Notes under the pieces: model-generated | What the model was told of the DNA's origin: nothing | What the model saw: only the letters and a program-made list of their open reading frames with translations | Databases searched by the model: none | Position numbers and translations under genes: made by a program | In this document: positions 1 to 64,000 of the stretch, in pieces | How positions within the stretch are numbered: position 1 is the stretch's first letter | Layout: each line of letters begins with the position of its first letter | Assembly: GCA_026874595.1 (NCBI GenBank) | Contig: CM049320.1 | Location: 42,604,714 to 42,668,713, forward strand | Length of the DNA stretch: 64,000 nt | Reading direction: 5' to 3' | Origin: Sipunculus nudus | Taxonomy: Eukaryota; Annelida; Sipuncula; Golfingiida; Sipunculidae

Positions 1-1100
1 GACGTTCGTTTCCGAAATATAATTCTGATACCACTGGACAGTTTTTTCCGACACTTTACACGATTATCGGATTACATGTGAACTGGTGCCAAAATAATTC
101 GCGTTGACCTAGGACCTTTCCTCTATCCAGTGCGTCCATTTTTGCATATGTTTAGACAGATGAAGTCACATATCTTCGGACTCGTTTGACCAATCGGGAA
201 AAAATGTATGCACAAATGTAGCCCTTGGGTAGCTTTATACAAACATGTAAAATGGTGGGGCCACCTGCAACCATTTTTACATAGCGTCCATCTGTTCAAC
301 TGCCTTGGGATAAAATCACTCATATCTCTGCAGTGAATGTACTTATCCACCTGAAATTTTGCATTCAGACGTTCAGGCTGCAGACATCCAGGCTTATATC
401 TAAGGACTGCTTTGACGTATCCTCCAGAAAGGTTCCATGTGTATACATCTCACATAGCTCTTTATCATACACAAAACTGGTGGCGCCACCTGCAACCATT
501 TTTGCACAGCGTCCGTCTGTTTGTCTGCCTTGGAACAAAATCACTAATATCTCGGCAGGGGTTTGACTTATCTGCCTAAAATTTTGCATGTATATACATC
601 TTGGATAGCTTTCTCGATTTTGTGGCAGGTGGTGGCACCTACTTTCACGTTCAGGCTGTCGACATCCAGGTTTATATCTCAGGAATGGTTTGACGTATCC
701 TCCTGAGATTTTGCACGTGAATAGATCTCACATACCTTTTTATCATACGCAAACTGGTGGCACCTCCTGCAACCATTTATACAAAGCGTCCGTCTGTTTG
801 TCTGCCATGGGATAAAATCACTCATATCTCGTCAGTAGTTTGACTTATTTGCCTAAAGTTTTGCATTTGTATACAACTTGGATAACTTAATGGATTTGTG
901 GCATATGGCGCCACCTACATACACATTTTGGCTGCAGACATATTGCTACGTGTTGCTACTATGCAACACTCCTCTCTTTATTTCCCCTTGCTACTCAAAT
1001 CCATGCCCACTCTGGTTTCGGCGGATACACGTAGTCTCTTGTCGACTACCCGTATTCTAGTTATTATTATTATTTTGTTAGCTGGCTATAGATAGGCCAA
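1..1100. repeat. Dispersed repeat with internal monomers (copy A)
   Basis: Three related sub-units follow each other here. Each has a gap-free block reading roughly: small-residue-rich CACCTGCAACCATTT, then a GTCCGTCTGTTTGTCTGCC-like string (near 284, 508 and 788), then AAATCACTCATATCTC. Runs of this kind are common in dispersed, non-coding repeats of molluscs. The short open frames on both strands are products of the repeat and look like no known protein. Confidence 0.6.
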
Positions 1101-1569
1101 AATAGCGTTTGGGATCTTCCGTCAGCTCTACTCAAATCGTTACTACCCAAACAGAACAAAATAACAGATACAAACATTCTCTCATGTCAGTGTGGGCAAC
1201 ACGCTGCTACATGTTTGATGAAACCCTGATTATCGCTACTCTTGACCCTTATCAGTAAATAAAAATCCAGCAATCTAGAAGGGAGAAATGCAACAGTTAA
1301 CTTTGCCTAAGTAACGTGTATCATACTTATATCCCGTAAAATGCACTTTCCAGGAAACCTAATACTCGTCCCTCTGTTTCCTTTGAAGATTGATAGACTG
1401 CAATCTGAAAGGGATTCATTCATTAGTTCAGTTTGCAAGAAACATCCTCACTCGTATTCATGTTCCGCAAGGATCACTTGTTTGAAGGGGCATATATGTT
1501 CTTTGGGATACAAGGAAATGATATGAAAAGGAACATAAACACACGGCAACATAATGAGTATAAATTTTG

Positions 1570-1575
1570 TTTATT
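1570..1575 (-). promoter_or_regulatory. Poly(A) signal of EF-hand gene A
   Basis: AATAAA on the minus strand, about 350 bases past the stop codon at 1925-1927. It is kept in the duplicate gene at 8381-8386, which supports use as the cleavage signal. Confidence 0.5.
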
Positions 1576-1924
1576 GGTAAAAAAATTACTCAGGAGCCAG
1601 CTAAGCTTCACATGTCTCGTCAACCACCACTTCATAAAGCTGAAAAGATAGAACAATTTATGCTTTTGCTTTTCTTGAAACGTTTTCTTTTAGATAGACA
1701 TATTCATACTGAAACGGGTCATAGCTATGTATCACAGCAACCAGAAAATGAGATGTCTATAACATGTCGTGAACGTTTTGTGCTATTTAATTCACTCGCG
1801 TCCAATGCGTGTAATGTAACCAGTTGTATATTATATGCTAATATCTTTTAGCATATTTATCAATAGGTTTTGAAAGCAGATGTTGCTAGTTACTGTGACT
1901 GTTAAAGCCATGTGCTAATATAGA

Positions 1925-2971
1925 TTAGGGTGTTTGACTTACTGCATTCCAGGACTCCAACCACTCGCTCTTACCAACTGCAACCTTTCCTATAAACAGA
2001 AATAGTAAGAACTTATAATTTCCTATAATATTTTGAAACTCAAATTGCGGAAGAGAAAAATTGTTTGCATTGTCCTTACACATTATATATATATATATAT
2101 TTCACCATAGATTGTTACATCGGCATCTTGTTTATTGTATCAGATTATTATCGCTCACCTTCGGGGTCAATGACTGTTTCCCAAAGGGCTGCGACATCCG
2201 CATCCTCGATTACATCAGGGTCCCCAAGGCCTAGAGTAGCGATAACATCAAAAGCAGCATCTCCTTCAGCCTCACACAGGCCGGTGGCCGTGGTGAACAC
2301 AGGAACGAAAGTGGCCCTATCCACGGTGCCATCTGAAATGAAAGTATATTTGTCATCAAAGGAAGCGTTACACAAGCTTGTCAAAATCTTGATTCTCGTG
2401 ATGCATACATATAACTTGTACCCAGTTTGGCAAGATGAAATTTTCTTAATGATTTGGTCTAAGAGAAAGTGTGCTGGCTTCCCACATGGTACCCAGATTT
2501 ATTAATTTTGCACTCACTTTCATTCTTGGTACCATTGATCAAACTCTCTAGTTCACTTCTCTCCATCAGATTATTTCCATTCAGGTCAATCACACAGAAG
2601 CCATTGCATCCTGTCTCGTTGTTTCTGTTGTTTGTTGAGCCAGCACAATCATCACAGTTGAAAACACTATTGAACAAAGAATATAATACATTATATCACT
2701 ACTGACAAAGGTATGCCCAAAATTTATATATTTTTCCTTTTCCTGTGTGCGATTGGAATAAGAATAATATTGAATATCACAATCAAGTAAAAATATTGGT
2801 TTCGATAAAAACCTGATATGTTAACATATATATATTAAGAATTTACCAAACGAATATAGATAAATACCAACAGAGAAATTGCTAATTGCAAAAATAGAAT
2901 GGTACATACTCCTGACAAAAGACAGGGCTCAGAACACACACAAGAATAGCGACAATTACGGCAGACTTCAT
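1925..2971 (-). CDS. Secreted EF-hand protein, gene A (149 aa, four coding exons)
   Basis: Coding exons on the minus strand are 2971-2910, 2666-2518, 2332-2159 and 1989-1925 (450 nt including TAA), all with GT-AG introns and matching phases. The product starts with a clear signal peptide (MKSAVIVAILVCVLSPVFCQ). The mature part has CDDC (25-28), Cys41, Cys45 and Cys90, three N-glycosylation sequons (N37, N65, N71), and a good EF-hand loop at 48-59 (D48, N50, N52, E56, E59). A weaker loop lies at 126-137 (D126 to E137). It is probably a small secreted calcium-binding protein. I do not recognise the exact family, so a role in shell matrix, mucus or haemolymph is only a guess. Its near twin lies at 8737-9841. 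A 5' UTR exon precedes it (ends 3384; intron 3383-3008). The start is fixed by the signal peptide. Confidence 0.85.
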
Positions 2972-3383
2972 GGTGCGAAGGTCCTATTTACGAATAGCTG
3001 GTTTCTCCTACAAGTAAATCAAAAGAAAAATATTTTTACGTTAACTTTCATGATTTTCTTTATAACAGATATAAAAATGTTACCTCGATATGTTAATGAA
3101 AGAAGTTCTCAACTTAAGAAACGTATGGGAAATGTTTTTAGGAAATATTTATCACAGACAAACGCTTTCATCAATATAATTTATTTAGGGTTTAAAGACT
3201 ATATGTAATTGGAGACTACAATGTATTATGACATCTAAGAATAAGTACTCATTTAATGAAATAGAGAAATGTATTAAAAGAAATTTCATAAGGGTTTAAT
3301 GAACAATGAGGTATAATAGTCCCCTCTTATTAAAATACAGTAACGCTGGAATTGGTCCAATAGCTTGTCAAGAGCATACTTAC

Positions 3384-3446
3384 TGTTGCTGATATGCAGA
3401 TATATTCCCGATGTGTCACTTTGAAGACTCGGGTGCTATATATAAG
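3384..3446 (-). promoter_or_regulatory. TATA box and 5' UTR exon of EF-hand gene A
   Basis: On the minus strand CTTATATATAG (3446-3436) sits about 50-60 bases before a strong donor, CAACA then GTAAGTATGC (exon end 3384). This gives a short untranslated first exon. The 5' UTR intron ends at an acceptor TTGTAG (exon restart 3007), 36 bases before the start codon. The same layout is kept in copy B. The transcription start itself is inferred. Confidence 0.65.
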
Positions 3447-5242
3447 CAGAACGCGGTAATTGGGATGAGCTAAGGGTGGGAACATCCAGATGAGACATCA
3501 CGGATATGCGCACGTGTAAGTCGGTCCCATTAGGGGATAAGATGACATGAACGATAAACAAGCTGGGAAAGGACGGCTGAAATACTTTGCTTAACATGGT
3601 TCGGTAATATTAATATTTGTCATCAATTACAGCATTTTATAATGGGCAACAGAATATTAGCTGATTTGTAATAAAGTCCAAAGTATAAACCTCCATGATG
3701 AATGTCGATACTGGTGCCTTACAGTTCTGTTCGGATTAGTAGTCTCTAACATTTATATACAAATATACAAATATGAATAAGTACATATATTAGACAGCAG
3801 AATGAATGTCATTCCAAAAGGATCAATGAATATGGAAGCACAGATTTCTCAATGGATATACAAAATTAAGTACTCTGAAAATCTGAAGATTTTTCTGGCG
3901 AGTAAAAACGTGAAGATATGTAGTAACTGGGAACACGTGTCCAAAAACGTGCATATGTACTTATTTGATGTCAGTGACCTAGTGACCTCAGCACTGTCCA
4001 ATATGGAGATAAGTATAAGGGAACGGCCGGGTCGGGTTTGAACAAATTCCATTTTGGTGGTAGCTCACGTTGATATATGGACACTGTTTGGCTTAGGCGC
4101 GCATTTATTATTTATAGCTATCACAAAGGCTATCTTACTTTGTCATATAAATAAGGATTGACTTTACTCATTATGCATGTCATAACAACTTCAAGATTTC
4201 CTACAGGTAATGGCAATCGTAGTAAACCCTTTTCCAAGAGACTTCAAGTAACAGGAAAAGAGCTATAAAACATTGTTATTTTCGATTGAAAATATCTTGA
4301 TTAAAACAAGCGACCCCGTCGGTCCCTAAGGCCTGGTGTATGGAGGCCAGGAATAATCCATTTTTGAAGCAAGAAAATTTAATGATGATTTCAAGGAGTG
4401 ATTGACTGGGAATGCAGGTAATTTAGTATATAAGTTGTGCTTATCTGCTAGCCAATAGTGTATGTGACAGAGTCTAATGGACAATGGGCGAGATATGTGT
4501 GTGCATGGGGAAAAAGCAGCCAGATATGACCTCGGGTTAATGCTTTAGGTTCCTTTGCACCATTTATGTAACGATTCAGTCCCATATTTTAGTTAACTAA
4601 AGATGACACCGTCACTTGATAATGTTCAAAATTCCAGGTTAACAGGTGTTACCTTTACGAAAAAAAATGACAAATAACAAAACGGGCGACGAAGAAATAA
4701 AAAATATATGAGGAATTTTTGGCTTTCGCTTTTGCATGTACCTTTACACATTCGTATAACCTGTTTTATCCAACGGTAAACATCAGTGTTTGCGGGAATC
4801 AATTTTTCCTCACAAAAGATATACGAGGAAACATTTATGACGATTATTTCAAGTTAGACCGGAAAAATCATGGTTTCATTTTTGCTGTGAACTGAATAGC
4901 ATACAAGAAAACATAACTAAGAAAAGATATATGAGATTTATTCCAAAATCAAACTGAAACATGAAGAACGCTCAGCAATTGTTTGGCGTTACAGTCCGTC
5001 TTCATTTTGCTTGAAAAAAAAATCACCTTATCCGATTCCAGTATCTTTGAAGATATAACATCCGAAATAGTCGCAATAAAAGGCCGTTAAGTAATGTTAA
5101 TGTTGGACAACCGACGGTTAAAGCGAATGAAATCTGATAAAATGTTCCTAATAAAGAAAGGTGGTCTTTGAAAGCGGAAAAGATCATAGCAAAAATTAGG
5201 ATTTTCCACTGGAAAACTGTGGCTCACAATATTGTGGCGATT
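3447..5242. other. Upstream flank of EF-hand gene A
   Basis: No gene is seen. Two blocks here, 3478-3489 (GGGAACATCCAG) and about 4017-4029 (AAGGGAACGGCCG), recur in the same order in copy B and in the 2389-bp units at 15-22 kb. They mark a conserved upstream region that may hold regulatory sites. Confidence 0.5.
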
Positions 5243-6189
5243 TAACACGCGCAATAAAAAGTCAAAACCCATCATTTATCGAAAGCACGTATGACGTCAT
5301 ATTCTTTAAAATTCGGCACAAAACACAAATCCAGTTTTCATTTTATTTGTGGTCTTTTTTCGTTGTCCGTCAGTGTGACAGTTATAAGTCTATCACACAT
5401 GATTTATGATCATTTAATTTATATTCAGTAAAAAATATTACTATGTACAACATTAACACCTTAGAATTTTTAGACAGATACAAACATTGTAAAAAAGCAG
5501 TATTCCAACCAGTCCTGATAAAAAGTTTTATTTGAGTCAGCTATCAGTTCTTCAGAAATGTCACTGACCTTTTGCTTGATTTCACTACAACTTATCTGTT
5601 TGTCAGTACAATGACACACTGAAGCTCCGGTATTTATAAACATTCTTGTAATTAAAACATAGGTTTTCAAATACCTGCTGGTATGTTTTTTGTTTTATTT
5701 TTTATATAAAGTGAGTGGCGTGCTTTTGTTTTTTTAAGTCTGCGACAGTTACTAAGTTAATTTTATAACAACAAATAACAACCGTCTGAAAGTCTGATTA
5801 TTCAAAACATTATTACAGCAAATGTGCTCGTTTAATTGTTTTGAGTAAGTGATTTTGTTAAAACTATGTACTTTAATAGACCAATTACGTTTTTTCATGA
5901 TACTCTTGTTTCCTACTTAAAACATTTCCCCGGAAATGCCATTTACCTTTGTACACTTTAATATACCTATGTATGATGGAGCAACCTATATCTCATTATG
6001 ATGGGCCCTTATGTTTCCGTTTTAGACGGCATAAATAAATACAGCAATTAAGTGAGTTTCCTAGATGTAGGTACATGGATTACTATCTAACATGGATACC
6101 TTTTCTGTTGGTCAAGCTACTTTCGTCATTCAGCTCTTGGATATTTGTTTTATCCTGACACCAGATATTTGTATTTACCACTGCAAATT
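5243..6189. other. Unique AT-rich spacer between the two copies
   Basis: No coding potential, repeat family or RNA gene was recognised. Short open frames here show no codon pattern or known motif. Confidence 0.4.
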
Positions 6190-6545
6190 TGTTTATGGCA
6201 ACTCGACTATCCAAATCCTCTGCTTTAAAGACTTACGAGGGTACAGAACTATGCTGCAATGATTCTGACTGGTAGTCGTAAACAGTCGGCGTATAAAGTT
6301 TAAATGTGCCATGCTTGTATTCAAAGCTCAACATCAAATCGCCCCTGCTTACTTGCAAGACCTAATCCAGTCATATGTGCAAAATCGTCACCTGACATCA
6401 AGAACTCCTTCATGTTCCAATAACAAAATTATCACTTATTGCCCCGAGAGCCTTCAGCGTCGCGGTACCAGATGTGTGGAACATTCTTCAGATCGAACTC
6501 AGACGAACTGATAAACTTAAGATATTTTTGATCAAGGAATAGTAT
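6190..6545 (+). mobile_element. LINE 3' fragment (C-terminal end of ORF2, CR1/L2-like)
   Basis: Translated pieces read like the conserved tail of a CR1/L2-type LINE reverse transcriptase. They run from a QNYAAMILTGSRK-like segment, through LVFKAQHQIAPAYLQDLIQ and YVQNRHLTSRTPS, to SVAVPDVWNILQIELRRTDK and LKIF. The reading frame shifts at least once between these blocks, so this is a dead 5'-truncated copy. It lies just before the start of duplication copy B. Confidence 0.75.
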
Positions 6546-6805
6546 GATTAATTGTGATGAACACTATGTTTTTCCTATTGATAATGACCTAATTTCAGTA
6601 CAATATGTTCTGCATAATTTAAATCCAGTTAATATTATCTCTTTTTTCTCACTACTTTTTTACATCTCTCACTGTATTTTAAATAGCAATCTATAGCACA
6701 ATTTGTAAATAGACGCTTAATAAAATTAATTATTTTACAATTATTGAATACGCGCCAAAACAAAGTTTTACGGATACTATGTTTTTGACCGAGTTCCGCC
6801 GCCGC

Positions 6806-7906
6806 GACGTTCGTTTCCGAAATATAATTCTGATACCACTGGACAGTTTTTTCCGACACTTTACACGATTATCGGATTACATGTGAACTGGTGCCAAAAT
6901 AATTCGCGTTGACCTAGGACCTTTCCTCTATCCAGTGCGTCCATTTTTGCATATGTTTAGACAGATGAAGTCACATATCTTCGGACTCGTTTGACCAATC
7001 GGGAAAAAAATGTATGCACAAATGTAGCCCTTGGGTAGCTTTATACAAACATGTAAAATGGTGGGGCCACCTGCAACCATTTTTACATAGCGTCCATCTG
7101 TTCAACTGCCTTGGGATAAAATCACTCATATCTCTGCAGTGAATGTACTTATCCACCTGAAATTTTGCATTCAGACGTTCAGGCTGCAGACATCCAGGCT
7201 TATATCTAAGGACTGCTTTGACGTATCCTCCAGAAAGGTTCCATGTGTATACATCTCACATAGCTCTTTATCATACACAAAACTGGTGGCGCCACCTGCA
7301 ACCATTTTTGCACAGCGTCCGTCTGTTTGTCTGCCTTGGAACAAAATCACTAATATCTCGGCAGGGGTTTGACTTATCTGCCTAAAATTTTGCATGTATA
7401 TACATCTTGGATAGCTTTCTCGATTTTGTGGCAGGTGGTGGCACCTACTTTCACGTTCAGGCTGTCGACATCCAGGTTTATATCTCAGGAATGGTTTGAC
7501 GTATCCTCCTGAGATTTTGCACGTGAATAGATCTCACATACCTTTTTATCATACGCAAACTGGTGGCACCTCCTGCAACCATTTATACAAAGCGTCCGTC
7601 TGTTTGTCTGCCATGGGATAAAATCACTCATATCTCGTCAGTAGTTTGACTTATTTGCCTAAAGTTTTGCATTTGTATACAACTTGGATAACTTAATGGA
7701 TTTGTGGCATATGGCGCCACCTACATACACATTTTGGCTGCAGACATATTGCTACGTGTTGCTACTATGCAAAACTCCTCTCTTTATTTCCCCTTGCTAC
7801 TCAAATCCATGCCCACTCTGGTTTCGGCGGATACACGTAGTCTCTTGTCGACTACCCGTATTCTAGTTATTATTATTATTTTGTTAGCTGGCTATAGATA
7901 GGCCAA
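6806..7906. repeat. Dispersed repeat with internal monomers (copy B)
   Basis: This is the duplicate of the repeat at 1-1100, with only a couple of differences over 1.1 kb, far fewer than in the introns further along. That points to recent gene conversion or a constraint on this end. Confidence 0.6.
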
Positions 7907-8380
7907 AATAGCGTTTGGGATCTTCCGTCAGCTCTACTCAAATCGTTACTACCCAAACAGAACAAAATAACAGATACATACAGTCTCTCATGTTAGTGTG
8001 GGCAACACGCTGCTACATGTTTGGTGAAACCCTGATTATCGCTACTCTTGACCCTTACCAGTAAATAAAAATCCAGCAATCTAGAAGGCAGAAATGCAAC
8101 AGTTTAGTTTGCATAAGTAACGTGTATCATACTTATATTCCGTAAAATGCGTTTTCTAGGAGACCTAATACTCGTCCCTTTTTTCCTTTTGAACATTTAT
8201 ATGCTGCAATCTGAAAGGGATTCATCCATTAGTTCAGTTTGCAAGAAACACCCTCACTCGTATTCATGTTCCGCAAGGATCACTTGTTTGAAGTGGCAAA
8301 TGATATTTGTTCTTTGGGATATAGGGAAATGATATGGAAATGAACATAAACACCCGGCAACATGGTGAGTATACATTTTG

Positions 8381-8386
8381 TTTATT
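8381..8386 (-). promoter_or_regulatory. Poly(A) signal of EF-hand gene B
   Basis: AATAAA on the minus strand, about 350 bases after the stop of gene B, matching the signal of gene A. Confidence 0.5.
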
Positions 8387-8736
8387 TGTAAAAAAAATTA
8401 CTCAGGAGCCAGCTAAGCTTCACATGTCTCGTCAACCACCACTTCATAAAGCTGAAAAGATAGAACAATTTATGCTTTTGCTTTTCTTGAAACGTTTTCT
8501 TTTAGATAGACATATTCATACTGAAACGGGTCATAGCTATGTATCACAGCAACCAGAAAATGAGATGTCTATAACATGTCGTGAACGTTTTGTGCTATTT
8601 AATTCACTCGCGTCCAATGCGTGTAATGTAACCAGTTGTATATTATATGCTAATATCTTTTAGCATATTTATCAATAGGTTTTGAAAGCAGATGTTGCTA
8701 GTTACTGTGACTGTTTAAGCCATGTGCTAATATAGA

Positions 8737-8894
8737 TTAGGGTGTTTGACTTACTGCATTCCAGGACTCCAACCACTCGCTCTTACCAACTGCGCCCTTT
8801 CCTGTAAACAGAAATAGTAAGAAGTTATAATTACCTATAATTTTTTTAAACACACACTGTCCAAGAGAAAATTGGTCTACATTTCCCTATAAAT

Positions 8895-8951
<57 letters not shown>

Positions 8952-9841
8952 GGCAAATAATTTTTCATCATATATTGTTACATCAGCATCTTGTAAATTG
9001 TATCAGATTATGCACTAGTTATCGCCCACCTTCGGGGTCGATGACTGTTTCCCAAAGGGCTGCGACATCCGCATCCTCGATTACATCAGGGTCCCCAAGG
9101 CCTAGAGTAGCGATAACATCAAAAGCAGCATCTCCTTCAGCCTCACACAGGCCGGTGGCCGTGGTGAACACAGGAACGAAAGTGGCCCTATCCACGGTGC
9201 CATCTAAAATGAAAGTATATTTGTCCTCAAAGGAAACGTTACATAGCTTGTCAAAATATTGATTCACGTGATGCATTCATGTAACTTGTACCTAGTTTGG
9301 CAAGATGAAATTTTCTTAATGATTTGGTCTAATAGAAAGTGTTCAGGCTTCCAACATGGCACCCAGATTTATTAGTTTGGCACTCACTTTCATTCTTGGT
9401 ACCATTGATCAAACTCTCTAATTCGCTTCTCTCCATCAGGTTATTTCCATTCAGGTCAATCACACAGAATCCATTGCATCCTGTCTCGTTGTTTCTGTTG
9501 TTTGTTGAGCCAGCACAATCATCACAGTTGAAAACACTATTGAACAAAGAATATAATACATTATATCACTACTGACAAAGGCATGCACAAAATTTATATA
9601 TTTTTCCTTTTCCTGTGTGCCATTGGAATTAGAATAATGTTGAATATCAGAATCAACTAGAAATATTGGTTGCGATAAAAACCTGATATGTAAACATTTA
9701 TATATTAAGAATTTACCAAACGAATATAGATAAATACCAACAGAAAAATCGCTAATTGCAAAAATAGAATGGTACATACTCCTGACAAAATACAGGGCTC
9801 ACAACACACACAAGAAAAGCGACAATTACGGCAGACTTCAT
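8737..9841 (-). CDS. Secreted EF-hand protein, gene B (149 aa, four coding exons)
   Basis: Coding exons on the minus strand are 9841-9780, 9536-9388, 9203-9030 and 8801-8737, with the same lengths and phases as gene A. The protein differs from A at only three residues: Ile9 to Phe and Leu14 to Val in the signal peptide, and a Val to Gly change in the last exon (GKGAVGKSEW). The 149-nt exon with the good EF-hand loop has four differences, all silent, and the 174-nt exon has one, also silent. This pattern suggests both copies are functional and the mature protein is under purifying selection. The exon-4 donor is GTGGGC here against GTGAGC in gene A. Function is as for gene A: a small secreted, probably calcium-binding protein of unrecognised family. 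Confidence 0.85.
8897..8950. repeat. (TA)n microsatellite
   Basis: About 26 TA units in the intron between exons 4 and 5 of EF-hand gene B. Gene A has only a short TA run at the same place (2084-2100), so the run expanded after duplication. Confidence 0.95.
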
Positions 9842-10302
9842 GGTCAAAAGGTCCTGATTACGAGAAGCTGGTTTCTCCTACAAGCAAATCAAAAGAAAAA
9901 TATTTTTACATTTCCTTTCATAATTTTCTTTATATCAGATATAAAAATGCTACCTCGATATGTTAATGTAGGAAGTTCTCACCTTAAGAAACTTGAAGGA
10001 AATTTTTTTTAGGAAATAATATTCACCGAAAAACGCTTTCATGAATATTTATATAGGGGTTGAAGACTATATGTAATTGGATACTACATTGTGTTATGAC
10101 ATCCAAGAATTAGTACTCATTTAATGAAATAGAGAAAGGTATTAAAAGAATTGTCATAAGGGTTGAATAAACTATAAAGTATAATAGTCGCCTCTCCTTA
10201 AAATACAGTTACGGCGGAATTGGTCCAATAGCTTGTCAAGAGCATACTTACTGTTGCTGATCTGCAGATAGAATTCTGATGTGTGACTTTGAAGACTCGG
10301 GT

Positions 10303-10312
10303 GCTATATATA
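10303..10312 (-). promoter_or_regulatory. TATA box of EF-hand gene B
   Basis: CTATATATAG on the minus strand, at the position equivalent to the TATA box of gene A, upstream of the conserved donor of the 5' UTR exon. Confidence 0.6.
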
Positions 10313-12343
10313 GGCAGAACGCGGTAATTAGGATGAGCTAAGGGTGGGAACATCCAGCTGAGATATCACGGAAATGCGCACGTGTAAGTCGGTCCCATTA
10401 GGGGATAAGATGACATGAACGATAAACAAGCTGGAAAAAGACGGCTGAAATACTGCGCTTAACATGGTTTGGTAATTTTAAAATTTGTCATTAATTACAG
10501 CATTCAATGGAAACAGAATATTAGCTGATTTGTAATAAAGTCCAAAGTATAAACCTCCATGATGAATGTCGGTACTGATGCCCTACAGTTCTGTTCGGAT
10601 TAGTAGTCTACAACATTTATATACAAATATACAAATATGAATAAGTACATATATTAGACAAAAGAATGAATGTCGTTCCAAAATGATCAATGAATATGGA
10701 AGCACAAATTTCTCAATGGATATACAAAAAAAAGGACTCTGAAAATCGTTTTATTTTCCTAGCAAGTAAAAATGTGAAGATATGTAGTAACTGCGAACAC
10801 GTGTCCAGAAACGTGAAAATGTACTTATTTGATGTCAGTGACCTAGTGACCTCAAGCACTGTCCAATACGGAGATAAGTGTAAGGGAACGGCCGGGGCGG
10901 GTTTGGACAAATTCCGTTTTGGTGTTAGCTCACGTTGATATAAGGACACTGTCTGGCATAGGCGCCCATGCATTATTTATAGCTATCACAATGACTATTA
11001 AACTTTGTCATATGAATAAGGATTGACTTTACTCATTATGCATGTTATAACAACTTCAAGATTTCCTTTCAGGTAATGGCAATCTTAGTAAACCCTTTTC
11101 CAAGAGACGTTGTGTAACAGGAAAAGAGCTATAAAACAGTGTAATTTTTCATTAATAATATCTTGATTAAAACATAATGGCACCCTGTCGGTCCTCAAGG
11201 CCTGGTGTATGGAGGCCAGGACTAATCCGTTTTCTGAAGCAAGAGAACTTAATGATGATTTCAAGGAGTAATTGACTGGGAATGCAGTTTATGTAGTATA
11301 TATTTTGTGCTTATCTGCTAGCCTAGAGTGAATGTGACAGGGTCTAATGGAGAGTGGACGAGATATGTGTGTGCATGGGGAAACAGCAGCCGGAAATGAC
11401 TTCGGGTTCATGCTTCAGGTTCCTTTGCACCATTTATGTAACGATTCAGTCCCATATTTTAGTTAACTAAAGATGGCACCTTCACTTGATTTTGTTCAAA
11501 ATTCCAGGTTTACAGGTGTTACCTTGTCAAAATGACAAATAACAAAACGGGCGACGAAGGAATAAAAAATATATAAGGAATCTTTGGCTTTTGCTTTTGC
11601 ATGTACATTCACACATTCGTATTACCTGTTTTGTCCAACAGTAAACATCAGTGTTTGCGGGATCCAATTTTCCTCACAAAAGATATATGAGGAAACATAT
11701 ATGACGATTATTTCAAATTAGACCGAAAAAATAATGGTTCCATTTTGATGAGAAATATATAGCATGCAAGGAGACATAACTAAGAAAAGATATTTGAGAT
11801 TAATACAAACATCAATCTGAAAACAAGAATTACGCTCAGCCATTGCGTGGTGTAACAGTCCGTCTTCGTTTTTGCTTGAAAAAAAAACATGAAAGGCAGA
11901 CCCTTCACTTTCACTCTGCAGCTATTGTTTGCTAAGATCAGGGAAGTCCGTACCCTTGGCCTTGGGAATAAACTTGTGCCTCTTAAGCTAACGTTTACTT
12001 AATATTACATCACCTTACTCGATTGAGAAACCTTTAAAGATATAACATCCGAAATAGTCGCAATAAAAGGGTATAAAGAGATATTATAATATTGGTTGGG
12101 ACAACCGGCGGTTAAAGCGAATGAAATCTAATCAAATGGTCCTAAACATGAAAGGTTGTCTTTGAAAGCGGAATAAACCATGTAGCAAAAATTAGGATTT
12201 TTCCACTGGAGCAATATTGCTGACAATGATGTGCCGATTTAACACAAAGGAATTTCCACACAAAGATCCTTAGAAGAACCAAACAATGTGACATATTTTA
12301 ACATTTGAAAGATTTCGACGACACATGCTACGTAATATAAATA

Positions 12344-12350
<7 letters not shown>

Positions 12351-12386
<36 letters not shown>
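12351..12386. repeat. (TG)(TA)n microsatellite
   Basis: A short TGTG run followed by about 16 TA units just right of the end of duplication copy B. The surrounding 12244-12650 stretch shows no gene. Confidence 0.9.
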
Positions 12387-12391
<5 letters not shown>

Positions 12392-12654
12392 TAAGTATTT
12401 TCCATGACGCGTTTTGTTTTCTTTTATAAAGATCCTAACAATATCATAGTTTATTAAACAGATGTAACTTATAAATACCAACAAGTAACCTTTCAACGTC
12501 CAACCACCTTATATCTTGATCCTCCGTCACTTTCATTGACTTGACATTCCGACAGCCTTGCTATCCGACAAATTTTAGTGAAGGATTATCAAGTCAAAAC
12601 TGATATTACCGCTTTCACTAAAATTCTTTATACACTGTTATAAATTTTTTGTTT

Positions 12655-13160
12655 TTTTTTTTACCGTAAATTTTACTGGCAACCCTTCTGCCAGTAAATT
12701 TTACTGTAAAATTACAGAGCATGTCTTTTTGGAATGATTAGTAAATTTACATGTAATGTCATGTAAAATAACATGTAATGTCATGTAAAATAACATGTAA
12801 TGTCATGTTAAATAACATGAAATTTCAGTAAGATCACATGTAATTTCATATAAAATAACATGTAATGTCATGTAAAATAACATGTTATATCATGTTAAAT
12901 AACATGCATTTCCAAGAAGATCACATGTACTGTCATGTAAAAAAAACATGAAATCTAAGCGAGACCCATGGAAATGTTGTGGTATAACATGAATTTTACT
13001 GTAATATTTACAGTAAATTTTACTGGCAACCCTGCTGCCAGTAGATTTAACTATAAAATTGCCGAGCATGTTTTTGGAATGTCATGTGAAAACACATGGA
13101 AATGGCAGGGAATGTTGTGATATTACATGGTATTTGGCCATGTAATTAAACAGAAGTTTT
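12655..13160. repeat. ACATGTAA tandem repeat block with inverted TTACTGGCA ends
   Basis: A roughly 22-bp unit (ACATGTAATGTCATGTAAAATA) is repeated with variation between 12750 and 12960. It is flanked on each side by a segment with TACTGGCA, a spacer and TGCCAGTA (near 12675 and 13020). Both unit and flanks are largely self-complementary. Related CATGAAAT strings recur at 14770-14850, so the whole 12.65-14.85 kb stretch may be one element. Confidence 0.6.
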
Positions 13161-14149
13161 CTGTTGCAATACAGGATATGATACCACAATATTTAATTCA
13201 TGTGCATTTCTTCAAAATGAATTGGTATGATATGACTACAGGGTAAATAAAGCAAACAATATCATAAATTTATAATAAAATTCATTTCTTTCAGTATTAC
13301 AAGAATACAAAATTAATGTACTTAAACACTTGTATGTTGTCGGAGTGGATTAAAAATATATGCATGCAAATATCTTAAATATCCTAACCAGTCATGTAAA
13401 GATTATTGTTCTGGCCATGATAAGAAACCTGTGATAGTGTTCACCAGCTTGTCTGGATGGACTCAGTCAAACATGCCAGGTTTTATCAAGTTAAAGTTAA
13501 TAGTTTGTGCAAAGGGTCACAAGAAAATCAGATCAACTGTTTACTAAAGTTAACTCACTTGCCGAGTCCAAGATCAGGGTCACTAGTCATGAAAGAAAGT
13601 ATCCTATATATTGGAATATTTGACCTTTGGTAAAGCTAACAGGTTTTCAAACATTTAATTTTTCAACATAAAATCCCAAACCAACTGACCCATGGGTCAT
13701 AAAGCCCAGCTGACTAGGAAGACATTCACAAAAGGAATTTTATCATCTGAAGGCAAAATTTTGTCGGTGGTGTCCACCTTCAACTGTAACAATTAAAGTT
13801 TTCAAATCAATAAGAGGGAAAAAATTATGATAATTTGTCCAGCCATTCCCATGAAATCTAGCCGTTTTGTATGCAAACTGCTTAGATAAAATGACTAAGC
13901 ACATTTTAAAGGACATGCATGCCTGGATGTCAAGAAAGAAGATTCTAGGTTCAAGAATTAAGTTTACCTTGTCTGGGTGCTTTAAATATTTTTATTTTCC
14001 AGTAATATACCGGTGATCACTGTTGCTCATAATGCCTCAAGCTAGAATCTTCTAAGATTATTCCTTGTGTCAAATTTCATGAAAAGTTTTGTACATTGGA
14101 GTTTCAGTTAAATGTACATGCATTGCTTTTGCTTATTTTTTTAACTGAA
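13161..14149. other. AT-rich non-coding stretch
   Basis: No open frame of note, no RNA gene and no recognised repeat family. Confidence 0.4.
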
Positions 14150-14335
14150 ATCAGCTCAAGCTGAAGTTGACCTTGAAAGTACCTCAAAGTATGCTGAATT
14201 TTGGATTTGTAGGTCTAACGGTTTCAAAACCTGCCAATCTAACGGACGGACGGACAGACGGACGACGGACAATGGACCACGACTATAGCTCAGATGACTT
14301 ATAGTCAGCTGAGCTGAAAAGGTGCCATGGTCAAA
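14150..14335. repeat. Mollusc-type dispersed repeat with GACGGACGG run
   Basis: Contains GCTGAAGTTGACCTTGAAAG, then ACGGACGGACGGACAG, then ATAGTCAGCTGAGCTGAAAA. This layout of a GGAC/GACG run before a TCAGCTGAGCTGA end is typical of dispersed repeats in bivalve and gastropod genomes and recurs around 54.95 and 47.85 kb in this window. Confidence 0.5.
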
Positions 14336-15094
14336 GTTGAGCTGAATTAAAGGTATACTCATTTTTCATTTATGCCAATAAAGAAAATTACAAAATTCTG
14401 ATCTTATTTCTTGTATACATTTAAATCTAAAATAAAATTTAATACAGTTATGTGCATGAAAAGAAACTCTAGCTTCAATATTTACCATGCAAAGTCTGTA
14501 TGTAATATGTTTTAGTGAGGTATTTTATGATATGGTCTATAACTTCTAAATATTATGCAATACTGACCTAATTTCTGGCAAATACATAGTAAATATATAG
14601 AGAAATGTCAATAAATATAAAAAAGCACCAGTGGTTTTAACATCAGGTACTGTTTTAATAAACATTAGGAAAATGGAGGATTTTCCTTCATTTCCTCGAG
14701 GAAGAAAGTTGCAGTGACTCAGTTCGGTTATGAGTACACTGAAGAATTCTTTACATTAAAATCTGGTGTGACATCTACATGAAATCTCATGTTATTCTAT
14801 AATAACATGAAAAGTGTCGATATTACCAACATGAAATCCATGTAAAAATACAGAGATTTATAACAGTCTAGCAGATATTAAACATAGTTCCTGGAACTTT
14901 CAACAAAGTGAAAGATTTCTCCTACGGATGAAATACAGCAACACATACATTTAATTTTACATCTCCAAAAATAGCCAAAAGATCTGTCCCATTAGAGAAT
15001 GCTTATTATTTATATTCTATTACATGATTATACTTCTAGTCGATTGAGGTATGCGACTAGCCCTTGCTCTCGTGTTCTCTTACTACGCTACGCC

Positions 15095-18000
15095 ATGCGA
15101 GGATCCTGGATATCGCCGCATATTTTGCAGTTATATAGCGTTTTACTAAAGATAAGGAGAGTTGCGGGCTACTCAACTTCGACAGAGCTTATCTTCATCT
15201 AATGCCTTATACGCGGAGACCAATATGACTTGCCTTGGAGGCATAGGTTGGGGTCTACATCCTTCGCCCTCTACCTGGACAAGTGACTTTATGCTCCCCT
15301 CTGATCCCTATAGGGCCGCCTACTTTATCATTCGGGCAATAATAAGTAAGTCCACTTATTGTGTAGGAGGGGTGTATCTATTAAGGGCATATGGAATATT
15401 CAGCGAAAGAACGTATATAAGTAAAAGGCATCTTCGCTGTTAATATACAAAGATTTCCCAAATAGAAGCGGTTGATCTACTGGCTGAACTCGGCGACCAG
15501 GCTTAGCTGCGATGGGAACATCCAGATGTGAAACCACGAGTGTTCCGCATATGTTATAGCACCCCCGTTCAGGGACGGAATGGCATGACCAAGAAGCAAG
15601 CTGGCAAGGACTCCTAATATACGTACCACCGCACCCAAACAGACAAATTTAAATTCAGAGATTATATACACCATTTGGTTATTTTCGACAGGAGTTTAGA
15701 GGAAAAACAGGTTACTAAAGGATGCATCTTGTACCTTGCGTCATTTAGAATTGTAAAAACCGTTGTTTCATAAAGACGAACGCAAATCTTTGTAACATAT
15801 CTAAGCTATAATGCAGTGAAGATTTAAGGCCGTATAGGGACTATACGTCCTCTCCAATAGTGTTACCTAAAAGTCTGAGTTAGTAAATTTATTAAATAGC
15901 AGAATTAATATGTTATTGTTGCAATAATTAATAAATGCAGTCTCACGATCACTCTACCTGAAAATAGCTAAATGTCAACTCTTTATTTCGGATGCTTTGT
16001 GGTAAATATAGGCGCCTGTGTGATAAATGTGTCAAGCATGTGTCAAGTAACGTGCACATGTTACCTTACTATCTAAGTGACCTAGGGGCGATCAATATGA
16101 AGATAAATTCAGGGGAACGGCCGTGGCGGTCTTGTACCTTTTCCAGTTTGTCTTTAACTGGTTTGGATATAAATAGTCCTGTTTGTCACACACGTAAATT
16201 GGTTCACGTAATATTTTAATTTAAAAATTGTTAAACAATCCTCTCAAGGTTATTCAACATGGCTATCTAAAAATAAAAAAATAAAATAAAATTAGCTGAT
16301 TTCCTCATGTTGATTTAATGAAAACTCATGGTGTTTGTATATTTTTTTTGTATATTTTATAGCTGTTGAACTGTAATTTTTTTTAGCCTTCCCTTAGAAA
16401 CACTTTATTTCAATGTAAAAGTGAACAATCGTCAATCCATAGGCGTCCCTTTACTTTCAAACTGTTTTTATGTTAACCGAAGACATCGAACAGTTTAGGA
16501 ATACAGTTGTTTTTGCTGGGAAACATTTATTTTAATTCCCTGCGGTTCGTGTTATCTAATTGTTGAAAGATGAGCCTAACAGAAGTCTGAGCCTGCTTAA
16601 CGTTAAAAATGGTTTAGAGGAGGACATGGCTGGTAATTAATGCCACAACAGGTAACGTTTTGCATTTTCGGTGAGAATACAGTCTTTGTGCTATTCATTG
16701 ACATGTATATTTTGCAATGGACGGGGTGTGATCAATGTGTGCACATCGTTTGACCGTGTTCATGCCTGTAGCCTCGTGACGTCATTTTTGCAAATATTTC
16801 GTCCGACATTTAATTTTACAAAAGGACAATAGCACAATGCCTAGTTATACATAATAATCTAGAGTTATATAGCGTACCTCTGTAAGGAAAGAATGACAAC
16901 AACAGAGACGTAGATACATTATCCTTCGATCTGAATACATTTTGACAAGTTCCCATTAAATATGTTAATGCTATTCAGCGTTTCTTGGATCGGATATTTC
17001 ATCGTGAAAGACATGTCAGCAAAACATAATATAGCAACGCATATATTGAAGAAAAGCATTCGGTACCTTTATATATCGGGTGGATTATTAACAAGCGTCC
17101 CATCCGTCGCAAACTTGCTGGAAGTGCACCCACCAAATAAACATTTGAGATTTCAAAACTCTTTCACATTAAGGCTTCCAGTTATTAAGACTTGAAGAAA
17201 AAAACACGGTTTTTCAGTTATGCTACTCCAAGATTCTTGAATTCAAGGAGGCCAAATGTTTGAGACCTTTTAAAAAACTGTGATACATGTGCCTCTTTAA
17301 TGAAGTTTACTTCAGTAACAAATATTACAGAATCTTAGACAGTTTCTTTGAAGATATAATACACTTAACATGTATAACACATTTGATTTATGACGGGATC
17401 ATCTGACGTTAAATCAAATGAAATCTAACAAAATGTCCGTGAAGACAAGGGAGGAAGAGTTACCTACAACGAGGTAACTACCTATGCGAGGATCCTGGAT
17501 ATCGCCGCATATTTTGCAGTTATATAGCGTTTTACTAAAGATAAGGAGAGTTGCGGGCTACTCAACTTCGACAGAGCTTATCTTCATCTAATGCCTTATA
17601 CGCGGAGACCAATATGACTTGCCTTGGAGGCATAGGTTGGGGTCTACATCCTTCGCCCTCTACCTGGACAAGTGACTTTATGCTCCCCTCTGATCCCTAT
17701 AGGGCCGCCTACTTTATCATTCGGGCAATAATAAGTAAGTCCACTTATTGTGTAGGAGGGGTGTATCTATTAAGGGCATATGGAATATTCAGCGAAAGAA
17801 CGTATATAAGTAAAAGGCATCTTCGCTGTTAATATACAAAGATTTCCCAAATAGAAGCGGTTGATCTACTGGCTGAACTCGGCGACCAGGCTTAGCTGCG
17901 ATGGGAACATCCAGATGTGAAACCACGAGTGTTCCGCATATGTTATAGCACCCCCGTTCAGGGACGGAATGGCATGACCAAGAAGCAAGCTGGCAAGGAC

Positions 18001-21000
18001 TCCTAATATACGTACCACCGCACCCAAACAGACAAATTTAAATTCAGAGATTATATACACCATTTGGTTATTTTCGACAGGAGTTTAGAGGAAAAACAGG
18101 TTACTAAAGGATGCATCTTGTACCTTGCGTCATTTAGAATTGTAAAAACCGTTGTTTCATAAAGACGAACGCAAATCTTTGTAACATATCTAAGCTATAA
18201 TGCAGTGAAGATTTAAGGCCGTATAGGGACTATACGTCCTCTCCAATAGTGTTACCTAAAAGTCTGAGTTAGTAAATTTATTAAATAGCAGAATTAATAT
18301 GTTATTGTTGCAATAATTAATAAATGCAGTCTCACGATCACTCTACCTGAAAATAGCTAAATGTCAACTCTTTATTTCGGATGCTTTGTGGTAAATATAG
18401 GCGCCTGTGTGATAAATGTGTCAAGCATGTGTCAAGTAACGTGCACATGTTACCTTACTATCTAAGTGACCTAGGGGCGATCAATATGAAGATAAATTCA
18501 GGGGAACGGCCGTGGCGGTCTTGTACCTTTTCCAGTTTGTCTTTAACTGGTTTGGATATAAATAGTCCTGTTTGTCACACACGTAAATTGGTTCACGTAA
18601 TATTTTAATTTAAAAATTGTTAAACAATCCTCTCAAGGTTATTCAACATGGCTATCTAAAAATAAAAAAATAAAATAAAATTAGCTGATTTCCTCATGTT
18701 GATTTAATGAAAACTCATGGTGTTTGTATATTTTTTTTGTATATTTTATAGCTGTTGAACTGTAATTTTTTTTAGCCTTCCCTTAGAAACACTTTATTTC
18801 AATGTAAAAGTGAACAATCGTCAATCCATAGGCGTCCCTTTACTTTCAAACTGTTTATATGTTAACCGAAGACATCGAACAGTTTAGGAATACAGTTGTT
18901 TTTGCTGGGAAACATTTATTTTAATTCCCTGCGGTTCGTGTTATCTAATTGTTGAAAGATGAGCCTAACAGAAGTCTGAGCCTGCTTAACGTTAAAAATG
19001 GTTTAGAGGAGGACATGGCTGGTAATTAATGCCACAACAGGTAACGTTTTGCATTTTCGGTGAGAATACAGTCTTTGTGCTATTCATTGACATGTATATT
19101 TTGCAATGGACGGGGTGTGATCAATGTGTGCACATCGTTTGACCGTGTTCATGCCTGTAGCCTCGTGACGTCATTTTTGCAAATATTTCGTCCGACATTT
19201 AATTTTACAAAAGGACAATAGCACAATGCCTAGTTATACATAATAATCTAGAGTTATATAGCGTACCTCTGTAAGGAAAGAATGACAACAACAGAGACGT
19301 AGATACATTATCCTTCGATCTGAATACATTTTGACAAGTTCCCATTAAATATGTTAATGCTATTCAGCGTTTCTTGGATCGGATATTTCATCGTGAAAGA
19401 CATGTCAGCAAAACATAATATAGCAACGCATATATTGAAGAAAAGCATTCGGTACCTTTATATATCGGGTGGATTATTAACAAGCGTCCCATCCGTCGCA
19501 AACTTGCTGGAAGTGCACCCACCAAATAAACATTTGAGATTTCAAAACTCTTTCACATTAAGGCTTCCAGTTATTAAGACTTGAAGAAAAAAACACGGTT
19601 TTTCAGTTATGCTACTCCAAGATTCTTGAATTCAAGGAGGCCAAATGTTTGAGACCTTTTAAAAAACTGTGATACATGTGCCTCTTTAATGAAGTTTACT
19701 TCAGTAACAAATATTACAGAATCTTAGACAGTTTCTTTGAAGATATAATACACTTAACATGTATAACACATTTGATTTATGACGGGATCATCTGACGTTA
19801 AATCAAATGAAATCTAACAAAATGTCCGTGAAGACAAGGGAGGAAGAGTTACCTACAACGAGGTAACTACCTATGCGAGGATCCTGGATATCGCCGCATA
19901 TTTTGCAGTTATATAGCGTTTTACTAAAGATAAGGAGAGTTGCGGGCTACTCAACTTCGACAGAGCTTATCTTCATCTAATGCCTTATACGCGGAGACCA
20001 ATATGACTTGCCTTGGAGGCATAGGTTGGGGTCTACATCCTTCGCCCTCTACCTGGACAAGTGACTTTATGCTCCCCTCTGATCCCTATAGGGCCGCCTA
20101 CTTTATCATTCGGGCAATAATAAGTAAGTCCACTTATTGTGTAGGAGGGGTGTATCTATTAAGGGCATATGGAATATTCAGCGAAAGAACGTATATAAGT
20201 AAAAGGCATCTTCGCTGTTAATATACAAAGATTTCCCAAATAGAAGCGGTTGATCTACTGGCTGAACTCGGCGACCAGGCTTAGCTGCGATGGGAACATC
20301 CAGATGTGAAACCACGAGTGTTCCGCATATGTTATAGCACCCCCGTTCAGGGACGGAATGGCATGACCAAGAAGCAAGCTGGCAAGGACTCCTAATATAC
20401 GTACCACCGCACCCAAACAGACAAATTTAAATTCAGAGATTATATACACCATTTGGTTATTTTCGACAGGAGTTTAGAGGAAAAACAGGTTACTAAAGGA
20501 TGCATCTTGTACCTTGCGTCATTTAGAATTGTAAAAACCGTTGTTTCATAAAGACGAACGCAAATCTTTGTAACATATCTAAGCTATAATGCAGTGAAGA
20601 TTTAAGGCCGTATAGGGACTATACGTCCTCTCCAATAGTGTTACCTAAAAGTCTGAGTTAGTAAATTTATTAAATAGCAGAATTAATATGTTATTGTTGC
20701 AATAATTAATAAATGCAGTCTCACGATCACTCTACCTGAAAATAGCTAAATGTCAACTCTTTATTTCGGATGCTTTGTGGTAAATATAGGCGCCTGTGTG
20801 ATAAATGTGTCAAGCATGTGTCAAGTAACGTGCACATGTTACCTTACTATCTAAGTGACCTAGGGGCGATCAATATGAAGATAAATTCAGGGGAACGGCC
20901 GTGGCGGTCTTGTACCTTTTCCAGTTTGTCTTTAACTGGTTTGGATATAAATAGTCCTGTTTGTCACACACGTAAATTGGTTCACGTAATATTTTAATTT

Positions 21001-22249
21001 AAAAATTGTTAAACAATCCTCTCAAGGTTATTCAACATGGCTATCTAAAAATAAAAAAATAAAATAAAATTAGCTGATTTCCTCATGTTGATTTAATGAA
21101 AACTCATGGTGTTTGTATATTTTTTTTGTATATTTTATAGCTGTTGAACTGTAATTTTTTTTAGCCTTCCCTTAGAAACACTTTATTTCAATGTAAAAGT
21201 GAACAATCGTCAATCCATAGGCGTCCCTTTACTTTCAAACTGTTTATATGTTAACCGAAGACATCGAACAGTTTAGGAATACAGTTGTTTTTGCTGGGAA
21301 ACATTTATTTTAATTCCCTGCGGTTCGTGTTATCTAATTGTTGAAAGATGAGCCTAACAGAAGTCTGAGCCTGCTTAACGTTAAAAATGGTTTAGAGGAG
21401 GACATGGCTGGTAATTAATGCCACAACAGGTAACGTTTTGCATTTTCGGTGAGAATACAGTCTTTGTGCTATTCATTGACATGTATATTTTGCAATGGAC
21501 GGGGTGTGATCAATGTGTGCACATCGTTTGACCGTGTTCATGCCTGTAGCCTCGTGACGTCATTTTTGCAAATATTTCGTCCGACATTTAATTTTACAAA
21601 AGGACAATAGCACAATGCCTAGTTATACATAATAATCTAGAGTTATATAGCGTACCTCTGTAAGGAAAGAATGACAACAACAGAGACGTAGATACATTAT
21701 CCTTCGATCTGAATACATTTTGACAAGTTCCCATTAAATATGTTAATGCTATTCAGCGTTTCTTGGATCGGATATTTCATCGTGAAAGACATGTCAGCAA
21801 AACATAATATAGCAACGCATATATTGAAGAAAAGCATTCGGTACCTTTATATATCGGGTGGATTATTAACAAGCGTCCCATCCGTCGCAAACTTGCTGGA
21901 AGTGCACCCACCAAATAAACATTTGAGATTTCAAAACTCTTTCACATTAAGGCTTCCAGTTATTAAGACTTGAAGAAAAAAACACGGTTTTTCAGTTATG
22001 CTACTCCAAGATTCTTGAATTCAAGGAGGCCAAATGTTTGAGACCTTTTAAAAAACTGTGATACATGTGCCTCTTTAATGAAGTTTACTTCAGTAACAAA
22101 TATTACAGAATCTTAGACAGTTTCTTTGAAGATATAATACACTTAACATGTATAACACATTTGATTTATGACGGGATCATCTGACGTTAAATCAAATGAA
22201 ATCTAACAAAATGTCCGTGAAGACAAGGGAGGAAGAGTTACCTACAACG
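15095..22249. repeat. Three tandem 2389-bp units related to the EF-hand gene promoter region
   Basis: Units start at 15095, 17484 and 19873 (exact period 2389). The third stops at 22249, about 12 bases short. By eye the units differ at only a handful of bases, with copy 1 distinct near 16465. Diverged matches to the upstream region of genes A and B occur in order: GGGAACATCCAG at 15514 (A: 3478), AGGGGAACGGCCG at about 16111 (A: about 4017), and the GAAGATATAA / AAATGAAATCTAACAAAATG block at about 17349-17442 (A: about 5048-5147). No signal-peptide or EF-hand exon is found in a unit. A TATA-like TATATAAG lies at about 15413. The units are either a recent tandem amplification or partly an assembly artefact. 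Confidence 0.9.
17466..17485. repeat. Inverted repeat at the junction of tandem units
   Basis: GTTACCT, six bases, AGGTAAC spans the end of one 2389-bp unit. It recurs 2389 bases later (about 19855-19874) and is cut in half at the end of the last unit (22249). A small hairpin at the breakpoint could mark how the units joined. Confidence 0.55.
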
Positions 22250-25187
22250 CAGTCGGGGATACACGTGGTTAACAGTAACCCCCACCTTTCATCTCCTAGT
22301 TTAATGTTTTGCGAAACTTAGTACACGTGAATTTATCGTTAATTGTTTTCGTACATAACACATATATAGCTATAGCAAAATGTAATTTATACCGTTGTTG
22401 AACAAATTATAATTATTTGCCTCACAGAAATTATAAATTTCGGCTGGCAACGCTTGAACAGATGCAGACCTGCACTTATGTAGTTCTTTAGAAATATCAC
22501 GAAAGATTTATAACATCTGAAAGTAATTGTTATATGTTTAAAATATTTTTTTATGTTTGGCGTTTCTTAATAGAATATGGTGCAAAGCAACACTTTCTCA
22601 ACAATCGACACATGGATTACCTTACAAATAACTGTGAATCTTCTCCCTGGCAAGTATTATCGATTATATGAAACCTGAGGCGCCATGTTTTACGCATGTT
22701 TATTCTTAAATCTGACACTAGCACATTTATTAAATTTCAAATATTTAGTTATGCAAATGAGGAATACCTAAACGTTTACTTTTTATTTATGTACCCTTTC
22801 ATGGAAATAAATTTCAGTGTAAAGGAGGCCATATAATTAAGAAAAGGATGATTCTGAAAACATGTAATTGGTAAAAATTGTCATTTAACCACTTAAATTT
22901 GCATATTTTTGCATACATCAAAGTATGCAAATTATTTTGTATCAGAAAACATTTCATGTAAGATAACCCTCTCCATTTGCTGCATTTTGTATTTTTAACA
23001 GAGTTGTGGCCATTCATTTGAAAACTTCGATATAAATAATGTGGTTGCAATATTAACAAAGGTTGCCACAGAAACCAACTCACAGTGGCATCACCCTGGT
23101 AATTTAATAAAGTTATTTACTTAATTTTTTCTAATTAAGCTTCCAAATCCTGATGGAATAACATCCTCGACAGCATTTGTCCCTCTTTTTGTGCCGACCG
23201 GCCATGTTTTTAGGTCTGCCTGTTAGAGAAGCAGTATCACAGATGCGGAAAAATGCGTATTATGGAGGCTATATATAAAAAAATAAGATTGCGGCCAAAA
23301 GAGGTCGCCAAGTTTTTTTTTTTTTTTTTTGGGGGGGGGGGGCTTTTTTAGGTCTGTTTGATTGAATAGTAGTGTCACAGATACGGGAAAATGCACATTT
23401 CGGGCGCCATTAAAATCAAGATTTTAAGTTTTTGGGGTCTATTTTTTTTAAAGATGCCTAGGGGTAGTAGTATCCCTGTGCAAAGTTTCCTGCTTTCTGA
23501 AAAATTTGATCAATTCTGATGAAAAATGGGCCTTAGCCGCTGTACTACTAACAAATACCAGTGACGCGACATTTTTTGTGTTGGTATCATACCAACATCT
23601 CGGTTAAAATAATCCAATCAGTTTGTTTTTCTCAAATATTTTGTAATTGGTCATTTGACCTTGGGCTGGACGCACCCCACTCGGCCTTTTTGTATACGGT
23701 CGTGATGTTTCCAACTAACGTGTCCATGGGTATATCTGTCAGAAAAAAATAGCTATTTTTTCTGCATTGGGCCCTCCCCATTTGAAAAATTCTAAACTGA
23801 AACTTGCAGAGCAGTGGCGGTAGGTCAGACAAGTATCCTCGTCTTTTCTGCATGGTATAAATTCACAGAAAGACAATGGGTCAAGCATTAACTAGGGCCA
23901 TAAGCCTAATATTACTAGCCGGGGGGGGGGGGGGGGGGGGCTCTTCAACCTAATCACACCATAAGATACTTTGAAAACTGTAGACATTTGACTTAACGAT
24001 AAAATTATGATATTTCGGATAAGTGTCGCATAACTCATAATGAATAATTTTTTTTGTATGAAATGCATTTGTGACATATCACATCGACAGTGTTTTTTTT
24101 CAACTTAAATGCCACGGCCGACAGGCAGACGCACGGTTAAACCTGTTTCAATGTATCAACTGCCAGCAGTGCGGCTTTGTGAGTGACGCTGATGCAGGTC
24201 ACTGTTTTTGATTCTTAGGCCATTTTAAGCTCAGGGTTAACAAAGTTTTAAAAGACTCATTTTTGGTCATACGTATATATATTATTATTACTGCCCCAGA
24301 TTACATATGTTTACCTGTCATAAACACTATTAATATTTGGCTTTATGCGATTTTGATTTCGTCAAGGGTTTTAAGTGTTCGCGTTTTCCCGAATTTTTTT
24401 TTTTTTTGTGCGGCGATATCCGCAGTTTCTCAGTGGACAGAACATACCTATTATACATGGGGTTTCAATAAAGCCAGTCATTCTAATCAACGATAGAATA
24501 ATGACATCTCGATAAAATGTCGTATTCATTCTAAAACGAAATTATTTTTATTTAATGTGTTTATAACTTATTATTCGATAGTATATTTAAACAGGCATGG
24601 ATTGGAAAAGAATTGTCCACAGGCACCTGAAGTTTAAATCTAGAATAAAATAGTTCTAGATTTATATGTTAAGTTCCTGTACACGTGGTATTGTCCTTAT
24701 ATAAAAAAAGGCGCGCAAAAGAAAGTCTGTTCAGGACGTAAGTAGATGCTTCAGTGCTCGATTCTGCTTTTCCCTAAGCACCAAACGTCTGTCATTAGTC
24801 TTCGCGACTTCCAATATTTGTTTCCACATCCATGTTGGCCATGGCCAACATCCATGTTTTGACCGGGTCAAAAGGAGATAGTTTGCAGCCTGTAACATAG
24901 GTGGTATTAGCGTAGCGGTAGTGACCCCTGGTGGAGAACGGAAGACTTAATAGGATCATAACGACCGTATAAGAAACGGCAAAGCGGGGCGGGGCCACCT
25001 ATTTTGATCCGTTTTGATACAAGCCCGATTTAATCAGAATCAGTATTATCAAACCCTGCCATATATATTTGTACTTGCAAAACAACGAAAAGGAACAAAA
25101 CGACAAAAGAAAATAGCATTAATTTATCAGACACTTCTGAAATGGACACCATGCACATACAACATGGTATCATCTCCACAGCCTGTA
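22250..25187. other. Non-coding stretch with homopolymer tracts
   Basis: No gene was recognised. It holds a T20/G11 tract (about 23312-23341), a pure G tract (about 23922-23940), and related G-rich and CAGATACGGGAAAATG / CAGATGCGGAAAAATG segments (about 23238 and 23377) that suggest a diverged dispersed repeat. The frames seen are short and unsupported. Confidence 0.4.
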
Positions 25188-25600
25188 TCTATATATTAAT
25201 AGCGTAAGGCGATTTTTGTGATTTTCCGTATCTCCTCTGATACCGCCGTACGGATTGCCGTGGTTTTCGACATACATATGCTCCGGATTTGTCCGGAGGG
25301 ATTCCACCCACTTTTATTTGCAATATTTGCGTATTACGTGCATAATTAATAATTTTAATATTTGCTCCCCCGCGGGCGCCTCTTTTCTTTGTGTCTTTGG
25401 GCCCGGTAACACAATGGCCATAGGGTGTGTGATGGCGGGACAGAGTTTTACTCCAGGGGCCCTATCTAGGGTTTTCTTACATTGGCGGTCACCGGCCCGA
25501 AATAATCCCTACCGGCGATCCCTTCTCAAAAGGGGGATCTTTGAAAGAACTGTTTTGCAAGCCTTCCCGCGACCGGGAGCCCTCTTCGTGACTTCATATG
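25188..25600 (+). mobile_element. Helitron 5' end fragment
   Basis: Begins A then TCTATATATTAATAGCG, the 5'-TC terminus of a Helitron inserted after an A. The following roughly 370 bases match, in opposite orientation, the region 30500-30825. Both share CTCCGG(A/G)TTTGTCCG, CTTTTATTTGCAATATT and GGTAACACAATGGCCATA. No matching 3' CTRR end was found nearby on this strand before 27592, so this is a 5' fragment or a larger, interrupted copy. Confidence 0.6.
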
Positions 25601-25654
25601 CTTGAGTGCACCTCTACCGGGTCGCAGTAAATCGTAATGGATAGGCCAAACAAA

Positions 25655-25946
25655 GGTATGGTTCTCAGGCACTTTTTTTCAGAAACCTGTGAGGCCGGGC
25701 GATATTTAACCTTTGTTTTGTTTGTCTCGATAACAATTTCATATGATCAGGGAAAAGCATTAAAATAACAGAATTAATTTGCTAAACACGCAAAAGCACT
25801 ATACATAACAAAGGGTATCTGACCAAAATTGCATTATTTTATCTTCTTGAAAGATGAACATCAAAATAAAATTTTGATGCGGGGGTGGGGGGGGGGGGGG
25901 GGGACTGTAAAATTGACGCGGGCAGTGCCTGAAAACCATACTTTTT
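25655..25946. mobile_element. Possible small MITE with 17-bp inverted ends and a poly-G core
   Basis: GTATGGTTCTCAGGCAC at the left and GTGCCTGAAAACCATAC at the right are inverted copies with one mismatch. They enclose about 290 bases with a long G tract. A related GTATGGTTCTCAGG occurs alone at about 54308. No target duplication was established, and no family is assigned. Confidence 0.45.
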
Positions 25947-25999
25947 ATTTTTTTTTTTTTTTGGCCTTATACAGTCGCACACGGTCGCACGAAGTCCAG

Positions 26000-27279
26000 G
26001 GCCTTGCATGCGACTGAGGTCCTTTACAAATATTCACCAACACATGTAGGCCTACTATGTCACAAATGTAAAGAAAATGTTAACCAGATTCACGTCGTGG
26101 TTGGTAAAGTGTGCTGTGTACACGTGTGAAGTGGCACCACCAAAGTTGTAAAAACATAATATTAACTTAAAATGTTTTGAAAATCGAGATTTTTTCCATT
26201 ACTCCAGATAAAAATGTAAAACTCCTGTAAAAAATGTAAATGTAGTATGTTTTATAAACTGGTATTTGTTTCTTTACATACATGTGCCATCTCATTTTCA
26301 ATAATGTTTATGTTATACTCTCTGTTTTTAAAGACATAACAACCATGCAATTTTAAAGTTGGCAATAATATAAATACCGAAAGGAATTGTTGATTACTTG
26401 CAATTCAAGCAACTACAGGTTACAAAATAATGATTTTTTAAATGTTTTTAATTATTATACTTTTTAAAACGCTACACAAATGAAATAAATAGCAAATATA
26501 AAATTATGAATAAAAACTGAAGCAGAATTTAAAAATACAGATACAAACACAATAATAAATTAAAAGGGTGTCATGGCTAAACGTGATGTGAAATTCATGT
26601 ATGTACTAAAGAAATGGTAAAACAACGAGAAAACGGGGTCCGTGTAATCCGTGAGGTCCGTGCGCCAGGGTCCGTAAGTGTTTTTTTTTTATCAAATTTT
26701 GTTGCAAAACAGACTATTTTTTATGTTTTAACCAAACATGATATAAAATATGTCTTTAGATAAGATTATGCTTAAATATCTGGACAAATTACCATGAGAG
26801 TAAGAATTTCAAATTTTTCTTGGGGTCCGGGATCCGGGGTGGGATCCGGGTTTAACACACTGCCTGAACGCAGTGACTGTCTCACTGGAAAACATTGGCT
26901 CAGCTTTCAAACAGAAAGGAGTGCGTGATATTTAAAAAATATATACAGCCATAAAATGTGCCACATAATATAATGCTACCACGAACGTTTACGCAGCGGG
27001 ATTGCCCGACCATGTTAATGCTCAGTTTTTGTGCGTTATACCCGGAATGCAATTATCGAGATCACGTCTCCGCGCTGTACTGTACTACCATGCAAGATAA
27101 CAGGTTCCTCTACTGGCGGATTCACGGGCTCGGAGGGCAACTTTAAAGGCGATGTTTAGCATAATATATATTTACATATAAAAATGATTTTATTTAACAT
27201 ATCTAATTCTTCGAAAATTCTCCGGCCAACCTCTCGGCTTCAATTAGAGTTTTATGCATAACAACATGCATATAATGGA
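26000..27279. other. Non-coding spacer
   Basis: AT-rich, with a GGTCCGTG / GGATCCGGG-rich patch (26636-26850). No gene or known repeat was identified. Confidence 0.35.
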
Positions 27280-27592
27280 TCTATATATTAATAGCGTAAC
27301 GCGATTTGTGTGAATTTACATATGTCTCCTCTGACACTACGGTTTGCCGTGATTTTTGACATACATATGCTCCGGGTTTGTCCGAAGACATTCCACCATT
27401 CGGACAAGAACGTATTCGTCCAGGTCATTCAGACTCCGACACAAGGTTAGCTCAGAGACAGAACACTTATACCAAATGTCGGATTCAAAGAGACAGTAAC
27501 ATTGTACGCCCAAGACATGAAACTATGACAGACTATTTTACATCAGAACTAAATGCTCGCCCAAAACCGTGCGTAGCACGGGTAATTGCTGG
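27280..27592 (+). mobile_element. Short non-autonomous Helitron
   Basis: Starts A|TCTATATATTAATAGCG and ends with the hairpin ACCGTGCGTAGCACGGGT followed by AATTGCTGG|T. These are the 5' TC, 3' stem-loop and CTRR hallmarks of Helitrons, inserted between A and T. At 313 bp it is far too short to code for a Rep-helicase. It shares its 5' end with the copies at 25188 and 30825. Confidence 0.7.
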
Positions 27593-27839
27593 TCAGTGCC
27601 TAATAGACTACAGATGACACCGGCACCTTTTCAAAAGGATTTGAAAGAACGCCGTCCGTTTCTATTGATGAAGAAACAGACATTAAAGAATACGATGGAG
27701 TTATTTATATCAAGCTGTACAGAAGTAGACAAAAACAAGTCATCAGCAGGACCAGATAGGACAGCCAAACCCTGCAGCAGTCAGGCACAAGAATCACAGT
27801 CTGTCAAATTATATTTTATCTAAGTTATATATATACATA

Positions 27840-27872
<33 letters not shown>

Positions 27873-28984
27873 TATACATTTGTATTTATATTCATTTATA
27901 TTCATGTAGTCACATAGTAGGTGCTATTTGTTGTATTTATATGAGTTTATTTCATGTGTCTATTTATTTACCTACCCTACATACGCTACTTTTTGTTACA
28001 TTAACCACTATATGAACTGTTTCAACAAACATTTGTCACCTTGTAGCTGCTTATTTATTCTTGGAGGAAACTGGGCTTGGGCAACATGCACTCGTACAAT
28101 TTAAAGAGATAAAATAACACTTTTTATTGGAATAAAATTTAGAGCCTAAACCTTCAAATTATCAGGACTGCATATTGTAGTCTGAACTTATAAATGAAAC
28201 AGAAAGATACTTACCAGGCTAGATAAAAAGACTGCAGTTCTTAAAGTGGTTGGCTCTTCACCTGGGTAGCCGACACTGTCGTAAAACCAACCCCAAGGTG
28301 AAAAAGAAGCCATACCCTTTTGCCTGCCGCAGGCATAGGGGTCCACTGCTCGATGAAAAAGAGGGAGAATTTCTGACTTATTCTCAATTAAATACAGGCT
28401 ACAGAAGGCAGGTTAGAAACACTGCATTGTGATTGATTATGGGGCATCTCTATATTGACTGTCAATCAGTGTTGATGCCCCACCCCTGGACAACTGAGGT
28501 CCAGGTCAAAGGGCAAGAATGTTACAACCTGTTACATTTGCATATTTTACTCTTCACTTGAGAACCTTTTTATGCTTATCACTTGATCAGGTAATGGACA
28601 AATAATATACCGAGAAGGACTTAATAATATAGAACAGCTAACAATTTTTGTGCTGCTGACTTAAAGCCACATATTCTTTTACGTTTTTAATGGATACTCG
28701 CGGGAGTTTATTTGCCGTTTGGATCAGTGCTGCCTGTGTTCAGGGCTCTATTGGCGTCAAGTGTCTACATAAGCACATTAACACATTCATCACACAACCT
28801 GTCTCATGGACGTTTGCCGTTTTGACACTGGACAACGGAGTGAACATTAACTAATCAGGGCGTGAAGCCAGTTTATGGAGTGTAGGTACAACCTAACAAT
28901 TTGTCAACACCTTGTGCCATGCTGGGGACACTATAACAAATAAGAGGCAGTTTCACCAAGTTCTATGAAAAAAACAAGGCCTTG
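27593..28984. other. Non-coding spacer with TA run
   Basis: A (TA)n tract lies at about 27825-27875. The rest shows only short unsupported open frames. Confidence 0.4.
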
Positions 28985-29720
28985 GCACAGATTAGGTAAG
29001 CTGTTTTTTTTTACAAATTACATGATAAATGTAAATTAAAAGTATTATCTTACTAGCAATTACCTGTGCTTTGCACGGTTAGGGGCGAGCAGTTAATCCT
29101 GATATCAAATGGTCATTCAAGGTTGAATGACTTAGTTATACAATGTTACCGTCATGCACTTTAGCACCAAACTTCAAGGTTAGATTATTTTTTTAAATGT
29201 TGTGATTAAATTCCACTGATTATTAGCACCGACTAGGTAAGCTGGTTTTTTTTTACAAATTACATGATAAATGTAAATTAAAAGTATTATCTTACTAGCA
29301 ATTACCTGTGCTTTGCACGGTTAGGGGCGAGCAGTTAGTTCTGATATCAAATGGTCATTCAAGGTTGAATGACTTAGTTATACAATGTTACCGTCTTGCA
29401 CTTTAGCCCCAAACTTCAAGGTCAGATTATTTTTTTTAATGTTTGTGATTAAATTCCACTGCTTATAAGCACAGACTAGGTTAGCTGTTTTTTTTTTTTT
29501 TTTACAAATTACATGATAAATGGTAATTAAAAGTATTATCTTACTAGCAATTACCTGTGCTTCGCACGGTTAGGGGCGAGCATTTAGTTCTGATATCAAA
29601 TTGTCTTTCAAGGTTCAAGTTGAATGACTTGGTCATACAATGTTGTTACCGTCATGCACTTAAGCACCAAACTTCAAAGTCAGATTATTTTTTTTTTAAT
29701 ATTGTGATTAAATTCCACTG
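28985..29720. repeat. Three tandem copies of a ~245-bp unit carrying a Helitron 3' end
   Basis: Each unit has (minus strand) the hairpin ACCGTGCAAAGCACAGGT, AATTGCTAG|T, with CTAG at 29053-29056, 29295-29298 and 29544-29547. The spacings are 242 and 249 bases. The repeated unit extends past the Helitron terminus into flanking sequence (ACAAATTACATGATAAATG), so host-side DNA was amplified together with the end. Confidence 0.8.
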
Positions 29721-30825
29721 ATTATTACCTCAGATAATTTAAAGTATCACTATTCAGTAGTATGAAGGAAGGGTAGACAGGAAGGGTAGCGGTGGGGCTT
29801 AAGTGGCATGCATGTGAAGGCCAACAAAATAAACTAAAAAAATAGATCTTACCCTACCCAAACCCACTTGTTCTTCATAAAATCCATTAGACATCAGAAC
29901 ATTCTTCTGATGGTAATATCCGTAAAATTTATCAGAAACAGTGAAATTATACACAAAGTACTGTATGTTTTGCTTCGTGGACATGGTAGACGGTTTTGCA
30001 TGCAATGTAAAATGTGACTGGCTAGCCATGCAGCAAGCTCCCGGCCCCGATCGATCACGTATGACTGTTAGGCCTAAGCACCCTTTGATGTTGCTGAAAA
30101 GGTTCAGTCGTTTTTTATGACGTGGTTTTACCTTTCAGTGTTAAATCGAATAACATTTCTTCCTGTAAAATATGTGCCCATCGGTACATTCGCGTGTTAA
30201 CACCAATGGTAAAGTTCCCTTGAAAAAAGAAAAATTCGAGTCTTGTCTGTCCTGTGGGACAATAAATATGGGTTGAATGTCTTCGGACAAACCCGGAGCA
30301 TATGTATATCGAGTTATAAGTAAATAAAGTTGCCCTCCGATTTTTCTTGCAACTGTCGTATGCGACAAAATCGCACCGTGTCTAAAGCTGGTGACAGATT
30401 CCAACGTTTATCGCATGAGTTCATCGCATCAAAAAATATGGGCAAATTAATTTCAGTTGAACATGGCACAAACATGGCACAACCATCCGGCAACGATAAT
30501 CAACTGCGATCAACGTATCCCCAGATGCACTAAAACCCCATTTGGGGCTCCCGCAGGAAAACTTTGTCCAGGCATCACACACTTTATGGCCATTGTGTTA
30601 CCAGGCCCAAATAAAAATACCAAATAAAAGAGGCTCCAGCAGGGGACAAATATTTTAATTATTTATTATGCACGTAATACGTTAATATTGCAAATAAAAG
30701 TGAGTGTAATCTCTTCGGACAAACCCGGAGCATATGCATGTCGAAAATCAAGGCAATCCGTACAATGGTATCAGAGTGAAACGGACAATCACAAAATAAA
30801 TCGCCTTACGCTATTAATATATAGA
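29544..30825 (-). mobile_element. Helitron, minus strand, non-autonomous
   Basis: On the minus strand it opens with A|TCTATATATTAATAGCG at 30825, and the first 3' hairpin with CTAG ends at 29544, giving about 1.28 kb. If the furthest of the three tandem 3' ends is used, it reaches 29053. No Rep or helicase motif is visible, so it would depend on an autonomous partner. The left part (30500-30825) is an inverted match to 25188-25560. Confidence 0.65.
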
Positions 30826-31556
30826 TTCTGCATTATAGTTTATACATATGGAACCAATTTCATGCAAACCAAAATGTTACCAATTTTTTATATATGTAGC
30901 GGGTATAATAATACCCTTGCTCTCTTTCACATCAAACTGGCCCAGATGTGTGTGGGTGTGTGTAATAGAGGGGCCATTTTAAAGCAGGGACGTTTACCTG
31001 TCGGCAAAGCTTAACAAAATTAATACTAATATCAGTTAGCCGATAGTACAAAATTTAACCGCTTTCACTCACTCAGGAACTGTTTTATTCCTAGTCTTCA
31101 TATCCCACTGTTAATCAACACAAACGTTAAAGCTCGACTGCCTTTAATTATATACTAGCTAATCCTCGTATGTTAACTGATGTTCTTTCGGGAAAAAATA
31201 TCTTTTTCTGATAATTACCCTGGATTTAAAATAAAATTTCTCCTACAGTTCATGAGACGCACTTTGCGTACATCTGTTGTGTAACTTTCCTTTGTCTCTA
31301 ACGTAAAGAAACAAACGAGAACATCTTGTGGTAAGTGTTGATATATACATGAATTCCCTTGAGGTTCATCAATGATTGATCACCATCAGTTTAAGCATAT
31401 AGCTGAGAGTAAATATCTACTGTGGGCCACTGATCATCAGTGCCGAGGACCACCACTAGATGGCGAAAGAATCGAAATACCTGGAAAATATTCGGTTATT
31501 TATATGACATTATACCCTCGCCGTGTACTTTGTACTCAACATTATACTTTAACCAT

Positions 31557-31589
<33 letters not shown>

Positions 31590-31655
31590 ATCAATTTAAT
31601 ACATTAAGGTTCAAAACATCACAGTGAAAGTGCTCTACCGTGCAGGGGAGCACTA

Positions 31656-31686
<31 letters not shown>

Positions 31687-31703
31687 GCTAATATATATAT
31701 ATA
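30826..31703. other. Non-coding spacer with TA microsatellites
   Basis: TA runs lie at about 31555-31590 and 31662-31703. No gene was recognised. Confidence 0.4.
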
Positions 31704-32627
31704 CAGTGAAACCTCGTTGTGTCGAAGTCGAAGGGACTGGTGAATTTACTTCGACACAACCGGAGTTCGAGACAACCGATGTTCATTATATTCAACCTTC
31801 TTCAGATCTGATTATTTTCAATAAATACTGCACATGTATAGGGCCTATATCATATTGTTCTCATAAATGTTTTCATGAAAGATTAACAAAACTTTTATAT
31901 ACATTTTTTATTTATAATAAAAACACATAAGTACTACCAAAATTAGGTTTAGGTTAATCAAGAATGTGAAATAAGAGCACATACATGTACGTGTATAAAA
32001 GCAAACAAATCAATAAACGATAGGCTCAGATCATTTTCAGTTCAACTTTATCCTAGACACATCAAAGGTAGGGACTGGATAATGTTTGGTTTATCAATAA
32101 CTTCTCATTAATGCTTTTGGGCGAGAAAAGAAAAAGAAAGGTGTACAATTAGCCGAACAAATAAACAACGGACCAGTTATATGTCAGCCATCGCGCGTGA
32201 TGAGTAAGATCCCTGCCGGTATTTATTGTGTAACTAGTCATAGCGGCCGAAGGTATGATTCTTGGACCCTGCACAACTATTGTTTTAACATTAAAGCGGT
32301 ATTACCTTGAGTCGACAGAGCCATCGCGCTTGATGAGTGAGAGCCTGGTCGGTATTAATTAATTATGACTGGTCATCACGGCCCAATCATGATTGACGGG
32401 CCTTGCACAACTGTTAATCAATCATACACTTCGAGTTAAGCGATAGAAATATTAGCTGGGGACCAACAAAACACCTCGACACATCCGGTTTTTCGACACA
32501 TCCAACTTCGACACAAGCGGAGATAATTTAGTAAGATTTTAACTATTTTTTTTCAGGGAACCCACGTTCGACTTCGACACATGCGGGAATTCGACTTAAC
32601 CTAGTTCGACACAACTAGGTTTCACTG
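31704..32627. mobile_element. Pogo/Tigger-like MITE (924 bp)
   Basis: The ends are inverted: CAGTGAAACCTCGTTGTGTCGAA at the left and the reverse of CAGTGAAACCTAGTTGTGTCGAA at the right. CAGTG...ACCTCGTT termini rich in TCGA are typical of pogo/Tigger elements, which use a TA target. Left flank is TA; right flank is CA, so the duplication has decayed or is shifted. Further TTCGACACA strings lie just inside each end. An internal pair of diverged ~130-bp copies (near 32189 and 32322, CCATCGCGCNTGATGAGT) is present. There is no transposase frame. Confidence 0.7.
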
Positions 32628-32654
32628 CATGTATATAGTTTTTTTTTTCTATTT

Positions 32655-34292
32655 ATTGCTTGCCGGAATCAAAGATTTCGGCAAGCATATTGGTCAGTTG
32701 CGTATGTCTGTTTGTCTGTCTGTTTGTTTGTTTGTTTGTTTGTCACCACTCTCCTGGCCACAATTTTGCCACAATAACCTTGAAACTTACAGGGGTGATG
32801 AAAAACATAATTTCTAGGTGCCCTATTGTTTTTGGTTAAAATAGGTGAAAGGTCAAGGTCAAGGTCGTCAAATCTTCCCAAAACGGTTTTTTCTTCATAT
32901 CTTTGTGACTATTAGCCGTATCTACTTCTACAATAGCTCATTTTAATCGTCATTCCAAGGCCTGTCATCTGGTGTGTAGCTGACTCAAATTTGCCGTAAC
33001 CATGGTTACAAGTTTTGGGGGAAAAGTCATAATATTCGAAAATAAGGGGTCTTATTTTTCTAACTTTGTCAGTTTTAAAGCTAGAGTGATCTAGTTTTTT
33101 GCATCAGGTAGCATTCAACTAGTACTACAAGATTTTATTACAAGTCTTGCAGTATCTCGTAAAATATCTCGTAAATAGAGATATTTGGAGATTTCATTCA
33201 TCTTGCGCCAAAGGCCACATTATTGCAGGAATCTTTTTGAAACTGACATATTATAAGTCCTACACTATTATCTCGAAATCGTTTTTTCACTTTTTGAATA
33301 GGGCCGCTAGGGGGCGCTGGATGCGAACCTCTCGCAACATATCATGCTTTGGCAATATCTCCAAAACTATAAACCTCAGTTACATAAACTGTAGCCTTTT
33401 TCTTCCTTTGAGTCTTCTCCATAACCTGGAGAAGTCATCTGGACTCAATTTTGAGTCACTTTGTCAGTGTTTTCGTCTGTTTGTCAGTTGTCCTCAAATT
33501 CGCCTGCTTGTTGGCTCTTGCGTCTCACATATAGCATTCTGTAGGCCACAGTTTTGACGGAATCCTTTTGAAACTATTACATCTTATGTCTTACACTAAT
33601 ATCTAGAAAACGATTTTTCATTTTCCGGATATGGCCACTAGTGGGCGCTGCACATGACTCTCACACACATACCATTGTATTGGCCATAACTCTACACCCA
33701 AAGCCTCAGTTATATAAGCTATAGCTTATTTTCTTCCTTTGAGTCTTCTCCATAACCTGATTAAGGCATCTGGTTTCAATCTTCTGTCACTTTGTCAGTG
33801 TGTCCATCTTTTTGTGCGTTATCCTCTAAGTCCCCCCTTTGCTGGTTCTTACGCCTTACATATAGCATTCTACAGGCCACAGCTTTGATGGAATCCTTTT
33901 GAAACTGGGACATCTTATGTCATACACTAATAATACGAAACGCATTTGTCGTCTTCGGAATATGTCCGATAGAGGGCGCTACAGTCGAACCTCCCAAGTA
34001 TATAATTAATTATAACATAAATTATAACTCATTTTCTTCCTTTGAATCTTCTCCATAACTAGGTAAAGTCATCTGGTGTCAATCTTGTCTCACAAAGTCA
34101 GTATGTCTGTCTGTTCGTCTTTTGTTGTCAGCTTTGTCTGCTTCCCTGTTCTTTTGTCTCATATGTCATTCTACAGGCCACATATTCTCAGCAATGTCCC
34201 TGAGAGTCATTCCATTAATAGAAAACCGACAATATGTTCTGTCTGTCCGTCTGTGTTTCACTTCTGATTTCCGGCAAGCGTTCGTCCTATGG
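32655..34292. repeat. Dispersed element with three internal ~330-bp tandem units
   Basis: The outer ends carry inverted GCTTGCCGGAAATC-like strings (about 32660 and 34270). Inside, units near 33225, 33560 and 33890 each contain GAATC(C/T)TTTTGAAACT, a GGGCGCT motif, TCTTCCTTTGAGTCTTCTCC and TCACTTTGTCAGT. Units differ by roughly 15-25 percent by eye. Non-coding, mollusc-type. Confidence 0.6.
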
Positions 34293-34481
34293 TCGTCTAG
34301 TTTTGTAATCCTGAAGATTAACACCCACGGAAAAATATAACGCATTTGTTTCCCATTCACTTGGATAAGTGGATGAGTGAAAACGTTTTAGAACCATTTC
34401 AAATCCCACAGGGCAGTAAAACAATCAAGGTCGGACAAAGCGAAACGCTTGGAGTCTGTTATATAAGCAATTCATAAACTT

Positions 34482-34482
<1 letters not shown>

Positions 34483-34560
<78 letters not shown>

Positions 34561-34688
34561 TAGAAGTATATAGGTGCAGAACGAATCTAACAGTGCTCCA
34601 TTAGCCTGATGCTAAGAGCTGATACACAGAATTTACAACGAAAATGTTCAGTTACACGTTAATGTGTAACTGAACATTTTCGTTGTAA

Positions 34689-34734
<46 letters not shown>

Positions 34735-34739
34735 CACAT

Positions 34740-34780
<41 letters not shown>
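34483..34780. repeat. TA microsatellites surrounding a perfect palindrome
   Basis: TA runs lie at about 34483-34560, 34696-34732 and 34757-34780, with an AC run at about 34738-34755. Between the first two lies a perfect inverted repeat: arms 34626-34657 and 34664-34695 (32 bp each) with a 6-base loop GTTAAT. Confidence 0.95.
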
Positions 34781-35513
34781 CAAGCATTTCATCTAAATTC
34801 ATTGCTCTGGCCATTAAGTCAGAGGTCGGAATAATACAGTTTCATTTTAGAACAGAATATGTTTGACTTTGTGGTACCACCTGTTATATGAGTACCATGG
34901 AACCGCGCTCAGGTAGAGAATGTTAAATATATGCACGGTCACTGTGCACAAAGCTCACACCGAGTACGGACAACACGTTCGGGCTCTCAGTATATATCCG
35001 CTGCAATACACACGAGCTGGGTTGTCACCATCACAGGTTAGCCTCAAATTTGTCTTGGTTGTAGCACAGGTTCTTGAAATCATTTAACCAAAGATTTTAC
35101 GACTGTAATAGTTATAAAGATTTAAGTCAAGAGTGTCATAGAGCCTTCTGAGGTATTTTCTATGATTTAAAAGCCTGTGGTTGTAGATTCATCACGTAGC
35201 TGTAGTTAAATCATACAGTCAGATGTATAAGTAGTGGTTTAGCCAGGGGGTTTCTCTCCAGTTACGATCTCGAGGGGGCTGTGTCTTTGAGTTTGTAACT
35301 AGGATTACAGATCTTTGGTATAATTAAAACATACCACGCTAAGCTATTCCGTCTATTGTTGTCAATTCAATCTAACACTCAAATAGTTGCCAATGTATCT
35401 ATATTTGGCCAATGGGTCTCATTCTCGCTCCGCGCTCTGCGTTCGGCGTGCCACGCATCAGCATTCTCTTTTATAAACGAAACTCTTAATATCAATTTCA
35501 CATATTAATTTGT

Positions 35514-35557
<44 letters not shown>

Positions 35558-36130
35558 TATATATATATAAAACAAAGAGTCAAATATGATTATAAATTAG
35601 ATATTTGGGTCCCCCATACGAGAGACCACGTTTTCTAGACGTGATATGCAAGCTTTTTCGGGGGACGCCGATTCCGAGAACCTGAGAACAGTGGTTTTCC
35701 ATATTTTGCTCACCTTTGTGAGCGTTTTATAACGTCTCTTTGTGTTTCTTTGGTAACTGTGCGTTTTATTTATATGCGATTACACCCAAAATTTGAGCAT
35801 ATCCAAACCATTCCAATACATCCTGTCTCTGTCAATATTCTCACACACTGCCTGCGTTCACGTACGTTTGTGTGCGGTTGGACGCGTTCGCATACCATTT
35901 GGTTTGAAATTGACTGACGACTTCACAAGGCCAGGTTAAACCCAGTCAAAACGGAAGGTAAACGCTGAAGTTGGGGCCGCTTTTGAATCACCAGTTCAAT
36001 CAGATAATCTTCAGTTGCCAAAATCAGGCGTGTATATAACCTTGACGCGCATGCACCCTGCAAAATGCATGAACGTGACTATAGGCTTTCAATTATACAA
36101 TAGATACCTTGGGTTGGTGGAAGTATTGTG
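34781..36130. other. Non-coding spacer
   Basis: A TA run lies at about 35517-35570. The rest shows no supported gene. Confidence 0.4.
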
Positions 36131-36333
36131 CAGAAGCGGATCCGGTGGGGGGGGGGGGGTCCAGGGGGCCCCCTTTTTTTGTCGCCGCAAATTATTTTAG
36201 TATTCCAGACCAAACTTTATGGCCTAGATCCCCCCCCCCCCCCTTTCCAGACATGGGGATTTTTTTAATTTTTTTATGAGTCCTCCTTGGTTGGACCCCC
36301 CCCCCCCTTTCCTAAATCCTGGATCCACCCCTG
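36131..36333. mobile_element. hAT-like MITE with poly-G/C arms
   Basis: Left end CAGAAGCGGATCCGG and right end (reversed) CAGGGGTGGATCCAGGATTT are inverted copies. CAGGGGCGGATCCAG is a common hAT-type terminus in many animals. Long G and C runs make a foldback structure. A clean 8-bp target duplication was not found. Confidence 0.5.
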
Positions 36334-36566
36334 TTATGTGCCTCCCTTCAATGTGACAATACTTCACGTGTACAATGAATCGCCCACATCCTTCGAGTGC
36401 CTTTTAGATGTGATCAGCTTAGGGCTCAACCTATTCAGCCACAATTCAGGCAGGCTAAAACATCATGAAAAGAGTAAATGAAAGAGCAGTCTGTAATAAA
36501 GCTAGGTAAAGCATAAAACGCTGTATGTTAACAGAAACGGTTCTCATGGTTCACGGGACTTTCAGG

Positions 36567-36668
36567 TGACATCAAAACACGACCCTCTGCCACTGGCGCT
36601 CCAGGTCAACAAGAACAGCACGGTGGAAATTTCCATCGGCACATCAAACATATTTGTTTTTTGCTCCA
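36567..36668 (+). other. Possible orphan exon
   Basis: After CACGGGACTTTCAG there are about 34 codons with mostly G/C third positions (VTSKHDPLPLALQVNKNSTV and on). This is unlike the AT-rich surroundings. No matching donor, neighbouring exon or family was found, and the opposite strand is also open. It may be a relic of a host exon. Confidence 0.2.
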
Positions 36669-37529
36669 GTTGGTCTGCACACCCTTTGTCATTCATTGAG
36701 TACTTATTACCGTGTCGGAGTGCCTTGATATCTCTTGATACAAGTATAAATGTGCCTGCTTCTTGGTCGTATAATACTGTTACCCTGGTTACTTGGTACA
36801 CATTTTACCAGCTTGGTATTTATAAGCGTTTATGTCTTCTGTTACGATTTGTACTAGCGATATATATACAAACACAATCTATTTCTGAGACGACAGGCTG
36901 TTTTTGAGACGACAGGCTAGTTTCAGATCAACATATTAGAAAGTTACAACATTTTAGAAAACTAATTATTGTGTAAACCTGCTGTGGATATACCAATCAA
37001 ACCTATCAGTGTTTACTACCTGAACATTGTCTAATCTCCTGCTGTCCATGCAAGGAACCACTTTCTCTGTGTAGTGAGCCGATTAAAACAACGATTACTC
37101 TCTCCAAATTTCATTACAACTCTCTTATTTGATTTTAACATAGCACAAAAGTGCTAATGAACTTCCTTTTCAATACTCAATAATAAATAATGTAGTCAAT
37201 CCAAATATAATAACAGAATAAAGAAATAAACACATGACACATACTTTTATACATCACATACAGGACATGCTAATACACACTGAATGTCTTGTGAATCAAG
37301 CTACTAGCAAGCTGCCGTTTTGAATAATTGATAAAAAGATAGGTTTGAGTAATTCAACAAAATTATACATGCAAATATAAATATTCTATAAAACCATGTT
37401 AAAACCTTTGGGATGAATGGATTAATGCCTGCACAGCTGAAAATATAATAATTTGGTCTCAAGATTAAAGTTTGGTAAGCCCATTAAGATAACATTTAAA
37501 GCATATTGTTTATTTTTTCCAATAAGTGT

Positions 37530-38185
37530 ATTAATATTGTCGGCAGGAATTACATTTAAAGGCCTTAATTTTTCAAACAACCTGTTTCTTGGATTATAGT
37601 AAAGGGGACATTCAAAAAAGAGATTATAAATGCATCCTCATATGTAAGACCATAAGGACATTTTGGGTCATTTAGTAGACCATGTGAGAAGAGGTCCCCT
37701 TTTAATGTACTTAATTTTAAACGTAGTCTGAAGTGTACTATATTAATTTGACGTTGACCAATATAAAGATAAGACCGTTTCTTTATCCTGTGTTTATATA
37801 AATATGATTTGAATATTGTTATGCAACCTGAGTGACGGATTGAATATGGTAGCTAATTCCATGGTTGGGTGGGTGACGAAAAAAATAGTCTTATTCCGCT
37901 AAGTCCTAGTATTAGAAACTCTGAAATCTGAATTATTTCTAAATCTACCGTATGATCTTCGGGAACGTTAACAAACCGATCGAGACACAAATAACTTTGA
38001 CACAGCCTATCTTTAACTTTGTAGAAAAATAATAATTTTGCCCTCGATCTTCTTTCAGCAAGCGTTTCCCAACCTATTTCTTTCAGTAACTCGTTTGAAT
38101 TGGTAGCCTGAATAGCGTCGCTGCATATACGTGCAGCTTTCTTATAGAATCCAGGGATAACGCGTCAGTCAAAGTGTAATTATGA
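37530..38185 (-). mobile_element. LINE fragment (end of reverse transcriptase ORF)
   Basis: Minus-strand pieces read KKAARICSDAIQATNSNELL, KEIGWETLAERRSRAKLLFF, YKV, then KRGPLL, and FFECPLYYNPRNRLFEKL-like text. These are the conserved tail of a non-LTR retrotransposon ORF2, ending in the FECPLY motif. Several frameshifts and stops show it is long dead. It lies beside the 180-bp array at 38.3 kb. Confidence 0.65.
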
Positions 38186-38261
38186 AAATTACATTCCCAA
38201 ACTCTCATACTCATACGCGAAACGTAAAGCTGCCAATGTGAAAAAGATAGGTCCAGAACTA

Positions 38262-39445
38262 GATGTGTTGGAACGACACGAATGCCCCCGCCTGGGGCAA
38301 ATTAGAAACATTTGTTTAATTTTGTAAAAAGTTCAGGAGGTGTCGTATGGTCAAAAGAAGGTCAACGGGGACGAAACGCGAACTCGATCTGTAACTGGTC
38401 ATTATCTGCCCACACTAAAAAATCAGGGTGGTATCTGCAGGCATTGCGGAAAAAAATTCCGTAAATATGCATTTGTAATGAAAATTTCTATTTTTCATGA
38501 AACTTTCCATGTTCAGGAGCAGTCGAATGGTCAAAAGTAGGTCAACTGGGACAAAACAAAAACTTGATCTGTAGATGGTCATTATCTGCCCACACACCAA
38601 AAATCAAGCCCGTATCTGCAGTCATTGCGAAAAAAAGTCCGTACATGTGCACTTGTCATGAAAATTTATATTTTCTATAAAATTTTCTTTGTTAGGGCAC
38701 CGTCAAACAGTCAAAGGTAGGTCAACTTGGACAAAACGTGAACTCGATCTGTAACTGGTCATTATCTGCCCATGCTCTAAAAATCAGGCCAATATCTGCC
38801 GGCATTGCGCAAAAAGTCTGTACATGTGTATTTGTCATGAAAATTTCTATTTATCATGAACTTTTCTATGTTCAGGAGCCGTAAAACGGTCAAAAGTAGG
38901 TCAACTCGGACCAAGCGCAAACTCGATCTGTAACTGGTCAATATCTGCCCACACACCAAAAATCAGGCCAATATCTGCAGGCATTGCGAAAAAAAGGCCG
39001 TACATGTGTATTTGTCATGAAAATTTCTATTTTTCATGAAATTTTTTATGTTCAGGAGCCGTAAAATGGTCTAAAGTATGTCAACTGGGATGAAACGCAA
39101 ACTAGATCTGTAACTGGTCAAATCTGCCCACACGACAAAAAACAGGCCGATATCTGTAGACATTGCGAAAAAAAGTCCGTACATGTGTATTTGTCATGAA
39201 AATTTATATTTTTCCTGAAATCTTGTAAGTTTAGGAGCCGTAAAACGGTCAAAAGTAGGTCAACCGGGACGAAACGCGAACTCGATCTGTAACAGGTCAT
39301 TATCTGCCCACACACCAAAAATCAGGCCAATATCTGCAGGCATTGCGAAAAAAAGTCCGTACAACTGTTTGATTTCGGAATGACGGAATGACGGAAGGAC
39401 GGACATGGGTAAAACTATATGCCCCGGCCACTTTGTGGCGGGGAC
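38262..39445. repeat. Six-copy 180-bp tandem array inside a dispersed element
   Basis: Units start at about 38331, 38511, 38692, 38871, 39052 and 39231. Each holds GGTCAAAAGTAGGTCAACTG, CTCGATCTGTAACTGGTCAT, ATCTGCAGGCATTGCG and TTTGTCATGAAAATTT. Outer ends carry a GCCCCCGCCTGGGGC hairpin (38285) and CCCCGGCCACTTTGTGGCGGGG (39421), both able to fold. Non-coding. Confidence 0.8.
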
Positions 39446-39649
39446 ATAAAAATATATACCAACAGTATTAAATTTGTTGTTTCAGTACTGCAAATTGTCA
39501 TGGAATAAGCAGGTCTGATGCAAAATTGACAACTCTACCAGATAAAAAGAAAGCAGGTTGATATATTTCGATCAAAGCATTTAGTAAAGAAACCACTTCA
39601 GCCTTGGTTCGTTGCATTGTCATTCAGCAAAGATTTGATGGTAATCGAA

Positions 39650-40990
39650 ATCACCATAATATATTTTTTTCTTAAGTTCCATAATCACAATTCCACAAAG
39701 GAATAATTATTAGGGGCCATTCCTTTGTCCCCGCGTAGAAGACGCCCACTGGTATGCAGTTGTTCTGCCACTCGCCTGGTGAACCCGTGTTTCTGAACCA
39801 TGACAATGTTTTACATGAAACGTGCACGTATGAACAAACGACTGATAGTAGATTCAGGCGGGGGTTTCAAAGTCCCCAAGAAATTAAGGACCCTTAGAAG
39901 CGTGACCAATCCCCCCACCCCGAAAGGCTTCCTTTTGACAAAACTTTTTTTCAAACAACCCATAAATCGGCCAAACTATTAAACCATGGTTATAATGGAG
40001 AGATACTTCTGAATGTACAAAACATCAACATACCTGTAAACCTATAAAACGGTGATCGTGTTAAGGGTCCCAACTCTTTGTGTCTATTAAAAGATTCATG
40101 TGGACATGTGTTCCGCGCTTGAATTTAAAATCTTTACTTCCTTTTCATAGAGTAAAATTCCTTAACAGGCGATTTAATGGAAATGGGGTTCAGTGGGGAT
40201 TACAGGTCGCCTCCTGTAAAAGCGTGACGGGCGAAAAATGTTTCGCTGAACATTTGTAGAGGGTTAGGGTAAAGACATCAACAGTCTTTTTCATTTTTAA
40301 TAAGAATCACCACAATATATTTTATCTTAAAACCGTTATGACAAAGGACATTCCTTTCTCCCCGTGTGGAAGCCGCATATTCGTATTTATTTGTTCTGCC
40401 ACTCGCAAAGGGAACTCGTGTAACTGAAGAATGACAGTGTTCACACATGAAACGGATACACGTGAACACATGACTGATATTAAAGGAGATTCTGCTGGAG
40501 GTCTGTACGCCCTGACTACAGATTCTAGTTTGTTATCAATTTAAAGATGTACTGGTGATATTGTTTCATGTTTCACCATCCATACAAACAACGGATCTTT
40601 ACAAATATATGTGAACCCCCAACCCGAATGATTATTAAGTTGTGAGGCTTCTTTTAAAAAAAATGAAACACATGACTTGGCCGAACCATGGTTATAATGG
40701 AAAGATTTTTTTTTTAATATATAAAAATCAACATACCTGTAACCAATAAAAGAATTGTCAAACGGCGGTCACATCACTGGACTCTGTGCCTATAGTGTTG
40801 ACCAAACTGAAAAGCCCTCGCATTGAAAACGGAGTCATGAGGTCTTTGGATTAAAAACCTTTAGTTCCTTTTGAAATAGAAAACTCTTTTAGAGGAGTTA
40901 CGATGGATATGGGGGATCAAAGGAGATTATAGTGGACCCGCGTGACCGCGTATTGCACGGAAATGCTTTTTGGGCAGGACATGCGCGCTG
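39650..40990. repeat. Old tandem duplication of a ~650-bp block
   Basis: The blocks 39650-40245 and 40300-40990 share, in order, CATTCCTTT(G/C)TCCCCG, TTGTTCTGCCACTCGC, ATGAAACG, TATAATGGA(G/A)AGAT, ATCAACATACCTGTAA and CGCCTCCTG. Divergence is considerable. No coding sense was seen in either copy. Confidence 0.6.
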
Positions 40991-42179
40991 GCCACGGTCT
41001 TAACAGGCCAGTGAAGATCACCGAGACGCCTCCTGAAAAAGAGTCACAGGCGTGAAGGACCTTACAGCACAAAAGAAACAGGGGCACCTAATGGGAAAAT
41101 ATTAAAATTATTAATTATTCAGCTTGATAGGGCATAATCCCGCATAATAAAACAAACTTGACCTAAAACAGCACACCAACGATACGTCTGCCGAATTTGG
41201 AGAGTCAAATCAGAACAGAAGCAGGTAAACCGTGGTCTAGAAAAAAAACCCAACTCCGTATTAATTATATAGAAGATTGTCCCCGCAGTGACATAGTCGA
41301 TATGAGAATAAATAATTTTAAATGTACACATCATTTTGGGTGATTTTTGCGTGTTTTCCGACCTGAGTGGAGAGTTTACCGCCGAAAACAGCCAAACTGC
41401 CTTCGACAAATCCCGGAATGCGGCCTTGTGGTCATTCACAATTTAATCTAACGTCCATGCAGCACGGGATTAAGATTAGTGTACATGTGAGTCGACCTCT
41501 GTCGAGCTCGAACATGTCTCATTTTATCCATTTCATTACGCGGTTATTATAAATAAATGTTCATTTTTTTTTAATTTGATTTTATTCCCTTAATTAAATT
41601 ATTAATTTACCCATAATTGATAACATTTTAATTATATTTCATGAGGAAACCAAAGGTCAGCCCTATGATTTAGATAGGGAGTTTTTCCGTTATCACACTC
41701 TGTTGGGCCATAACACCGAAACTGCCCCCGCCCCCCCTTTTCGTCCGTGAATGAGAAGGCCTTTCCGTTAGCCTATCTTCGCGGAATCGAACCACGGTTT
41801 ATCTAAAGGACGAATCGTTACCGTTTATGCTGGTATAAAATCAACAATAACTGGCAGGTAAAGAATGCGCCAGAACTAAAAATGGCCTCGATATCATTAA
41901 ACTGTTAAATGGAACATCCCACGGTGCAGCACTGAGTGCACCTGTAAGGCCCCGTGAGGAGTTCGGGAGTGCAAGTGTGCCAGCGACGGGAGAGTGGTCA
42001 CAGTTGGCTATTAGCGGTAAACATCAGAGCTGCGTACAAGAAATAGACGATTCACTAATATTGTCAAGGACAGACTTACTATATTCATTACATCTTTTGG
42101 GCTCTTTGATAAGCTGAAAAAGCCCGTGGCTCAATGTAATATGTTTTAAGCGTTACCGAAATCACTATCTTCGTGATCT
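40991..42179. other. Non-coding spacer
   Basis: No gene, RNA or repeat family was recognised. Confidence 0.35.
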
Positions 42180-42754
42180 AATGGCCATCTACACACCGAT
42201 CATTGAAATCTCCAGCAATTATAACAGCCTTAGGACAGCCCTCAATCGCTGTCTCAAGCGTAGGTTCAAAATTTAGTAAAAATTTGTTTCGACTATCTGT
42301 ATTCTGTCCCGATGGCCGATATAGTGTTTACCAACCAATATGTACTTTGATTTTTCAAACGTAGGTCTAACCAAATCTGTTCTTGATTTTCTGCAATCAA
42401 ATCATTACGAATAATAATTGGTGATTCAATTAGACAATTAAGTATTGTGTGATCTAGCCACGTTTCACATATACACATAATAGATACATGTCCACTCTTT
42501 GCCAGCAATTTCAGTACCCCGAGTATGTCGTTAGCCAACAGACTCCTCACATATACATGCAATATACTAAACTGGCAAAATATGTCCACTCTCGTTTGCC
42601 CTGGATTCAAATGAATGTCTCCTGATAGACGTAAAATGAATCTCACAATGGCTATCAAATGAAAGAACTGCCTATAGGAAACACTGAATTGATGGCAAAC
42701 AATATGACACATTACCAGAGCGGATACCGCATTACCTAATATTAACCTATTCAC
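42180..42754 (-). mobile_element. LINE endonuclease fragment (ORF2 N-terminus)
   Basis: The minus strand reads LSGDIHLNPGQT, FSILHVYVRSLLANDILGVL, CICETWLDHTILN and, further on, PKAVIIAGDFNDRC. These are the start of a non-LTR ORF2: the GDIHLNPGPT leader, the endonuclease SETWL block and the GDFN motif. Only this N-terminal part is present here, and the frame breaks before the GDFN block. Confidence 0.75.
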
Positions 42755-43949
42755 AGTATGTCATTAATATTTCCATGGTAACATGATGAAGTATTGCATA
42801 AGCGCCATATATTCAATTTCGACTAGTAGAATGCATAAATATAAGCCACAAAAGAGTTTCTACTTCTGTCCCCGGTGACCAATATATTTACTATATATCG
42901 TAAACAGCAAACACGATACTAAATTTTGACAACAGACAGATTTGTAAAGTCAAACACGCACCGCGTTGTATATGTGTGATATAATAGTATGTGCACTAGA
43001 GTGATATACAAACATTGAAGTGATAAATGAATCAAGTAAAACTAAAATATTTGAGAGTATAATATCCATAGGCCCGCAGGCCACACAGTGCAATAAAATA
43101 GTAACAAAATATTGAATATCTAGATTCCATTGTCTATGATCTATCTATATAAAAGCTCGAACTACTTTATTCGGGTCAATGCATCAGCGTCTCGACCTTT
43201 ACAACGGAATTCATTTAAATGGGCAAAGTCATGTACCTGAATGATACAGGATTGAAAAAGCTTAAAAACATCAGCAACTTTAAGAATTCGTGGATGAAAA
43301 TAGTGGATTAAAAAAGTGGATTGAAACAGTTACAAAATATGAAATATGTAGTCAATTGTGTATGGACTGTACACAAGATCAAACGCCTTTATTTGGGTCA
43401 GTACATTGAGTTACCGACTTAACTTTCACAAATGAATTTATTTATATAACCCTAGTTGTGATAACTGATTTTAAGTAGCTTAAAATATTTGCAACTCTAA
43501 GAAATCATGGGCTTTAGGCTAGAATGTAATGACCCATTATAATCCGTATATACCTATATGAACACCATGCGCACGTTTTTAATTTACCCTTTTCATTTTT
43601 TATGGTTTTTGCTGCCAATGGCAGTCATATATGGAGTGAACATTTGTCACACTCCTGAAAAAAAAACAAGACACAGGATTTTTCTACTAATTTCCCGAAT
43701 GTAACTAAAGTGATAGGTGAATGATTATACAATTCGGCGATATTAACTTGAACATGTACTTCAATGATAAAAAGTCTTGATGAAGTGATTGAAAATATAA
43801 TAATATATTGAATGAACGTTGAACAGGTATTTTTATTACATTTTATACCGTTCTGATCCTGTTTTAATAACTCTGAAAGTCCGTGACACCGAGCCAGTAT
43901 TTAGTAGTAATACCGGACTGACTACATCGATGCCACGATTTTATTTTTC
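42755..43949. other. Non-coding spacer
   Basis: No gene was recognised. Two short diverged segments with TCTATGATC/TATATAAAAGCTCGAAC and AGATCAAACGCCTTTATTTGGG (43140 and 43376) look like old duplicates. Confidence 0.35.
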
Positions 43950-44031
43950 CACGATACCGTTCATCCGAACGTCCGTTTTTCCGAACAAAAACATTGTCCC
44001 CCGAGATGTTCGGATGAACGGCGCTCCACTG
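43950..44031. mobile_element. Tigger/pogo-like terminus fragment
   Basis: Read on the minus strand the end is TA|CAGTGGAGCGCCGTTCATCC, followed by GAACATCTC and inverted GTTCGGA...TCCGAAC strings. CAGTGGA(G/A)C(G/C)CCGTT(T/C)ATCCGAAC is a typical Tigger end. Only about 80 bases remain; the other end was not found. Confidence 0.6.
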
Positions 44032-44328
44032 TAATGTGTAAACAACTACAGCAATATGATTATTTAATGACGCTGAATTTTATTAGGAAATTTCAGGAGT
44101 AATGACCACCCCCCCCCCCACACAAACACACACACACACACTTCTCAGTTACAAGTCAATATGGTTCAGAAGAGAAGAAAATCCGGAAGTCTGGAAATAA
44201 TGTAGCCAACTCATCAGCAGTAGTTATCACTTTAATAGTTTCATTTTGTAGTCGTATAAATACTTTCCCATCAGATGTCCATGTATCTTTGATTTTTGTG
44301 TGTCGTTTCAAATGGCGGGCATGGTAAT

Positions 44329-44948
44329 CTAGGCTTGCTTTGCTTTTGTCGAGTCCTCAGATACTGAAATTGTCAGCTGTCTTTTGTCGGTGCCCAGATT
44401 CTTGATAGCTTGGAAGATTTTCTTTTTTGCGTTGTGATTTGTCAGTTTCACTAAAAGTGGACCACGTTTGGCGTCCGATTCTAAGTTTGGCTTGCCAACT
44501 CGATGAAATCGACAATAGTCACTGTCGAACATATTCAGATTTAAGTGATTTGAAAACTGCTCCCGTGTTTTGACGACTAGATTTTCGAAATTCTTACACA
44601 GTTGCGAAGTCTGTACTGCTGCTGCTCGTCCAGAGCATTGTGAAAGAGTTTCAATTCTGTATTTACCTTTGCCAGATTTTTCTCGCAAGATTCTAACTGG
44701 CCTTTCACTCATGTGATCTCAAGCTGTTGGTCGCTTATCAGTTTCTGTTGGTCAGCTAATTATAATTTCAGCTCTTGTCTGCTGTTTAAGTAAGCTGCTT
44801 GTAGCTGAAGAAACTCAGCAAGCACTCCAACAGTTAGGGGTGCATCCGGATTTAAAGTTTCAAAAGCTGCTCTAACTGTGTGCTGCTGTTGTTCAAGCAT
44901 GGCGGGTTTAGATTTATTTTCCTGAAGTTTAGGAGTGTCAGGTGACAA
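44329..44948 (-). mobile_element. LINE ORF1 fragment
   Basis: Two adjacent minus-strand frames encode a Gln/Leu-rich segment (FLQLQAAYLNSRQEL) and then a block with CRFHRVGKPN, GPLLVKLTNHNAKKKIFQ and ISVSEDSTKAKQ. HRVG, a P(L/I)(L/I)VKL(T/S)N strand and ISEDxT are hallmarks of the RRM-like part of LINE ORF1 proteins that bind their own RNA. A break separates the two frames. It may belong to the ORF2 piece at 42.2-42.75 kb, same strand and in the right order, with other DNA between. Confidence 0.6.
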
Positions 44949-45289
44949 TGAACTGTCTTGAGTTTCTAATACGTTTATTGTACAGCCTTAATGGGGAATC
45001 ACATGGTAGTTTGTTCGGCTCATTCATGACACATGCAAAAGTACGACATGAAGTATTCTGCCTTCCTCAGTGTGTTTATCGGGTTTAAGTCCTTGAGATA
45101 CCATAATTGTGAAGACAATCATCATAATGCAAGTCACTCTATATGGCTCTAGAATCACAAAATTATGTCAATTCATGCTTGCACTGTGAGGCCCTAGCCC
45201 AAGTTCAAATGTTATCTAGTACATTGTGTAAATGAAAAGCGCCACTTATGTGCATGTTTGTTACATACATTAATCATATATTGTAATCC

Positions 45290-46200
45290 GTCTTGGGAAA
45301 AAGGGCTTTAAATCAATGTCATCAGCCTGTGGCGGGGAACCAGAAAATTTAAGGTCAATTCGAGTTCTATATCCGGATTGACGAAGTTCAACTAATAGGT
45401 CGTTATGTACAGCGAATAAATCCATGGGGAGAGTACACCACCCTGCTCACAGACTGTCCCGCTGGAAACCATGTACTCACCATGTACTCACCATTTCACC
45501 ACCGTAAGAGACCGCAATTTCCATAGCTGTATATGCATTCATTATTAGTTTCCACATCTTTCCTCAAATTCCATAATCATATAACTTACTGAACAGTCTT
45601 GAATGCCAAACTCGGTCAAAGGCCTTATAACTGTCCAGAAAACAAGAATATACTTTCGATCTTCACTCAGTAGAAAAACTAACGGTCTCCTGAAGTACAA
45701 ACGACGGATGATTCGCGCTTAGGCCTTTTCGGAATGCACGCTGCATAGGGTCGGAAAAAAAACATACTCCTGATCAGATGTTTGTTAATACAATTTTATT
45801 CTGGATAGAATGATAAACTCTAAAAGCTTATAAAGACAGGGGAGAGGGGTAATACCCCTGTAGCGATCTGGGTTTGACATTTTTTTGCAGGAGTTTGAGC
45901 AAAGATATAATGACAAATCGATTATACCACGGGGTATTAAATCTTCATAAAGAATCCAGTTAAAAGCAATGTTAAAAAGGAAAAAAATTGTTACCATATT
46001 TGATATGTTCATCAAGCCATCGCATCCTGTTGCCTTTCCTGCTTTCAGAGATTTCATAAACTTCTTCCTCAGTATTGTTATTGTCCATTATTGGACAAAA
46101 TAAATTGTTAGATTCGGATTTGCGTTGATACAGTGCCTCCTCCATTTTATCTCTAAAAATGTTATCAAGGAGTGTCATGGGGGTATAAAGCGAATGAAAA
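45290..46200 (-). mobile_element. LINE reverse transcriptase fragment
   Basis: Minus-strand text runs KSLKAGKATGCDGLMN, a repeated EHIKYGNNFFPF-like bridge, LFNWILYEDLIPRGI, NPDRYRGITPLPCLYKLLE, QRAFRKGLSANHPSFVLQET and SFLDSYKAFDRVWH. This is RT blocks 0-4 of a non-LTR element. Stops and frameshifts interrupt it. It lies 5' of the ORF1 piece on the same strand, so it belongs to a different insertion or a rearranged one. Confidence 0.75.
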
Positions 46201-49200
46201 TGGTCTGCCCAAGCATTAGCTGAATCTACAGGATTCCTATATGTAATATCTCAAAACTTAATTGGGGTAAGTAGATCGCGACCTTAAGTTAATTGTTTTA
46301 CCACGCCGGGCTCGTCGAATATGCGACCATAATTTATCTATGTCAACATCTGAACCTTGATCAATGCTTTCGAACAGTTCCAAATCCTTATTTGGAAGGT
46401 TTTGCCTTGTCTGTCGCCGAAGAGCCCTTTAAACAGATTTGTATTTTACGTATGAATCAGATTTCATGCCTTTTGGGCGACCATCATGTATCCAACAATG
46501 GCAACTCAGAGACAATGTTATGTCTTTAGCCTCTTAAATTAGCTGAATGAAGACATACATTACCAGCGTTTACTCACCTAGTTTATATCAGCCAGCACCG
46601 TCACACAAGTGCCAGGATCCCCGGGAGTATTCCATAAACTAACTAACAAGGGAGCATATGTAAAATGCAAGGACATACGGTTATATATGATAATATGTAT
46701 ATGTATGTAAGCCCAACATACAACAATATGTCCATAACAGATATGACTTTGTTCTGTAAACAGTTTACTTTTCTATAAAGAAGGTACGCATTGCGTACCA
46801 TATGCTCCAAAGGGTTGCCGTCACCAAAATCCCCTTTATGGTTTTTGGATCCCGTATTGCATGAGCTCAGTAGTGCACAAGTAGCATTGGTTCAAAGATT
46901 GTCAAAGATGCAAAGTACAAATTATAGGGATCTTCCTCTCCAACAATACAGGGTCGAATTATTCCACATTAATTGTCAGAATGCTACATTTTAGCTGTTA
47001 TATTCGCGTTTCGATGCATACTCTTTTAAAGTTACATACATGAAAGTTAGGTTCCTTTCAAAGCCTATTTTATCAACTAGATGTATATAATCGCCATGCT
47101 TCAAACAAAGCCTCCCCGGACCTCTCTTTTCCCTCCCCGGGGCCAGCAACTGAGCGATAATGGGGTATATGGTATAGAGTGTAAGACTTTGGGAATAAGG
47201 TCAAGGTAAAAACATGACATATATGACTAATACTTATATTAGAACATATTAAACTTTGAAATTTAGCTATATTGGAGATCTAGCCCAAACGGAAAATGTA
47301 GGAAAAAAAAAAGAAACCTTTGCCTGCCAATGAACCACGCTGATGTTAAATCGATGTATTTGTTTTTGTTCTAAGAGGTTCGCTCCCTGATCTAATGACT
47401 GTCAATGTAAGACAGACATGAAATTTTACTCTCTCTAAATATGCAAAACAGCTCTGTAAAACCAGACAGTACTGATGAAAATGAATCAGTTCACATACAT
47501 TTCTAAAGAGAAACATGCAAACACGAATGTAATTAGTCTACAAGTGTAGCAAGTCTATGAAAAATTATAGCCCACCCAGGATCAACGTGGATGAGGTTTG
47601 ATATGTGTCATCATGTACTGAATGTCATGTCAAAAGTTTACTCATGTAGAACGAGTGTAAAAGGCACCATTGCCAATAAAAAAACTTTTATTTTGGGGAT
47701 TCCTTTCCTTCAGGTATTAAACTGCTGGAAATAATGCCTTCAAGCAACATATCTAAAAGGAACCATTTATATAACGATGAAAATGTTAATAAAAATATAA
47801 TGGAATAATTCTTTAATAAAAATTAGTTTGCTCAGTGAGTATAATTATCAGACGGACGGCGGAACGAAGCAATAGCTTGCAGGTGAGCTAACAAGACAGG
47901 TCCCCCGTGTTACAATTCAGCTGTTGGCGCATGTTCAAGGTCTGAGAAAACTACCTCGGAATTTTCCGCTGCTGCATGCAGGTGATATTCTAGTTGGTCC
48001 GCGCTTTAAGCTTCATTTATTCATCTGTACACTCGAGCACTTGATACCACAGTGTACCAGAGGTTACATCTGATTTTATTCATCGTCATTTGTCTATTTA
48101 GTCGCCATCTTTCACTACATGTGCGTGTAAACTAATTCATTATATATAAGGGTTTTCTACATGAAGTGATCTGCATGGCATGCTTATATGCCTATGCGTG
48201 TGTGTTGGGATTAGTCATTTAATCGATATATACATGAAATGTACACTTCACCTTAAAACATAATGGAATCATACCTGCATATCGTCTTGTTGAGATAAAC
48301 GAAGATCTGTTCGTTTCAGGGCGCTTATATGTATGGGTGTCCGGAACTTTGATATGTTTGATATATAGGTGTTTCATGAATTGGTATCACTGAGCCCTCG
48401 AATGTTTGTTGCGAAAAAAAATTTCATCCTATACATTTTCACTACCCGTGACCAACACACAGTGACTATTTGATCTAGTCCTAATGCAGGCTTTTCTTAT
48501 AATTCTAATTCGCCAGGTGCAGTATCAAAATTGATTTTACAAAGAAACATTAAATTGTGTACCTTTTTTTAAAAAAAAGTATGAACAATTAATTTTCATA
48601 TTAATGAGCTATTTTAAGAAGAATATATTTGTGCTGTGCCAATTAATAGATTATATCGATATATTGATTGTTTTCCTTCATAATCAATTAAATTAATTGC
48701 ATTTTTGCATAATCGATCATAAATGATTATGTATGCACATAAAGAAGTATAATTATCCAGAAAGACGGGACACAAAGAAGTGAACAGCATTAAGACTTAA
48801 CCTTGCCCAGCAAACAAGTGTCAACAAAGTGGCAAATAAGCCTGCCTATCTGTTAGCCTTATTTGAAAGTCAGACTGGATTTACTCGGTCAACATTGAAG
48901 GTATAATTCTACACAGTTGAGTTCACGTTAATATGGAAGGTATATATAATGATCGATTAACAATCGTCCACCGGTAGTTTTCTTCTTTAAATCTTGCGAT
49001 GCAAGTCGGGGTAGTCTCACTCCGCCAAATGTTTGTCAAACAAGAGTGTACGAATATATTAAAGATTTATGAATCGGTTAAACACTCGGAATAATCAAGC
49101 ACGAACAAAGAAAATGTGTTTATCACAGGACCTACAGCGTGGTTGTACTGTTACCAAACAGACATTTCTACAGGGTTTATACCATCCACACGCAGGTATT

Positions 49201-51741
49201 GGTCAGACACGTGTGAATAATCTATCATCTGAACAAATGTTCATGTCGCAAGAGTAAATTAACAAATATATCAGCAAAACACGTTGCATTATGAGTATTG
49301 ATTGCCCCGCCCCATTCAACATCATCGGGGATATATTCATATGCACCTGATGACACCATTTTCTTTGCCTGATTGAACACCGACATAAATCTGGGACTGG
49401 AGGTACGGCACTTGCTTTTACAGTTGTAAACGCTGTAAATCAATATATAAACCAGCCAGTAGTCTGCTAGCGAGCTTAGAGTAAAACACTGCGCACGCTA
49501 ACAGGAAGTACTGAGTAAATTGTCTGTCATTACCGTGGTCGGCAAAGTATTGCATAAGCTAGACCTCACAATAGTAGCATATTGCATCAGCCGCGGTTCA
49601 TTCATTATTGATTGATGTTATCTTGGTAGTCTCGGGTTGCCCGGATATCCTCCATGGTGCGCACGTGAGTACTATAGTAATATATATTTATCGTTTCATA
49701 AGATGTTCAAATTTCCCGACACATAGTACGTAGTACTTCCAAAATGATATGTTAACATCATTACGGCCAAGATAGCCTGTTACTGTTGGTAAAAAGGTAA
49801 GCTTAACTTTTTTTGAGAGCAAAGGGAAAATTCCAGCAAAAGGCAAAACCTGGCCGTCAATCAATCATATTAATTATAAAGCTGTGTATCTTGCCGCTAA
49901 CCAAAGATAAATCTCATATTTCTGCCTGTTGTATCTGCGATTATTGTTAGATGAAGGGCGTTTCCTTTTGAAGACGTTTCCATTGAAAAAATATATACGA
50001 AAGAAAGATAAAATATCGGTGTCCAGTAACAGTTCCCAGTCATTTATACGAAACCATATTGGTCGTCATTTGTCACCAGTTTCAGAACATAACCCTGAAA
50101 GTTATCCGAGATTTTTCTTCTTCAAAAAGGAAGAGTTCTGTTCAAAAGCCCGAGCGCCTTGGTTACTTTTTTATCATTAAAGATATATATATTTTCCAAT
50201 ATAGTTGCTAACGATTTATTTATTTCAGGATCTCACTTTCGTGTAAGTTAACATAACGGTTTGTATTCTGTCGAAAAACATTACCCTCAAACTTTCTTTC
50301 TATTAAATTACCAAACCGCACAGTATATAGTCCTCTAAAAAAGTAAAGAACGTAAATCTTAACCGGTCGTTTATCGACTAGGTGAGGAGTTTTGAAATTT
50401 TGGATTATAAAGTCTTTCTCTTCTGGCTCTGCCATATCATTAAGGTCTGCATGATAATTAGGAGCTTATGGCCTCTTATAGGCAAGTGAACACGAGAGAC
50501 AAATGTACATTAGTTATTTAAGACAAACAGTTTGGGGACTAAAAAAATCTCCTTTCTCTAGTTTTAAAGGGAGATAAAGCAAAAAAACGCAGTTACATTT
50601 AGTGTTACAAGTCACTACAGGTTTGTGCCTTGAATATCACGGCCATGTGGCTATATAGCGACCAGTGTCGACAACTGATCGTTTGGTATATGGACAGATG
50701 ATAACAAATTCCTGGCTACGACATGTCTATTAGTTCTAACATTGAACAAGTGAAGTTAGTGTGGTGGATTATCATTGTAAAGCTATGTAGCAGCTCGCAG
50801 AGTTATTGTCAGCTTGACATTATATTTCAATAAATATATCACGGTTATTGCTTAAGCAAACACCTATATGTAATTGTCAGTTTCGTATCTCAAAGAATCC
50901 CTGTAGTTTCATATTGTTTTTATAAGAATATCACTTTAGAGGATTCTGCCCATCAACCTCGGGCTCCAATACCCCTTCGTCCCAAAATTTTGAATGCCCC
51001 TTGTTATATAATGTTAACAGTATTTCTTTCTATATTTAATCTGTCCTGAACCGCTGGTAGGGTCTGACATTTTTATCTGTATCTAATCTATTCTAAAGTC
51101 ATGATAGGGTCTGTTGTTTTTTTTCTGCATTTAATATGTTCTAAAGCGCTGGTACGGTCTGAAATTGGACATATAATTAATTTGTTCTAAAGCGCTGCAT
51201 GGTAGGGTCTGACTTTTGACATTATTTGGCCATCCTTTACTTAGAGTGTAGGTACGCCTTTATCGTTGCGAATAAAATTAAGTAAATTGTCTATTTTTTT
51301 CGGAAGACCGAACACTTAAATTATGTTATCCGACAGTACAGCCCGCTCATCACGTAGTATATCTTTGTCAAAAATGTTATTCGTTAAAAAATAAAAATCC
51401 TGGGACCGCCTGACCAACTAAAAACATTCAAACAACACTCTACACTCCGGGGGTATAAAAAATGGACATTTATACAGCTTATTTATTAATCAACATCATT
51501 TGTAGAAAACCAAGGCAGCGACGAATTGACTACACATTTTAAATACAGTACAAAAATTGCAGAAGATGAGTTATTCGTCATTGTTAACTGGTTCTTCTTT
51601 TTTAAGGTAAGCCGTATGGGTTTACGCATTGCTGCAGCAGAAATCCCATTGGTCACTGTGAGCGATATACACATATATTGATACAACTATCTCTTTCCGT
51701 TCAAAAAGTAACTTGACGTAATTTGTTATATCAGAGACACG
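46201..51741. other. Intergenic region upstream of the SLC1 gene
   Basis: No supported gene. Seen: a dispersed-repeat end near 47850-47900 (GACGGACGGCGG then CAGGTGAGCTAA) and four diverged ~65-bp units at about 51040-51215 (TTCTAAAGCGCTGGTAGGGTCTGA). The SLC1 promoter and any 5' UTR exons probably lie here. TTGTTATATCAG directly before the start codon could be a 5' UTR acceptor. Confidence 0.4.
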
Positions 51742-54700
51742 ATGCTGTTGGAAGGCAAGGAGTCGTGCAAGCTGCAGGAGTTCCTGAAGCGCCACCTGTT
51801 GCTGCTTCTGACAATCTCTGGTATCCTGGTTGGGTTTGCTCTTGGTTTTGGTATACGAGAGACGTCGCCCTCTAGTTCTGCGCTACTATGGCTAGGTAAG
51901 ATACCCCCTGTTAAATCTAAACATACATTTAGCAGATTGAAGCAGATTCTTACCAATGTATTTAGTTTAATAGTTTCAGCCTGTAAATAGTTAATCCCAC
52001 AAGACATCGTAACTCCAAGTCATTCAAAAAGCTTCCTTGACTGTAATGATTGTAATTATCATTTATCATTATTATCAACTTAAAACACCGGTTTAATATT
52101 TTTATATTACATTGCTCTTGATTCATTTAATTTTTAAACACAACAGCAGGTATTAACTCTTCTTTTTCTGAGAAATGATACGACCGTTCCCCCAAAAAGC
52201 TTGCACGATTTTGCCACTGGTACGCCTACTGTCAGAGTATAGGTAACGGTTCTTTGGGATGGTACACCTACTGTCAAAGTATAGTTAACGTTTCCTTGGA
52301 AAATATAATTCGCTATGCAGTAACTTTACTTCTGAAAAATTCCATATGGCATCAATATTCTTATATGTTACCAATGCTGCAGATACTCTCGAGATTAACA
52401 TATACTTTAACCAGTTTACTTCATTGTGACGCCATTGTTGGAAATCATAGGCAGAGCCTTTTATATCCGTGGTGAAACTTTTAAAAATAGCTTCTAATAC
52501 TTACAATCTGATAATTTAATAAGTTATCAGTGATCCCACGTGTATCAGAATCATAAACCTTAGATCAAGATACTGTGTTACATTTGTTTGGACCTGTATG
52601 ATTGGGTAAAATGTTATATCACCAGCGTGATCATTAACATAATATGTTTTGTCACTGGCTATTGTGTTATTATGTTCAATCTCCTCAAACTTTCCAAACT
52701 TTCCTTTGTTAACAACTACATATTCGGCTGTCCTTCTTTGATATGTCTGTTTACATTTTATTAAATTTTATTGATAACTTTTACTTTTGTAACTCATGAA
52801 AATGACCACATTCACATATTTGATTCGAAAGTGGACGCCTGTTAATCTCAACTTATCCAACATTGTTCAAGCTATACCCTTTTAAATTTGATCTTGGTTA
52901 TGTAGAACTGTTTTTTCATCCTTGAAGGTTTTCCTGGAGAGATCTTCCTTCGACTGCTAAAGATGATGATCATACCGCTCATCGTCTGCAGCGTCATTTC
53001 AGGTACCCATCACACTTGTATCTGCATTTAAAGTTCATTTATTTCACAACGAATGAACTTCATAATGGAAACCCATACCCAAATCATCAGAATTAATTTG
53101 TCAATTAAACATAATACATTTGCACTAGATCTTAAAAACGTAACTATGTCAAAGATTTGATCATGAAATGTTATCATATAATGTATAACTCTTTCAACGT
53201 AATAGTTAGATCCCCGTCTACTTGGGAAAAGAATATGATGTACTTGAATGGAATGATTGGTTAACAAACAATACAGCACGCGAAAGCTAAATGGACGTGA
53301 ATGATTTAATAATGTATTCACTACACACAGGGACGGCCTCACTGGACCCGAAGTCTAATGGTAAGATCAGTGGTATATCTGTAACCTATATCACCGCCAC
53401 TAACTTCACCTGCTGTCTGCTGGGCCTACTACTCGCGGTCACCATCCGGCCGGGGGAGAGGGCGGGGTCAGTGGAGGTGATTGGCAGGAACCAGTCGTCA
53501 GTCATGACGACAGAAGACATATTTGCAGATCTTATAAGGTAAAATCTTACATATATGACATAGATAGCTTAAAATTATATGTCTTAAGTCTTATTGCATG
53601 CATCTGTTGTATTTATTATTCAACACTGAAACGTAAATAATCAAAGCAGAGTATATAAAGACAAAAGTCGCTAAAGTTAAAAGTTTATCATGAATTTGGC
53701 ATTAGAAGGAAATGAGATATATTTAATTACAAATATTCAAATTTGACTGAGGAAACTGATGATTAAGTTCCAGTTATTAATAATAAGATGACCTGATATG
53801 CCTGTTCAGTACATTTGATACAGTTCAGAATGTTTTCTTGAATGTCATAAAATGGTGACATTAGCACTGTCCCTCATCACCATCATCACCACAACCATGC
53901 TGACGCCAACATTATCACCCTACTCTAAATGCTATTTTTGTTTAATATCATTTAACAGAAACATTTTTCCTGATAACCCCATGACAGCTACGTTCAGACA
54001 GGTAAGGTGATCCCATCAGGTGAACATGATATGGTTTATGTTACATTTGTATAGTGTTCTCAAGCTTGCCCTGCATATACCGAATCATAAGACATGTCAT
54101 CGTAGACGCACTGTACATCAAGGTTATCTTGTGTTTGTATGTAACTTATAAGATTAAATAAATCTGTAAACAATGATACCAGAGATATTAAACTTTGATA
54201 GCAGGCAGCCAGTCTGTTCTTGTTCTATGGAAATAAAACCAGGGTAGAAATGAGAGGCCACACTGCATTGTTTCATGTTAAAATATATAGTCTTAGGCCA
54301 AAAAAATGTATGGTTCTCAGGTAAACAAACGATATATTTTTTTAATTTAACAATTGTTTTTGGTTGCATAAGAAAGGCAAGAAATCATTTTTAAGCATCT
54401 GTTTTACTAACCATATTTATATTGTCTTGATACAAACGAAGAATCACCTTGGCTGAAGTCGGACCAATACAGATAAAATAAGAACAGATAATCCTGTATG
54501 GTTCGAGTCTGAAACCTTGGTTACAAATGTGTTGTATATTTTGTACCAAAGATCATTTATATTTATTAAACTAATGGTGTACATTTTGTATCAAAGATAA
54601 TGTATATTTATTATCATTACTAGTAAATGTGGCCCTCTGTACTGGTGACGTTTTTTCTGTAGGCAAGAACAGATTACACTGAGGAGACCGTGACTGTCCA

Positions 54701-57700
54701 GGTGAACACGTCACAGGGCCTTGTGAACCAGACAGTCACCAAGAGGACCCGCTACCTCGGATCTACTGACGGCGCAAACATACTTGGTAACAATCAACTC
54801 TTCACAGTTCTAAATATAAACCAATCATTTAATGAAACACCAGGTCGTTAAGAAAAGAGGATGAGGTGGTTAATCTATACGTAAAAGCCTTAATCGTCAA
54901 GGAATTTAGGGGATTTTTATCTCAGCTGACTGAAAGTCAACTGAGGTATAGGACTGGCGCTTTGTACAATGTCCGACCGGCTGTCAGGCCGTCCGGCCGT
55001 CCGTCAGCGAATCGTAACCGCTGGTCCTAGAACCTCTAAGTGAACATCCGGGGAGGTCTATAAAACATCTCCTTTGAAACCTGAAATTAGGTCAGTGCAC
55101 CCAATATCCTCCGAGCTAGAGGGGTTGTAAGTACCCGAGAGTAATATAAAAATTGATACAAAACCTCCAGTATCTTGATATATAATGCATGGAGTGCCAT
55201 GAATCTTGCCTTGAATATTGACCATGCTTAGTTTGTCAGTTTCCGAAAACTGGTGGCGCCACCTGTTATTTTTTCATATTTTTTTACGATTTTTTTTTCT
55301 GTTTTTGAGACCGTTTAATGACAGCATTTATGTCAGTTTCTCAGCTGTGGTTTTGTCAAGTATCCAGAAACCCAGTGTTTATTGATTATGATAGGTGTCT
55401 TCATTTCCTGAAGAATGGTGGCGCCCCCTGTATTTTTATCAATATTTTATGCATTTTTCCTTTATTTTGATACTGCCAGATTATAATGATACTTTCAGCT
55501 TCGCGCCTGTAGTTTCATCTGTGTCCTGATAACTTTTGTTGTTTTTTAGGACCCCACTTGAATAAGCGGATGCCCTATATCAGTCACCCTGTCCGTCCGT
55601 CTGTTCGTATTTTCTATATGTCCGCCAAATTTGTTTCCTGATGATAACTCAATTTGATTGACATATGGGTTTCAAACTTGACATATACTAGTATATGGCC
55701 CGCCGCTAACGCAAGAACTCACTTGATTTTTGGGTCATTAGGTCAAAGGTCAGGGACACAGAACCCACATATTCAGCAAAATTGTGGATGCATTTTAAGC
55801 CAAACATTTTATCCCAAACCTTCCATCTTGCATATATAAGTGTCCTGCCAATAGGTGAAGAATCTGATTGATTTTGGGTCACAAGACCAAAGGTCAAGTT
55901 CATAAGGGTCATCTGTCAATATATTTGTTTCGGGATGATAACCCCAGTTTGGATTGACATATTGGTTTCAAACTTGACTTATATATGACCAACCAATAAT
56001 ATTTGAACCTTTGGATTTTGGGGTCATGAGGTCAAAGGTCAGGGTCACGGGACCAACTTATTTTAAAAGATTGTGGATGCATTTTAAGCTAAACTTTTTC
56101 ATTCGAAACCTTCCATCTTGCATATATAAGTGTCCTGCCAATAGGTGCAAAATCTGATTGATTTTAGGTCACAAGACCAAAGGTCAAGATCATAAGGGCC
56201 ATCTGTCAACATATCAGTTTCCAGATGATAACTCCAGTTTGGATTGAAATATCGGTTCGAAACTTGAAAAATTTACGGTCCACCACTGAAGTAAGAACTC
56301 TTTTGATTTTGGGGTCATGAGATCAAAGTTCAAAATCACAGCATCCACTTCTTTAAAAAGATTGTGGATGCATTTTGAGCTAAACTTTTCATCCCAAACC
56401 TGCCACTTCAACGTGGACGGATACGTTTAATTTTGGGGTCACTAGGTCAGAGGTCAAGGTCACATGACCCATCCATTCACAAATTAGTTTATAGGTGATA
56501 ACTTCAGTTTGGGAAGACAGGTTGGACCCATACACAGGACCCATATTTGAAAAAGCTCATAAACCTATCCTTATAGACAAATTCAGCTGAGCGTCGAGAC
56601 CCTTGGGTCCCTAGCCCTTTGAACAAATTACTTCTGATCCGCGGCCCAGTATATTCTAAACCCTATTCCAAATTGTTTTTGCTGATGAAGGCTACTACAA
56701 CCTGGGTTTCCATATATTCCCAGAGCAGGTTCGCGTCAGCATATCATCAGCACAATCCATCAAACTTGATTGACCTCACCATGAACTTTACATGACCTTA
56801 ATAGCATATTCATTTAATGAATAATCATGAGCATAACTGTTCCATGCAGCTAATCAGGTCGCCGATATAACTGTAAACTGTGAGTCACCTGACCATGATA
56901 AATCTGCGTAATTTTGAAGACCTCTCCCTAACAGAACACATGTAGTCTGTACCAGTATCATTGTCGGCATGTTTTCCTGGATATTTTTTGTATAAATTAG
57001 ACAGTATAAAAAGTTCTAGGCCAAAGGTTGCAGGGGACATTCCGTAATAATAATGTCTTACCTGCATGGCACGAAATTCGTATGAGACAAATAACCGAAT
57101 ATATTGCAAGACGATTCACAATGACTGCAAGATATTCATCAGTGCAGCGATTCCAGTCGATGACGTCAGCCAATGCAACGTCTACGTCATCGACCTTTGT
57201 GACCTCATCATCGCTGTCGCAAGGAAGACTATCTGTGTAGGAGCATTTTCGGGGCTCATTATAATAATAAGGCCAAAGGGGCGGGGTTTCTGGTGGTTCA
57301 ATTTATTATGTAACACTGCAGAATAACAGGCATGATAATGGTGTATTTATGACCGTTGCCTGTTAGTGGCATGAATAGACGAATCAATCCAAAAGGCGTC
57401 TTCTTTTAAAATCACTGCCTGATAAAACAGAGAGTATGGAGAATACAGTTTCAGCGTTTTACTAAGTTTTGTAGCAAAGAGTGCAAACTGAACTCGGTAC
57501 CTTACTGCTCGGGTTTGCTTGGAATATTGGGTAATTGCGTTATCCGTACACATCGCGCACTAAGCACTACGGATGAGGAAAAAATTTGCGGACACATTGA
57601 AGAACATCTTTAATAAACAGGTATTTTCTGTTATGGAAAGCAGGTTTGTTTACTATTTTCAGGTCTCATATTCTGCAGCATGGTGTTTGGTATAGGAAGC

Positions 57701-60700
57701 AGTCTCGCCAAAGAGAAAGGCAGAGCATTTATAGACTTCTTCACCTCCTGCAGCGAGGTGGTGCTGATGGTCCTCAGGGCGTTCCTGTGGTGAGTATACT
57801 ACATACAACTTCAGTGAGGTGGTGCTGATGGTCCTCAGGTAGTTCCTGTGGAAAGTATTTCTTACATATAACCTCAGTGAAGTGGTGCTGATGGTCCTCA
57901 GGTAGTTCCTGTGGAAAGTATTTCTTACATATAACCTCAGTGAAGTGGTGCTGGTGGTCCTCAGGGCGTTCCTGTGGTGAGTATACCACATATAACCTCA
58001 GTGAGATGGTGCTGATGGTACTCAGAGCGTTCCTGTGGTAAGTATACTACATATAACCTCAGTGAGGTGATGCTTATGGTCCTCAGGGCGTTCCTGTGGT
58101 AAGTATACTACATATAACCTCAGTGAGATGGTGCTGATGGTCCTCAGGGCGTTCCTGTGGAAAGTATACTACATATAACCTCAGTGAGGTGGTGCTGATG
58201 GTCTTCAGGGCGTTCCTGTGGTAAGTATACTACATACAACTTCAGTGAGGTGGTGCTGATGGTCCTCAGGGCGTTCCTGTGGAAAGTATACTACATATAA
58301 CCTCAGTAAGGTGGTGCTGATGGTCCTCAGGGTGTTCCTGTGGTAAGTATACTACATATTGTTACGAAGATAAATTGTTTAGGTGAAAATACTGGGCCGA
58401 TCCAGAATTCGAACCCATGTTGTTGGCCCACAAGTCCGGCGTACCAACCACTTCGCTAGAAAAGCCAAGCTTACCTAGCCAGACAGTTTGGTTCGCTTTT
58501 ATGTCACCCCGTAACACACCACCTCTTAAGAGCGTTCTGCTATCAGAACAAGACTAATTATCCCGGAGTCACACTTTAGTGAGCTTATTCCCTGGGCCAC
58601 AAAGGTTACCGTCATCCTGGAAGAGCCCCCATTTCGTTACGAAGACAAATTGTACAGGGGCAACATTGACCGATCCCGGTTTCGAACCCATGTCGGTGAG
58701 GCACATGTCCGGCGTTCCAACCGCTTCGCCAGTAAAAAAGCAAGCTTGACTAGCGAGAGAGTTGGTCCGCGTTTATGTGCACCCCGTAAGAATATAAACT
58801 CAGTGAGGTGGTGCTGGTGGTCCTCAGGGCGTGCCTGTTGTAAGTATACTATATATTACCTCAGTGAGGTGGTGCTGATAGTCCACAGGCATTCCTGTGA
58901 TAAGTATACTAGATATAACCTCAGTGAGGTGGTGCTGATGGTCCTCAGGGCGTTCCTGTGGTAAGTATACTACATATAACCTCAGTTAGGTGGTGCTGAT
59001 GGTCCTCAGGGCGTTCCTGTGGTAAATATACTACATATAACCTCAGTGAGGTGGTGCAAATGGTCCTCAGGGCGTTCCTGTGGTAAGTATACTACATGTA
59101 ACCTCAGTGAGGTGGTGCTGATGGTTTTCAAAGCGTTTCTGTGGTAAGTATACTACATATAATCTCAGTGAGGTGGTGCTGATGGTCCTCAGGGCGTTCG
59201 TGTGGTAAGTATACTACATATAACCTCAGTGAGGTGATGCTTATGGTCCTCAGGGCGTTCCTGTGGTAAGTATACTACATATAACCTCAGTGAGATGGTG
59301 CTGATGGTCCTCAGGGCGTTCCTGTGGAAAGTATACTACATATAACCTCAGTGAGGTGGTGCTGATGGTCTTCAGGGCGTTCCTGTGGTAAGTTTACTAC
59401 ATACAACTTCAGTGAGGTGGTGCTGATGGTCCTCAGGGCGTTCCTGTGGAAAGTATACTACATATAACCTCAGTAAGGTGGTGCTGATGGTCCTCAGGGT
59501 GTTCCTGTGGTAAGTATACTACATATTGTTACGAAGATAAATTGTTTAGGTGAAAATACTGGGCCGATCCAGAATTCGAACCCATGTTGGTGGCCCACAA
59601 GTCCGGCGTACCAACCACTTCGCTAGAAAAGCCAAGCTTACCTAGCCAGACAGTTTGGTTCGCTTTTATGTCACCCCGTAACACACCACCTCTTAAGAGC
59701 GTTCTGCTATCAGAACAAGACTAATTATCCCGGAGTCACACTTTAGTGAGCTTATTTCCTGGGCCACAAAGGTTACCGTCATCCTGGAAGAGCCCCCATT
59801 TCGTTACGAAGACAAATTGTACAGGGGCAACATTGACCGATCCCGGTTTCGAACCCATGTCGGTGAGGCACATGTCCGGCGTTCCAACCGCTTCGCCAGT
59901 AAAAAAGCAAGCTTGACTAGCGAGAGAGTTCGGTCCGCGTTTATGTGCACCCCGTAAGAATATAAACTCGGTGAGGTGGTGCTGGTGGTCCTCAGGGCGT
60001 GCCTGTTGTAAGTATACTATATATTACCTCAGTGAGGTGGTGCTGATAGTCCACAGGCATTCCTGTGATAAGTATACTAGATATAACCTCAGTGAGGTGG
60101 TGCTGATGGTCCTCAGGGCGTTCCTGTGGTAAGTATACTACATATAACCTCAGTGAGGTGGTGCTGATGGTCCTCAGGGCGTTCCTGTGGTAAATATACT
60201 ACATATAACCTCAGTGAGGTGGTGCAAATGGTCCTCAGGGCGTTCCTGTGGTAAGTATACTACATGTAACCTCAGTGAGGTGGTGCTGATGGTTTTCAAA
60301 GCGTTTCTGTGGTAAGTATACTACATATAATCTCAGTGAGGTGGTGCTGATGGTCCTCAGGGCGTTCGTGTGGTAAGTATACTACATATAACCTCAGTCA
60401 GGTGGCACTGATGGTCCACAGGGCGTTCCAGTGGTAAGTATACTACATATAACCTCAGTGAGGTGGTGCTAATGGTCACCAGGGCGTTCCTGTGGTAAAT
60501 ATACTAAATATAACCTCAGTGAGGTGGTGCAGATGGTCCTCAGGGCGTTCCTGTGGTAATTATACTACATGTAACCTCAGTGAGGTGGTGCTGACGGTTT
60601 TCAAAGCGTTTCTGTGGTAAGTATACTACATATAATCTCAGTGAGGTGGTGCTGATGGTCCTCAGGGCGTTCTTGTGGTAAGTATACTACATATAACCTC

Positions 60701-63607
60701 AGTCAGGTGGCACTGATGGTCCACAGAGCGTTCAAGTGGTAAGTATACTACATATAACCTCAGTGAGGTGGTGCTAATGGTCACCAGGGCGTTCCTGTGG
60801 TATGTATACTACATATAACCTCAGTGAGGTGGTGCTAATGGTCACCAGGGCGTTCCTGTGGTATGTATACTGCAAATAACCTCAGTGAGGTGGTATTGAT
60901 GGTTCTCAGTGCGTTCCTGTGGTAATTATACTACGTATAACCTCAGTTGGAATGTACTGATGGCCCCCAGGGCCTTCCTGTGTTAAGTTTACTACATACA
61001 ATCTCAGTAAGGTGGTGCTGATGGTCCTCAGGGCGTTCCTGTGGTTAGTATACTACATATAACCTCAGTGAGGTGGTGCTGATGGTCCTCAAGGCGTTCC
61101 TGTGGTAAGTATACAACATATAACCTCAGTGAGGTGGTGCTGATAGTCCTCAGGGCGTTCCCGTGGTAAGTATACTACATATTACCTCAGTGAGATGGTG
61201 CTGATGGTCCTCAGGGCGTTCCTTGGTAAGTACACTTCATATAAACTGACTGAGTTGCTGCTGGTGAGCTCCCGCCCTTCCCGGCTCGTCGGTGTCCAGC
61301 CCAAAAGTGACATATTTCGTCATTCCGGCCGTCAAATCAGACTGGAAGGTTTGTCGAGGCTAAATTCTAATATCTAAGTCACGCTAACGGTAAATTGTCA
61401 CTCAAAATTTTGAAATGTAACAGGCTTTACCTTATCGCCGCGATTTAATGCTTGTTCCTCAACAAAACATCCAGTTTGATCCCCCAAAAATTATACATGA
61501 ATAGTGTAAATGATTAGCGACGGTGTAAGCATCGCTTTTATGTAGAAATCAGAGAGTAATTGATATTTTGTTGAGGATAATATCGCTGCCAGAACGTGTA
61601 ACGTGTTACATTTCATAATTCTGACGAGTATTTACCGGGACAAGCAGTCCGGTCTGATCTGACGGCCTGTAGAACCGGGTGTGTCACTTTTTTGCTGGAA
61701 ATTGACGGGCCTGATAGAAGAGAGTTGGGGGGGGGGGGGGGGGGGTGCTGTGTTTGTGAAGCCCATTAAGCGTTCAGTTTTCGACTAGTGTCCAGATCAA
61801 GCATAGCGCCAAATCCTTCTTTGTAAGCTCTTAATTTCATACCCTATAGTATTTTAGATTTCATCTTTGATCTTTTCACGGTTTATAGTAACCTAATTAC
61901 TTGCAAAGTTACTAAAAACACCTGTTCCTTCATTCACATAAGGTTGCAGTGAATGCGATGTTTTTATGCACTATTTTTTCATAATATGCATGATTTTAAT
62001 TTTTCATCTTACGTTTGTCAGATTTAATGTGTATTTATGTATGTATATGATTTTATTTTTTTTAATGTTAATGTATTATATATGTACAACTTTCACAGGG
62101 CCCAGTGGATGAACAGAATTACTTCGGAACAAGTAACCCTGTATAAATATATTGAAATAAAAAAAGAATAATAATAATAAAGTGTTGATGGTGCTCAGCT
62201 CGAGCCTGAAGTAATTATACATGTACTACATATAACCTCAGTGGGGTGGCACGGATGGTCTTCGGGACGTTCATGTGGTACGTGTACTACATATGACCTC
62301 CGTGAGGTGGTACCTAATTGCACGTATGCTCCAGTGGATATTTGCAGCCTGATCGCGGGTAGCGTACACAGACGGACGGTGTGTTTGCAGATACGGTCCA
62401 ATGCATATATGCAGCCTGCTCCAGGGGTAGCTATCACCCACTGTTTATCGGTTGCTAAAGGCATGAAACGCAAACAATTCTTATTTTATTGTTGTTTCTT
62501 GTTTGCGTTACAGCTCCTAAGGTGAAGAGTTTACCCTCTTAGGCTTGGTCAGATCTGACCAAAGTGGTTCAGACGACGATATTCGGCGTTCAGCATGAGG
62601 AATTGCAACAACCCTTACAGATTTTGCATATCAGTTGTGCTGACTCAGTTGAGATAAAATTGGTAACTTCATGTTCAATATTTATTAAAAAAATTGCGCT
62701 TACTTTCAAGAAAACCAGATTGTCCCCATCGGCTCTTGTTTACAGCCTGGAAAGGCATGCTGGGAAGGCCAAGGACGATCTATTCTTTGGTGACGTCATG
62801 GGGATCTATTTGGGAAACACTTATAGGGTATTATTGGGTAATTTGCATAAATCCTCCTTTTAATATGCATTAGATTCCAGTTTGGGGTTGTGTCGAATAA
62901 GTGGGTAACTCTCCACCACAGGTGTTTGGACTCCATTCCTTTGAATGGAGGCTGAATGTCCGGGCTAGTTTATAGGCTGCTTCAGTGGGTATTTGAAGCC
63001 TTGTACAGGCAAACTGCTGGTGCAGTTGTAGGTATGCTCCAGTGGGTATTTGCAGCCTTGTAGAGACAGACTGCTGGTGTATTTGTAGGTACGCTCAAGT
63101 GGGCATTTGCAGCCTTGTAGAGAGAGACTGCTGGTGTATTTATAGGTATTCTCCGGTTGGTTATTTCATCCTTGTACGGGCAGACCGCTGGTGTATTGGT
63201 AGGTGTGCTCCGCTGGGTATTTTCAGCCTTGTACAGACAGACTGCTGGTGTATTTGTAGGTATTCTCCGGTTGGTTATTTCATCCTTGTACGGGCAGACC
63301 GCTGGTGTATTGGAAGGTGTGCTCCGCTGGGTATTTGCAGCTTTGTACAGACAGACTGCTGGTGTATTTGTAGGTACGCTCCAGTGGGTATTTGCAGCCT
63401 GATCGCTGGCAGCATTGCGTCTGTGACTGACCTGGGAATCATTTTCGCCCGCCTCGGGTTCCTGGTCCTGACAGTTAGTGTTGGCGTGGTCATTCACCAG
63501 CTCATCATGGTCCCTCTCATCCACTTTGTGTTCACCAGAACTAATCCGTTCCCGCTTATGCTTAGACTTCACCGGGCATGGCTAATCGCTTTTTCTTCTA
63601 CAAGCAC
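51742..63607 (+). CDS. SLC1 family (EAAT-like) glutamate/amino acid transporter, exons 1-7, 3' end outside window
   Basis: Coding exons are 51742-51895, 52928-53002, 53331-53538, 53959-54001, 54663-54786, 57663-57789 and 63374-63607. All have GT-AG introns and consistent phases, giving about 321 residues so far. Blocks match excitatory amino acid transporters in order. TM1 is LLLLLTISGILVGFALGFGI. TM2 is FPGEIFLRLLKMMIIPLIVC, followed by SVISGTASLD. TM3 ends TIRPGE. Next come DLIRNIFPDNPMTATFRQ, an extracellular loop with sequons NTS and NQT, DGANILGLIFCSMVFGIGSS, and the TM5 start FLWYAPVGICSLIAGSI. The final exon in view ends FTRTNPFPLMLRLHRAWLIA. These sodium-coupled plasma-membrane carriers clear glutamate or move neutral amino acids. 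The hairpins and the substrate-binding NMDGT core lie beyond the window, so EAAT versus ASCT-like specificity cannot be read. The exon 6/7 intron is exceptional. Confidence 0.93.
54920..56600. repeat. Dispersed repeat in SLC1 intron 5
   Basis: Bounded by TCAGCTGACTGAAAGTCAAC on the left and TTCAGCTGAGCGTCGAGACC on the right, with GTCCGTCC runs near 54990 and 55580. Inside are roughly 300-bp units carrying GTGGATGCATTTTAAGC, CTTCCATCTTGCATATATAA and AGGTCAAAGGTCA (near 55750, 56030, 56330). This is the GGTCAAGGTCA-type dispersed repeat common in molluscs. Confidence 0.6.
56601..57662. other. Rest of SLC1 intron 5
   Basis: No exon or repeat family was recognised. Short open frames at 57028-57326 lack splice signals in phase with the gene. 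Confidence 0.4.
58360..58797 (-). mobile_element. Dimeric tRNA-like element (SINE-like), first copy
   Basis: On the minus strand there are two related ~160-bp modules, each with a tRNA-like A box (TAGCGAAGTGGTTGGTACG; GGCGAAGCGGTTGGAACG) and B box (GGTTCGAATTC; GGTTCGAAACC). A ~115-bp linker separates them. Each module ends CTTCGTAAC. On the plus strand the outer module begins TGTTACG and ends CGTAACA. This could be a tRNA-derived SINE with two heads or a miniature TG...CA element; I cannot decide. It breaks the 61-bp array in mid-unit. Confidence 0.6.
59527..59965 (-). mobile_element. Dimeric tRNA-like element, second copy
   Basis: This is a near-identical copy of the element at 58360-58797, at an offset of 1167. 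Because the flanking minisatellite units match too, it came by duplication of the array, not by a second insertion. Confidence 0.75.
61246..62180. other. Unique centre of SLC1 intron 6
   Basis: No repeat of either array is seen. It contains a G tract (about 61726-61745). A stretch ending 62085-62182 (ACAGGGCCCAGTGG, CTGTATAAATATATTGAAAT, then AATAATAATAATAA) looks like the 3' tail of a LINE or other retroposed element. Confidence 0.4.
62181..62460 (+). repeat. Relict block joining donor-type and acceptor-type units
   Basis: Two or three worn donor units (GTGTTGATGGTGCTCAG, CCTCAGTGGGGTGGCACGG with TGTGGTACGTGTACTAC, and CCTCCGTGAGGTGGTACC) run directly into CGTATGCTCCAGTGGATATT and TGCAGCCTGATCGCGGGTAG. 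This matches the start of exon 7 further than the acceptor array units do. A second weak copy follows (TTTGCAGATACGGTCCAATG). It sits between the two arrays. Confidence 0.75.
62974..63415 (+). repeat. Acceptor-side minisatellite: eight copies of a 57-bp unit spanning splice acceptor and exon start
   Basis: Units start at 62974, 63031, 63088, 63145, 63202, 63259, 63316 and 63373 (exact period 57). Each has TGGTGTATTTGTAG, then GTACGCTCCAGTGGGTATTT and GCAGCC, then a spacer from CTTGTACAGACAGACTGC. The last is the true acceptor (AG at 63372-63373) leading into exon 7. All eight keep the AG. Units 4-5 and 6-7 are a duplicated 114-bp pair. As 57 = 19 codons and units 2-8 contain no stop in the exon 7 frame, upstream acceptors would extend exon 7 in frame. 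Confidence 0.93.
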
Positions 63608-64000
63608 GTAAGTACTTGTATTTGTGGGCATTTTATTAAGCAACAGAGAGAGGGGAGGGGAAGAAAGACAAACAAACAGACAGAGAGAATTTGTTAGCAC
63701 TTCCTCCGAGACAGTTGTATCGTTTTGATAGACACGTACAAACATGTATTCGAGTAATAGGAACTACGTGACTCTCTAAAAACTGTTATTTAGCCACGAA
63801 ATAGCTCAGTTCTAACTCGTAACTATTTGACACCAATACACTTATAATTACTCACGTGGGTTTTTGTCATGAGAGGGTTTAAGTGTAAGCCGACATCAGA
63901 AGCTTCTGCTCATTAGTCCGTTCTTCGTAGATCATTTTTTTAATATCGAAGATTAGTATTTTATTTAAAAAACTTGATGGAACACCACGTGACCGTTTAA
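63608..64000 (+). other. Start of SLC1 intron 7
   Basis: Begins with a consensus donor GTAAGT after ...AGCAC. A purine-rich AGAGAGAGGGGAGGGG tract lies at about 63645. No further exon is visible before the window ends. Confidence 0.6.

Follow-up and report, generated by a model that had tools for sequence, protein, structure and literature searches.

Tandem duplications that span exon-intron boundaries are known in amphioxus, where they have been named "mirages" and where they are reported at 5′ as well as 3′ boundaries in the globin genes BflGb6 and BflGb9 and in Adh3, TnC, and PGBD5, with regular splicing described as undisturbed (PMC3087553; PMC3902484). In PGBD5, according to the same accounts, two exons are affected by repeats of 60 bp and 108 bp. 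The minisatellite of the human 6-16 (IFI6) gene provides repeats that are said to serve as splice donors (Turri 1995, cited in PMC4526556). Boundary tandem repeats have also been reported to alter gene structure in human segmental-duplication paralogs, and it has been suggested that new introns could arise in this way (PMC2812944). Finally, in hTERT, the number of minisatellite copies within intron 6 is reported to influence splicing (PMC3948165).

Here we examined a 64,000-nucleotide stretch of DNA from Sipunculus nudus, which we call the window (C15:42604714-42668713, where C15 is contig CM049320.1), in an assembly of 1.43 Gb and 153 contigs. An SLC1 gene of the glutamate-transporter type in the window carries arrays of 61-bp and 57-bp units at the edges of its intron 6. 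The initial annotation knew of no description of arrays that carry the exon-intron boundary itself. However, such arrays have been described in the amphioxus reports (PMC3087553; PMC3902484), and those of intron 6 are an instance of this rare phenomenon. As in the amphioxus accounts, the duplications are minisatellite-like and both units span an exon-intron boundary, the authentic boundary is kept at the exon edge with the extra copies on the intron side, and AG/GT splice signals are present in many but not all of the repeats (GT in 33/42 on the left and AG in 7/7 on the right).

The locus also departs from its described counterparts in several ways. Few copies are given in those accounts for the amphioxus globins and PGBD5 (up to 7), whereas up to 42 extra copies are found here, and BflGb6 and BflGb9 are described with one boundary each, whereas both edges of one intron are involved here. 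Unlike the amphioxus mirages as reported, the arrays of intron 6 once abutted, they fill nearly the whole intron in a paralog, and their host gene has spiralian nearest protein relatives. The human 6-16 minisatellite is similar in that it lies at an exon/intron boundary and supplies repeated donors. It reportedly involves one boundary only. Its repeat donors are described as being used in transcripts, whereas those of intron 6 are candidate donors whose use would give an immediate stop. The human segmental-duplication paralogs likewise exhibit repeat variation at a boundary in recent paralogs, but the arrays reported there are much shorter (on average 30-bp units in four copies; PMC2812944), and the position of intron 6 is older, since it is common to two other SLC1 genes. 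In the openly licensed literature, we found no description of boundary arrays in spiralians. What seems to be new is that both edges of one intron are affected, that an intron consists almost only of its own edges, that the copy number is high, that the arrays persisted through a gene duplication, and that the host lies outside the cephalochordates.

The host gene and its two arrays

Ten coding exons of the gene were found, running from 51742 to beyond the end of the window. Its assignment to SLC1, as first proposed, is upheld by the match of the exon 6+7 peptide to EAAT1 (1.8e-24) and by the match of the protein joined from the ten exons to Pfam SDF (1.4e-84). By sequence similarity, the nearest protein relatives are spiralian and not cephalochordate, with Owenia (53%) and Lineus (54%) closest and mostly molluscs thereafter among the best 120 of 251 relatives. 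Exons 6 and 7 are open and EAAT-homologous out to their outermost splice sites, which are a donor boundary of CTGTG/GTGAGT at 57789/57790 and an acceptor boundary of TTTGTAG/G TAC at 63373/63374. Both sides of the W/Y junction between these exons are covered in 118/120 relatives, and residues are inserted there in 0/118 (by alignment, with five relatives viewed in detail). Because these 118 relatives are without an insert, the conserved protein requires the outermost donor/acceptor pair. As a separate matter, the TM7 motif in exon 8 of the window gene reads SANGS, versus NADGS in four spiralian relatives, and the aspartate has been lost. Transport by the product of this gene may differ.

On the left side of intron 6, TRF reports a period-61 array at 57751-61263. 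Unit counting gives 43 copies in total, namely the authentic exon 6 end and donor (57751-57811) followed by 42 repeats of 60-63 bp that reach 61247, in agreement with the approximately 43 copies of a 61-bp unit that had been claimed. Each unit consists, in order, of CAG, 36 exon-derived bases, GTAAGT, and 16 further intron-derived bases. Either GTAAGT or GTGAGT occupies the donor position in 25/42 repeats, and AG is present in 41/42. Because GT has been lost from 9/42 repeats, including the two that adjoin the real donor, not every repeat is a donor. The array is interrupted by two non-array inserts (Table 1). No tRNA was found in 58300-60000 and Rfam gave no match for the insert, and the possibility that the arrays or their surroundings hold a tRNA or another known structured RNA was therefore rejected. 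A block of ~1167 bp, made up of 12 units together with one insert, occurs as two tandem copies, and thus only 30 of the repeats are non-redundant.

On the right side, TRF reports a period-57 array at 62978-63400. Seven copies, the first of them partial, precede the real exon 7 start and bring the total to the eight that had been counted originally. Each unit joins the intron end (..ctgctggtgtatttgtag) to about 26 bases of exon 7. The two units do carry the boundaries of the same intron 6, as had been noted, with the left unit crossing CTGTG/GTGAGT and the right unit crossing TTTGTAG/G TAC. The placement of the arrays at two separate ends of the intron holds for the main arrays, but not for the decayed left units that stand directly before exon-7-start copies at 62182-62430. 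These decayed exon-7-start copies (62324-62430) extend further into exon 7 than the 57-bp units do. Given this longer reach and their spacing of 67 bp, the 57-bp unit seems to have been derived by deletion from one of 67 bp.

Table 1. Positions, in window coordinates, of the features of intron 6 and its flanking exons.
Feature	Position	Strand	Description
Exon 6	57663..57789	+	coding; phase 2 end CTG TG; PDB/tblastn match, boundaries CAG/../GTGAGT
Authentic 5′ splice site GTGAGT	57790..57795	+	assigned by homology
Left mirage array	57812..61247	+	~61-bp units repeating the end of exon 6 with its 5′ splice site, 42 extra copies
Higher-order block copy 1	58060..59226	+	12 units + insert
Non-array insert	58360..58800	+	two related halves ~275 bp apart (repeat families D16, D17); copy at 59527-59968
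Higher-order block copy 2	59227..60394	+	1162/1167 aligned bases identical to copy 1
Inverted-repeat (MITE-like) stretch between arrays	61283..61711	.	arms 73 nt (73% complementary), 51 nt (75%)
Relic, left type	62182..62299	+	two decayed left units
Relic, right type	62324..62430	+	pair of decayed exon-7-start units spaced by 67 bp, immediately 3′ of left relic; old array junction
Right mirage array	62975..63373	+	57-bp units carrying the 3′ splice site and the start of exon 7, in seven copies
Exon 7	63374..63607	+	authentic 3′ splice site is the AG at 63372-63373, assigned by homology

A downstream paralog and the age of the arrays

A second SLC1 gene is located 35 kb downstream on the same contig, with its exon 6 at C15:42697664. 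Six aligned exon blocks give a dS of 0.238 and a dN of 0.025 between the two genes, and outside the arrays their alignment is limited to exons and short flanks. Intron 6 of the paralog is 605 bp long, of which 569 bp consist of left units (255 bp) and right units (314 bp) arranged back to back. The junction between these arrays is identical to the relic junction in the window gene at 25/30 aligned bases, and 0/2000 shuffles reach the score of this match. Because this junction is common to the paralog and to the window relic, it shows that both arrays existed, and abutted, before the SLC1 gene duplication. The proposal of two separate amplifications therefore survives in part: the two unit sequences are indeed unrelated, but the arrays have a shared history as neighbors that precedes the gene duplication.

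Mirages are also characterized by length instability between alleles or somatic cells. The number of extra left copies is 42 in the window gene versus 4 in the paralog, and this difference, which comes from one assembly, demonstrates turnover between paralogs and not allelic variation. In the paralog, an AGTAGG variant is found both at the start of exon 7 and in the repeat that lies two units upstream of it, but in none of the other four aligned repeats (locus positions 1685-1824), which suggests exchange between this exon and the array. Synonymous divergence between the paralogs ranges from about 0.09-0.13 in exons 1-3 versus 0.31 in exon 6 and 0.49 in exon 7, a pattern that might reflect gene conversion in the first exons, among other causes. 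Upstream of the SLC1 gene, at window positions 15095-20172 and 196-11530, there are three copies of a 2389-bp unit and a tandem duplication of ~6.8 kb. The copies of the 2389-bp unit are 100% identical in sampled 300-bp stretches, and the ~6.8-kb duplication is 90-100% identical in sampled stretches. Tandem duplication thus acts at several scales in the window.

Boundary arrays elsewhere in the genome

Boundary arrays are recurrent in this genome, with at least two beyond those of intron 6, because another SLC1 gene (on contig C4) and an SLC6 gene (on contig C16) also have them. In the C4 gene, much of the intron that follows exon 7 is taken up by repeats of a ~77-bp unit, which includes the end of that exon and its 5′ splice site. 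This array yields 37 unit matches, a count that includes the exon itself and decayed or partial units, and AGGT is present in the expected slice in 29/37. In the SLC6 gene (C16:60091700-60092700), the unit of 117 bp is in frame (39 codons), comprises the 3′ splice site and the exon start, and is present in 3.3 copies.

A PF00375 search gave 38 matches, from which 30 loci were taken; together with seven more, 37 loci, several of them overlapping, were scanned for exon copies in their flanks. Among these SLC1-family loci, exon copies were found only at one place on C4 and at exon 7 of the two C15 genes, with one weak 23-base match (E 0.002) left uncounted. The phase-2 intron that precedes exon 7 is also present, without an array, in two other SLC1 genes. 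For PF00209, one boundary array was visible among 120 matches, and this count is to be read as at least one because arrays were detected from repeated matches only. No boundary array was seen by eye among the 95 PF00067 matches, many of which represent single-exon genes, and most of the nine PF00083 matches are long open frames of the kind expected from genes with a single exon. The PF00375 loci include two whole single-ORF genes on high-numbered contigs that are probably bacterial. Contigs C109 and C113 (and C102, C122, C131, and C133) carry complete or almost complete genes for SDF or SNF transporters as single ORFs, as is seen on bacterial contigs, and such high-numbered contigs probably represent symbionts or contamination.

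Splicing of intron 6

We consider it probable that both arrays are inert mirages and that the outermost sites are the ones spliced. Tandem duplications that by chance spanned an exon-intron boundary would have started the minisatellites, and these would then have expanded via slippage, unequal exchange, and block duplication. The first boundary duplications are older than the duplication that produced the two neighboring paralogs, and in the downstream gene nearly the whole intron still consists of the two arrays. In the window gene, the left array would later have expanded, acquired an insert that looks mobile, and undergone duplication of a 1.17-kb block, while the intron would have gained about 0.9 and 0.5 kb between its parts, the first of which holds the inverted-repeat stretch. 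The extra copies would be intronic, those of the left array neutral as far as tested, and the outermost copies, which are joined to the bodies of exons 6 and 7, are most likely the ones kept in use by the spliceosome. Exon definition, which is the pairing of splice sites across an exon, is a general explanation for the choice of an outermost donor. The extra copies may be tolerated because the spliceosome most likely uses the outermost ones, as exon definition predicts, and the main effect would be an intron lengthened via copies of its own edges.

Neutrality was evaluated for the left array alone, over its 30 non-redundant repeats. These contain 67 distinct substitutions, of which 40 fall in exon-derived columns, 26 in intron-derived columns, and one elsewhere, giving densities per column of 1.11 for the 36 exon-derived columns and 1.18 for the 22 intron-derived columns. 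The exon-derived columns carry 13 synonymous changes, 26 nonsynonymous changes, and 1 stop, versus 11.5, 28.2, and 0.3 expected without selection, and a coding role for the left repeats was rejected because of these neutral counts. The donor G and T columns have diverged by 7% and 13%, versus means of 7.4% in the exon part and 6.4% in the intron part. Because substitution density is even, the synonymous and nonsynonymous counts are those of unselected sequence, and conservation of the donors is lacking, the copies of the left array appear neutral as far as tested, with the AG side being less clear. The opening CAG of the unit has remained intact in 30/30 repeats, an outcome with a chance of 0.034 if substitutions were spread evenly (0.11 when AG alone is considered). 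Only on the acceptor side of the left unit, then, would constraint not be clearly absent, and this indication is weak because the CAG was picked out after the fact.

The stop codon that directly follows exon 6 upon read-through of the first donor (TGA at 57791 in the window gene and TAA in the paralog) means that any later donor truncates the protein. Such an arrangement could serve as a poison-splicing switch, wherein inner donors compete for part of the transcripts and array length lowers or tunes output. Indeed, the authentic donor of the window gene matches 7/9 consensus positions, and 23/42 left repeats equal it. The authentic donor of the paralog matches 6/9, and the later ones listed match 7, 6, and 8, such that two are stronger. 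Because so many repeats are as donor-like as the authentic site, and two in the paralog even more so, some use of later donors is plausible; with equal scores, sequence alone gives no reason for the first donor to win. However, conservation at the donor positions does not exceed that found elsewhere in the left unit, and the repeats that have lost GT include both of those next to the real donor. The 38-bp repeats of hTERT are reported to lie >1 kb from exon-intron junctions and to act by RNA pairing (PMC3948165), whereas pairing between the left and right arrays of intron 6 shows no excess over shuffles (z -0.35), and a role for it was rejected on that ground. Left-left pairing is somewhat stronger than in shuffles (z -2.22). 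We therefore regard a poison-splicing switch as unlikely, and its more specific form, wherein the left array is tunable by copy number and its length sets the fraction of productive transcripts, as quite doubtful. If this specific form were true, boundary duplication would provide both a route of intron growth and heritable variation in transporter output.

It is very unlikely that the arrays generate protein isoforms, either through inner acceptors that would add 19 residues per unit or through 36-nt microexons that would add 12. The 57-nt unit does correspond to 19 codons, and 6/6 tested inner acceptors of the window gene are open and in frame. Similarly, 30/42 left units could provide an intact, open AG-36 nt-GT microexon in frame, and the CAG that does not vary among the 30 non-redundant repeats would suit such a role. 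However, 4/4 tested inner acceptors in the paralog shift the frame and lead to stops, the synonymous and nonsynonymous counts of the left repeats match those predicted in the absence of selection, and the 118 relatives exhibit no insert at the W/Y junction. Moreover, neighboring microexons would be only 25 nt apart, which is too short for an animal intron. The initial annotation had raised the prospect that numerous donors and acceptors compete and thereby set up a splicing switch. Later donors lead to an immediate stop, the left repeats look neutral, and the tested upstream acceptors preserve the reading frame of one paralog but not of the other, all of which makes such a switch unlikely.

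Least probable of all is an assembly artefact that inflated the copy number, especially through the tandem-doubled ~1167-bp block with its 1162 identical positions, given that the paralog 35 kb away on the same contig has both arrays but differs in their copy numbers and sequence, that many units differ from each other, and that boundary arrays occur in other genes too; the idea that a simple doubling during assembly explains everything was rejected because the paralog and other loci have the same kind of structure.

The inert mirages that we favor for intron 6 indicate that mirages are not a peculiarity of amphioxus, and that one intron can consist almost wholly of repeated copies of its own two edges. 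The locus would also provide a natural test of splice-site choice, in which more than 20 donors have equal local strength and only the first yields the known protein. Furthermore, it offers a dated case of intron growth, one that is older than a gene duplication with an exon dS of about 0.24.
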